DNA of 64,000 nucleotides, taken from NCBI GenBank assembly GCA_025917655.1, contig CP084611.1:5189105-5253104 (forward strand), given 5' to 3'. Positions 1-64,000 of the stretch are shown in pieces. The translations under genes were made by a program, and so were the position numbers. The notes below the pieces were generated by a model. That model was not told where the DNA came from. It saw only the letters and a list, made by a program, of their open reading frames with translations, and ran no database searches. Each line of letters opens with the position of its first letter. Within the stretch, counting starts at the first letter, position 1. Source of the stretch: Chlorella sorokiniana (Eukaryota > Chlorophyta > Trebouxiophyceae > Chlorellales > Chlorellaceae).

Positions 1-2
1 CG

Positions 3-143
3 CCGCCGCCGCCTGCCCAGTCGCTGGCAGCAGCTCTGGCTGGTGTGCAGGCAGCTGCCGCACAGCTGGCACGCCCCCAGCAGGCCCAGCAGGACCCAGC
101 TGACCTGATGCAGCTGGTGATGAAGCTGGCGCAGCAGTGCTGA
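3..143 (+). CDS. C-terminal end of an unidentified protein (partial)
   Basis: An open frame enters from the left edge and stops with TGA at 141-143, giving 46 residues. The visible part starts with four prolines, then an Ala/Gln-rich helix-prone stretch, and ends LMQLVMKLAQQC. The composition and third-position GC match the coding exons further right, and a TGTAA polyadenylation signal lies about 940 bases downstream on the same strand, which fits a gene end. No family can be assigned from so short and low-complexity a tail. It could instead be the tail of a spliced exon starting just outside the window. Confidence 0.5.
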   Translation, partial: PPPPAQSLAAALAGVQAAAAQLARPQQAQQDPADLMQLVMKLAQQC

Positions 144-1238
144 GCGCCCAGAGCTCCAGCCGTCAAGGGCCTGACTGCGGCGGCGCCATGGCTCGTTTTG
201 AGCATGGCGAGCGGCATGCACGGCCTCATGCCGCCCGTCTGCCCTCGCTCGCTCCACGCGCGCCAGCTCCGCAGGCGGCTGCCCCTTGCCCAGGGTGCTC
301 CAAGAATCACCGCACCCTGTTGGTTGCCCACTTCGGGCCCCTCCCCATGCATGAGATACATACGCCTGCCATCCCCGCCCCCAACCAACCCCCTCAAAAC
401 ACCCTCAAGAAAAGAAGACAGAACCCACCAAAAGCCTCGCCCACCTTGCTGTCCCCCTTCCAACGCTGGAACCTTCTCCTGCCTGCCTCTTTCGTCGTTT
501 TCCTCTTTCCCTGACCGCTTCTCCCTTTGCTCCGCCGTTGTTATCCTTGCGCGGCGCCGGTGCTTCGCCGCCGGCGCGCCGGAATTTCCGTTCCCAATCT
601 CTTATCAATACCTTTGCCAGCCCTTGCCCGCCTGCCCGCCATCATGCGCCCGGCGCCCGCGCCCCCGCCACCCATCCCTAACCCGCCTATCGGCCGTGTG
701 GCCGCCCTTTCAAGTCGCAGCCAAGGTAACCCCCTTTATCGAACTCCCTCAGCCTTCAGAGCACTACACACCCTGGGACCCATTGAATCAAGTCACGTTT
801 GTGCGTTTGTTTGTTCATTTGTTTGAGCGGCGCCGCATGCGCCCGCCTCTGCGCCAGCCCGCCCTTTTGCGCCAGGGCGCGCGCTTGCCTCCCGCGGCGT
901 GCACGTCCTGCGCACCCGCCGGCCTACTTGTGCCCCCTGCCCATTCCTTGTCGTTTGCTGCCGCAGGCGCAGCCCGTTTTGCATTGCTGTTCGACAGTCT
1001 GTTGACCAAGTGATGTGTATCAACACCAGAGACGGCTGCACTGCACCCACCCATTGATTGTGCCTGGGCGCATGCCCCGCGCTGTAACATATTTCATGCG
1101 GCCGCACCACAGCGGGAGTCGGGCAGAAGAGTGGGTTTGTTGTGAGGCAGGAGGACAGGTTTCGGGAAACAGTGTGGGTTGCGAGCCAGCAAGGAGTGCC
1201 TGCCGTCGAAGCATGCGGGGGGTGTTGGAGCGGCGACC
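144..1238. other. Convergent 3' intergenic region
   Basis: This stretch lies between the stop of the left-edge gene (+) and the stop of RRP5 (-), so it should hold both 3' untranslated regions. It is pyrimidine-rich on the + strand around 400-700. Long open frames here are low-complexity Pro/Arg/Ala translations without recognisable domains and were not accepted as genes. A TGTAA on the + strand at 1083-1087 is the likely poly(A) signal of the left gene. I found no TGTAA on the - strand for RRP5. Confidence 0.6.
1083..1087 (+). terminator. TGTAA poly(A) signal of left-edge gene
   Basis: The pentamer TGTAA is the usual green-algal nuclear polyadenylation signal. It is the only + strand copy seen between the stop at 143 and the RRP5 stop, so cleavage is expected shortly after about 1100. 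Confidence 0.5.
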
Positions 1239-4200
1239 TCAGTCGCTGTCTTCTTCTGCTTCAGAGCCGCTGCCCGCCTCTGCCAGTTCTTCATCCAGAT
1301 CGAATTCCTCCTCGTCCTCCTCCTCACCTTCCTCCTCCTCCTCCCCTTCTTCCTCCTCCTCCCCCTCCTCCTCCTCCTCCCCCTCCTCCTCCAAGCCAGC
1401 ACCCTCCTCTTCACCGCCGCTGCCCAGGCCCTCCCCTGCTTCGTCCTCGCTGCTGCTGCCGGCGCTGCCGCCAGGCTCGCCCTCCTCATCGGAGGAGCCG
1501 CCCGCCGCCGCCTCCAGCTCCGCATCAAAGTCAGGCTGCTGCTCTGCATCAGAGGCGCCGTCGTCCTCCAGGTCGCTGCAGGTGCGGGTGGGATACGGGG
1601 AGTGTGTGAATGTTGGGTGTAGATTTGTGTGTGTGGTGGTTGGGGAGGGGGGCGAGGGGCGCAAGCAAGTGCCAGCATGGGGAAGGGCCATAGATTGACC
1701 CTTGAGGCACGAGGCTTGGCGGCGGCAGCAGGCAGGAGGGACCCGCAGCATGCCCCCACTCGGGTGAGGGAGGGCTGGGGGCACGGCGGGAGCTGGGGAG
1801 GCTCTCCACCTGCGGCCTGAGCGGCGTTAAATGCAGCAATGCAGGCCATACCGAGACTGCAGCCAGAACAGGGTTCCACCCTTGGTCTGCTGCCTGCCAG
1901 ACCAGCCCCCAGCCCAGGCCCAGCACCCCACCAAGGTGCCCACCTGAGCCCCTCAAAGTATGAGGGCTTGAGGCCCAGGCTGAGGCGGCCCACCGCCGCC
2001 TCCACCCTCAGCACCCGCGCCGCCACGCCTGCAGGGAGGGCATGCAGGGAGGTGGGCGGGCACTCGATGCGGCGGCAGGTTGGGCGCCGCTGGCTGGGGC
2101 CGTGCGCGTCACTGCTGCCGCCAACTGCAATGGTGCAGCAGCGGCAACGGCTGGCAGGGGCAGCCTGGGGACAAAGGGGGCTGTGGGGGCAATGGGGGCG
2201 CTGGAGAAGCACAGAAGGCCGTCGACGGGAAGAAAGGCTGTTGCAATCAAAACAAGGCTGGCGCGGCAGAAACTGGCGCGCGGCCGCTCACGTCGGCCGA
2301 GGGGGAACAGCTCCGACAGGTCTTTCACGTAGTCGTCCGCAACCTCGCTTACGTGGGCCAGGCCTGCAGGCAGAGCACTTGGATACAGTTCAAGCCAGCA
2401 GGGGATGCATGCAAGCTGCACACGTCAGGCAAAATGGAAAAGAAGGTGGGACCACCAGCAGAACAAGCGGAAGGGGGACGGAGGCGGTGCAGGGTAGCTT
2501 GCGGGCGGTGCAACAAAGGGTAAAGCAAGGGGCCCTCCCGGCCTTCAGCGGCGGCAGCAGCGGGCACAAGGGCGAGGCGCACCAGTGACGGCGGAGCCTT
2601 CCAGCTCCACAAACACCCCGAACTTCTCCACCTTCTTCACCCGGCCGTGCACCACCTGCGGGAAAGGCGAGGCATGTGGTCGGCTCGCGTGCTGTTGAAG
2701 GAGGCGCGCTTCAGCGGCGGGGGAGGGACTTGGCATGCAGGGCTGGAGCGGGAGGCCGACACCGCTGGGCTCTGTCCCGACCCCAGCCGCCGCCCAAGCC
2801 TGCCGTTCAGCCGCGGCATGCTCAGCGTGATCAAGGGCAGAGCTGCATCGCGCAAGCAGTGAGCATACAACACAGACGGCGGACCCAGCCCCGCCTGCGG
2901 GCTCCACCCGCTGGCTCTCCCCACCTGGCCCTCCTTCAGCCCATCCAGGCTGGGGCCCACCCGGCGGGAGCGCAGGGTCAGGTCCACCCTGCAGTACAGC
3001 AGTACGCACACGCAGGATGCTCAGGAAAGGGGGTGAGCAATTGAACAGGCAAGCAAGCGGGGGAGGAGGGCCGGTGCTGGAAACATACGCTGCCTGGTCA
3101 AGGGGTCCGTGCACTGTTTCTCTTTTGCGTGTTGGGGGTGGGGTGGGGGTGGGGGTTGAGAACACCTTCTGGCAGCCCCTTGATCCCAGCGCACCTGCCC
3201 CCTTCAACCTTGAGCACTTGGCCCACCACCAGCTTGCCCTGTGGGAAGGCGGCGGCAGGGTCCTCGACAAAACCGTCGGCCAGCTGCGACAGCCTGCGGG
3301 ATGGCAAACCGATTGGACAGAAAGGGGCGGATCTGATCACGTGGGGGACAGGGAGGAGGCGCGGCTGGTGGGGCGCGAGGCTCGGGGCCGGCAGCCGCTG
3401 CGCATGCTGTGCAGCGCTGCGGCCGCAGGACGCCGTGCGCAGGCGCCAGCGCGGCAGCGTCCCCAGCCTGCCGGGGGCACCAAGCCGCACTGCAGCAGGA
3501 GGCAGCAAGCAGCGCCAGAGGCAGCAGATGCGGCAGGGCTCACCGTATGCGGGCGTCTAGGTTGCGGGCCAGGCAGACAAAGACGCCGGCTGGGCCAGAA
3601 GACTTGACATAACCCGCAAACCGCTGTCCAGGCTGCAGCTGCCCCGGACCCAGCGCGGTGACAGCCGGCTGGGGCGTGTCTGCGGGCGCCGCCGCCGCCG
3701 CGCTGTGCGCCGCGCATTGGCCCCCGCCGCAGGGCGCAGCGACAGCAGCAGCGGGCGACCGCTGCCCTGCCGCTTGCTGCCTGGATTGCCGTCGCCGCCG
3801 TCTGGCTGCTTGGCTGCCGCGGGGTCAGCGCCCAGAACGGCGCAGCGGCAGTACTGTCCCGCCGACAGCCCCGCCAACGCATCCTGTACCGCTGCATCGT
3901 GCACCTCTGTGAGCGGTACACGTCCCACGCTGTGAGCGCTGAGCTGCACCCGGATGCCGCCGCCGCCAAGGGCTGTGACGCGACCCAGCAGCAGGTCCCC
4001 GGCTTTGGGCGCCCGCCCTGCTGCCGCCGCCGCTGCCGCCGCCGCAGGGTCTTGTCTCTCCTCGGTGCCTGGCGCTAGGTTTTGCGGCGCCGCTGCGGGA
4101 CCCACTTCTGTTCCTGCCGCCGCTTTCGGTGTGCTGCCTCTTGCTGCTCCCTCTGGAGGCAGCAGTGACAGGTCCAGAGCGTGCCGCCTGCGGTCGACCT

Positions 4201-7200
4201 GCAGTACGGTAGCCTGTACCGCCTGCCCCGGCCTGTACATCTTGCCCAGCCGCTCGCACTCCTCCAAGGTGGCGGCGGCCTGCTCGGGTGTGGGATGGGG
4301 CGGTGCAGGTAGAAAGTAGGGTCAACGGCGAGCGGCACATCCAGCAATGGCTGGCAGGTGAGAGAGGGGGTGGAAAGAGATGGATCCATCTGGCACAGGA
4401 AACAGTGAAGCTGTGGTGGCGGCGAGAGGGAGAGGGAGTTGTTGAGGGGTGTTGCTTGTCGCGGGCAGCGGTGACAGAAATGCATGCTCAACCGTTCCCG
4501 CTATGCACACAAAAATGAACAAGTCGGGAGCAAATCAGAAGTGTTGCAGGCGTGTCTGGGATCCCGCGTCTGGCCGGACGGCAGTGTCAGCCGCCCGGCG
4601 CAGCGGCGCGCTACCCAATCCGTTCTGGGCGGCGTTAAGTGTTGCGCGCTGCCATGGGGGCGGGCAGGCCAACGACTCTAGATGACCGCCGGTGTGTGTG
4701 TGTGGCCAGGTAAGTGTGGGCGAGACAGAGGGAGCAGGCTAGCGGTGCCTTGATAGTATTGTCTGCCTGCCTATCAGAGCCCTCCAAACGGGGAGGCGGC
4801 GAAAGGAACTGTGCACCAAACAGGCAGCATGCGTGGATGGGGAGCAGCAAAAGGCAGCGGTTGACGTGCTGCTGTCTCCACAACTCTGGTAACGGGTCCC
4901 ACCTGCGCGGCAAAGGCGCGGCCGCGTATCGACGGCGAAAAGGTGCACCACACATAGCCTCGGTCCACCGCCTCGACGTGGCTGCAAGCAGCGGTTTTGG
5001 AGTGGGAGTGAAGCAGCGGTGAGCGCATTGAACAGAGAGATGAATAAAGGAAGGGGAGCCAGTCAAAGATGCACTCGGTTTCCAGCCGCCGAGGATTGGC
5101 AGAAGTCGGCAAAGTGGCGGCCAGAGAGCGCACAGCATCACGACTCTCAAACAACTCTCACCCCGTCAGCTGCTGCCCGGGCTTGACACTGCCCCAGCCC
5201 AGCACCAAATTCCCTGGCAGCTGGCGCCCGCAGCCGCCGCCGCAACCGCATCCGGCCGTGCGGAGCACTCGCTCAGCGAAGAGCGGCGCCCTTCCGTGGC
5301 CGGGGCCCTGCCCAGCACCGCCACTTGCAGGGTGGCGCCAACGACGAGGTCGGAGAGGGGGCAGGCGGATTGGGAGGCGTGCAGGCGCCGCGGGCGCCGC
5401 CAGGCAGCGCCAGGTCAGCGTGCAGGGGGTGCACGGCGGCCACCGTGGCCTCCACGCAGCTGCCGGGGCGGGCGGCGGTGCTGCGGCCCGCTTCTTGGGA
5501 GCAGCGTCGCCGCCGGTGCTGCTCGCGGCACGCGGCTGCGGGCGTGCCTGTCGGCCGTCCAGCGGCGCCGTCAGCAGGAGACGGCCACTGGTGGCGGTGG
5601 AGGGCAGCGCTGCCACCGTCGCCGTCAGCGTCTCTCCCGCTGCAAACTGGGCTGCTGGTGCGAGCTGTTCTGCAGGTTGAAGTCTGTTGTGGGTAGGAAG
5701 CCAAGCAGGGGCTGGGCAGCAGCTGGGCCTCCATCCTCCTGCGGTACCGCCAGCGACACCACACAGTACCCCTCCTCCCCCTTGACCAGCTCCACTGTGG
5801 CTTCCACCCGCTGCCCCTCTGCAAGCTGCACGGCAGCTGCTGCCTGCTGCTGCTCGGCCCCCTTCTTCTGCTTCTTCTTTTCGGCCCCTGCTGCTGCTGC
5901 GGCGGCTGAAGCTGCGTGGCAGCTGCAACCAAGCGCGGCTGCAGGCTGAGGTCTACAATACCGTCCCGCTTGTTCACGTCCAGGACGACTGCTTTTACCG
6001 CTGTGCCCGGCGCTTGCGCCGCACCCTCAGGCACCTGCAATCAAGGAGGGTATGATTGTGGTGGGTGCTTTGAAAGGGATCCGACCAGTGCACCTTTCCC
6101 TTTAACCCCGGAACGTGAGCCCACCGTGGCAGCGGTGATCTGTACAGCAGCAGCAGTTTTACACCCAGCTGCAGCAGGTGCAGCGCGGCCTGAATGCAGC
6201 AGCAGCAGCCCCACCTGGTGCGGCGCCGCCAGGCCGACCACGTCTGCATGGGCTGCCAGGTCGCACAGCAGGCCGTACTGCTTGACCTCGTGCACCTGCC
6301 CGCCAGCTGCGGTACACAACGGACAAAAAGCACGCAGAAACATAAACGTTGGCAGCGGGGGTGGGGGCGCAAAAGGGGGCGGTGGAAGCTGGCGACACTT
6401 TCGCACAAGACTGTACACACTCAAAACCCGCTTCCTCCTGCAGAATCCAGCTGTGCGTTCGTGCCCTCACCCGTGGCCCCGATGGCAAAGGCGGACCAGT
6501 CGACGTCAGAGGCCTCGCCACTCAGCGCCTCCACTGCCTCCAGGTCGCTGCAAGGTGGGAGGAAAGCGGGGCGGCGAGGTGAAGCTGGCGGGCGGCACGG
6601 TGGGAAGAAAGCGCGGCCAAAGAGGCTGGGCGCGCTGCCGTGCGGGAGGGCAGCAGGCAGAGGTGGAGGGGTGGCGGCCGCCGATGCGGATCCCTGCCAG
6701 CGCCCTTGCACGTCATGCAGGGGAGCCACGTCACAGCAACAGCAAGTAATCACACACAAGCTGGTGCGTCTGGCCCACTCACCCAAACAGGGAGCGCAGG
6801 TATGAGCCATCAGCGGAGCGGCAGAGTGACTGCTTCAGCGCCACCGCGAAGCGCTGCTTGGAGGCATCGACCTGCAGCAGAAAGAATTGTGTGGGTGGGT
6901 GGGCGGGGGAGAGGGGGCAGAAAGATGGAACGAGGCCAGTTGCATGGCAAGACGGCGGGACATGGCTGGCCACGTGTGGCGTGCGCCTGCTCAAGCAGAC
7001 GATTCGGCTGGATGATCGGCTGTAGAGCGAACAGGAGAAATAAGCTTGAAAGCTGGCCCAACCAACAGATGATTCCGCATTCACAATGGGCTGAAGTGAG
7101 GGGTGCCAGGTGCTGCTGGCCAGGCTGCGTGCAGGTTCAGCTGCCTGGCTGACCCAGCGCCGCATGCAGCAGCCAAAGGCGGCAGGGTTCCCCGCCTCCT

Positions 7201-10200
7201 GCCTGCCCCGCTAGCTCCCTCGCTGCTTACTCCACCCAACACATCAGCTCCTCACACCGCCCTCCCGCCCAAAACCAACCACTCACACCAGCCGGAAAGG
7301 TTCTGCCCACCTGCACTACCGCCGCCCGCACCGACTGACCCTCCCTGAAGAAGAGGTGGGGTCCGACACAAACGTGTCGCTGAGCTGCGCCAGGCCGGCG
7401 CGCGCGGTGAGGCCGCCTAGGAAGCTGCGGGGAAGGCGGGGCGGTGTTTGTCAGTGTGAGTGTGTTGGTGTTGGTGGTGGGTGGGATTGTTATTTTTTGG
7501 GGTGTGTGTGGGTATGGGTGGGGGTGGGGAGACGCAATTTTTGAGCCCCGCGGGGTCCTTCCCGCGCATGAAACTCTCAGCAGGCACAATACGCTACTTC
7601 CAGGAGCAAGGGCGTAGCATGAGGGCCAGCGTCGCCTTTGCTCACCGCACAAAGACGGCGTCGTTGGTGACTGAGGCAACGTAGCCGGCCAGCAGCTGCC
7701 CCTCCTTCACATCCTCGGCCGCCGCCGGCAGCATGCCCGCGCCCACAGCCGCCAGCAAGGACGGCTTGCGCGTGACCCGCAGCTGGCCCTTGTTCTGGTG
7801 GCAGGGGGAAAGGCAGGGGGAACGGGAATTGTAAGCGAGAATGCAACACAAAAAATGGCAACCCAGGCATTGGCAGCAGGCCGTGAGCTCGTGTTGGGAT
7901 GAACGGAGCCGCCCGCTTGCAACACAGGCTGGCAGTGCAATCAGCAGCTGGCTTGAGTTGTCTTTTCCCCACTTATCCCAAAGCACGCACATGCAGCAGC
8001 GTCCATCCTCCCCTGCAGACCCCGCCACCGCCACACGCACTGGAGCACCCCAGCAGCAGCTCACCTCCATTCGCTGCAGCACCAGCAGCGGCCCCAGGAT
8101 GGCCCCCACTTTGATCGCCGCCAGCAGTGCTGTGGCGGCGGCGGGTGGTCTGCCAAGTGGGCCACATCCAGCCGAGCTGAGACCGGCGCCGCCGCCTTTG
8201 CTGCGTTGCCGCCGCTGCCGCCAGTGTGGGCAACCGCAAGCTCCAGCCAAACCGGCACCGGCTCCCCCTCCACCTCCTTTGTGTGGATTGCCGTCACCGT
8301 GCCCTCCACTGTGTTCCCCGGCTGAAACGCGCCCAAGTCGCGCCGCCGCTTCTCGCGCTGCTGCCGCGGCGCCTGCTCGCCGGCCGCTGCCGCGTCAACC
8401 GCAGCGGCACCGTCTGCGGCACCCTCTGCTGCTTCTGCTGCCGCCTTCTTTGCCTTGGTGACGAGCGACAGCTTGATGCCGCGGCGGGAGTTGTCCAGGC
8501 CCAGCACACGGCACTTGACCACCTGGCCTGGCGTGAAGGCCTGCCCCGGCTTCTGCCCGGCTACCAGCCCGCACTCGCTGACGTGGGCCAGGCCTGCAGG
8601 CAGGGTCGCGCGGCACAACGTGTGAGAGGTTGCCTCGTAGAGTCATGAGTCAAGCTGCCTGGGGCCCTGCAGGCAGCCAATACACCGCATCGCAGTACAC
8701 AGCCGGACTGTCGGACATAGCAGCATAGGGAGGCATGCAGCAACAGGAGGAAGTTGAAGAGCGAGCGAGAGTGAAAGAGTGGTAAGAGGCTCACCGCCGG
8801 CGCCGCCGTAAAAGGCGACGAAGACGCCGATGTCTGTGGCTCCGGTGACCACGCCGTGCGAGCGGCTGCCTGGCAGCGCCGCGTCCAGGCTGGCGATGGG
8901 GGCAGGCGGGAGCCCACCAGGGAGGGCTTCAGCGTGACCGTCACCTTCTTGGTGGCTTCAGGCAGAGCAGGAGAGCAAGGACAGGGCAGGGCAACAACCT
9001 TTAGGGAGGCGGGCAGGAGGAGGGGCCACCAGCGGGGGCTGCTTGCGCACATGGGTGCAGCCCTGCAACGAACGCCGCAGCAGGCGGCGAGTACGCTCTG
9101 CGGCGCGGCGGCAGCTGGAAGCAGGCAGCGAACGCCCGCGCCGCGGGCAGGGAAGGCCCGCCGCACGAGGAGCCGCAACCAGCGGGGCTCACCAGGGTCA
9201 ACTGTCAGCACCCGTCCCGCTACTGTCTGCCCCGGCTTGAACTTGCGCAGCGCCTTGGCGGACCCCAGGTCGGATGCGTGCATGGTGGGCACCAGCGCCC
9301 TGCGATGCGTTTGTGTGGGCGGAGGGCAGGCTAGGAAATGGAGCGTCGAGGGCGCAGATGCAGGCGGGGCGTCTTGTGAACTTCTGCGCATCGCAGGCTC
9401 CCTCAGGCTGTCAGGGCGTCTGTGTGCCTGTGACAAAGAACGGCCGCTGCTCCCGTCAAGCTAGCACCGCTCCGCCGTTCCACCTGGCACACCTGATGGA
9501 GCTGGACAGCGAGACCAGCAGCCCGTACTCCTCCACGCGACCAACCGTCACGCTCACGGGCTGCCCAGGTCGCACATCTGAAGTGGGGAGAGGCAGAGGG
9601 TGGGAGCTCGGTGGCAGGAGGTTTGCTGCGGGTGGGCGAGGCAGCTTCCAGCGAGCAGCAGCGTCATGCCATGATCAGCCCCACAGCGTGCGCCCGAAGC
9701 CGCTCCTTGAGGCAGCCTTCTGCAGCCGCCGCTCCGCCAGCATGCAGCGCTTTGCTCTCTGTTTCATGCCCACTGGAGACCGCAGCTCGCCACAGTCAAT
9801 AGTGCCACCAGCGTCGCTTCACGAAACAAGCAGCCATCACCGCCTCCCAACCCACCTGCGATGCTGAGGATTGACGACTCTACCACCGAGCGCTTGAGGC
9901 TCAGCACCGCCAGGCCGTCCATGGGGCGGAAGCCCAGCACCCGTGCCTTGACCCGCTGCCCCGGTCGGAAGCTCTGCAGGCGCAGAGGGTGGGAGGTGGG
10001 GGTTGTGACTGCCGGGCCCGCCAGCAGGGGGCAGCTGCGATGGCGTGCTGCAGCGCGGCGCCGCATCGTAGCACCCTCTCTTCCTGAACTATTCACACTG
10101 GCCCACGCTGTCAGCTGGTCCCCAGCTTGCTCTCAGCTTCTCCGCACCTTGCCCAGCTCCTCCACCCGGTCCTCAGACACGGCCGAGACGTGCGTGTAGC

Positions 10201-13200
10201 CTGGCGTGAGCGGCACACCCGCCCCGCCCGGCCCCTCTGGTGGCAGCTCCAGCAGCAAGCCGAGGCCTTCGTCCACCCGCCGCACAGTGGCACCCTCAAA
10301 CACCTGGGGCAATGGAGGAGGGGGCGCACGCGGTCGTGAGGAGGCATGCTTTGGCGGCGCGGAGAGGCACAGCAGCGCGCAACGCCTGTCAGCTGATCTT
10401 TGCGGGCAGATGCAGGCAGGCACAGGAGGGGTGAAGGACCCCGGGATGCAGTGGGTAAACGCCCTCCTGGCGGTGCCCCGCCTGTCAACACCCTGCTGGC
10501 CCTGCCCACTCAGCGCCCCAGAGCCGCCGCCACCCACCTGGCCCAGCATGGGGAAGTTGGGGGGCAGGGTGTGGGCCAGCAGGTGGCGCTGCAGGGTGAG
10601 CCCAACGCGCTTCGAGGCCGGGTCCACAAACAGAATGCGGGCGCGCAGGCGCTGGTTGGGGCTGCGCGGGGAGGGGGGGGACAGGGGGACACAAGATAGC
10701 ATAAGAGGCTGATGGTTGGAGAGTTCTGCAGGCAGAAGTATAAAGGGGAACAGAGGGAGGGTACCCGGAAAGGGCAAAACGTGCCCTCAGCTAGCCCCTA
10801 ACCTGAACTGCTTGCGCCAGTCTGCGGCCAGCTCGGTGCCCAGGTGGAAAGGATCCACGGTACCACTGCGATTTTGGCAGGGGTTCACTCAAACGCAGAC
10901 TCAGCAACAAGCAGGGCAACGGGGCAGCACATTTGGACGTGTGGCGCAGCAAAACGGTGCTGCATCAGCCCACATCGGCCCAGTTACCTTGGTGGCGGCA
11001 GCATGCGCAGGTGGCAAATGGAATGGCAAGCGTGCTGCTGCCAACCCTGACACTCGAGCAGCAGCAGCAGAGCAGCGGCAGTTCGTCAAGTAAGTCAGGC
11101 CGGCCCCTCACGTGAAGTAGGTGAGGAAGGAGCAGAGGAGTCCGTCTGACAGGACGTGACGCACCCGAGCCGTCACCAGCTGCCCCGGCAGCAGCGAGCC
11201 TGCACAGAGCATAAGAACGGCGAAAGGTCAGGACGGCGGCGAGGTGAAAGGAGCACTGGCCAGGGCCTCCCCAGCTGCTGCCCCCAATCCTGCACTCCCT
11301 CGCTGGTACTGCCCCACAATCACCGCTGCCCTGGGAGTGGGGTGTGCTGCAGCTGCCGCCCACAGGGCATCCCTGCAGCTGCTGTCGTCAGTGACGTGCT
11401 GCAGCGGCCGCCTTTAGGGCGTCCAGTGACGTACACCCTCAGCCTGCACCACCCGACCAGCACCCGCCAGCACAGCGCACCAATGTTGAGCCCGTCCCAC
11501 TCGCGCGCCACCGCCGACGCCACCGCCGCGGGGCGCAATCGACAGTAAGCACCGAGCCAGCTGCGCCGCCGCCTGGCTTGGGGGCGCCGCCGGGCGGCAC
11601 AACGACGTCCAGCAGGGCGCCGGGGGCCAGGGGCGGCCCGCTGCCGCCGCAGCTTTCTTCGGCAGGAAGGCGGTGACGCCCTGCGGATGTTCGTTGGAGG
11701 GGTGTGGGGGGAAGGGGGTAATTGGTGTGTCAGTTTTGAAGCACTGGTGTAGCCGGCCCGGCGCCGGATTTGCCGCTGTACCATCCTCAGTACTTGTCGC
11801 TGCACGTCCCCGCCAGAAATGCATTCCATGGCTTGCTTGCATACATGCGGCTCACTCACACCCGCCGGGCACCACCCCTCCTTCACAACCACCACCACAC
11901 TTGCTGCTGCCGCAACCAGCAACAGCACCAACAGCAGTGCGCACGGCCCCCGTCCCTTCCCACCCACCCACACACCCACAGGCGTTCAAACACACCATGC
12001 CCGCGCACCTTCACCCCCAGTGCCAGCACAAAGCCATGATCCTCCTCGCTGCGCACGCAGGCTGACAACGCCAGACCTTCGCTCAGCGACTCGGGGCCTG
12101 CAGGGGGAGAGCAACGGGCATCGACGGCATCAGCAGGGGCAGGGTGGCGCAGTGCGGCTGCACCGACCAGCTGGCGAGGTGAGGGTTCAGGGGAGCAGTG
12201 AAACGCAGGAAGCAGCCAAGGAGCATTTGTATGACCTTCACCAGCTTCCCATCCTCGGCACCTCTGGCTGCACACCCACACTGCCACCCTCCACCGAAGC
12301 ACAAGACCGATCGGAAACACGCAGGCCGAGCAGGCGGCTCACCGAGGCCGCTGTTCAGCTTGGACACGCGCAGCGACAGATCCACTCGCTTGCGCCTGGC
12401 GCCACCGCCCTTGCCGCTGACCTTGCCATCCCCCTGCGCACCCCTGTCAGCCGCAGCAGCAGCGGGGGCCTCGCGGCCAGTGCGAAGGCCCACCACCGTG
12501 CCGCCCACCAGCTGCCCGATCGAAAACAGGTCGGTGAGGGGCGGCAGCGCTGTGGTTGCAGCCTTGCGCTTGCGGGAGGCGGGCGCGGGGGCATCCCCGG
12601 CGGCCGCTGCTGCGATGTCTGCGGCCGCAGCTGCCTTGGCTTGCTCATGAAGCCAGTCGGAAGCTTCGGCGTACGCCACGTGGCCCCGCAGGCCGTGCGG
12701 CAGGCTGACCACCAGCTCGTGAGGGGTCACCTCGATCACCGCGCCCCACAGCTTGCAGCCCTTGCTCAGGCTCTGCGCGTTCATTGGAGGGCAGCAGAGC
12801 ACGCATCACTCGTCGTCCGCTGACCTCCTGCCAAGCCAGCGGCGGACTGGCGCGCGCACCCTGCGGTCCCCTGTGGAAGCAGAACTCCTGCTGTGCTTGC
12901 ATGTCCCCTTATCATCGCCCCCAGCATGTCTTGCCTTGAACTTGAGCAGCTCCACAAACTTGGGCAGCTTGTCCTGCAGGGCGAGCCCGCTGAAGAAGGC
13001 GTCCTCGTCGTCGCCGCCCTCGCCCGCTGCTGCCGCCTTGCGTCGCTTGCCGCCCTTCTTGCCGCGGGCCTCCGCAGCCAGGTCGGCTTCTGCCTCAGCA
13101 TATGCTTCCTGCAAAGACACAAGCAGGGCAAAGCAGAGGTCAAGAAACCAAGCGAGGCGCACAACCTGACACAGTGGCGGCGCTGGCGGCTGCTGGAGAG

Positions 13201-13478
13201 CAGCCCGGCGGCGGGATGGGCCGGCAGGTCAAGTGGTACATCATTGACAAACCCTCAATCGTAGCGCAATAGCAAGCGCAAAGTGTAACAGCCAGGCTGC
13301 AGGGCGAGCTGGGCATGCAGACCCTGCATGCTTGCTGGACGGAGTTGATGGCATATTCATTGCACCCCGGTACCTGTTGCAATTTCTTCTTTTCGATGGG
13401 TGCGAGCCCAGAGCCGCCACCACGAGGGAAGGCCTCCTCTTCCTCGAGGCCCGCCTCGGCCCTCTTCTTTTTCCCCAT
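1239..13478 (-). CDS. RRP5: RRP5/PDCD11-like rRNA biogenesis protein, many S1 repeats
   Basis: A nucleolar protein that binds pre-rRNA through tandem S1 domains and is needed for making both ribosomal subunits. I start at ATG 13478 (MGKKKRAEAG, a basic N-terminus). Splice-resolved exons include 13374-13478, 12935-13108, 12343-12772, 12009-12097, 11112-11199, 10803-10865, 1944-2028 and 1239-1575; about 25 in all. Phases agree across these joins. S1 landmarks in order are CKLWGAVIEVTPHELVVSLP (12750), VRHVLSDGLLCSFLTYFTG (11150), RARILFVDPASKRVGLTL (10630), VTGATDIGVFVAFYGG (8840), VDRGYVWCTFSPSIRGRAF (4950), FAGYVKSSGPAGVFVCLA (3590), RVKKVEKFGVFVELEG (2610) and LSLGLKPSYFEG (1960). The last exon is an acidic Glu/Gly repeat ending DSD-stop. 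The HAT/TPR half normal for the family is absent. Several single-base slips break the frame. Confidence 0.9.
1303..1394 (-). repeat. GEEEEE-coding purine/pyrimidine repeat in RRP5 last exon
   Basis: The + strand reads as runs of CTC/TCC. On the RRP5 strand this encodes a tract of five glutamates and one glycine repeated about three times, followed by EEEDEEEFDLDEE. It is an acidic low-complexity tail, common in nucleolar proteins, and a likely site of length variation. Confidence 0.85.
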
Positions 13479-13832
13479 TGTGTGCAATCAGTGAACTGCT
13501 GACTGCGCTGTTTCCAGTAGCAGGAGGAGCCCAGCAGGGAGAGTGTACTGTTTTGTACTGCTCCAGAGGGATTCTCTCCGTTTCTATGCAGTCAGAGCAA
13601 TGCAGTCAGCACGGTTAAGTGCATCGCGTGCTTTTGGGTGTTGTATCCTTCCGCCTGCTTCGCTGCCCAAAACCTTTGAAGCGGCCCTGAAACGGGAAGG
13701 GTGCCCGCTTGCTGAGCGTCTTCAAATCAAATTTGGGTTGCAAAAGCGCGACTAATCCGATGCTCAACGCGCACTGCGGCAGGGCCCGCTGAAGCGGGCG
13801 AACTCCCGTCGCCCGCCGCCGTCTGTACACCG
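13479..13832. promoter_or_regulatory. Divergent promoter between RRP5 and the membrane-protein gene
   Basis: The 354 bases separate the RRP5 start (leftward) from the start at 13833 (rightward), so they must hold both promoters and 5' UTRs. The part near 13540-13760 is visibly less GC-rich than the flanking exons. I could not recognise a TATA box or other defined element. Confidence 0.5.
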
Positions 13833-15875
13833 ATGAGGCTGGCAGCCATGCGGTTTGTGGACCCTGAAACCGAGCGCAGCTTCCTGCGCCACTTTCACGC
13901 GCAGCGGGCGTCGAAAGACCGTGTCTTTGCATTCACGCAGGTGAGCTGTGCAGGGGGCCACCGGCCGCTACGCATCCTTCCCAGGCTCCCGCTTGCTGGA
14001 GGAGGTAGCTGGGGTCTGCGAAAGCCACAACAACTGTCCTGCCCCGTACTGCTGCAGGCCGCCATTTCGTTGATGCTGGCGCTGCAAAATGCAGGGCCCA
14101 GGTCAACTGCCAGCCGCCTGCTGCTATGGGGCACGCACGCTGTCACCGCCATGGTGCTTGGTCTTTCTGTAGCACGCCCGGCAGCCTATTCCGCCGCCCG
14201 GCCCTTCCTCTTAACCGCTGCACGGCTCTTTTCCTGCGCGCTGGGGCCTCAAATTTTGTGGCATGCGGCACAGCAGGGGGGTGGCATGGTCATACGGCGA
14301 CAGCTGGGCAGGTGCGCAGCCGCTGCTGGCAGCCCGCTGGATCCCCTCAGCTCCATTGTCCCCCTGTTCTTGATCGCCTGAATCTATGTTTACCAGTCCC
14401 TCAAGGTCTACTCAGATTGCCTGTGAAATCCTCTCTCCCCCGTCCTCCCCCTCAAAAAATGAATGCAGCTTTCTTCCTCCTTTGGACCACGTGGTCGCGG
14501 TGGGGCACCCACGCGTTGGCGCGTGAGTAGCAGGCCACCCTGGAAGGTTGCATTGTGCTTTGCTCTTGCAGCGCGGCTGGCATGTTGCAGCCTGACCGCC
14601 CGCCACTGGACCCACCACATCACCTGCCCGTGCCCCTTTGTGTCTGTTTTTCCGCGGCGCAAGGTGCTCAACTGAACACCTGCCCTTCCTTTGGCCCCTG
14701 GCTTCCGCCCCCTGCTGCCCACAGAGGCCGGCTACCTGCTGCCCTTCTCGCTTGAAGCCCTGCTGGCTCCCGCCGCCGTGCTGCTGGACCTGCTGAACAA
14801 CAGGCGCCTGTGCAGGTGGGATGTCACCCCTCAAAGTTGGTGCCCGGCGCTGTTGTGTGAGCGCGCGCCAGCTCACTTGTGGACGAGCGTAGAAGAGGTG
14901 TCGGGTTTTGCTGGCAGGAGCGATGCAGCAGGGCGCAGGGGGCGCCTGCAGCTGTGTAGCAGTGGAAGGCTTCGCTACACTGCTGCCGTAAGGCCGCTCA
15001 CTGCCTATGGCTCTGCTGCTGCAGCACAACCGCACTTGCGCTGATGCATCTCAAAACCTCCACTTGCCACCCTGCCAATGTTGCTGTCAGGCTGTTGGTG
15101 GTGGGCAGCGCGGCTGGGCAGCCAGCCCACCGCGCCGCCTTTGAGCGCGTGGCGACACGGCTGACGCTCCCCTGGGATGGCCTAGTGGCAGCAGCACCCG
15201 CCAGCCTGCACTTCCGGGGACCTGCAGGCGGCGGCGACAGCGGGGGCAGCTGGAATCTGTGTGTCGTCGGCGATAGCCCCGGCGCCGCCGATGAAACCGC
15301 CGCATGCTATTGCGAGCGTGCTGAGCGCCACCCAGCTCCTGCTGTCCTTGCTTCTGCCACTGGCGCTGGTGGGGTGCGCAGAGGCGCAGCAGCGCTGGCG
15401 GTACGCAGCCCAGCAGCGCACATTGGCCGGGTGCAGGCGCGAGCGGCTGCTCGCACGGCGGCTCGGCAGCGGCGCCTGTGGCGACCGTTGGGGCGTATCG
15501 CTGGAGGGGCTGCGCCTCTACCCCATCCTGCTGCTTGTCCAGGCAAGTCTGATTGGAGCATGATGCCAGCTTCGAACATTGGATCATTGGCACATGTGGC
15601 AACAGATGACAACAAGCTCCACATGCTTGCTGCTGGGTCTGGCAGGCATCGCGCATTCCTGCTCACTGTGCGGCAGCCTCACGATCTGCTTCTGCCGCCC
15701 ACATCCCTCCAACCGCTGCAGCTGCGCCTCTTCATGGCCCTGCGCTTTGGCGCTTGGCAGTGATTTGCCTACGAGGGTGCTCCTGAGGCGGGAGCCTTTC
15801 CTTGTGAGGACTGTTTGGCAGGGGCCGGCTGTCCCAGACGCGGCTTGGTGGGCAACGTATCAGAGGCTTTCATGA
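13833..15875 (+). CDS. Hypothetical multi-pass membrane protein
   Basis: Tentative gene. Exon 1 starts at ATG 13833 (or 13848) and encodes MRFVDPETERSFLRHFHAQR, ending at a CAG|GTGAG donor at 13940. Exon 2 (14058-14311) encodes several hydrophobic stretches, for example ISLMLALQ and AVTAMVLGLSVARPAAY. A further exon at 14725-14815 reads LLPFSLEALLAPAAVLLDLL. A later exon from about 15089 carries the helix ATQLLLSLLLPLALVGCAEA and ends PILLLVQ near 15541. The frame slips by one base near 15285. The 3' end is uncertain: stops lie at 15763 or 15875 depending on frame. At least four membrane segments are predicted by eye. I do not recognise the family. It shares a divergent promoter with RRP5. 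Confidence 0.55.
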
Positions 15876-16232
15876 TGTTACCAGATAGGCCTATCCCAAC
15901 ACTGCTTATCCACATTGTATAAATCCATCCTGGACTCAATTTCACTGTTTGTGCCCCAGCAATCCTTTCGCACCGTTGTCCCCTTCCTCCAACCTTCCAA
16001 TCTGCTTGAACTACCTACGCGTCTCCCATCCCCTTGCCTTGTCATTGCTTGCCAGGGTTGATATTTTGCCTGTTTCCGTCGCAACCTTCGTCAATGCGTG
16101 AAAAGCAATGCAATCCAATTCCTAGTTGGGGACGCTTATGGCATTCGCGCTACTCAGCAGTCTGACAGGATGGTGCAGCCGCTTGCAGCCAAGGGCCAGC
16201 TTGGCGTCCGGATGGCTGCAGTGCTGCGGGCG
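15876..16232. other. Convergent intergenic region
   Basis: About 360 bases between the ends of the membrane-protein gene (+) and the Lys-rich protein gene (-). It is less GC-rich than the exons around it. No gene, repeat or TGTAA signal on either strand was seen. Confidence 0.5.
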
Positions 16233-18168
16233 TCACCTCTTGCGGGTCAGCAGCGGCACGTCGTCGTCGCTGTCGCTGCCTGCGGGCGGCCATGTGCAGC
16301 ACATCATGCAAAGTGTGAGCAGGTCAGGGGGCAAATATCAGGGGTGCAGTCATGGCGGCCGAGTGCGGCGCGGCTGCAATCCCCTCAGACAAACTACCAG
16401 AAGAGCTGCCTTGCGCACAGCAGGCAGCACGGCAGAAGCGGCACAGGGAACAGCACGAGCGCCATCCACAGCATTTTGAGGTAAACGGCCATTGCATTCT
16501 GTGCCTTTGCAGCCAATCGCACCCGACAGGCCGCCGTCTTCAAAAGCGACGTCGCGCTTCGTGGGTGGCTTCTTCTTGGCTGCAGGCGCCGCCTTCCGGG
16601 CTGCGGGCGCCGCCTTCTTGGCTGGCGCGGCCTTCTTGGCGCTTTTGAAGTCGTCTGCGTCCTCTTCGCTATCTGCGGCGGAAGCAAACAACAGCAACAA
16701 CCAACGTAAGGAAATAACCCAAATGGAGCATGTTATTAGTGCACAGCGGATCTCGCAGTGGCAGGCAACTGCAACCAAACCCGGCCATATGTGCGCAGGG
16801 ACAGCGGCTACTCTGCAACTCTCACCCTCTGCAGCCCGCTTTCGCTTTGCTGTCGTGCCGCTGCCCGTCGCCTTCTTCCTGGCCGGCGCCTTTGCGGGCG
16901 AGGGGCGCCCTTGCGCTTCTGCACAGGCAGCACGCACGGCGGCGCTGCCGCATCAGTGCCCAACCATGCCGGCTGGATGGCAGCCGGGTTCGCAGTCTGC
17001 CATGCGTCACTCACAAGGCCGAGCCCTCACCAATCCCAGGTCCCGGTGAGGCGCCTTGCACCCAACACCCCCACTGCGTCCCCGCCACCCGCGGAGCTGG
17101 GTGCTGCTGCGCGGCGGCGGGGTGATGCAGCAGCACCCGTCGCGGCAGCAGCAGCATCTCCAGCTGCACCCCCACCTGCGCCTGCTCCAGCGCCCACGCT
17201 TCTGCCTCCTCACGCGGAAGCAGCCCATGCTGCGCACACCACCGCGTCGCCATCTCGCTGCCGGGTCGCTGCTCCTTCAAGCTCGTGTAAAAGCGGCGCA
17301 GGGGGTCCACCTATTAGCATGGGTGGGGGGGAGGAGGGGGCGAGTTACTGCGGGGTGCAGGCGCGTCCAGTCAAAGGGACGGGGAGCACGCTGCACCACT
17401 GGGCCGCCTGACGCTGCTCTGCATGCTTGATCGGGGCAGCTCGATCAGGGACACATGGGCCAGAACAGCAGGGCCAGCAGCGCACGGCAGCTCACGAGCT
17501 GCCCCATGCAGCACACCTCTGCAGGCGTGTCCCGAGTCTGGCCCGGCAAGTCGTAGACTTTCTTCTCACGCTTCACCGTTGCCCCTGTGCTGCTGCCCTG
17601 TGATGCCCCTTCCGCCTTCTTCTTCGCCGCGGGCTTGTCTGCTGCCTTGGCCGCTGCAGCCTTGCCGTCTGCCTTGCCAGGCGCGGCTGCCTTCTTCACC
17701 CCCGCTGCTGGCTTCTTCTTGCCGTCTGTTGCCGGCTCCTGCAAGGTTGAGGATGGGGTACAGACAAGGAGGTGGTCGACAAACTGTTTGCCCAGCGCTG
17801 CTAACTTTAGCATGTGGCGTGCTTGGCTGCACAACTGGCAGGCCTTTCCGTACCTCTTTTACACCTTTTGCTGCAGTCCCAGCCTTTTTGGTTGACAGGG
17901 GCTCTGCAGAAGCAGCGGCGGTGACAGGCGAGCGGGTGAGCGGCAACAGCGGCGGGAGGCAGCAACGTGCAAGGCGGGTGGCGGCAGCCCACCTTGCTTC
18001 AAGGTTTTACGGGCGGCTAGAGGTGCGTCGTCGTCGCTGCTGCTGCCGCCCCCTGCTCAAGAACGGAGGGGCCGCCGCTTTCTGCTCTGCTGCTGGAGGT
18101 GCCGGCGCTGCCTGTTGCCCCTTCCGTGAGGCCAGAGGGACGTCATCGTCGCTGCTGTCGCCCGACAT
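16233..18168 (-). CDS. Lys/Ala-rich protein with SDDDxPL repeats and YDLPGQ domain
   Basis: Start at ATG 18168: MSGDSSDDDVPLASRKG. A second copy of the motif, SSSDDDAPLAARK, follows near 18020, and a third, GSDSDDDVPLLTRKR, forms the C-terminus just before TGA at 16233-16235 (last exon 16233-16279). Between them lie Lys/Ala-rich tracts resembling histone H1 tails (KKAAPAKKAAPAARKAAPAA near 16600). The core has KREKKVYDLPGQTRDTPAE (17520-17580) spliced to DPLRRFYTSLKEQRPGSEMA (about 17270-17310). I recall a similar core motif in uncharacterised plant nuclear proteins, which suggests a conserved domain, but this is from memory. The charge pattern suggests a nuclear, nucleic-acid-associated protein. 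One frame slip lies in the first exon, near 18050. Function unknown. Confidence 0.65.
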
Positions 18169-18475
18169 TGTGCTGTGCAGCAAGGTAGAGCAGTCGAGAA
18201 CTCGGAAAAGTTTTCAGCGGTTGATAATTGGCTCCAAATACTCGGAATACGATGCTTTCTCGAAGAATAATGGCGATGGCGCCGCAGGGCCGGCCATGTT
18301 CAGGTTGAGTAGGGGTGTACCTGAGGGTGTATTGCAGAGGCCGCGTAGGGGTTTCTGCCCCCGCCGATAGCCACAGCATGCTCCATAGAACGCGCAGTTG
18401 AAATTAAATCTTTGAGAGGGGACCTGCCATTCTTTCGAGAACTGGGAAGTGAAACTAACGAGGCGGTTTAAGGAC
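18169..18475. promoter_or_regulatory. Divergent promoter of the Lys-rich protein and subtilase genes
   Basis: A 307-base gap between two start codons pointing away from each other. It is richer in A/T than the exons, especially around 18220-18290 and 18390-18470. No defined regulatory element was recognised. Confidence 0.5.
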
Positions 18476-21400
18476 ATGAAGGCCCTGGCGCTCTTGCTGG
18501 GCGCCTGGTGCATCCTTGAATGCTCGCAGAATGTCTTGAGCCAAACAACAGCGCCATTCCCGCGCGTGTTTTTGCGGACGAGAACCATTGACACAGCTGA
18601 GGAGGCACTGAAGTGAGTCGGGCCTACCAGCGCACTTGCACGGTGCCTCAATATCCTGAGCATGGCGTGCACTGTAGCCGGCCCTGTCCGGTTGGCCAAC
18701 CCTTCCGCCGCGTTGGCGGCGCCGCCCAGCTTCCGCTGCCAGCCGCCTTGCTGCCAACTGGCGGCGCGGTTGTTGCAACCCCTTTCGCAAGGCCCCGCAA
18801 CCAGGCAAACCCCACCAAGCCCCGCGTTTGACTTGGCCGCGCTGTAACCTCGCACCTGCAGGCAGCAGCGGCGCCGTCTCCTGGGCGAGGCGGCCGCGTC
18901 ACCGCCCTCCCACCCCCACCACACTGCCAGCGATCAATGGGGCGGCCTGCGCGGCACGCACCAGTGGCTGCTCACGCACGCGCCAGGGCTTGCAGCGCAG
19001 CAACAGGCCGAGCTGGTGGCGGCGGTAGAGGCGGCGGGGGCCATGTGGCGCATTACCTGCCAGACCACACACTGCTAGTGGTGGGCCCAGCACGCGCAGC
19101 GGTTGCCTTGGAGCAGCACCCCACGCGCTCTGGCTGGTGAGTCGGGGGCGCAACGGCGGTGTGTGTGTGTGGGGGGGCAAGAGAGGGGGCTGTGGTGCAG
19201 GAAGGGTAGGAATGCCACCTGCAGGATGACGCTGCGGCTGTTGGCTGCCATGTGCCGTGGCTGTAATGCCGCTGTACCAGCGTGGCTGCTTGCCTCAGCC
19301 GGGCCGGTGCTAGAAGCGCGTGACGTTCCTTGGCTTATTGCTGAAGGATAGCTTTTGGGGCGTGTGCCGTTCCCCCTCTTTGTTGCTTGCAGGGCCCTCT
19401 CGACGAGCAGGACAAGCTCGCCCCCGAGTGGGCCGCCCTGCTGCAGCAGCTGCGCCAGCTGCGGCCGCAGATAGAGCGCGCTGCAGCGCTGGCCGCCGCC
19501 GCCAACGGCTCGGCAGCGGCCGCCGCGTCGGCGCGGGCCGTGCAGGACGCGCTGCCGTCTGCAGCTGAGTGGGACGCGGAGCGTGGGCAGCTGCTGGTGG
19601 GTGCTGTGGTCACCTTTCCAGGCCTGGCCGGCCCCGCATCCCGTCGGATCCCTGCGGCGTCGACGCAGCAGGCGCAGCGTGCACGGCGCATCATGCTGGA
19701 GCGGCGGCGCCGCGACGCGGGCGCCGCCGCCGCCGCCGACTGGCGGCCGCACCTGCGTTCCCTGGGCGGTGCCCGGGTCAGGCGTGCTGCAGCGGACTCT
19801 CTTCTGGTCCTGGCGCCAGCGGAGCGGCTGCAGCAGGTGCTGAGCTGGCTGGCGCAGCGTCCCGCCACGCACTGGGTGGCACCCGCGCCCAAGATGCAGC
19901 TGAACAACATTCGGGCTAGCACCATCACGCAGGTGGGTCCTCGCCGCTCCCCTTTTCTCCTGTGCTCGGCTGTTCCTCTGCTTGATTTGTGTGTTGCTGA
20001 GGCTGGCGGCATGATGCCTTTGCAGTGGCCTTTGCCATGCCATGCCATGCCATGCCATCCCTTGCTGGGGCCCTCCTAGTCACAGCGCAACTCCCGTCTG
20101 CTGCCGCCCTCCAGCTGCCGCCGCTGCCTCGATAATCCCCTCTGCCCCCTGTGTGCCTCTGCTGCAGTCGGGACGCGCCACCGCGGCAGGAAGCAGCGGC
20201 ATAGACCCTGCTTTCCACCCTGTTTGGGCCGCCGGCATCACGGGGCAGGGCCAGGTTGTGGGCTGCGGGGACAGCGGCGTAGGTGAGGTGTCGGGGGCTA
20301 CCCAGCCGCTGCCTCTCTCAAGCCCCAAGTCAAATACATTTATTATAGCACACCCCCACCCCCACCCACCCACCCACCAGCACATTGAGCCACCCGGACC
20401 ATCACGCCTGAACCCTCATCGTGTGTTTCCTTGCCGCAGACCGCTTCCACTGCTTCTTCTCAGACTCCGCCTTCGCTTCGGCCGACGCGTGGCAGGCGGC
20501 GGTGCGCATCCAGGACGGCGTGCGCACCTTTGACTCCCCGGACCACCGCAAGATCCGGTGTGTGTGCATGCACGCATGTTGCCGTGCTGCTTGTGGGCGG
20601 CGTAAGAAACTGTGTGTCAGCAGGGGTGGTGGTGTAGGGTGTCTGGGTGCCTTTTGTGTATGTGTGCGTGTGGTGTGGTGGTGATGGGGGGGCCCTTAGA
20701 CTTGCGGTCGCTGCCTGCAAGTCTTCGAAGCAGCCACACATCTTGCAGGGCCGTGCGGTCACTCTGGCTATTCCCCAGCCTGCAGCCGCCGCCGCCGCCC
20801 TTGCACGACACGTCGCGTGTTGTGCCTGTCACCCACCGCCCTGTACACGCGGCCCCGCGTGTTCAACCCCGCCCCCAGGTACCTGCGCGCCTTTGGCGAC
20901 AGCGAGGACTCCAACGGCCACGGCACCCACGTGGTGGGCACGCTGGTGGGCCTGCCCGAGGGGACCACCCTGGAGGCGGAAGCCCCGACGGATATGTGGG
21001 CATGGCACCTGACGCCAAGGTCGCCTTCATTGGTGCGCCGCTGCTGCGTGCCTGCTCTGCAACCACCCTACGCTCGCTGGCGGCGCTGGGGCCGTGCCTG
21101 GGTCACTGCCCAGTGGGTGGCAGGGGCAGAGCCGCTGGCGTCCGGTGCTTTGAGGAGGCGCTGGTCCATGTATTAGGCCGCAGTTTTACAGCAGACGCCA
21201 AGGCGGCTGCTGCCTGGGTGCCCAGTGCAGCTCCCGATCCCCGGCGCCCCTCCCCCTTGTCCCACCTTGCCTGTATTGACGCAGACCTGGCCGACTCCTC
21301 CTCCGACAAAATCTTCACCCCCTCCGACCTCATTGGCGGCTACTTTGGTTACACCACCGCCGTGGGGGCCTACGTGCACTCGGGTGGGTGATTGTTTGAG

Positions 21401-24400
21401 TTAGTGCAGTTCTGTGTCAAGGGGAAATTGGTGGCAGCGCGCCCCGGGGACCGGCTCCAGTCTCACAATCGGCGCCTGGCGACCTCTGCACACCCCTCTC
21501 CGCCCTTCACCCACCCCCGGCCTGCCCACAACCCCTGTTCGCCGCACGGTACCGCAGATTCCTGGGGCACCAACGACATCCGGTACGACTACCTGGCGCA
21601 GCAGGTGGACCGCTACTCTTGGGAAATCCCGAATTCCTGCCCGTCTTCCCCGCCGGCAACGAGGGCCAGCTGATGACGAGCGGGCAGCGGCTGAGCGGTG
21701 CGAGCGCCTTTGCTGGAGGCTCTTCAGCGACAGTGCCGCTGCCCCCTTACCCGGCATGATGCTCCGCCGCTTGTTGATGCCGCCCCTGCCCCTGTTGGTG
21801 GCTCGCGGTGCTGGCTGCTGCCCGAACGCTGAGGCCTGCGGCCCCGCAATGTCCCCCGCCTCTCCTCGCAGGTGAGCTGACCGTGACCAGCCCTGCCAAC
21901 TCGAAGAACTGCCTGTCGGTGGGCGCCACCCAGGTGGGAGCAACACAAAAACACAAAGGGATGGGAGGTGCAGGATCTCTGGTGGTTTTTGACTCGGTTG
22001 GTTCTGCTGCTTCAGCTTGCCTCACCCCCCTCCTTTCCACCGCACCTACCCACGGATCCGCCACCCCCACCCTGCCCCCAACCATCCACCCATTCCACCG
22101 CACCCGCACATGGATCCACCACCCCCACCCCCACCCTGCCCGCCAACCACCCACCCACGGAACCCCACTCATCACACCTCCACCCATGTCCCTGGCCCAC
22201 AGACCGCCGGAGAGCGCATGGAAACGACTGCCGTGCGGTATGTGGTGTGGGACGCCACCGTGGCGGAGGGCCAGTACAGCTTCGACTTCAGGTGAGTGGG
22301 TGGGTGGAGGTGGGGTCATCAGGTGCAGATGCGGAATGATCACAGAAGTAAACCAAAGCAGAGGCGGGCGGGGATGGCTGGCTGCGTGGCGGTGAACATG
22401 CAGCGTTGCCTGCACGCTTGGCGCTGCACGCTTGCAACAAGGTTCCCACCAGGCTTCCCGGCATTGTGCCCCCCTCCCCTCCCCTCCTATCAGAGTCATG
22501 CAGGCCAACTTCGGCACCTCCGTGGCGACCCTGGGCTCGCAGCAGCTGCCGCTGGCGGTCGCGTCCCCATCGACGGCTGCTCGCCGCTGCAGAACACCGC
22601 CAGCCTGGCGGGCGCCGTGGTGCTGATCCAGCGCGGTGCGCTGAGGGGGCTGCTGCTGCCGAGCTCCATGCGGTTGCCATGCATGCTTGGCTGAGCCGGC
22701 AGTGTTTGTGGTCCATTGCTGCCATCCATCCCTTGGACAGAAAGATTTGCGCACGGCATCAACCCCCTCCCCCTACCCCACCACACCCACACCCACCACC
22801 CACCACCACCACCCCACCACCCCACCGCCCAAACCCACGTCGGACCCCTCCCCACACCCACACCCGCCCGCCCTGCCCCACACGTACATTCGCAGGTACC
22901 TGCTACTTCTCCGAGAAGGCGCTGGCGGCTCAGGACGCGGGCGCCGCCGCCGTGCTGCTCTTCGACAACGTGCTCGGGCGTACTTTGTGGCGGTGGATGA
23001 AACTGGTGGGTGGTTGAGCGGTGGTTGATGTGGAGTGCAAGTGGCATAGTATGTGCGTGGGGGTGTGAGTGGTCTGGGTGCTGTCGGGCACCCACCCCTG
23101 CCATCCTGGCCCAGTGGCGTGGCCAGCGCGTTGCTGCAACCTCCTTCTTGAGCGCGCCAGCCATGGCCTACCCCTCCTTGTACTTCAACAACAACAGCAG
23201 CTGACCAGCCACTGCACTGCCCACCGTTCCTCTGCCTCCCCTCCCCCTCCCCGTCCTGAGCAGCCACCCCCATATCCATCCCCGTCATGGCTGTCACGCG
23301 TCGCCTGGGGCAGCAGCTGACGTCCACGCTGGGCGCGGGCAAGGCGCTGACGATCGCCTTTGCAGCCTCCTCCCCCACCAACTCTTTTGAAAACCTGGCC
23401 ACCTACTCGTCGCAGGGTGAGTGCAGGCGGTGTGGGGGTGGTGTGTGGGGGTGGGGGTGGGGACGGGCAGGGACGGGGCCTTTGCTGCCTGCCTGCTTGC
23501 GGCAGGCGCCCGCAGCAACGGTTGCGGGAGGATGGGCAGGCAGAGCACAGTTTTGTGAAGGACCCATCGCTGTCGTCGTTCTCCCCTCCCTCGCGACAGG
23601 CCCCACAGTCGACTTCCGCGTCAAGCCCGACATCGTCGCCCCGGCACCGTCACCAGCGCACGGGTCGGCGCCGGCTCGGCAAACGACTGCGGCCTGACTA
23701 CCATGGCGGTGAGGGCTGCACCCGATGTTCTGGGTCCTCGCCTCTGCAGCAGCCTTGCCGCGCTGCAGCAGGGCTTGCAGAGGGCAGAGGGGAGGGGCAC
23801 GCGTCTGGAGCGCGCCCTAAGGGCTATGGCTGCCGAGGATAGCTGTGATTCCAACTCTTGCTCGAAACTCGGTACCGCCCCCCCCGCCCCACCCCACCCC
23901 AACAGGGCACCTCCATGGCCACCCCCGTCACCGCTGGGTCTGCGCTGCTGGTGCGGCAGTACTTCACAGACGGCTTCTACCCCTCAGGTGGGCGCTGCGG
24001 CGGCCTCCTGTGGCCTCTTTCCTCAACTTCCTGTGTCCTCCTTCACGGGTCTCGCGTGGTGGTGTGCTGCTATGATGCTTGTCAGTGCCGGCGCTCAAGT
24101 CGCTGGAGAGTTGGCTGCTGCGCTGCCTTGCCAGTCCCCGATGCTGCAACCCCGTCCCTGCATCCCTCTTGCCCGCCCGCCCTGCCACAGGCGTCGCCAA
24201 CCCAGCGGACGCCTTCACCCCCTCGGGCGCGCTGCTCAAGGCGGTGCTGCTGGGAGGGGCGGCCAGCATTGCCGGGTTTGAGGCGGACACCGGCCTTCCC
24301 ATCGACCCGCCGCCGTCCTTCCGCCAGGGGTTCGGCCGTGTCCAGCTGGGTGTGCTGTGCTGCGCTGTGCCACGCTGGGCTGCGCCCCTCTGCTCTGCTC

Positions 24401-27400
24401 TTTCGTGACCTGCTGGAGTGCCGCCACAGGCCCATTTTGATGCTCTGCGGTTGTTTTTTGCGGGCGGTGCAGCGTCTGCTTCACTCCGCAGTGCGCACAC
24501 CTGCCCGCTGCTTCCTGCCTGCTGCTCATCGCTCGGCCTTGCCGTGACCCCGCCACTGCTTTGCGTGTCCCATGCAGCCAACTCGCTCTACCTGGCTGAC
24601 TCGCCTGGCAGCCGGCCCCTGCAAGTCGTCGATGCGGTGCCCATCTCTCAGGGTAAGCTGCTGGGGGGTGGCTGCTGGGCTCCCCGCACCCGTCCTGCCG
24701 GGTGGCGGCTCGTCCCGCCCGCCGGCTCCCTCGGTTGCCACGGATGCAGAGCGCGTGCCGCAGCATGCCGCCCTGCCCCTTCACGTCGTCACGACTCTGC
24801 GCCGGCTTGTGCTGCAGGCGAGTCACACTCGTACTGCATCCGTGCCGGCGGCGGCCCCTTGGCCATCACTCTGGTCTGGGCGGACTACCCCGCCAGCCCT
24901 GCGGGTGCGCTGCCGCCGCTCTCTGCTGCCCAACACGCATGCCAGCATGCGAGCGGCAAGCCTGCCCTCACCTGCTATGCCCTCACGCCTGCTCCTAACT
25001 GCATCGGCGGTCGGCGGGCCCTCGCGTATGCCCTGGTTGCATGCCTTTCACCTGCTTCTGCTGCACTTGAATAACCAGCCACTCCCGACTTTGCGTGCAG
25101 CTGAGCGCGCCTTGGTGCACGATCTAGACCTGACCGTGCGGGCGGCGGGCCTGAACGGCATCCCGCTGCTGGGCAACGGAGGATCGGTCACCGACCCCTC
25201 CACACCAGACAGGTGTGTGTTTGTGTGTGTGTGTCTGGAGGGGGCCTGGACGCTGAGGCACAGGGACTGTTGTGGAGGGCAGCCGCTGCGCGCCGGCCGC
25301 CCTTGGGGCGCGTGCCCCTCAGTCTTTTTTGCCCGTCAGTGCTGCACGCATCCCCGGGGGCCCTGTGTCAACAGCGCCTTACCTTGATTTTTTTTTTCGA
25401 TCGTCTACTTCTGTTCCCATCATTTCAACCTTCTGTTTCAATCATCTCCTTCTGTTTCGATCGTCTCCTCCTTCTGCAGGGAGAACAACGTGGAGCAGGT
25501 GGAGCTGGATGCCGTGCCCGCCGGCCTGGTGTCCATCACAGTGGAGGGCTTCAACGTGCCAGATGCCGCAGGCTCCCCCTCCTACGCACTCGTCGTCACC
25601 GGCGACTTCAACGGCACGCTCACCAAGCCGGGAGCGGGCGGCGCGGTACCGCAGTGCACCATCCTTGTGGCGGGTGAGCGCTGCGGCGGTTGGGCAGGAT
25701 GGGTGGGGTCGGGGCTCGCGCGGCGGGGGCCACAGCGGCAGATGGGAGAGGCGAGTGTGTAGGAGTGTTCCTGGGCTGAGGCTGCGTGGCGTCCTGCTGG
25801 TCCCAACCCCCGAAGCCCCCCCTTGCGTCGCAGCCATCACGTCTGGGCCCTCGGGGTTACCGCCGACAGCCCCGTGCGCTTTGAGTTCTCGACGGAATCG
25901 GGCTCCTCCTCAGGTGGGCCGCACAACTGCCGAATCCGAAATGGTGGCCACAGCTGCTTTGGCGGGGCCTGGCTGCATCGGGCTGGGGTGTGAGGGGTTG
26001 ACCCTCCGACATACCCTCCAGTCACAAGTGGTTTGGTCCAGGCTTGTACTGTCCCCCGTTACCTGGGGCATGTGGAGAGAATGGGCAGCAGCAGCAGCCA
26101 GTGTGCCCCTTGTCAATCAGCAGCCGCAGCTAACGCTCAGAAACCATCTACGCCCCTGCGCCCCGACAGCCACTGCTTATGTCTGTCCCTTCCGCCCCCA
26201 CCCTGCAGGCGTGAACTTCCAGTGCCGCATGGCCGATGGCAGCGGCAACGTCACCTCAGACGCCCAGCACGACTGGCGGGTGAGCTGAGCGGGAATGCAA
26301 ACCGTGCCGGCTTGCTGCCCCAGGGGCGCCAGCAGCGCGCCCCGCCCATACCTTGCTTTCACACTGCTTCTTCCACCAGCACCTTGACCTTGCAGTGTTC
26401 CTTCCCATCCCCCAACCGGCGCTGCCTCCCCTTCTGCCCCCGCCGCCGCAGGACTGCACCTCCCCAGCCCTCTACGCCTCGCTGCCCGACGGCGCCTACC
26501 AGTTTGCCGTGCGCGCAGACGTGAGCGACGCCCGGCTGCCTGGCCGCCTGTGAATGCGTGCCACTCTCGATGGGATGGCCATGTGGTGCAACACTGCCTC
26601 CCCCACGCTCGACGATCTTCGCCATGCTCCTTTGTCACCGTTGCCGCCACCGCTTCCCTTGCCTTCCCCTCGCGACTGCTCTTGCTGCCGCAGGGCGAGG
26701 AGATTGCCAGCAGCCGCAACTTCGTCCTGGACACCACCCCTCCCCAGCTGGCGTTCCTGGCCGATTCCCTGGCCTCCGGTACCGCCACCCCCGCCGCCAC
26801 CGCCAACATCTCGTGGGAGGGCAGCGACGCGACGGGCGTGGCCTATACCTGCACCCTGCAGGGCAGCGGTACCGCACCGCTGCAGCCGCCCGTGTACAGC
26901 GGCACCACCAAGCTGGAGATGCAGCAGGTGGGCGGGGGGGCAGCGGGGCACAGCAGCCCTCGCTAGTGTCGGTACGGCGCTTCTTGTGGCTTTGCTGCCC
27001 GCGTCCCGGTGCTCCCCATTCATCTGCCTGCACAGGCCTGATCGGCTTCCCGGCTAGACATTCTCACTGTGCCGCACTTGCCTCCCCCCTTCCCCACCCC
27101 GCAGCTGACCCTGGGCGAGCCTTTCAACTGCACCAGCCCCCAGCTGCTCCACTGGCTGCTCCCCGCCTCCTGGTCCCTGTCCGTCGTGGCGGCGGATCCA
27201 GCAGGCAACCAGGCGCCGCCGCAGGCCACTACCTGGGACGTCGTGTTTGATGACGGCGCCGGCCGCTACACGCGTTTCCTCAGGCAAGGCGGGGCAGTGT
27301 CAAGTTGTGTAGTTTGGTTTCCACACGGCATATGTGGGTGTCCGGGTGTTGGGGTGATGGGGTGATGTTCTGCGGCTCGCCCGCAGCCAGCCCGGGCAAA

Positions 27401-30400
27401 GCATGCCTGGGAGGGCCCTCTTGGCGGGGCAGGCCTGCTCATGTCCGCTGCACGCGCGGCGCCTGCCCCAATTCCCTCCCTGCCCCAACCCCCTCCCCTG
27501 CCCTTCCCCACCTGCAGCGGCCCCTTTGGCCTGCAGCCCAAGGCCAACCTCACCTTCTCCTTTGCCGATCTAGAGGCCTCGGGGCAGGCGGCCCAGGCCT
27601 TCACGCAGCACGAGTGCTGGCTGGAGGCGCTGCCAGGTAGGCGGGCAGGTGTGCACGGTGTGGCGGCATCTGTTTGGCCAAAAGGAGGGGGCAGCATGCA
27701 CTCCCAAGCACACAGGGGAAGTCTGGGTTTGGCAGGACTTGAGGTAACCGGGAGACGATATCATGGGGTGATCAGGGCAGGCAGCGCAGGCTGGCTGATG
27801 CCCCCTTTCCCCCTCCTGTTTGCTTGCAGGGGACAGCACACCGGCATATGCCGCCTGCAGCAGCCCATTCTCCTTGCCTGATGACGTACAGGTCAGCCGC
27901 CGCTGTGCCGCTGCGCTGGCTGCACCTTTTGGCACTGGCTGTGCCCTTCCAGCAGCTGCAATGCCATCCTCACCGGCCGTGGAGGCTGGCGGAGCAGCAC
28001 CAAGGGTTGCGGGCCTCCTGTTCACCTCACTTCGCCCCTACACTTGACTGCAGGACGGCGCGTACCGCTTCCACGCCCGCATCACCGGCAGCAGCGGCGC
28101 TGGCAGCACCGAGGCTGTGGCCCTGTTCGAGCTGGACTCGCAGCCTCCCACAGTTTCCATCACACGTGAGGGTGCTGTCCTGCCTTCTGACGCGGGGTTC
28201 TGAAGTCAGTGCAGCGGCGCCCTGCAGTGCTGCCCGGGTTGGGTTCTCATCAAGCTCTGACGAACGGCCTGCGATGTGGCCCCGCCGCCCCTGCAGAGGC
28301 CCCCGAGTCCCTGCTGAGTGCCAACGCCACCTCAGCCTCCTTCAACTCGTCCGAGGAGGGCACCACCTTCTACTGCGGGTGAGATCCGCCTGCTGCCCCG
28401 CCTTGCTGCTTGCATGGGGCCCACTCGCAGCGCACACACACCTCCTGGCAGCACACCGCGCGGTGCACCCCGTGCCCGCAGCTAGCTCAGTCCACGCGAC
28501 CCCACGCTTCTGCCTCTGCTGTGCAGGCTGGCGCGGGTGGATGGCGGCCCCGCACCCATCGCCCCCAACGCCTCGGCCTACGCGCCCTGCACCTCCCCGC
28601 GGCCATTGCCAATCTGACGGACGGCAACTATGCCTTTGGGGGTGAGTGGGTGGGTTTGGGGGAATTTGATGGAAGTGGGAATGGGGAGGCCAAGTGCGGC
28701 AGGCCTCCTGGCAGCAAAGGGGCGCAAGCATGCTGCACGCTGTGGCGTCGCCTCGCCCAGCCTTGCATGACCCCCGCCTCCCGGACCTGTCCCTGGACAC
28801 CCGCCCATGCGTGCTGATTGCAGTGTACGGCGTCGATGCGGTTGGCAACCAGGGCAGTCCTGTCACTGCCTCTTTCCTGGTGGACAACACTCCCCCTTCC
28901 TTCGACTCCCTCAGGCAAGCACCGGCGGTGCAAGCAGCAGCCCTCCGCCCAGCTGCTGGCCTGGCCGCTCGTTGCGAGGCCCCGAGCTGTTGGCAGTGTT
29001 GTGCCTGACCTCCCTCCAATGCCGTGGTTTTTGTCAAATGCCCGGCGCCCGGCTGCACCCCCACCCCCTTCCCCTCCTTCCGCTGCTCTCTGCAGCGTCC
29101 CTGAGGCCGCTTCTCGCCCGAAATTACCGCCACCTTCTCCGCTTCAGATTCGGGGTGGGTGGGAGTGAGAGTGATAGGGGACTTGTGTCAGCAGTGCCCA
29201 CGCTGCATCAGCAGTTGTGCTGCCCTGCACACCCATGCTGTGCCGGTCTCCTTGGCCGGCCCCTGCTGGCCTTCGGCGCAAGTGCCGTCTCTCGGCGCTG
29301 ACACTTCTCTTTTCCCCTACACCCCCACCACGCAGTTCTGGGGTGAGCAACGTCACGTGTCGCTTCCGAGCCCTCTCCCTCGTTGACGGCTCCTCCGCGG
29401 CAGGCAGCAGCAACAGCAGCGGCGGCGGCGAGGAGGCCGACTGGGAGCTGTGCACCAGCCCCCGCACCTACTCGGGCCTGAAGGTGAACCCGCCCTGCCC
29501 CGCCCGCCCGCCCGCGCCCCCGGTTGAGCTGTTGTTGGCTGTGCCGTCCAGCAGTGTGGTCCAAGATGCACTGCTGGGCCTGAATATGCGGCAGGGAGGG
29601 GAGCCAGGGAGCGGCGCACTGCGTCGTGAGCACATCAGGAGAGTTCCTAGCCATTTCAAGTGGAGCCTGACCCCCATCCTCCCTTCTTCCGTACCGCAGG
29701 AAGGGCGGTACGGGCTCACGCTGCGTGCCTCCGACCGGGAGGCCTCACCACGCAGGTGGGCGTGCTCTGGATTGCCCCGGCTGCTATACGCGGCTCTCTG
29801 CCTTGTTCCCTTGCTGCAGCCGTGCAGCTGGGCGGCCTCACAATGAAAGCGGCCCTCAGCCTGCTGCTGCCCTCTCAGCTTCCTGGCCTGCTGCCCTTCC
29901 AATCCACCCACCCACTCCAACTCTCCTTGCCTCCCTCCATTGTCCTTGCCTCTGATTTCACCTCCCCCTGTGCCCTACAGACCGATGAGCTGTCTGTGTT
30001 TGTGGACTTCACGCCCCCGCGTCTCCACGGCGGGCCTGCCGCCGCTGGGCCAGGCGCAGCCCAGCAGGGTGTCGTTCAACCTGGCCGAGGCGTCGCAGCT
30101 GCCGACCGGCTCCTATTCTGGCATCGCCACCTACCAGACACTTGTAGAGGTGCGGTGGAATGGCGGGTGGGATGGGGCGGTTTGTAGGGCGTGGTCAGCG
30201 TCTGAGATGGCCCGTCTCTGCTCACCATGATGGACATTTGGACTTTTCTGCTCATTTCCCGCAGAATTTGCCGGATGAAGCCGCTTACAGCCAGCTGCAG
30301 CTGGCGGCGCAGGGCGGCGACATCCCCAGCGCCGTCGCCGCCACCGGCGCCGGCGGTCGCCGCCGCCTGCTGGCGCAAGGCGAGACGGTGCTGCCCGCTT

Positions 30401-32101
30401 CGGCGGTGGGGTCCTGGACAAACTGCTCCGCCGCTTGCACCTACGATGGGCTGGCCAGCGGCTTCTACTCGCTGCAAGTGCGGGCGGTGGACGAGGCAGG
30501 GAACGTGGGCAACACGACAGACCCCTATCCGTTTGAGGTGCGCTGCCTGCTGGGGCCTGCTTAGTCGCAGCTTGTGGGGCTGGCTGCTGGGCTTGCCCCT
30601 GGGCTGTGGCAGCTTGACGTCGGCGCATTTGCAGGTGCAAAGCATGGGGGACGCGGGTGACGCCCGACTGCGGAGCGGCGGGGGCATTGGGCCAGTTTGT
30701 TGGCGCCCTCCCTGGCTGCTGCGATGTCGCCTCGCTGCCCCCACAACACCCCCTCCCGCCCGCCCCAGCGGTTGCACCTCTTCCCCTCCCCCTCTGCCCT
30801 CACCCTCTCCCCTTTCACCTTTCCCCGCCTCCTGCTTAACCCCGCCCGCTCCCCCACTTCCATCCGCAGGTGAACGCATCCATCGGCTCCACCCCCTTCC
30901 CCACTTGGGCCATCATCGCGCGTCTGTGGGCGGCGCCCTCGTGTTGGTGGCCCTGGCCATCCTCACCTGGCGCTGCTGCTGCCGGGCGGCGGCGCGGCGG
31001 CGCCCCGTCCGCGCCTCACACAGCCCCAGTGAGCTTTGCTTGCAGCGCTGCGCCCCAATGGCCGCAGACGATGCTTGCATCTTTGCATGCGATGCCGCGG
31101 CTGCGATGGCAGTGCTTCGTGCTGGCCCCCGTCAGCCCTTTCTTCGGCAGCCCGATGCGCATTCGTCCACACTCAGGCGCCCGCTCGCTGCCCTCCCACC
31201 TCCCATGGCTCCCTGCAGGCCCCAGCAGCCAGTACACGTATTCCCCCGGCAGCACGGCGCGCCCAACCCCCAGCTACGGCTATCCCACAGGTGGGCGGCC
31301 GCCCGTGTCCGGCCTGCGCCAGCTCTTTTCCAGGAGGGGGCCAGCGGGCGGCAGCGGGGAGGGAGCCTCGCCCCCGGCTCTGCATCTCACGCGTATGCCC
31401 TGCCTCCTCCCTCCCTGTATCCCCAAACCGGAGCGCAGGTGCCTACACCGCCCCACCTCGGCTGGCGGCGCGGGCGCCTGGGGCTACGGCGCCGCAAACG
31501 GCCACCACGCCAACGGGTGGGGAATACCTTGCCGCCGCACCGTTTTCGCCTGTACCGCACAGGCTGTTTGCATGTTTTGATCGGCACATGGCGCCGCCGG
31601 CCAGCCCTCCAGGCGCGCTGTTGCGTTACTCTCTCCGTCAACTTTTTTCTTGCGTGGCCTCCCATGTGCAGCTATGCCAACGGCCGCGCCAACGGCTACT
31701 CAAACGGCCATGCCGGCAACGGCTATGCCAACGGGCACAGCTTCAGCACGCCTGCGCCCGCCGCCGCCCCGTCTTCACCCCGGCATGGACCCTGTGGAGG
31801 CGCAGCGGCTGGCGCTGGCTGCTGCCTCAGCACGCCGCCAGGCGCACGGCGGCCCCCACCCGCAGCTGTCGGCGGCGGAGGAGGAGCGCCAGCTGCGCCT
31901 CGCCATCGACGCCCGCTGCAGGAGCAGCGGGCGGCGTCGCGGCGACAGGCGGAGGAGGCGCAGCTGCGGGCGGCGATAGACGCCTCCTTGAGGTGGGGCC
32001 GCGTTGCTGCATGCCGTGCTCTGCTGCTTGCCGGGGCATGCGTGTGGTGCAAGCGCCGGGCGGCTAGGCCCTGCTGCTGCCTGCGTGGTGTGTGCCTGTA
32101 G
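18476..32101 (+). CDS. Giant membrane-anchored subtilase (S8) with PA insert, Ig-like repeats and UIM-like tail
   Basis: Exon 1 (18476-18611) begins MKALALLLGAWCILECSQNV, a clear signal peptide. A long propeptide region follows (to about 20200). The S8 triad is complete: Asp in VVGCGDSGV (20270-20272), His in NGHGTHVVG (20919-20921), Ser in GTSMATPVTAG (23912-23914); the oxyanion Asn lies in PAGNEG (21650). A protease-associated domain is inserted at about 22500-23000 (PIDGCSPLQNTASLAGAVVL). After the S8 fold come tandem Ig-like modules with CTSP..Y..L, VRA.D..GN and D.TPP motifs (25830-30540), then a transmembrane helix ALVLVALAILTW (30936-30971) and a cytosolic tail rich in Asn/Gly/Tyr with two UIM-like helices. 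About 30 or more exons. Frame slips at about 19045, 21627, 23645, 30925 and 31912. The last exon is uncertain; I took the stop at 32099-32101. Likely a cell-surface or wall-remodelling protease. Confidence 0.85.
20031..20060 (+). repeat. CCATG microsatellite in a subtilase intron
   Basis: About five tandem copies of the pentamer CCATG within an intron of the subtilase gene. Confidence 0.8.
22035..22155 (+). repeat. Two-copy 58-bp tandem repeat in a subtilase intron
   Basis: Two imperfect copies, starting TTCCACCGCACC at 22035 and 22093, each running through GGATCC and a CCACCCCCACCC block. It lies inside the intron between the exons ending 21931 and starting about 22203. It is strongly C-rich, with G-quadruplex potential on the other strand. 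Confidence 0.75.
25388..25478 (+). repeat. Degenerate pyrimidine repeat before a splice acceptor
   Basis: After a T run, blocks of roughly TTTCGATCGTCTCCTTCTG recur in degenerate form up to the CTGCAG acceptor of the exon encoding NNVEQVELDAV. The tract is probably an expanded polypyrimidine region of this intron. Confidence 0.6.
31870..31994 (+). other. Two ubiquitin-interacting-motif-like helices in the subtilase tail
   Basis: The segment encodes AAEEERQLRLAIDA (31876-31917) and AEEAQLRAAIDASL (31956-31991 region). Both fit the UIM pattern of an acidic start, L..A(I), then S/A-L. A one-base slip near 31912 separates the two reading frames; otherwise they form one continuous helical stretch. 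UIMs bind ubiquitin on cytosolic proteins, and this segment lies on the cytosolic side of the transmembrane helix at about 30936-30971. Confidence 0.55.
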
Positions 32102-32796
32102 GCGAGCTGTAAGCCAGCTGGCTTACCCACCGGGTGCCGCCCGATGCTGAGCAGCACCGCCTGTCCCTGCTCCTCCTACCGAAACATGCAGGGAGCAGCA
32201 GTCGCAGCGACGCGGCAGCAGCGTTAAGTCTGAGAGCTGGAAGCTCTGAGGCTTCACAGGCTGTCATGACTCAGCTCAAAGGTAGCCCAGCCTGACTCAG
32301 TGACTCGTGACCCGGAGCGAGAGCAGCAGCAGCAAGTTGAGAGCAAGCTGGTGTGTGGTGGTCGGGTCTGCAATCCCTGCCCATCTCACAGCTGGAATGC
32401 GGCGGAAAGTGGCATACGCAGTGCCCTCCCGGCCCGCTCGTTGTACTACTATACCCCTTAACCCCCTCTAACCTATTATCAATTCCTTGCCAGTTGAACA
32501 TGCATGACGCCAGCTACTGTGCAACACGTGATGCAACACCCCCAGGCTGATTGTACGGCAGAGGGCAGCGCACCGCATTCAGCGCAAGAGGGCTGGCTGC
32601 TTGGCTGTTTGCTCCCAGTTCACCCTGGCAAGCTGCATCGAAGGTGTGTGTGTGTTGCATGCGGTTAGCAAGCCGACCAACAAACATGGCTTGCGTGGCA
32701 GGCACTGGAGGAGAGAAAAGCAGTACAGCAGTACACAGTGTCGAGAGGATTAAGAGTACACAGCCAAGGTGGCGCAGGAGTGCAGCTGGGCGGGGT
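32102..32796. other. Convergent intergenic region
   Basis: Nearly 700 bases between the subtilase end (+) and the Gln-rich gene end (-). Apart from the TGTAA at 32108 I see no gene or repeat. The stretch around 32440-32530 is lower in GC. Confidence 0.5.
32108..32112 (+). terminator. TGTAA poly(A) signal candidate for the subtilase gene
   Basis: A TGTAA lies seven bases beyond the stop I accepted. The 3' UTR would be unusually short, so either this is the signal or the true last exon extends through a further splice. Confidence 0.3.
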
Positions 32797-34815
32797 TCAG
32801 CGCCGCCCGTCTTGCACCGCTGTATGCTGCAGCCCGCCGCCGTCGTTGCCGCCGCCGTGCAGCGCGGCGGCGGCCTGCCGCTGCCGCTCCAGCCACTCTT
32901 CCTGCTGGCGCTTCAGGCGGCGCAGGTGCAGCAGGCGCTCGGTCTCACTCATGGCGGCAAAGGGCGGCATCTCGGCGCCACCTGGCAGGCCCGTGCTGGC
33001 GCCGCCGCCGCCCAGATCGCCGATTGGCACAAGGGGCGACGAGGGCTGCCGAGCCATGCCCTCGCTGTACTGCTGCTGCTGCTGCTGCTGCTGCTGAGGG
33101 TGCACGGGGTGCGGGCTGCCAAGGCCTGGGGGCCAGTAGGGCGGCATCGGTGCCGCCGCCAAAGACAACCCACCAAGCTGCTGCTGCTGCTGCTGCTGCT
33201 GGGCGGCGGCGGCGGCCGCCTGCAGCGCCGCAGCTTGCTGGAGTCCCAGCGAGGCGCGGCGGCGAAGGGCCTCCCCGCTGCCAGTTCCAGCAGCGATGGC
33301 GAGCCGCGCTGCGCCGCTTCCGTGGCAAACGGCGTCGGCTGAGGGCGACCCTCGGAGCCGGCCGGGCGGGTGTGCCGCCGCTGCTAGGCCCGCGCGCGCG
33401 CGGCGGCAGCGCCAGACCCGCAGGCATCACACCGGCGGTGGCTCCAGCCTGCAGCGCCTCCAGCTGCTCCCGCACCTTGCGCATGCGAGCACGCAGCACA
33501 AACGTGCGCACTTCCTGGGGCTGCGCCGCCAGCTTTTCCTTCTGTTCCGCGGTCATACTGCTGTACGCGTGGGCCAGCAGCCACATGTCCTGCCTGCTGC
33601 CCGGCTCAGAAGGCATGGGCCCCGACAGCGGGCCACCCCCCGTCGCCGCCAGAGATAGCGTGCCCCCGACAGCGACGTGGGCAGCCCCCGAGGGGCTGCC
33701 CTGCAGCTGGGCGCTGCCCGCGGCAGGCAGCGCGTGCGGGGGCGCGATCGGGCGCCAGGTGCCGGCAGCGCCACCGGTGGCTGCACAAAGGTCTGCTGCT
33801 GCTGCTGCTGCTGCTCTTGCGCCGCATGGGGTGCTGCATGTCCTGCTGCGCCTGCTCCTGCTGCTGCTGCTGCTGCTGCTGTAGCGCATCACGGCGGAAG
33901 GGCTGCTGCGGTGGCTGCAGTGCAGATGGCTGCAGGTGCTGCGGCAGAGTGGGGATCTTGAAGCTGCCCAGCGCGGCCGACAAGGCGCCAGAGAGCAGCT
34001 GACCCGAGGCAAGCAGCCCGCTGCCATCCAGCCGCGGCTGCAACAGCGCCGCCTGTGCAGCCACCGCCGCTTCCGTGCTGTCGCTGCGCGCTGGAGGGGC
34101 GCCCTCGCCAAGTGCCTGCTCCTGCGGCGGGCCGGGCCCCAGCTGCTGCGCCGGCTCCGCCCGATTCCCTCTGCCGCCTGCTGCCCCGCCGTGCCTCCGT
34201 CGGGCACTTCAAGCCGCTTGCGTACCTTCCTCGCCATTGGGGGAGGCATCAGGATCTGCAAAGGGAGGGCGGTGCAGGCACACCGCGTTCGTCTGCGGGA
34301 GGGGGCGCAAGCGCGGCATATGCCTGGCCACGGCCGCACAGGCCCTTGAGCAGGCACGCGGAATCACGGCTGGCTTCCCCTGCCCGGAGGTGCAACCCTG
34401 CCTTGCTTCCACCACACAGCTGAGGAAAGCGATTGGACCCACCCTGGGAGGCAGGAGGGCGGTTATTTCCTGCAGGCAGCGCCGCGCTTCGCCCATGAGC
34501 CGCTTCTCCTCGGGCGACGGCGGCTCACACCCGCCGCGCTGCCGCCGCAGCATGAGCAGCCCTGCAGCAAGGACAGGGGCGTTCAATTCAATTGTGCGAT
34601 CAAGTGATACTACTTGGACGGCGGGTTGGGCAGCAAGAACAAAGGGCTGGCTCCAAGAGCCATCGTTAATCCACCGTTGAGCTTAAACACGGTTGCAGCG
34701 TTCTGCTCAAGGAGGCAGAGAACTTGTTCTAAGCTGGGTGATGGCTCCTCTCCCTGGCTGGGTGCCGAGGGCGAGGCGGCACCGACGGGACCCGTTTGCC
34801 CGCGGGCTGCAGCCA
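32797..34815 (-). CDS. Gln-rich protein of unknown family, possibly nuclear
   Basis: Start at ATG 34815: MAAARGQTGPVGAASP, running into LEQVLCLLEQNAATVFKL and probably spliced near 34680 to an exon at about 34565 reading LLMLRRQRGGCEPPSPEEKR. The next exon begins ILMPPPMARKVRKRLEVPD (about 34250), a basic patch. The rest is one long exon interrupted by single-base slips: Pro/Gln-rich segments with four CAG-coded polyglutamine runs, then AEQKEKLAAQPQEVRTFVLR (about 33530) and a C-terminal coiled coil, SETERLLHLRRLKRQQEEW. It stops with TGA at 32797-32799. Gln-rich tracts plus basic and coiled-coil segments suggest a transcription or RNA-associated scaffold, but no family was recognised. Confidence 0.6.
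33070..33096 (-). repeat. (CAG)9 polyglutamine tract
   Basis: Nine uninterrupted CTG units on the + strand, coding nine glutamines on the gene strand, just before YSEGMARQPS. Confidence 0.9.
33178..33201 (-). repeat. (CAG)8 polyglutamine tract
   Basis: Eight uninterrupted CTG units on the + strand within the Gln-rich gene. Confidence 0.85.
33793..33815 (-). repeat. CAG-type tract
   Basis: Seven CTG units and two further bases on the + strand, within the Gln-rich gene. In the frame chosen by neighbouring sequence it encodes glutamine or, after a slip, serine. Confidence 0.8.
33858..33881 (-). repeat. (CAG)8 polyglutamine tract
   Basis: Eight CTG units on the + strand coding a glutamine run followed by EQAQQDMQHPM. 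Confidence 0.85.
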
Positions 34816-35105
34816 TGGTTTCAGCACCAGCGATCGAAACTTGAAGCTGGGCGCAATTGATCGTGGGCAGGCTCGGGCCCTCAGGCCCCAAATCGGAGCC
34901 GATGTACTGCCATCTATGTACGGCAGGCATTTTCGCGCATAGTGGGGCCATCCTTGCAGCGAACCGTGCAACTTGTACCGTTACTGATGCTGGATTTGTA
35001 GTGCTGCCGAGGTGCACAGAGCCGCTGTCACTGCGATCACCTTTTTCTTGGCGTGCGGCAGCTGACAGACAAATGGAGTAGATAGTAAAGCCGACAAAAG
35101 TCTTA
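34816..35105. promoter_or_regulatory. Divergent promoter of the Gln-rich and CPSF160 genes
   Basis: The 290-base gap between two divergent start codons is lower in GC than its flanks and must hold both promoters. No TATA box or other defined element was recognised. Confidence 0.5.
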
Positions 35106-38100
35106 ATGGCGCAGCAGCAGGCTGCGGTGTGCACACAGGTGGGGCCCGCCGCTGCAGGCGGCAGCGGCAGCGGCCTGTGCAGGCAGCGTCCGCCGCCCTG
35201 CATACCTGGCGCTGCGTGCAGCGATTAGTTAGCCATTGTCCGACCAGCCACCAAATTTCGCAGGTGCACCCGCCAACCGCTGTGACACATTGCAATGCTG
35301 CGTGGCTCACGCGGGGCCTTTGCGGCAGGGCGGTGCCGCCGACTTTCTCCCGACCTGGTGGTGGTGCGCTCCACCCAGCTGGAGCTGTACTGCATCTGCG
35401 GTACCAGCAGTGACACTGCTGACGGCACAGCCGATGGTCAGGGTTCAGCGGCTGCTGCGGCGGGGCCGCTGTCGCCGAGCTCCTGGCCAGCAGCCAGCTG
35501 TGGGGTGTGGTGGAGAGTGCGGCGGTGCTGCGCGGTCGCGCGCCAGGCCAGCGCGACGCGCTGCTGCTCACCTTCCGGTGAGGAAGGATCCTGGAGCGTG
35601 TGCCTGACCTTGCTTGTTGGTCCCAATCAAGCCCGGGCCCTGAATCAATTTTGATGGGCCGGGAAGTTCCCACGAGCTTCCCTGCTGACCAGACAGGCAG
35701 GCAGCCATTTCCCCATTTGTTCGACCGCTGTGCCTCCCTCTGCTCGCCCTCCCTCGCCGCAGTGACGCCAAGCTGTCGGTGCTGCACTGGGATGCTGCGC
35801 GGCACGAGCTCGCCCACTCCTCCCTGCACTACTTTGAGGGAGACGCCTCTCTGCGCCAGGGCCGCACCCTGTTCGCGCAGCCGCCGCTGGCGCTGGCGGG
35901 TGCGCTGCCTGGGGATGAACCCTGCTGCCCTGCAGACTGCCTGTTGGCTTGCCGTTTGTTGTCTGCCGGGTGCACGGACCCGCCGGGGTCCTTTCTTGTT
36001 TTGGAGCAGCTAGCCAGCGCGGGCAGCTGCTGGGAAGCTTTGCGGGCACCCACACCGTGTTCCGTCCACTCGTACCTGCTGGCATCCCTCCCCCTGTCCA
36101 ACCGCAGACCCGCTGGGCCGCTGCGCCGCCGTGCTGATGTACCGTCACCAGCTGGCCGTACTGCCAGCAGTCGACTCTGAGCTCCTGTCGCTCGGACTGG
36201 CAGCAACAGCGGAAGAGGATGAGGAAGCCGCGGCGGCCGCCGCGCTGGGCCTCGCCAGCCCCGCCCCAGTCGGTGCTGGCTCTGCAGCAGGAGTCGGCAC
36301 GGCGGGGGAGCCGCTGCGGCTGGTGCGTCAGGGCTGCCCTCGGCGGCGGCGGCGGTGGGAAACAGCTACGTCGACAACCTTGGGAAGGCTGGGATCAAGG
36401 AGGTGGGCCGTTTGGAGGCTCCCTGCTGCCCCGCGCTGCCGCCCTGCTGCCCCGCGCCTGCATGCACCGCCTTCTGTGCTCCTGCGCAACATCTGTCTGT
36501 CCGCCCCGTACCGCCGCAGGTGCGGGACGCCGTCTTCCTTCACGGCTACAACGAGCCGGTGCTGGCGCTGCTGCACGAGGCGGAGCCTACCTGGGCGGGC
36601 AACCTGAGGCAGAAGGTGCGGTTGGAACGTGTGTGTGTTTAGAGGGGGGGCGGTATGGGTGGGTGGTGGTGTGTGTGTGTGGGTGGTGTGTGTGTGTGTG
36701 TGTGGGTGGGTGGGGTGGGTGGGGGTGGGGTGGGGGTGGGGGTGTGTGTGTGTGGGGGGGGCAGGCGCGCTCGGGGACATGGAATGCGTTGCGTGATGGG
36801 GCCGGGCACCCGTGAAGGGAGGCCTGTGCGCGGTAGCAAGCAAGAGCGGCGTTGCCAGCAGGCCCTCTGCCGCCCCCTCCGCAGCATCTGAACCTCCGCC
36901 TGCCATGCCTTGCTGGCCTCGCCCCCCCACTTCCGCAGAAGGACACATGTGTGCTGACCTGCCTCTCCCTGAACCTTACCCGCAAGCACCACCCCAAGAT
37001 CTGGGGAGCGCAGGGGCTGCCCTCGGGTGAGCACTCTGTTTGACTTGACAAACCCCTGCGTGGGGGCAGCGGAGGCTCTGTCAATTGCGTGGGAACCGGC
37101 GTTCGATGACCTCCAACATGAACCGCTGGCTCGTTGCATCTCTGGGCTATGTACCGCAGATGCGTACCGCCTATCAGCGGTACCGTGTGGCGGCCTGCTG
37201 GTCCTGTGCCAGCACCTCGTGCTGCACTACCGCCAGGTGTGCTGACCAGCACTGTCCGCTGTGCGTGTGTTCTGCTGGGGTGAACAGCCTGCCTGTCCTG
37301 CACTGGTGTTGCAGCTTTGCAGCATTGTGCCAGGGCTGAGCACTGGCCTGCTCGCTGCAAGTTGCCGCGGTGGCGCCAGAGCTGCTGTTCTGTTGCAGTC
37401 GGTGCCTGTATCTGCCATCTTGCAGCCGTGGTGGCTCACCAGCTTCCTTGTCGGCCTGTTTCGGCCTGCAGGGCTGCCAGACGGGCGTGGTCCTGCACCC
37501 ATCCGCCCCCCCCCGCTGCGCCGCCGCCACCGCTGGCCTTCGACCCTCGGGCGATGGTTGAGGCGGGGGGCCGGGCCCGCGGCGGCAGCGTATGCTAAGC
37601 GCCATGCCATGGACGTGCATCCGGTGAGGACTGTGTGGCACTGACTTTGCAAGTTTTGCAAAGTCCAGCTCCGTAGCATGGTCAGCGCTGCATGGCAGTG
37701 GCAGTTGAGAAGCAGTGCGGACCTGTCCAGGCCTGCTGCCCTGCAGCACTGGTTGTTTGGCTCCCTCCGCCATGCATCACTGCCTGGGCTAGCAGCGAGG
37801 GCTTCAAAAGGGTCTCAGCTTCCTGTGCTGCCGAGGTGTTGTTTTGATAGTGCCCCTGGACCGTGCGCTGCGCTTTTAGTTGCGCCATATCGGGGCTGAG
37901 CCCGTCCAATCATTCTTGCATGCTGGCTCCTCTGCTTACAACCCCCTTCGACCTCTTCGCATCCACCTGCAGGACACGATGCCGGCTGCTGTGCAGTTTT
38001 GCGACACTAGCCATGCAGCGGAGCTGAGAGTCACCGCCGACGGTGCCTCGGTGTGCTGGCTGTCTGCAGACTCCGCACTGCTCTGCTTGCACAGCGGGCA

Positions 38101-41100
38101 GCTGCTGCAGCTGGCGCTGCTGCCAGCGCCGGGGGCGTGGCAGTGCGGCTGGAGATCGCGCGTGCGGGGCGGCTCCGCCCCCGCCTGCTGCTGCAGCCTG
38201 CCGGGGCCTGGGCTGGGGCCCAGCCGCCCCGGGGATGCAGAAGCGCAGCCGGCGCTTCTTTTCCTCGGCTCAGCCGCGGGAGACTCCCTGCTTGTGCGTG
38301 CATCACCAGTCAAGGAGTCGAACCAAGCGGGGGCCAAGCGGGCGGCAGACGGCGGCGTCGAGCCCGCAACCAAACGATTCCGCCTGGAAAGCACCGAAGT
38401 CGGCGGCGGCGGCGCGACGCCTGCACCGCCAGACGCCCAAAATGGAACGCATGCGGGGGCAGCGGCAGCGGCAAGCGGACCAGGGTCAGAGCAGGCTGGA
38501 GCGGCGACCAGCGACTCAGAGGATGAGGAGGCAATGATCTACGGGGCCGCCCTGGGTGGTGGCGGTGGCGGCGGCGGCGGGCCGGCTGGACCGCCGGCAG
38601 CCGTCCAGCAGCTGCAGCGGTACCAGCTCAAGGTCTTGGACAGCCTGGCCAACATCGGCCCAGTGCGAGACTTTGTCGTAGCGGGAGCAGCGATCGGCGG
38701 CGGCGGTACTGCCGCCGTACCGCCCATGCTTGTGGCCTGCAGCGGCGAGGGCAAGGGCGGCACGCTTAGTGTCCTTCGGCGCAGCGTGGTCCCGGATATA
38801 ATTACAGAAGTGCCGCTGCCGGGCCTGCTGGGCGCATGGGCAGTGCGCCACGTTCCCGACGGCGGCGACGTCAGCACCGGCGTCGATGGCAGCGCTGAGA
38901 ATGGTACTGCTGACCAAGGGCGGTACCACTCTTACCTTCTTCTCAGCTTTGTTGGGGCCACAAAGGTGCTGGCCACTGGGGAAGAGCTGCGGGAAGTGAC
39001 CGAGAGGTGAGAGGAGGGCGATGTGGTACAGGGTCGGGTCCGTCGCTTGGGGGACAACAATGGGACAGATGGGCAGTGCAAGGGGGAGATTCGCAGCCCG
39101 CAGCCAGCACAGAGTGGAGTGCGGGTGCCTTTGCCTGCTGGCTGTTGAGCACGAACATGTGGCCATTAATGTTGGATCTTCGCTGAGCACCTCTCGTTGC
39201 CCCACCATCCCAAGCGCAGTGTTGAGTTTGCGGTGGACACACCCACCCTGGCCGCTGCCTGCCTGCTGCGCGGCCGCCGCCTGGCCCAGGCCTTCCCTCA
39301 GGGGCTACGCCTGCTGGGTGAGAAGGGGTGGGCTGGCAGCTTGAGCGGCCTTGCACATGGATGCTGCCGCTGCTGCGTGCACCTTGGCAGTACAGGCGCT
39401 GGCTGCTGCTGCAAGCAGTGCCGCTCATGGCTCCTCACGGGGCAAGGCAATTTCCTGGCTGTGATACCGCCCCCTGCTCCCCTACCTTGCTGCCCTCCGC
39501 AGACGGCGAGGAGTCCCTCCAGGATGTGTGGGCCTCGCAGCTCTCATCCAGCGGCGCCTCGATCGCGGCAGCTGATTTCTGCGACCCCTTTGCCCTGCTC
39601 CTGCTGTCAGACGGCTGCGGCGCCCTGCTGGCTGCAGACAGTGCCAACGGCCGCCTGTCGGTGGATGACAGCCCTGCCGCCGCTGCAGCATTGACGCCCA
39701 GCTCACCGAAGGATCGCATTGTGGCCGCCTCCCTGTTTGCCGACGCATGCGGATGGCTGGCGGCGCGGCTGCAGCCGCAGGGCGACGGCTGCGGCGCAGA
39801 CAGCAGTGCGGCAGCAAGCGGCACTGCGTATGCGTTGCTGTGTCGGGCGGGCGGCACCTGCCAGCTGTACGCGCTGCCTGGATGGCGGCTTGTGTGGGCC
39901 AGCGCCGGCAGCCTGGCAGACGCGCCCACGCTGCTGACGGCGGCTGGAGACGCTTACCCTGGTGCAGCTGAGGCCGCCACTTCCTTGGATGGTGCAGAGG
40001 CTGAGGTTCCGGGCAGCGGCAGCAGCAGCGAAGTAGTCGAATTGCGCTTAGTCAGCTTTGGGCCGCCGGCTGGCGGGCGGCGGGATGTGGCTGCAGCGCG
40101 AGGCGGCGCAGCCCCCCCGCCGCCGCCGCGCCGCTGCTGCTGGCCCTCACCGCCGACCACCAACTGCTTGCCTACCGAGCTTTCGTTGCCCCCGGGAGCA
40201 GCCGTGATGGCAGCCGCGTCCGCCTGCGCTTCCGCCGCTTGCCGCTCGACGTCCCCCGCTGCTGCCCCCTGCCGGCTCACCAGCCGACGGCAGCACCCCT
40301 CGCCTGCCGCGCTTGCATCCCTTTGAGGGCCTGGGCGAGGGCGCCGCACAGCGGCGTGTTTGTGGCCGGCCTGCACCCGCACTGGCTGGTGGCGGCCCGC
40401 GGCACGCTGCTGGCGCACCCGCACCACCTGCAGCAAACGCCAGGGGGCCCGGCTGCTGCGGCGGTCGGATTCACACCCTTCCACAACGTCAACTGCCCCC
40501 ACGGATTCATCTTGGCCACCGGTGAGTGCTGAAGTCAAATGCCCACCAGCACTCTTTGGAGTTTCACGTGGACGCGCGGCGCTCTGCTTCGCATGACTGC
40601 CATGCGGCGGCACAGCATTCACCTTTGCTCGAATCGCCGCCGCAGCGCCTGCCAACCACCCGCCATTTCCTCTTGCCCGGCCTCATTGCAGGCGGCGTTC
40701 GCTCCGCCATCCAGATCTCGCAGCTGCCGCCGCGCACGCGCCTCGACGCGCCCTGGCCACGCCAGGTGGGGCGAGCGGTTCACTGCACCACCCTTCATTC
40801 AACATGATCCCAGCGTCAGCTTGTCTTCTCATGGCCCAGGCAGTCAGCGATACGTTTTCAGACAAGCGCTCCCGCGTTGCGTGCTCCAAGGCTTCCCGTG
40901 CCTCCCCTTGGCCCCCCCACCCACCCCCTTGCAGCGCGTGTCCGTCAAGGGCACCCCCTCAAGGTGGCGCACTACGCTGAAGCAGACCTGTTTGCCGTGC
41001 TGTGCAGTCGCCAGGTGGGCGTCCTTCTGTGGGCCAAGCGCCGACGTTGTCGCCCGCAAGCTTGCACCGCCCGGGACGCTGCTGTCGGCCAGGGGCAGCG

Positions 41101-44100
41101 TGTTCTGCCACATGCCTCCCTGCCGTCAGCCTTTGTTGCCCCCCTCTTGTTTCATCTTGGATGCGGCATACTAACCACTCGTGAAGCTCCCCGCGCCGCA
41201 GGTCCCGTTCAAGCCCTTCTTGCCTGAGGAGGATGAGCCTGGAGAGCCTGCTGCCTCCTACAGCTATGCGCTGGCTGAGGCGGCGGCGGCGGCCCGCGGC
41301 ACCATGCAGGGCCATGAGGTGCGGTGGGGGTGTGGGCGGGGGCCGGGGGCTGGGCTGGCGGCGTGATGGCAGCGGCGGACAGGGATTATAATGCAGCCTG
41401 CAAGGTGTTGTTGGGGTCGCAAGGCTGGCTTGGTGGAATGTGGGTTTATGGCAGCAAGGTCCATGGCGTGAAAGAGGAAAGACATTGTTGCATGGATTTG
41501 ATTGATACATTGTGTGCCGCGTTGTTCACCGCTGCCCGCCCCCTGCAGCTGCGCCTGGTGTGGCCCGGCGGCGGCTGGCAGGGCGTGTGGCGGCACCAGC
41601 TGCTGCCTGGGAGCGGGCGCTGTCAGGTGGGGCGCTGCATGCGGCTGCAGCCTGCCCACATCCAGGCGTAGCGCAGTCATTCTTAAAGGATGCGGCTGTT
41701 GTGCGCTGGCGCTCCCCTCCGCCCTGGAACCCTCCCTTCCCCCTGGAGCGCATTCCTTCAAGCCCATCCTGCCCCCTGCCCGCCCTTGATGCGCCCCTTC
41801 CCCCAAACACACACTCAAAAACACGTCGTCATCCATGCAGTGGCGGCTGTGCGGCTCAAGGACCAGACCACCGGGACTACGGTGCCGCTTCTGGCTGTGG
41901 GAGCCGCGCTGCCTGCCGGTGGGTGGCAGCGTTTGCATGTTAAGTGCGTGTCCTGGTGTGGCGCTCGAGCTGCCACCACCCCTGCGCCTGTGTCGCTCCG
42001 CCGCCTCAGCACCCTCCTCTGCCCACATCCTTCCCCCCAACAACTGCCCACCCACACTCGCACCCACCTCCAGGCGAGGACTACCCCTGCGGCGGACGCC
42101 TGCTGCTGTTTGAGGTGGCACGCGATGCTGCGGGGCAGTGGGCCGGCCGCCAGGTGTACAGCCGGTGAGTGGCGGCGGCAGGAAACTGCGCGCTGTTCCT
42201 GCTGTTTTACAGGTCGTGGGGGCAGTGGCAGCGTGTGGAGCATGCCTGCTGCTGCTGACGTGGCTGTGTGTGGCCCCCGCCGCCCCTTCGCCGCCCGCCT
42301 CCCACCCACCCACCCCTCAATCTTCCCTCAATCGTCCCAGAGAGTTTCGGGGCCCCGTGACCGGGCTGGCGGGGCTGGAAGGATACCTGCTGCTGGCCAG
42401 CGGAAACCGCATTGAAACCTGCGTGCTGAGCAGGCAAGCGGTTGCTTGTGCGTATGCAGTTTGCCTGCAATCACCACGTGTTTGTTTCTACTGATTGTTC
42501 ATAGACGTGCATAGACCTTGCCCTGCTCCTGCGGCAGCGCCATCACAACCAACTATGTTAAACCTCCCGCCACCTGCACGCCCGCAGCTCCACACTGACC
42601 ACCACCGCGGACGACGGCACCGTCACTGCTGACACGAGCTGGAAGCTGACGCGCTCAGGTGCCAATGTGCACTCACATAAACCTTCTGCACACCCATTCC
42701 CACCCTTCCAAATCACCGCATGCTCCCCCCTCCGCCCGCCCCCATACCCGCCACCCCCATTCCCCCGCGCCCCTGCAGCTTTCTATGACGGGCCCGTGCT
42801 GCTGACCAGCTTGAACGTAGTGAAAAACTTTGTGCTGCTAGGAGATTGCCAGCATAGCGTACAGTTTGTGCGGTACAGGGATGAGGTGCGATGGCGGTAC
42901 GGGCGGTCTCTGCCTGCCGCTTAGCCTCTAGCGTTCCCTCTCTGCCTGCCGCTTAGCCTCTAGCGTTCCCTCCCTGCCTGTCGCTTGTTCACGGAATGCT
43001 CTTTTTCTACAACATGTTGTCTGCGTCGCCTTCTCTTGCCTGCACAACCCTGCGTGTGACTCACGCCCCTCGCATCCTCCACCGCGCCGCAGGGCCGCCA
43101 GCTGAGCCTGCTGTCCAAGGACTTCAACCGCGCAGACACCGCTGCCACCCAGTTCCTCATCAATGGGTGGGTGGGAGGGGTGAAAGCGGACGAGGGGCGG
43201 GCAGAAGCGGCGGCAGCCAGTGGCTGGGCCATCACTTGGCTCATGTTGGCGCGTCCTGCCGCCGGCAAGTGCCTGGGGCATCACTCCCGCACCCCACCAA
43301 AACAACCCGCGCCCAAACTGGTTGGCTGCATCTGCCTACTCCCAGCCTGCCGCCGCCCTCCCCCATCCCCCTCAACCCCACCCCACCGCAGCTCATCCCT
43401 GCATCTGGCAGCAGCGGACTGTGCGGGCACGCTGCGCCTGCTGAGCTATGCTCCCGCCCACCCCGGCAGCTGGAAAGGGCAGCGCCTGCTGGCCTGGTGC
43501 GGGGGGGGCGGCAGCCTCTGCATCCTTGTTTCCTTGCCGTGTGACTTGCTGGCCAGGTTTTTGCGTCGCCCTCGCATGCCCTGGTGGGCGCAGCTCCTGA
43601 CACCGCCTGGGCTGTGCCTTGAACCGCAGGGGCTGCTTCCACCTGGGGGACCCTGCCACCGCCATGCAGCGCCTGCGCCTGCACCCGCCCTCCTCGGGAG
43701 ACGTCACCGCGCGGCAGGCCGTGCTACTTGCCGCTGCTCCGGGCAGCCTGGCGCTGGTGGCACCGCTGGCCCTGGCAGCAGAGGCGGGGGTGGAGGCAGC
43801 GGCGGCGCTGCCCGCGCTGCGTGCGCTGCTGCGTGAGCTGGCGCTGCTGGCACCGCAGGCCGCGGGGCTCAACCCAGCCGCATTCAGGTGCGTGGTTTCC
43901 GCTCGGCTTGACTTATTCACCATCTTGCGGCATGCTTCCAAGGCGCGGATGCCATCAGCTCGGCCTGCACGGCGCCCCCGCCGCTCGCTATCTGATGTAC
44001 CCGCCTGGCCTTGCTTCCCGCCTGCCCCGCAGGCGGCGCTACGCCGCCATCCCTCCCGGCATGCAGGGCGGCCGCTGCTTCGCCAAGCCGCTGCCCCTGG

Positions 44101-44255
44101 AGGAGCAGGGGGTGCTGGATGGCGACCTTCTGCGGCAGTACACCCTGCTGCCGCGAGCGGTACAGGAAGGAGCTGCCGAGGCGGCGGGGTTGCAGCGGCC
44201 GCAGCTGATGCAGCTGCTGCAGGGCCTCTGGCGCGCCAGCGGCACGTTGCTCTGA
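35106..44255 (+). CDS. CPSF160: CPSF160 / CPSF1, cleavage and polyadenylation specificity factor large subunit
   Basis: The scaffold of the mRNA 3'-end processing complex, built of WD40-type beta-propellers. Exon 1 (35106-35138) encodes MAQQQAAVCTQ and joins in phase to VHPPTAVTHCNAAW (35264), the typical HPPT start. Family landmarks in order: SDAKLSVLHWDAARHELAHS (35760), NSYVDNLGKAGIKEV (36360), AVFLHGYNEPVLALLHEAEP (36530), DAYRLSAVPCGGLLVLCQ (37160), YQLKVLDSLANIGPVRDF (38620), TPFHNVNCPHGFILATG (40470), AFYDGPVLLTSLNVVKNF (42779), LSLLSKDFNRADTAATQFL (43100), and the C-terminal CPSF_A end, PLPLEEQGVLDGDLLRQY (44090). It stops with TGA at 44253-44255; all major regions of the family are present. 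About 25 exons. One-base slips occur in C runs, for example 40112-40118, and near 35325 and 40950. A TGTAA lies about 30 bases after the stop. Confidence 0.95.
36655..36765 (+). repeat. GT/GGGT low-complexity tract in a CPSF160 intron
   Basis: About 110 bases of GTGTGT, GGGTGG and GGGGTGGG in the intron after the exon ending NLRQK. It is G-rich on the transcribed-sense strand, with many closely spaced GGG runs, so it has G-quadruplex potential in the pre-mRNA. Confidence 0.8.
42907..42987 (+). repeat. 32-bp minisatellite (2.5 copies) in a CPSF160 intron
   Basis: Two identical 32-base units, at 42907-42938 and 42939-42970, beginning TCTCTGCCTGCCGCTTAGCC, and a diverged partial third to about 42987. 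It lies in the intron between the exons coding QFVRYRDE and GRQLSLLSKDF. Confidence 0.9.
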
Positions 44256-45150
44256 CCCTCCTTGAAACTCAAATTCCTACATCTTGTGTAACACGACCTT
44301 GCGATGTTTCTGCTTGCATTCGCAGCAGGGTTCTGGTTTGTTTGGCGACTGCAGCAGACCTGGCGTCTCGGGGTTCTCACGTGTGCCTCCCCAGCACACC
44401 CCATCAGTTCTATGCGCGACCGGACCGGATCAAAGTGTGCCATAGGCCTCAGCCTTGAATCGAAGCAGCTGTGTGCGGCTCCTGCATCATGGATGTCGCT
44501 GCCGCGGCACCGGCGGCACCGCCTGCAAGCGCCGCCGCCTGCCAGCGCCACTGTCAGACCCCACGCAGATGGGAGGTATCCTCTCACTGTTTGCTTAGCA
44601 TGGACGCAGACTCACTCTTGTCTGCTGAAATATGCTTACTGTGGCTCCGAGATGCCGCCTTGCCCCATGCACGCGGCCCATTGCGTTCCCACTCCGGTGT
44701 TAACTTGTTACTGCACCCCGACACACCTGCAGTGTCGCATTATAACATTATTCACACACACAATCCTCGAAGACACAGTTCTTCTCGGCCGAGCGCTTCA
44801 GTATCACAGCTGCACTCACGTGAGCGTCCCTTGCCCCTAACCCGCCGCGCTGCTGCCTGACAGATGTTCAGGCCTGGCGACTGGCCCATCGTGCGGGGTT
44901 GCACAAAGCCCTGCACGCCTCTGGTTGTGCCGGCCGGCTCCGGACGTAGATTGGGCAATCTCGTCCAACTGGGGGCTCGCTCCTGCATGCACAAGCGTTG
45001 CGAACCAGGCAGTGGTCTCTGTGGGGCTGTTGACCTTCGGGGCTGCCCGCCCACCGCGCCAAGCCGCTCGCACCTTGCTGCGCCGGCGGCCTCGCCACAC
45101 CGCTGCGGTCTCGCCACACCCCTGCAGGAGCCCTTCGAGGTCCACTCATC
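44256..45150. other. Intergenic region upstream of the secreted-protein gene
   Basis: About 900 bases holding the CPSF160 3' end and the promoter and 5' UTR of the next gene. The A/T-rich stretch GCATTATAACATTATT near 44735-44752 is the only TATA-like sequence noted. The open frames here are low in coding character and were rejected. Confidence 0.4.
44286..44290 (+). terminator. TGTAA poly(A) signal of CPSF160
   Basis: A TGTAA about 30 bases after the CPSF160 stop codon, within a locally A/T-rich stretch; the best candidate for its polyadenylation signal, though the 3' UTR would be short. Confidence 0.5.
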
Positions 45151-46874
45151 ATGCGCTCCATCCTCTGTGTCCTTGCCCTCCTGGCAAGCCTGGCACCAGG
45201 CGAGCGAACCGGCTGGCGCATGTACTGGTTGCGGCGCTGAGGTTGCTGAGTCCCTGCTCACCTGACGCTGCATTGGCGCGCCCCGTTCCTTGCCTGCGCA
45301 GGCATGGCCCAGACGACGGCCTGCCAGAACGCTGCTGCCCTGCCCCCAAGCATTGCTGCCAATCTGACTACCAAGATCAACAATGCACTGCTGCCCAATG
45401 CCAACAAATCCTACTCTAACAGCACTCAAGGCGCCTACGTCTCCTTCACTACCCCTGCCATCTGCTGGAGCGGCAACTGGTGCGCTGCTCTGAGTTGTGC
45501 CCCGATCCACCTGAGACCCCTGTTTCAGCAATGAAAGTGATCAGTGTAGTTGAGAATCACTTGTCTCTTCTCCATCCTCAGCCATCTCTGCCCGCGCTGC
45601 TGCATCTACACCTAAACCGCCAAACCCTCACCCTCAGGTTTGGGTTCAAAGTCATCCCCAGCGGCTGTCTCTCGGGCATTGGTGGCAAGACGTACCAGGG
45701 ATCCACGGGGCGCACCACCACCGTCACGGGCATCTATGGCCTGTCCGTTGCCATCAACGCCTCCCAGACATCCTGCTCTTCATCCACTGGCGTGATCAAG
45801 ACCACCAACGCCTTCACGGCCACCGCTACCTGGCCGCCAGTCACCCTCAAGGTGTGTGCGTTGGCCGTGAATACAGGGCTGGGAGAAAAGTTTGTCTTGT
45901 GGCTTGGACGGCTGCGGGGGAGGGGCGCGCACGTCTGGCAGCAGCACGAGCAGCTGCCGCAAGAATGCTTGTGTGCCAAGGCATGCCTGCAGCAGCCTAG
46001 ATCAGCCTTGTACGTACTGCGAGCATAATCGCAGACATGTCTGCATCCCTCCCCCGCAGATGACTCTTGACTGGTATCCTCTTGTCGGCGGCTCGACGGG
46101 CATTGGTGTGACCGTGAACGTGAATGGTTTGAAGATGGTCATGCAGGCAAGCTGGGACCCTGCTACTGCTCCATGCTTTGCAGTCATACGTTCAATGGAT
46201 CCCTTCCTCACTATTTTTGTTATGGAAGTGCGTGCGGGTTTCTTTAAGGCTGTGCACTGCCAAGCCCGCCTGCTGGCTGCCCACTACATCATGGCAACCT
46301 CCTGCAGGGCTCCTACGGGTACAACGCCACCAGCAGCCCCAAGCAGACCTGCATCACCTCTGCCGCCGTCTCCTCCACCGTCATCTCATACTCATCCATC
46401 AGCGGCCAGTTCACCATCAACGGCGGCAGCGCAGGCGCCCTGCCCACGAAGGTGAGTTTCCTGGGAGCACGATGGGGCTGTTGCTGTTGCTATCTATCTG
46501 CCATGCCCCGGAGGGTGCAGAGCTGATCCTTCCCAGGTTGATGGGGCGTACCCGGCCCCGGCCATTGTCAGGGGGACTTGTGGTTTTTTTGAGGAAAAGT
46601 TGGCAGTCAGTTCAGAGGGGTTGAATGCACATTGATGAATGCGGAAGCACAGATTTGCCCCCAAACCCCTGAGGAAGGCTGTCAGCTGCATCACCCGCTT
46701 CCAGAACCTTGGTCAGAGCATCGCCTAGCGTTATCTCCTTCCTTTCTGATGCAGGTGCTCAACAAGATCGGCTCCTCCATCACCAGCAAGGGGGCCCAGG
46801 TCACCAACTCTGTGAACAACAAGCTGCAGCACCTGGTTGGCACCTGCCAGACAAGCGTCCCCTCCTCGGGCTGA
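45151..46874 (+). CDS. Secreted 263-residue protein of unknown family
   Basis: Six exons join without any frame slip: 45151-45199, 45302-45479, 45638-45851, 46060-46146, 46308-46451 and 46755-46874 (TGA), giving 263 residues. The N-terminus MRSILCVLALLASLAPGMAQ is a good signal peptide with an AQ|T-type cleavage site. The mature chain has N-glycosylation sequons (NLT, NKS, NST, NAS, NAT), several Cys (probably disulfides), beta-strand-like alternation (TLDWYPLVGGSTGIGVTVNV) and an amphipathic C-terminal helix (KIGSSITSKGAQVTNSVNNK). Introns 1 and 4 use GC donors (CAG|GCGAGC, CAG|GCAAGC). The strand-rich body ending in an amphipathic helix faintly recalls lipid-binding TULIP-type secreted proteins, but I cannot show homology. 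Probably an apoplastic or cell-wall protein. A TGTAA lies about 250 bases downstream. Confidence 0.85.
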
Positions 46875-47855
46875 GGCAGCATGGCAACCTTTCACAAATA
46901 GATCCGATTGCTGCCCACGTAACAGGGCTACCTATGCATACGCATGTCTGCATCACCCTCATGTACCGTACTTCAAGCTATTACAGTTGTACCACCCTTT
47001 TGCCTCAAGAAAAAGCCATCCCTTTCCCCACACCAACCCGTTGCGCACCATGACCACACCGCCCATCATGATCAAACCACGACTCATCCACCTGTTTCTG
47101 TTACAGTACTGCATGGGGAATGTGTAATTTGGAAGGCTGGGCACCGACCAGGATTGCTGACAACAACCTGGATGTTGAGCTGCCTCTGCGCATCAATGGC
47201 ATGCAGCAGGGATTCCAATGTAATTTGGTTCGCGGATGATGGCAAAAGAGCTTGTGCCCTTGTACATGTGCTCTCGCGATGGTGCCCGCACTGCAGGCGG
47301 CATGCATGCATGCCATATGGCGCACGCCTTCCTGGTGCATCGTGGCTCATTGCTACCTGTGGTGGATGCAGATGGCCCCCTGCTACGTAAAGAGGAGACA
47401 TGCCGAAAATTGAGGTCAGGGAATAACTGAACAGTGGAGCTTATTGGGATTGGGGCCTCCGAGAATTGCACGTGGCTGCTGCAGTGCCGGGCGCACTGCA
47501 GCGCCGCTGGCGCACTTGTGACTAAATCGCTCTGCTTTATCGGGCCCTAGCGACGGGTGTCGGCACTTCAGAACGGATATTTTGCCCGATTAATTGACGT
47601 TGAGGTTGCCTTTCGATCCAGCGAGGCAGCTTTTGACACAAAACGAAAATGTAGTGCCGGCCTGTATCGCTGCTGCAGCAGAGGTGTTTCAAGAACCCCG
47701 CCATCCGCACGGCAACAAAGAACTGCGAAACACGTCGCACTCTACCTGTGGAGCGCCATGCGTTTCTCCCACTGCTAGGAACTCCATCACCTGGTTTGGG
47801 CGGCCACAGCCCCTTTGTGTCGGTTCCATTGGCTTGACACGACCTGCAGGCGGCC
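46875..47855. other. Intergenic region between the secreted-protein gene and THOC2
   Basis: About 980 bases with the 3' UTR of the left gene and the promoter of THOC2. GC is lower than in the exons. No gene was accepted and no transposon sequence recognised. Confidence 0.45.
47122..47126 (+). terminator. TGTAA poly(A) signal of the secreted-protein gene
   Basis: First + strand TGTAA after the stop at 46874, about 250 bases downstream, a normal green-algal 3' UTR length. Another copy follows at about 47218. Confidence 0.55.
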
Positions 47856-50800
47856 ATGGACGTTGGGGAGTCCAGCGTCCTTTTACCCAAGCTGATCGAG
47901 GACCTGAACCGGGGCGAGGTGCGAGCGTTTGCGAGATATTGCCGCTTTCATGCGGCCCGCGCGACCCCCGGGCTAAATTTACGGGCGGCATCGTCCATGG
48001 CCGCCTGGGTACCCCTGCCGCCCAAAGTTGCAGCGGCGAGCCTGCCTGTTTCGATTTCGTACATTGCTTTCTTAGCTTGACATCTCCATTGATTATCCTT
48101 CTTGTTGGTCATGCAGGTGGTTTACAGCGATGTGGGGGCGACCATTCCGGGCGTCTCTGCTGGCACGCTGCCACGCTTCCTGCTTGACCTGGCCCGGGCC
48201 GTCGCAGGTGAGCCTCGCCAGCCCTTACGGCAGTGGACAGCTATTCACGATTGCCGCAATGTCTGAAAGCAGCTCTGACCGGATGTCACTTGCTAGTATG
48301 GCCTCCTGCTGCCCCATCATTATGCGCGGCCCCCATGCCGTGCCCTGCAGCTGGCACCTTGAAGCCCGACAAGCTGCCGCTGGCAGTGCGGTGCACCGGT
48401 GTTGAGTACAACGTTGCGACACATGGAGAAGATCTGGCGGATGCGCTTTGGTGAGATTGTGCCGCCCGGCGCCCGCCGTTTTTGACGTCCTGGTTGGCTG
48501 GGTCATCGCTGCAGGTAGCTGTCCCCATCTGCTGACCACCCAAGCTTGGCTGCCTGGTTGCACGCGCTGCTGTGCAGGTATGCATGGCAGGAGGTGGAGG
48601 GCGACGCCAGCGGCGATGCCAAGACGCGGGTGGCGGACGCCGCCAAGGAGGCGTTGAAGGAAGCTCTGGTGCGCCCTGCTGCCTCTTGGGGGGGATACCA
48701 ACACGACATGTCCCATGCCACCATGGTTGCTTGACGTTACCTGAAACGCGGCTGAAGGACCTGAGCAGCCGCGCTGGGCTGAATGCTGTTGGTTCCGCTG
48801 AGCCCACGGACCAGCGCTGCTGTCCCTTTCACGCAGGTCACCAAGCAGCAGCTGTTTGAGTCTGGGGAGGGCGAGTTCTTCGAGTGGTGCGGCCTGGTTG
48901 TGTCCAAGGATGTGTGGCGCCGCAAGGAGATCCGCTCCCACACCAAGCACGTCTACGTCCAGAGAAAGTGAGCGGCAGGACGGAGCGCGCAGGGAGCACG
49001 CCGGCGCTGCCCAGCTCCTGCCTCTTTGGCAGCGCTTTTTGTTTTGCAGTCAGCTGCAGCAGGCGGTGTTTGAACTGGAGTACAGCGGCAGCGGCGGCAG
49101 ATGAAGCAGTCAACTATCAGACACGGAGCAATCTGGTGCTCAGTGCTGTCCCAGCGCCTGCCTGCCTGCCTGCCTGCCTCTTGGCCGGATTAAGGCGGCG
49201 GGCATAGCGACTGTGGAGGCGTACGGGAGCTGCACGGGCTGCACCGCCTCTGGCGCTACTTGTGGCTGTGTCGGCGCCCCCGCCCCATCTGCCGGCTGGT
49301 GCAGTGGCGGTGGCCGCGCTGCATGGCCAGACCTTGGCTGCATCCTTCTGCCAGCCCAGCCTGCCAGACAGCCCAGCCTGCTGTTCCTCGCCGCCTTACC
49401 GCGCTGCTGCAGGTTCAACCTTCTCCGGGAGGAGAGCGAAGGCTACGCCAAGCTGGCCACACTGCTCAACCAGCAGGGGGCGGGCCGCCTGTCAGCCGAG
49501 GGGGCTGCAGCCACGGTGAAGGCCATGCAGCGCGAGGCTGGCGCAGCCGCTGGCTGTGTTCCGCACTGAGCCTGCTTTGCGCCTCGGCTGGTGCTCCAAA
49601 ATGGACACCTTCCTCATTTTTGATGGTCCAGCATGTGTTCCTTGCAGCTGGCGGAGATGAAGGCGCTCATCGGCTACTTTGACCTCGACCCCAACCGATG
49701 CGTCAGGTGCGGGTGGGGGCAAGGCGCGCCCGGCACGAGGTCGCCGTTGCGGTCGCCTCTGGCAATGCTGTTTTCGGGCGTGAATCCGCAAGCTGTTCCT
49801 CTGCCGTGTGCTTCCTTGCCGTCTGACAAACTGCTTGCGCCCATCACATTGCGCAGCGTGGTGCTGGACGCTTTCACGCAGCAGCCCGACAACGACGCCT
49901 TTTTGGCCCTGATGCCGGAGTTCAGGTGTGCTTGCAGCGCTTTCTTTTTGCGCATCCCGCTTGCAAGTGTGCTGGGCTCCATCCCTGTCAGCTGCGCTGC
50001 GGCCAGGTCCTGTGTGGACGGACTGCCGCCTTTCTCCAAATAGCTTTTGCTTCGGCTGGAAGTAAAGTTGATTGTAACCAATGTCCCCTCCCCCACGCTC
50101 CTGCTCGCAGCGCCGACGCCTGCGCCCAGGTGCTGGGCTGGCACTTCTTTCGGTGTCGGGAGACTCCAGCGTGGCGCGCCGCGCGCCTGCGCAGCCCGCC
50201 CCGCCTGGACTCTACGTGGTCGCCGCCAAGATGATCCGGGTGGGCAACGACACCCAGCAGCCTTTGCTGCGTGTTGTTTCGACATCCCGCTGACGCCCGT
50301 TCCCCGCCCCATGACTTGACTTGACTTGGCTTGACAGCCGCCGTTCACTTCTTGCCTACTGTTGAACGCGCGCTGTGTCACGCTTCATCCTCACAGCGCT
50401 GGCCTGCGATGTGACCTTTGTTTGGCCGCTTTCCTCCTGCAGGCCGACTACGCCACCCTGGAGGGCCTCATGGCGCACCTGTCGCCGTCTGACGAAGAGC
50501 TGCAGCAGGGTGGGTGGGGCGCACCTGCATGCGGCTCTGGCTGCGCCCTGCGCTGTTTCCGTTTGCATGCTTCCAGCTGTGCTGTGCTCTCGCTTTGGAG
50601 CCCCTGCAGCTTCTGGTTACCAGAAATCTAGCATGCCCGCTTCTTTACGTGCTGCGGCTGCTGCGCCCTCTGCGCCTTTGCAGCGTACAAAGACGCAGAC
50701 AAGAAGGTGAAGGAGAGCGTGGCCCGCATCGGCATCATCTCCCTTGTATCCGCCGAGGACGTCGGTGCTGCCCCGCCTGGCGCGCCACCCGGGCTGGGCC

Positions 50801-53800
50801 TGCGCCGCGACCCCTCTGCCACCCTGCGAGGCGACAACAGCAGCAACGGCGGTGCAGCGGCGGCGGCGCCGCAGCCCAAGCAGCGCACGGGACTGTTGGC
50901 GGCGGCGCTCGAGCTGTCTGGTCCGGCATACGCCGCCCCGCTTGTGGCCATGGCGGCCGACAACCAAAAGCTGCTGCTGCTCGCGGCTTTCCTACAGGTG
51001 AACCGAGTGTTGGTGTGCAGATTCATTTCTGCTGTCTCCCTGCAGACGGTCTGTGCTGCCTGGCGAGCACCAACGGGCGCCCGGCGTGCCCTTGCCTGAG
51101 CCCCTGGTTTTCTAACCCTGCCCTCTTTATGCCGTGCTGTCTGCCTAATCGCTGCAGATCGGGGACTGGGGGCGCGCGCAGGAGCTCATGCGCTGGCTGG
51201 GCGCCTTGGGCCTCGCCGACTTTGCCGCCTTCCCCGCTGTGGGCGCGCGCTGTGTGAGTGGCTTCCGCTGAAGCCGCAGCTGAATCCGGGATTCCACAGT
51301 AGCACTGCTGCACTGAGCTCACTTTTGAGTTTGCCTACCTCCTGCTGCTCAACTAGCTGGTGCCCCAGGGCGATCCCACATTTGCCACAAACTTGCTTCC
51401 CGTCCGCAGGCTCGCTCATCGGGCGGGAGCTGCAGCCCGTGTACGCCGCCGTTGCATCGGCCGCCGTCGGCAGCCCACCCGCCGCCCCGGCCCTGCCTGA
51501 TCGCCTGCTGGAGCTGCTGCGGGTGGCGGGGCAGCACCTTTACCACGACATCACGGGTGAGTGAGTGCTGCGCTGTGCTGCGCTGCAACGGTGTGCCAAC
51601 GGCGAGTGCATTTGGCTTTGTGGCGAGTGTGCTTTGGCTGACTACGTGTGTACACGATCGTGCCGTTGTTTATTTCTTATTCAGAATGATTTGTTTCAGC
51701 TCACTTTTCCGACGCCCACCCACCTCCCCCTCCAGTGCTCACCAAGCTGGTGCGCGTGCTGGCGGCGATGGTGGGCGCAAATGGCGGCCCGCGCCCCATT
51801 GACCAGCGCCTGCACGAGCGGCTGCTGGCCCTGCTCACTCAGAGCGCGCTGCCCGCCATGAGCCTGCTGCCAGGCAATGCAGGTGGGCGTGGGACTTGCT
51901 TTCTGCCCATCAAGCTTAGCCAATCGCTGCTTCTTAGCAGGCAGCGCAGTTGTACACTTGGTGCAGGCCCCCACCAGCAAAGCTTATTTGGCCTGCCTCT
52001 TACTTTCCCCGTCCCTTGCCCTCTCTGGTCGCAGCTCTGGTGTACGAGGTGTGGGCCGCGATCAGCCAGCTGCCCTACACCGACCGCTTCTGCCTCTACT
52101 CCGACCTGAAGGTGGGGCCAGTGCTGATCCCGCTGGCGGCGTGCTTGTGTCGCTGGCAGGGCTGTCGCATGAGCCATTCCCCGCTGCATGCAGCTCTCCA
52201 GCGAGCGCGTCATTGTTTCTCTGCACACCCTGCCCGGCCTCTGTCGCCCCTGTCGTTGCATTTGCAGGAGGGCGCCAGGTCTTCCCCGCTGCTCACCGCA
52301 TCAGGCAAGCTGGCTGAGACGGAGGTGCGGCGCATCTTACGCCGCGTCACCGCACCTGCCAACAAGAAGGAGGCCAAGGCCACAATGAAGCCGCTGGGGC
52401 GCATGCTGGCCAAAATTGCACATGCTGCGCCGTTGCCTGTGGCAGAGCAGCTCATACGCCAGGTGTGTGTGCTTGTCTATTCGTGGGTTTGAGTGAGATT
52501 GCCGTGAGATTTTCGTGCGCCTGTGCATGGCATTACTTGCTGCAGCTGCAGGTAGCCTATGCAACTCTGAATCGGCTAAGCAAGGCTGGCCGCCCTAATG
52601 CCGTGCTTTCGCGCACAAATCGCATTCCAGCCTGTTTGTGCGACTGTTTCCACCGCAAGTGCCATTCTGTTTCTGGCACAGGTCATGGGCATGCCCGGGA
52701 TGGTGACTTCCATCGTGGAGTCCCTCAAGTACCTGACCCCCATGGCCTTTGATGTCATGACCTACGCTGTGCTCAAGCAACTGGCATCGCCCAAGAAGAA
52801 GCTCAAGGTGGGGAGGGATGTGGAGAGCGGCGAGCAAGGTCCGCGGCTTGCAGTTAGGAACTGCGCATGGCAGGCCGAAGGAACAGCTGCGCAGCAAGCG
52901 TGGCCTCACCGTTGCTCGCGCCCCAGTACGGCCACTTTGCATGCCCAAGCAACAGCATCACGTCTGCGGTTGCGTTCCGCCTGCATTCACGAGTTTCTGC
53001 CTGTCTGGCGTCCCTTGTTTCGCGGGGAAAGCAGTTCCGCGTCTGTCTTTGACAGCATCTTCCACACCGCAGGACGACGGCGTAAACTTGGAGGAGTGGT
53101 ACCAGTGGCTGGCCGCCTTCACCGGCCTGCTCTGCAAGAAGCACGGGTGGGCCTCTGTTGACTGCACCCCTGTCCTGCTGCGCAGCCTCCCAGCTGTTCT
53201 GCTCACTGTGAACCATGTTCCACTGTGCGTCCCGCCATCCTGGCTTTCTCCTTTTTTGCAGCCCCGAGGTGGAGGTGGTCAGCCTGCTGCAGTATGTGGC
53301 CAACCAGCTCAAGTCGAGCGAATCGCTGGACCTGCTGGTGCTCAAAGAAATGGTGCAGACCATGACGGTGCGTGGCCTGCCTGCCTGCGGCGTTGTTGTT
53401 GAGGTGGTTGGTTTGCTGCGGCTGCTACACAATCTTGCGGTTGATGCTGCCGCTACAGCCTCTAGCGCCTTTTGAACGCTGCCAGCAGGGCTCCTGCTTG
53501 TTGGGCGAGCCATTCATATCCCTGTGCTCATTGGGCACAACAGTTCACAGCGTACATGCCCAAGCGTGTCTGCGCCCACTGCCCGTCTTCCTGCAGGGCT
53601 ACCAGGCTGTTTTTGAGGTGAGCGAGCACCAGCTGGACGCGCTGGCGGGCAGTGACACGCTGAAGGCAGAGGTCATCACGCAGGTGGGAGGGGGAGGGGG
53701 AAGTGTCAGATGACGGGCCCGCCTGACACTGCCGACGGGGGTCGGATAGACGTGGAAGAGCCGCTGGGACAAACGGCCTTGCAGTTGATTGATGCTTGTG

Positions 53801-56800
53801 TTGTTCCCGACCACGTGTGCTTGTAGGGCGAGCACCGCAGCAGCGACAAGAGCCTGCAGCGCGCCAGCAGCCGCCTGTTGGCCGCGCTGCGCCAAGGGGA
53901 CTCGCTGGAGCAGCGGCTGGCCATGCCGCTGCTGGTGCTGCTGGCGCAGCAGCGCAAGCTCATCATGCTGCAGAGCCAGGTAGGGCGGCGCTGCCGCTGG
54001 CAAGGTCACGCGCTTCAGCTGGGATCGATCTTGCCAGACCCTCAGTTGTGGGCACGGTTTTTTGTTTCACGCCGTGCAGTCCACCCACCTGAAGCTGATT
54101 GCGGAGCTGTATGACAAGTGCCAGGAGGTCTGCACACAGGTGCGGGCACGATTGCTGGCGGCTGCTTGACTCTGCAGGGCAGCACACGCTTGCTGGCTCT
54201 GCCATGAGCCGCGGGCGCCCGTTGTGCTCGTCCGCCGCCACCGCTGATTCAGCAAAGTCCCCACACCCGCTCTGGCCTGCTTCTCCCCTGTTGCAGTATG
54301 CCGAGTTCCTGCAGCACGCGCTCCCTTGCAGCGAGTATACCGCCCTGCTGCCCAGCATGGAGGCAAGCGCAGCTGCAGGGGCAGGCTGTGGCTGCAGCTG
54401 TTGTAGCATCGCCTGTGCACCTTGCCGGGGACTCCACGCCTTGCATTGGTGGCGTGGCCGGAGTACCGATTCCCGAACATGCTGCTCGATGCTGCCTCTT
54501 CTGCCTTTGTACTGCAGGAGTTGGCGACTGAGTACTGCATCGATCCGGAGATCATCTTCTCGCTCTACCGTCCCCTCATCCGTCACATTGAGCCGCCGGC
54601 CGCCCCCGCTCCTCCTGAAGAGGAGGAGGAGGGCGAAGTGGCAGGCGCCAGCGGCAAGGGCGGGGACGCGAGCGGTGGCGCTGTCAAGCCCCCTGGCAGC
54701 GGCGCCGCTGCCGCCAATGGCCCCGAGCCAATGGAAGAGGAAGGGGAGGTTGTGGCCTCTCCGCGGGGTGCTGCCAAAGCGGCGGTAAACCTGCCGGCTG
54801 CAAACGGGCCATCAACTGAGGCGCCAGAGGTTCAGCAGCAGCGTTGGGAGGAGCTGGAGCGGCAGGTGGGCTGCGTTGCTAAATCCCCTGTCCCAGTGTT
54901 CCTCTCTTACAAATTGTTCTGTAATGACCTCTGCTCGCTCCTCGCTCCTCACCTGGCCCCTCCCCCTCTCCGGCCTCCCTCCGCTGCAGGTGCGCGCGAT
55001 GCACGGCGGCGGCGGCGGCGCCCGCCCTGGCGCGGCATGTCTCCCGCCCTGTACGCCACCTTCTGGGTGCTGCAGCTGTACGACCTGGAGGTGCCGGCGG
55101 CGCGGTGAGGGTGCTGCGGCTGTAGTGGGTCGGGCGAAGCAGGGCACGCGGCTTCTTGCTGCGCAGCAAACAAGTGCGGTGGCAGCGACCAAGCCTGTGC
55201 CGCTGGCGCCTGCTCGCCCCTTGCCGGTTGTCGCCACTCCTCTAGAGCATTTGTCTCACCTTTCTTTCCTCCCCCCCCCTCCCCCTCTCCCCCTGTGCGC
55301 CAGGTACGAGGCCACCATCGCCCAGCTGCGCACCGACATCCGCATCGCGCAGGGCGACATCGACACCGCCAAGCGCGATGCGCAGGTGCGCACACCTGTC
55401 GCGCCGGCTTGCTGTTGTCGTGGCAGTGACCGGGCTGTCGGCGTGGCGGCAGAGCGGCGGTCACACCAACACCTGCTGACCCCCCGCTGGCTGCCTCCAC
55501 CTGTGCAGCGCCCCGCCCACTACGCCGGCGGGTTTGGCTTCCGAGGGCCGCCGCCGCCGGGCGAGGGCGCGATGGGCCCCGGGGTGGATGTGGAGCAGCT
55601 GCAGAAGGACATTGAGCGGGCGCAGGTGTGGCATGGCAGGGCGGCTGCAGGGTGTGCTCCCTGCGCGCTGCACCCAAGCAGGTCCCGACCTCTCTGCCCA
55701 TTGCATCATTGACCCTTCTCCCTTGCTGCCAACTCGTTCTTTTCTCTCCAAGCAGGCAGCCCTGGACAAGCTGCCGGGCGAGCTGAAGGCGCAGCAGGCC
55801 AACGCCGCCGCGGTGGAGGGCCGCCTTCAGCGCGAGAAGGGGGCTGGGTGGCGGAGGGGCCGCAGGCCCGCGCTCTCCTCCCGCGCGAGTTTGCACAGGC
55901 AAGCGCCAGCGGTCGCATCCTTGTGCCTGCCTGCCCGCGCATGCACCCGTACTTGCCTTGCCCGCGGCTCTCTCGCACCGGCGGCGGGCACCTTATGCTC
56001 ACCTTCCTTACCCTCTGCGCCCACCCTGCTCCTGCTGCAGTTCTGCCTGCTGCCCCGCATGCTCAACTCCCCCGCCGACGCCCTCTACTGCGCCCGCTTC
56101 ATCAGGTCGGCTTCGCACGCTGCCTGAATCGCAAAGGGACCTTGACACAACACATCCTCTGTCCTGTGCCACCCCTGTGCCCTGGCCGCCCAGCTTCCCA
56201 CCGAATCGCCTGCTCCTCATGCCTGCAGGAAGGTGCACCAGCTGGATGTGCCGGGCTTCAACCTGCTGACCACCATCAACTACGTGAGGGGGAGGGGAGG
56301 GGTGGGGTGCTCGCCGCTGCGGAAGCAGACGCTCGCCACACTGTGCTTCCAGTGCTGCAGCCGAAATGGATCCCTTTTCCCCGCCTGTCGTGCCCATTGC
56401 GATCACAATCCAACATGACGCACTCATGGAAACACTGACTTGCACAAGCACACCATGTGCCTGCCGCTTGCAATGAAGGACCCACACCCGCAGATCCAAT
56501 CCACCGTGAGTGGGTACCCTGACCACCGCCGCCGGCCCTCCACCGCAGGTAATGCGCGAGTTTGGGTTCCTGGTGCGGGTGTGCACCCGCGAGAGGCCAC
56601 CAACTTTGGCATCTTCCTCAACGAGGTCTTTGCCTTGGTGGAGCGGTGGAGGGTGAGCGGCCGCCTGCGCGCCTTCCCGACTGCGATGGATGGCTGGCAT
56701 GTTTGATTTTGGGGCCATGGCTAAGACCGGGGGGGAGACCACTTGTTGTTCGTCCTGTTTGTTGCTGCCCCCGCCAACCCTCCCTCCCCTGTTCTTACCC

Positions 56801-59800
56801 CCTGCGATCCCTTGTCAACCCCAAACACAGTCGGCCGAGGTTTTCAAGCGCGAATGCGCCACCGCCAACACCTTCAAAGTCATGAGCGACAGGGGCGGCA
56901 GGGCCAGGGCGGCGCCCGCGGCATCCAGCAAGGGCGGCGCCCCTCCCGCAAAGGGGGAGGAGGGCGGCGCTGCGGGGGCGGCAGATGCGGGCCAGCAGGC
57001 CGGCACAGATCAGGCGGAGCAGCGTGCTGCCGAGGGAGAGGTCAAGGCAGCTGAGGAGCCAGCAGCCGCAGCGTCTCCGGCGGCGGCTGCCCGCCCGCCC
57101 TCTGGCCCGCGCAACGTGGACCACCGGGAGTGGCTGAACCTCTGCTTCAACTGGCAGAAGGTGGGACGGATGCTGGAAATTGAGCTTTGGAAAGTAGTTA
57201 GTCCCACCTGCCACGTGCCTGCCCCACTCGCCCTCCCCCTGTTTGTGCTGAACCAGCCTGCTGCCTTCCACCGCTACCCCTAACCGGCCACCCCCACCCC
57301 CAACCTGCTCTGATTGCAGCGCCTGACGGACGAGGTATTTGCGAGCTGCCTTCAGTCGCGCGACTACATGCAGGCCAAGAACGCGCTGCTGGCGCTCAAC
57401 CGCTGCGTGAAGGTGGGTTATGGCTTTTTAGTCGAGAGCCGGTAGACGGTGGTGAACAGGCACCAGCACGCAACTTTTGATGCGGCAGGGAGGGTTGTGG
57501 TTGGGCTGTGGCCCGGCAGGCCTCTGGACGCAGGTATAGGAGAACAGCGGCGTAAAGCAGCAGCAAGGGGCGTTTGGCAGGCCGCCTGCTCCCGCTGCCT
57601 GTCCTGCTACCAGCTGCCAGCTGCACGCTCAGTCACGCCGCGATGTCGCTGTGTCCCGCTGCAGGTGTACCCCGCCGTGAAGCATGATGCCAGCCTGCTC
57701 ATTGACCTTCTGAAGCCCATCAGGTGGGTCCGTGCACCACGCCACGTTGCACACCGGCCCTGCTCTGCTGCTGTGTCTTGCGATCCGTGTCCACAGCTTG
57801 CTGGCCCAGTAGACTGGGCGACTGGCACTGTCGTGCAGCCTGCAGATGCAAAGGCGCAGGGCGTCGGTGGCCGCCTTGCTGCCATGTGGCACTGGCACGC
57901 TGACCGCTCCTTTGGGCTGTGGTGCATGGGCTGTGGTGCGTTTGGCGTGGTCTGCCGCTGCTGTGCAGGGCCCATGCAGCCTGCTGACGCCCAGCGCTGT
58001 TTCCCGCTGGCGGCCCCGCAGAGACAAGGACCCACGGGAGGACCTGAAGACCCTGGCCCGCATGTACTGCACCGCGCTGGAGATGCAGATGCGGGACAAG
58101 GCGCGGTGAGCAGGGGCGGCATGGGCTGAGCTGTGGGCGGCTGCGGGGGCGGTGTGCCTGCTCTGTGATGGTGTCTGCTGCTTTGTGTGTGCGAATCGTT
58201 GCGGCTGGTGACAGGCGCGTGGCCCCGCTTGGAGTGGCAAGCCCAGGCTGTGCTTTCTGCCCCAAGGCAATGCTTCGCTGCCAGCAGGGAAGCATTTTGG
58301 CCTCCATCCGACGCTGCCGCCATTGTGGCATTGTCACCTCTTCCCCCTCCCTATTGCAGCAACATGGTGGCGACCCGCGAAGAGTACGCCGGCCTGCCGC
58401 CCAAGAAGCGCCCTGCCCGCCCCGCGCCCGCCAAGTCCGCCGCCACATCGCAGGGCAAGCCGCCCGTGGCGGCGGCACAGGAAGGTGGGAAGCAGGGCGC
58501 GGCTGCCGACGGCGAGCGGGCGGCGGCTGCCCCGCTGAGGGCGCGGCCAAGGAGGATGGCAAGCAGCGTGGCAGCGACAAGGGCAAGGGTCCGGCGGTAC
58601 CCCGGGCATGGGTGTGTCGCGGCGCAGCACCAGGGAGGGCGGGGCCTCTGAGCGGGAGGCCGCCCCGCGGGAACACGACGGCGAGCGGGAGCGGCGGGCG
58701 GAGGGCCGCGGCGGGCAGGCGCGCGAGGGGCCTCCTCCAGGTGCGCCTCCCACGCTGAAAGAATAACGCTGTTGCTGCTGCTGCCTCCTACTTCTGCCCC
58801 CAGCTGTCAGCCCCGGGGCCGGGCTGAGATGTGCCTGGCGGCCAGTCCTGCCACCCCATTCATTTCTGCACTCACTACAATGACTGTCGCCTGCCCCGCT
58901 CATGCCCCTCAGGCTTTGGCTCCGCCGACAAGCTGAAGCATGCAGGCAGCACCACCGAGCTGCGGCGCGGCGGCGACCCCGCTGCCGCCGAACGCGACAG
59001 GCGTGAGCAGGAGCGGCAGCAGCAGCAGCAGCCGCTGCCACAGCCTGAGCGGCGCGGCATCGGGTCGGCGGAGCGCCCGCCGCGCCCTGCCAGCCGGGCT
59101 GACGAGGCTGCTGGCGCACAGCACCGGGACCAGCGCAGCAGCCGGGCCGAGGAGCGGGGGCGGGTGGGCAGCGCTTGCGTCCCGAAGCAGCGCCTTACGT
59201 ACCGCGTGAAGGCAGCCGGCTCAGCGGCGGCTCCACGCGCGCGGCAGAGGAGCCAGCAGCCGGGAGCGGGATGCAAAGCGACCGCGGCGCGAGGACCTGG
59301 CAGGGGCTGCCGACGCAGGCAGGGAGCGGGAGCGTGGAGAGCGGCGCGCTGAGCAGGCCGCCGATGCTGATAAGGCAGGCCGGGCGGAGCGTGGCGATCA
59401 GCAGCGGCCCAGCAGCAGGGACGCCCCCTCAGCCGCCGCCGCAGCAGCAGCTGCTCCGCCTCCCGGCCGTGAGCGCGGCGAGCGCGAGCGGGGCCCCCGC
59501 GACCGCATCGGCAGCCACGAAACGGTGTCTGGCGTCGGCAAGGAGGCTGCTGTAGCCGCCAGGGAGCCCAGGTCTGGTGCCAGCTCAGAGCGCGCACAGC
59601 GGGAGGTAGGCGCCAGGAAACACGCAGCAGCAGCAGCGCCCGCTGAGACGGCCCGCGAGCCGCAACGCGGGGCGAGCGTGAAGCTCGCGAGCGCCCCACC
59701 AGCGGCGGCAGCAGGGATGCCGGCAGGCCGCCGTCTGGTGACGAGGCACGGCGAGACGCCGGTGAGATCTTGGGGGCTGTCGTCTGGCTGCCAGCAGCAA

Positions 59801-61413
59801 GTGCCCGCTGGGGGTCTATCCATGGAGCACATTCAAGCTTGCACTACCATCCAACACATTGTTCCCCGTGCCCCATTTCGTCAGGTCACCCCACCAAGCG
59901 CAAGCGCGAAGAGGGCGAGCAAGCGCAAACGGTGTCGGCTGCAGATCGGCAGGCCCGTGCTGTGGAGGGGCGCCCCACTCGCGATCATGTCAGTGAGCGG
60001 CCGCCCGGGAACCTCGTGAGGCGGCAGAGCGGGAGGCGCGCCCCACCGCGGAGGGCCGCCTCCGCGGGCGCCGCGAGGCGGAGGCAAGCGCCGCCGATGA
60101 CATGGCGGATGCTCGGGCTGCAGCCAGGGCGGCCCTGCCTGAACGCAAGGCGTCCGCAGCGCCAGCGGAGGCCGCTCCGGCGTCGCTGGCCAGTGCGTCG
60201 GATGGCGAGCGGGAGCGGCGTCACAAGCGGGAGCGCAAGGAGAAGGACCGGGAGCGTGACAAGGAGCGCAAGAAGAAAGATCGCAAGGTGAGCCGTGGCG
60301 TCAGGTTCAGCAGCCTGTGGCAGCCAGCGCTGGTCCGAGAGGCAGGCAAACGCCAGATTGGTGGCTGCTTTGTCTCCATCATTTTGCTTGCTGCCATCTG
60401 CGCTTCATCTGTTGCTGGTTCGTACTTCCTCCAGCTGCAGGACAAGAAGCACAAGCGCAAAGACCGCAGCAGCGAGCGTGGCGGTTCCTCTGCCGCGCCG
60501 TCTGCAGCGCCGTCTCCAGTTACTTCCCCACCCCCAGTGGCCGCCCCAGCGGAGGAGCGGCGACGGGAGGAGCGGCGCCCCATCCCTGCGCCGCAGCCGC
60601 CGCAGGCCACCGAGCCAGCAGCAGAAGAGCGCAGGTCCAGGCGTCAACATGAGCGGCCGCCGATCCCCCTGCCGCCGCAGCCAGACCAGGCTGCAAAGCC
60701 AGCAGCGCCAGAGCGAGAGAGCAGGCGGCGAGAGGAGCGGCAGCCCATTCCTGCACCGCAACCGCAGCCGCTGCAACAGGCTGCCACAGCAGCGGAGGAG
60801 CGGCCGAAGCGGCGCCCCATTCCCGTGCCGCCAGTTGTAAGTGCGGCGGCAGAGGCAGAGGAGCGCGGGAGCAAGCGGCGCCGCCGCGAAGAGGTGCGCG
60901 GGGTCATGCGGTCACGCAGCGCATGCCAGCTTGCGTGCAGCGCTGCGCATCACCCTCTGCTTCCGACCGGATCTGACGTCGATCTTGCTCTTTCAATTTC
61001 GCCTTGTGCAGCCTGCGGAGGAACCTGCAGACCTTCCAGCCCGCCTGCGGGGCCGCCTGGGCAGCAGCCTGCTAGGCGTCGCGCTTAAGGACATTGCACA
61101 GGAGCACGAGCATGAAGGTCCTGCTGGCGAGGCGGCGTCGCTGCGCGAGCGCGAGGGGGCCCGTGACGATGCGCGGCGCCCCCACCGCAGCGGCAGTGGC
61201 AGCGATACGCTGGAGCAGGCGCGCAGCGGCCCTGTCAGGGCGCAGCAGCAGCGGGTGTTGGAGGATCACAGTGAGCGTCGTGTGCGGGAGGTGCGGGAAG
61301 TGCGGGAGGTAGGCGACGGACGCGAGGTGCGCCGGGCGGCGGCCGCCCGAGGCGGTGACCTTGTCAGCGGCCGCGCAGCCGGTGTTCTCACATGCAGCAG
61401 TCGCACTTTGTAA
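47856..61413 (+). CDS. THO2: THO complex subunit 2 (THOC2)
   Basis: The scaffold of the THO/TREX complex, which couples transcription to mRNP assembly and export in the nucleus. Exon 1 (47856-47918) starts MDVGESSVLLPKLIEDLNRG; exons 48117-48207, 48351-48450, 48578-48668 and 48837-48967 follow with consistent phases. The next exon (from about 49412) joins to read RKFNLLREESEGYAKLATLL, a family signature, then GYFDLDPNRCV (49675). Others: YEVWAAISQLPYTDRFCLY (52040), SIVESLKYLTPMAFDVMTY (52710), STHLKLIAELYDKCQEVC (54080), ELATEYCIDPEIIFSLYRPL (54520), LYATFWVLQLYDLEVPAA (55050), REATNFGIFLNEVFALVERW (56590) and REDLKTLARMYCTALEMQM (58040). After about 58400 the protein becomes a long Arg/Glu/Pro/Ala-rich tail with basic KRERKEKDRERDKERKKKD (60230) and a tandem RPIPxP repeat. 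The stop at 61411-61413 is the first usable one, but the exact C-terminus is uncertain. Over 30 exons. Confidence 0.92.
49153..49182 (+). repeat. TGCC microsatellite in a THOC2 intron
   Basis: Several tandem TGCC units in the intron before the exon coding FNLLREESEGY. Confidence 0.7.
60560..60840 (+). repeat. Tandem 24-28-residue RPIPxPxP protein repeat in the THOC2 tail
   Basis: Four successive units place EERRPIPAPQP (60567), HERPPIPLPPQP (60648), EERQPIPAPQPQP (60732) and KRRPIPVPP (60807) after an Arg-rich stretch. The first three are followed by Q/A/T..PAA or ATAA and another Arg-rich block. The spacing is 81, 84 and 72 bases, all multiples of three, so the repeat is read as protein in one frame. 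Confidence 0.8.
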
Positions 61414-61419
61414 CCTCAC

Positions 61420-62733
61420 ATGCCTCCCTGGCCAAGCAAATGCTTAGTGTGTGGTTATGGCAAGAAGGAAGAGTTGTTAGGAGGGGCTCTGGCTGCCACG
61501 GTGGCACGGCGTGGACGGGTCCATCTTCACATTGCGCCCCCGCCTACACCACGATTTCAAGCGCGTCGCTATGCTGCTGCTGACTTGCGGAATGTTTGGC
61601 GGCGCCCAAGCGGCGTGCAGGTAATCCAAAGTCACTGTGATCGCGCCGACCATGTCGGTGCGGCGGTTGTAGCACGGTTCTTAGTGATGACGACCATATA
61701 CTGATCCTCTCTTTCACCCATTGCAGGCCAGCACGGGTCCCCTGGCAGAGGTGCCGCCGCCACCACGCACGCTGCTCCGCTGGCAGCCCCCCGCTGCAGA
61801 GTAACAATGAGGCGGCAGAAAGGGCAGATCAGCTCTCTCACATGGCGGCTCGCCTGAGCACCGTGCGCTGCCGCGAGCTGCTGGCGGCCGCTATTGTGGA
61901 GTTGTTCAGGGCGGCGCTTGTTGGCAGCGCGGCAAGCGGACAGCAAGCGGATCCGCCCGCTTCGCCAGAGTTGTTGCTCGAGGAGGTGCACGGGGCCATG
62001 CAGGCCGCACTGCAGGATGCAGCCCATACTGTGGCTCCGGAGCACCAGGATGCTTGGGTGGCGACGCAGTGGGAGGTATTCCAGGAGGCGCAAGCGGCCG
62101 CAGACCACCTGCTGATGCGGATGCATGCGCTGTCTTCGCGAGCAGGCAGTCCGGCCGGAGAATTGGAGGTGAGATCAAGTTGCTGCGTAGCGCAGCGGCA
62201 CTAGAATCCTGGACGTGCGTGGAGGGCTCAAGCGGGGCCAACTTATCCGATGTATCAGCCGCCCACATGTGGGCCCATCCTTGTCGCAAGGCTTCTAAAC
62301 TGATGCTGCCTCACTATTGCAGCTTGCTCGGTGCCTGGACCACGGTATACTCGTGCCTAAAGACCAGCTGGCCGCTTTTGAGCATTACCGGCGAGCGGCA
62401 CAGCTGGGCAGCGCCGAGGCATGCTTGGCGTGTGGCGTTTCCCTCTATGAAGGCGTTTGGGACGTGAGTATATGTTTGAGCCGTTTCAGGCATGGTCGAC
62501 CTTGCGTTATGTAAGAGCGCCGTGGTGGCTGCAGGTCAAGACAAAGAGGAAGCGGTTGGATACCTGTCCCGCGCTGTGGAGCTGGCAAAACAAGCTGAGC
62601 ATGAGACTCGCACCGAGACCTGCCGCCCTTGGCAGCCTTGCTCGCGGAGTTTGCTTTGTCGAGGGCGACCGCCGGAGGCATTGCAAGCGAGCGAGGTCTC
62701 CGCCAGCTGGCCACGGCTTGGCTTGACAGGTAA
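61420..62733 (+). CDS. SEL1-like repeat protein
   Basis: Proposed exons: 61420-61620 (MPPWPSKCLVCGYGKKEELL), 61799-62168 (SNNEAAERADQLSHMAARLS, helical), 62323-62463 and about 62551-62733. The first three join in phase 0. Exon 3 reads VPKDQLAAFEHYRRAAQLGS then AEACLACGVSLYEGVWD, a typical SEL1 repeat (an alpha-helical TPR-like pair). The last exon continues DKEEAVGYLSRAVELAKQAE and, after a likely one-base slip, ends ERGLRQLATAWLDR-stop at 62731-62733. SEL1 repeats are protein-interaction scaffolds; the partner is unknown. The first ATG lies only six bases after the putative THOC2 stop, so the true start may be 61842 or the boundary between the two genes may differ. It is the last gene before the telomere. 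Confidence 0.6.
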
Positions 62734-63639
62734 GAAGAGCGATAGATGCGGTCCTTGTCCATATGCTAGACAAACGCAATGAACGCATTGTGTGAACTTT
62801 AAAAACACACAAACCACATGCATGCCAGTTACGCCTCGTTTGAGCTCGCTTTTAGAATGGCCGTGGTTGCTTTCGTCTTGCCATGCTGAAGGTGCCTAGT
62901 AACCGATGCCGACGCGCCTCGGAACCCCGAGAAGGCGCAGGACCGTTTTGTAGTGTATTGATGTCGGGTTTCAGCTTCATGGCGGGGCTTGGGATTGAGG
63001 GTGAGGAATATGGCTCACTCCGGCAACAAGAACAACATTGAGAGCGTCGCCTGTTAAAACAACATGTCAAAGTCACATGGAATGTCCATCACACACGATG
63101 CGGCTCGCAAAGCATTGCAATCACCCCATCTCGTAGAGTACAATCCTATCACAGCCCATCCTTCCGAGCATCTGCTCTACATTAGGGCCCGAGCCATCCC
63201 GGGGGTGAAGGGATGCAAAGTGCCGCACATTTGTGGCCCAAGAGTGCGAGGTATCTCGCCCGACTCCTAAGATTGCAGCCACCAAGAACTACTCATGACG
63301 AATCTTGAAGAAGAATGTGCGTTGATTTTACTTGACACACATACCAAGCATACAAGCAATTGCTAGCTTATGTGGTAGGAGGAGGCTAGCTTTCAGCTGA
63401 CTGGTAATAACAACAAGAACTGACATTGCTAAGCATGGAATCAAAGCTGGTGTATATCTTCATGGACATGAATAAGGGAGGTAAGGCAAGGTGATGCTCC
63501 CCAACACATGCGAATGTTATCATGTGAAGCCACTTAAGGCTGCGTGACGGGCTTGGTTGTAAGTGTGGCGTTGCCGCGACTTGGCCTTTCCCACCATTTT
63601 GTCGTGCTTGAAGGTTTGCGACAATGGGGAAAGCACTAG
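62734..63639. other. Subtelomeric region, no gene recognised
   Basis: About 900 bases with clearly lower GC than the rest of the window. A 68-codon open frame at 63064-63270 (+) has no recognisable features and was not accepted. No tandem satellite or transposon sequence is evident. A TGTAA at about 63558 could be a distal poly(A) signal but has no clear gene. Confidence 0.5.
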
Positions 63640-64000
63640 TTTTAGGGTTTTAGGGTTTTTGGGGTTATTTAGGGTTTTTAGGGTTTTAGGGTTTAGGGTT
63701 TAGGGTTCAGGGTTTAGGGTTTAGGGTTTAGGGTTTAGGGTTTAGGGTTTAGGGTTTAGGGTTTAGGGTTTAGGGTTTAGGGTTTAGGGGGTTTAGGGTT
63801 TAGGGTTTAGGGTTTAGGTTTTAGGGTTTAGGGTTTAGGGTTTAGGGTTTAGGGTTTAGGGTTTAGGGTTTAGGGTTTAGGGTTTAGGGTTTAGGGTTTA
63901 GGGTTTAGGGTTTAGGGTTTAGGGTTTAGGGTTTAGGGTTTAGGGTTTAGGGTTTAGGGTTTAGGGTTTAGGGTTTAGGGTTTAGGGTTTAGGGTTTAGG
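63640..64000 (+). repeat. Telomere, TTTAGGG repeats
   Basis: From 63640 to the window end the sequence is tandem TTTAGGG, with the G-rich strand pointing right, as expected for a right chromosome end. The first 70 bases are degenerate, with TTTTAGGG, TTTTTGGGG, TTATTTAGGG, TTTTTAGGG and TTCAGGG variants. A GGGGG slip lies near 63787 and a TTTAGGTTTTAGGG variant near 63815. From there on the array is uniform to the edge, where it stops mid-unit. Confidence 0.97.

Follow-up and report, generated by a model that had tools for sequence, protein, structure and literature searches.

A predicted type I membrane subtilase with an Ig-like stalk in a relative of Chlorella

Results

We describe a gene whose product is probably a type I membrane serine endopeptidase, in which a protease head of the KP-43/TagA type with a PA domain is followed by six Ig-like repeats, a transmembrane helix, a basic stop-transfer segment and a helical tail, the breaks in the reading frame being in that case errors of the assembly. 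The gene lies within a 64-kb stretch (hereafter the window) at positions 5189105-5253104 of contig C1, in a genome of 38.8 Mb and 15 contigs. The assignment of the S8 domain with PA insert, the Ig-like stalk, the membrane helix, the stop-transfer segment and the cytosolic tail to one gene is supported by the exon chain described below, and a single transcript for the whole span is predicted from reading frames and splice sites. The parts are of known kinds and their combination seems to be new or unusual, no paper on it having been found among those searchable, a set that leaves out most subscription journals.

Gene model

The coding span runs on the plus strand from ATG to TGA (18476..32249; stop codon 32247-32249) and comprises 42 exons with 5,644 coding bases as deposited, chained by hand into a single protein of about 1,886 amino acids, donor and acceptor sites being placed by eye with all frames read. 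Exons 1-11 are located at 18476-18612, 18862-19136, 19393-19932, 20168-20282, 20440-20557, 20879-21032, 21285-21383, 21558-21697, 21872-21933, 22203-22291 and 22494-22635, and exons 12-21 at 22896-23005, 23115-23199, 23264-23416, 23600-23708, 23906-23987, 24191-24349, 24578-24652, 24818-24904, 25101-25212 and 25480-25673. They are followed by exons 22-32 at 25834-25913, 26209-26279, 26452-26520, 26694-26927, 27105-27283, 27518-27636, 27830-27891, 28054-28165, 28297-28378, 28527-28641 and 28824-28914, and by exons 33-42 at 29096-29154, 29336-29483, 29700-29755, 29981-30149, 30265-30537, 30870-31028, 31219-31290, 31439-31516, 31672-31992 and 32192-32249. A sequence-only reading of this DNA had given the span as 18476-32101; its start is kept, and its end came too early, as the last exon lies further 3'.

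The introns comprise 38 of the GT-AG and 3 of the GC-AG type, all 41 acceptors being AG. Two exon edges were shifted by one base each, one donor having been CT and one acceptor GC before the shift, which makes the GC donor at 23200 a choice of ours. Reading frames agree at the exon junctions, as judged by hand, with one exception: a break was inferred where exon 23115 begins. In the protease and Ig-like stretches taken, GC content is 0.85 at the third codon position versus 0.54 and 0.58 at the second. The one gene of the sequence-only reading is supported as a chain of exons. The deposited sequence does not read through this chain, 17 frame breaks having been measured inside exons in addition to the inferred one.

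Protease head

The first part of the protein (18476..20242, plus strand) is predicted to hold a signal peptide (MKALALLLGAWCILECSQNVLSQ) and a propeptide-like region, both read by eye in the translation and from the hydropathy, with a peak at residue 3 that is the third highest of the protein; the region has a counterpart in a paralogue on contig C7. The Peptidase S8 domain (model residues 344-809; 20243..24198, plus strand) matches Pfam PF00082 with 130.4 bits against a cut-off of 21.8 (E 1.1e-37) and also matches KP-43. Its catalytic residues, placed by manual counting from the first base of each exon, are Asp at 20270-20272, His at 20919-20921 and Ser at 23912-23914, with the oxyanion Asn at 21658-21660, and the motifs of Asp, His, Asn and Ser (GDSGVD, NGHGTHV, FPAGNEG and GTSMATP) are all found in exons. 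A PA domain (model residues 596-710; 22546..23319, plus strand) is inserted after the oxyanion Asn and before the catalytic Ser, and it matches PF02225 with 56.1 bits against a cut-off of 23.9 (E 4.1e-15). The complete Asp/His/Ser domain with a PA insert that had been read from the sequence is thereby confirmed, while the signal peptide and propeptide of the same reading keep the rank of a prediction.

The head continues into a KP-43-type C-terminal part that ends in ...SYALVVTGDF and a short linker (24193..25673, plus strand), PDB 1wmd being aligned up to residue 431 of 434. The nearest solved structures are KP-43 (1wmd, E 4.7e-38, the best among the 29 PDB sequences listed) and SubHal (E 1.1e-37), and further matches include the S8 peptidase 8jmw (2.4e-11) and C5a peptidases (from 1.4e-9). 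By similarity, the head would belong to the KP-43-like branch of S8. In an NCBIfam search with the protease part, none of the 7 families listed exceeded its cut-off.

Ig-like stalk and membrane helix

Six tandem Ig-like repeats, R1-R6, occupy 25834..30537 on the plus strand. Over this whole region 11 Pfam families appear at E up to 1, four of them above the cut-off, namely Big_13 (E 5.2e-15, 56.2 bits against 27), Ig_J (E 7e-9), and Y_Y_Y and Big_3_3, the last two by summed score only; in NCBIfam the OmpL47-type domain NF047446 just exceeds its cut-off (40.6 against 40 bits). When each repeat was scored with a profile built from the other five, R1-R6 obtained 46.3, 15.0, 13.3, 36.3, 31.1 and 25.4 bits, the best shuffle reaching 10.2 and none of the 1000 shuffles made for each repeat attaining the score of that repeat. 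The tandem repeats of the sequence-only reading are thus upheld, their number is six, and the term Ig-like applies at the level of sequence profiles. A PDB search with the region gave no chain at E up to 0.1, and the exon 30265-30537, the one exon folded, gave alone a useless model (pLDDT 34.3). A six-frame search of the genome with PF19077 returned zero matches, even at the subtilase locus; since introns presumably split the domain, this search is uninformative on how common such repeats are.

The hydrophobic helix (TWAIIA.SVGGALVLVALAILTW; 30903..30970, plus strand), encoded by exon 30870-31028, forms the highest hydropathy peak of the protein (Kyte-Doolittle 2.56 over 19 residues), and one frame break falls within it. 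The translation shows next the basic stop-transfer segment RCCCRAAARRR (30971..31003, plus strand), so that the succession of one such helix and CCCRAAARRR, as previously proposed, holds. Sixteen N-glycosylation sequons lie before the membrane helix and none after it, a total of 16 being reached in 1 of 2000 shuffles.

Alternative readings of the locus

The 19 X marks put in the model correspond to the 17 measured breaks, the inferred one at exon 23115 and one that the GC donor removed. Such a density, 17-18 breaks in 5.6 kb, is unusual, and it speaks for a pseudogene, the remnant of a membrane subtilase that was functional in the past, with breaks that are real. The same side is taken by the matches to HSP70 and TCP-1 in this assembly, which by inspection are nearly clean (57 matches, with segment coordinates that suggest about one break, and 55 matches with none, respectively), and by the position of the gene some 31 kb from the chromosome end, a distance that follows from the TTTAGGG array at 63641-64000 with which contig C1 ends. 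Against it, 15 of the 17 breaks are one base short, although the other 2 are not, and no in-frame stop occurs in the exon stretches translated (some short pieces left out); the splice sites are kept, along with the catalytic residues and the GC content of third positions. The breaks also cluster at homopolymers of at least 4 bases, 10 of 17 lying within 5 bases of such a run versus 2.1 expected, a number attained in 0 of 4000 draws and found again with flanks of 6 and 8 bases; however, the flank was widened only after the 3-base flank tried first had given a non-significant outcome (3 of 17 versus 1.3 expected, P 0.14; for runs of 3, 7 versus 5.0, P 0.21). Moreover, an RRP5-like neighbour on the minus strand, of which one fragment matches S1_RRP5 above the cut-off (E 7.7e-8) and another stays below it (19.1 bits), shows to the eye, in its three frames, one break at around 11.6 kb, and the paralogue on C7 has several, also by eye. 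Because neighbour and paralogue share such breaks, we infer that they are consensus errors of the assembly; because their density is uneven, as the HSP70 and TCP-1 matches indicate, the pseudogene was kept as a rival, and we consider it unlikely. Quite improbable in our judgement is a wrong chain that joins a separate Ig-TM protein to a secreted KP-43-like protease whose end would lie near 25673: the C7 paralogue does carry its protease head with an apparently different C-terminal region, and the union of the parts is here predicted from frames and splice sites, but the intron 25674-25833 that connects the protease part to the Ig-like part is GT-AG with matching phase, and Met is absent from the coding frame of the first Ig-like exon.

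The predicted cytosolic tail, of about 180 amino acids (31004..32246, plus strand; exons 31219-31290, 31439-31516, 31672-31992 and 32192-32249), passes from a Tyr/Gly/Asn-rich region of low complexity into Ala/Glu/Arg/Gln helices, two of which had been called UIM-like. Of the two, the second (EEAQLRAAIDASLRE; 31949..32203, plus strand), which spans the last intron, is the one that makes a fair UIM by its consensus. Its profile scores stay below the Pfam cut-off of 21, with 15.0 bits for UIM_2 as an isolated 26-residue fragment, 11.7 in a 65-residue piece and 7.8 for UIM, a Vps27 control scoring 25.4 bits. The first (31878..31930, plus strand) has a frame break at the Ser position, where the residue is not read, and it does not match Pfam UIM, whether the break is filled with X or with a guessed residue; its frame is supported by the GC content by codon position (0.91/0.55/0.89), which, like the 0.84/0.52/0.92 of the other helix-bearing frame, resembles that elsewhere in the gene; pooled over the tail, the pattern is less clear (0.79/0.66/0.77), some run edges being off frame. 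These scores, together with a whole tail that matches nothing in Pfam at E up to 1, incline us to regard the tail as a helical or coiled segment of an ordinary kind, rich in Ala, Glu and Gln, whose UIM likeness is due to chance, a reading independent of the other two. It agrees with a 61-base stretch on C4, 84% identical, which lies in a long Ala/Glu/Gln-rich frame, and with a six-frame genome search with PF02809 (E up to 10), where the second helix is absent from the 12 sites listed, the search missing the last residues of its motif, which sit in the next exon. On the other hand, the two helices form by eye a tandem near-repeat, and a strict UIM pattern occurs once in 127,996 six-frame residues, in the second helix itself; of 20,000 shuffled tails, 1 contains it. 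A looser pattern has 5 other matches in the frames of the window and is present in 0.5% of shuffled tails. Both patterns were written from the acidic-hydrophobic-Ala-Ser consensus after the second helix had been seen. Ubiquitin binding by the second helix is accordingly worded here as a possibility, and the ubiquitin/ESCRT reading of the tail, which comes down to one sub-threshold motif, is weak. That a surface subtilase should carry its own ubiquitin-binding tail helices, so that its head would be delivered, recycled or destroyed by local ubiquitin and wall or matrix proteolysis be coupled to ESCRT sorting, seems to us rather doubtful.

Discussion

In the favoured reading, that of one gene for a type I membrane endopeptidase, the protease head and topology are shown by the sequence, and substrate, site and sorting are conjectured from them. 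The enzyme would be made as a zymogen and its propeptide taken off in the secretory path, the head would be held off the membrane by the Ig-like stalk, at the cell surface or inside a vesicle, and may act on proteins of the wall, the matrix or the endosome/vacuole lumen, and the tail might control sorting.

Several known proteases share part of this architecture. Furin, Kex2 and site-1 protease are S8 enzymes anchored as type I membrane proteins, with a sorted tail in the cytosol; they belong to other S8 branches and are not known to have a PA insert or an Ig-like stalk. Bacterial cell-envelope proteinases such as C5a peptidase and lactocepin have a stalk of modules and a surface anchor by which they are attached to the wall; they resemble the algal protein in their S8 domain with PA, C5a peptidases being among its PDB matches (from 1.4e-9), but they are bacterial, and the algal Ig-like region has no match in the PDB at E up to 0.1. 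KP-43 aligns over its stretches 52-187 and 196-431 (E 4.7e-38), whereas the solved protein, of 434 residues, has no PA insert, Ig repeats or transmembrane helix, all three being present in the algal protein.

Literature bearing on function is found in PMC8643629, PMC6313938, PMC9549277 and PMC9381478. According to PMC9549277, the head of Dictyostelium TagA/TagC is related to the C-terminal half of KP-43, TagC being part of an ABC-family transmembrane protein; by this description, their head is joined to an ABC transporter, where the algal protein has an Ig stalk and a single transmembrane helix. In Chlamydomonas, Cre03.g190250 is described in Table 1 of PMC6313938 with an S8 domain at 298-792 and a single transmembrane helix at 1149-1171 of 1229 residues, near the C-terminus and followed by 58 residues; no signal is listed there, and the authors of that paper class it as type II. 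Its likeness to the algal subtilase, an S8 domain with one C-terminal transmembrane helix, is one of description only. The same table gives the Chlamydomonas hatching subtilase sporangin/VLE1 a type II topology and an S8 domain for which PC7 is the closest, and by description alone its topology differs from that of the algal protein. A role of the latter in wall lysis at autospore release, as suggested in the sequence-only reading, would be speculative.

Provided that the gene is intact, it would give a Chlorella relative a tethered protease as a candidate for the remodelling of wall or matrix, a type to be added to those listed for Chlamydomonas, which are secreted or type II enzymes, and it would offer a clear test case of whether ubiquitin is bound by a cargo tail that has a UIM-like helix.

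The protease head has a paralogue on the minus strand of C7, at about 2629-2636 kb, which matches it exon by exon with an identity of 49-63% in five matches and of 48-67% in matches that do not cross introns. Downstream of this second head, proline-rich frames were seen by eye in place of Ig-like ones, and it seems to continue into a proline-rich region rather than an Ig-like stalk. Queries of the genome with the Ig, transmembrane and tail parts returned the subtilase locus only (15 of 15 and 5 of 5 among the best-scoring candidates). Two heads with apparently different C-terminal regions in one genome point to the joining of a KP-43-type head to more than one kind of anchor. Among prokaryote contigs (187-residue query) and viral contigs (598-residue query) there were pattern matches and no relative. 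A discoidin domain suspected by eye in the C-terminal fragment of the paralogue was dropped, as Pfam gave no match. About 12-18 kb separate the paralogue from the end of C7; a subtelomeric site shared by both genes was rejected, C1 ending in telomere repeats and C7 having none in its last 2 kb. As a separate observation, this genome, taken here for that of a Chlorella relative, gives 41 exon matches for chlorophyll-binding genes, and over 111 residues one CP26 exon is nearly identical to chain S of PDB 8bd3, a structure from Chlorella ohadii.

Neighbouring genes and a paralogue

Upstream of the putative membrane subtilase gene, a divergent gene is located on the minus strand (17000-18168; translations MSGDSSDDDVPLASRK... 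and YDLPGQTRDTP...), its start lying approximately 300 bases from the subtilase gene. One fragment of this gene gave no match in a Pfam search. By eye, frame breaks seem to be present here too. An RRP5-like gene with S1 domains occupies about 7000-13200 on the same strand; near 11.6 kb its reading frame appears to be broken by a single base. Downstream, long open frames rich in Gln and Ala (32948-36009, minus strand) may represent a convergent gene. The window ends with the contig, in a plant-type TTTAGGG telomere array of 50.9 copies (63641-64000).

A paralogous KP-43-type protease, L039, is found on another contig of the genome, C7 (G000:C7:2627501-2637000), and its reading frames are broken in places. 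The C-terminal region of this paralogue is proline-rich in appearance.
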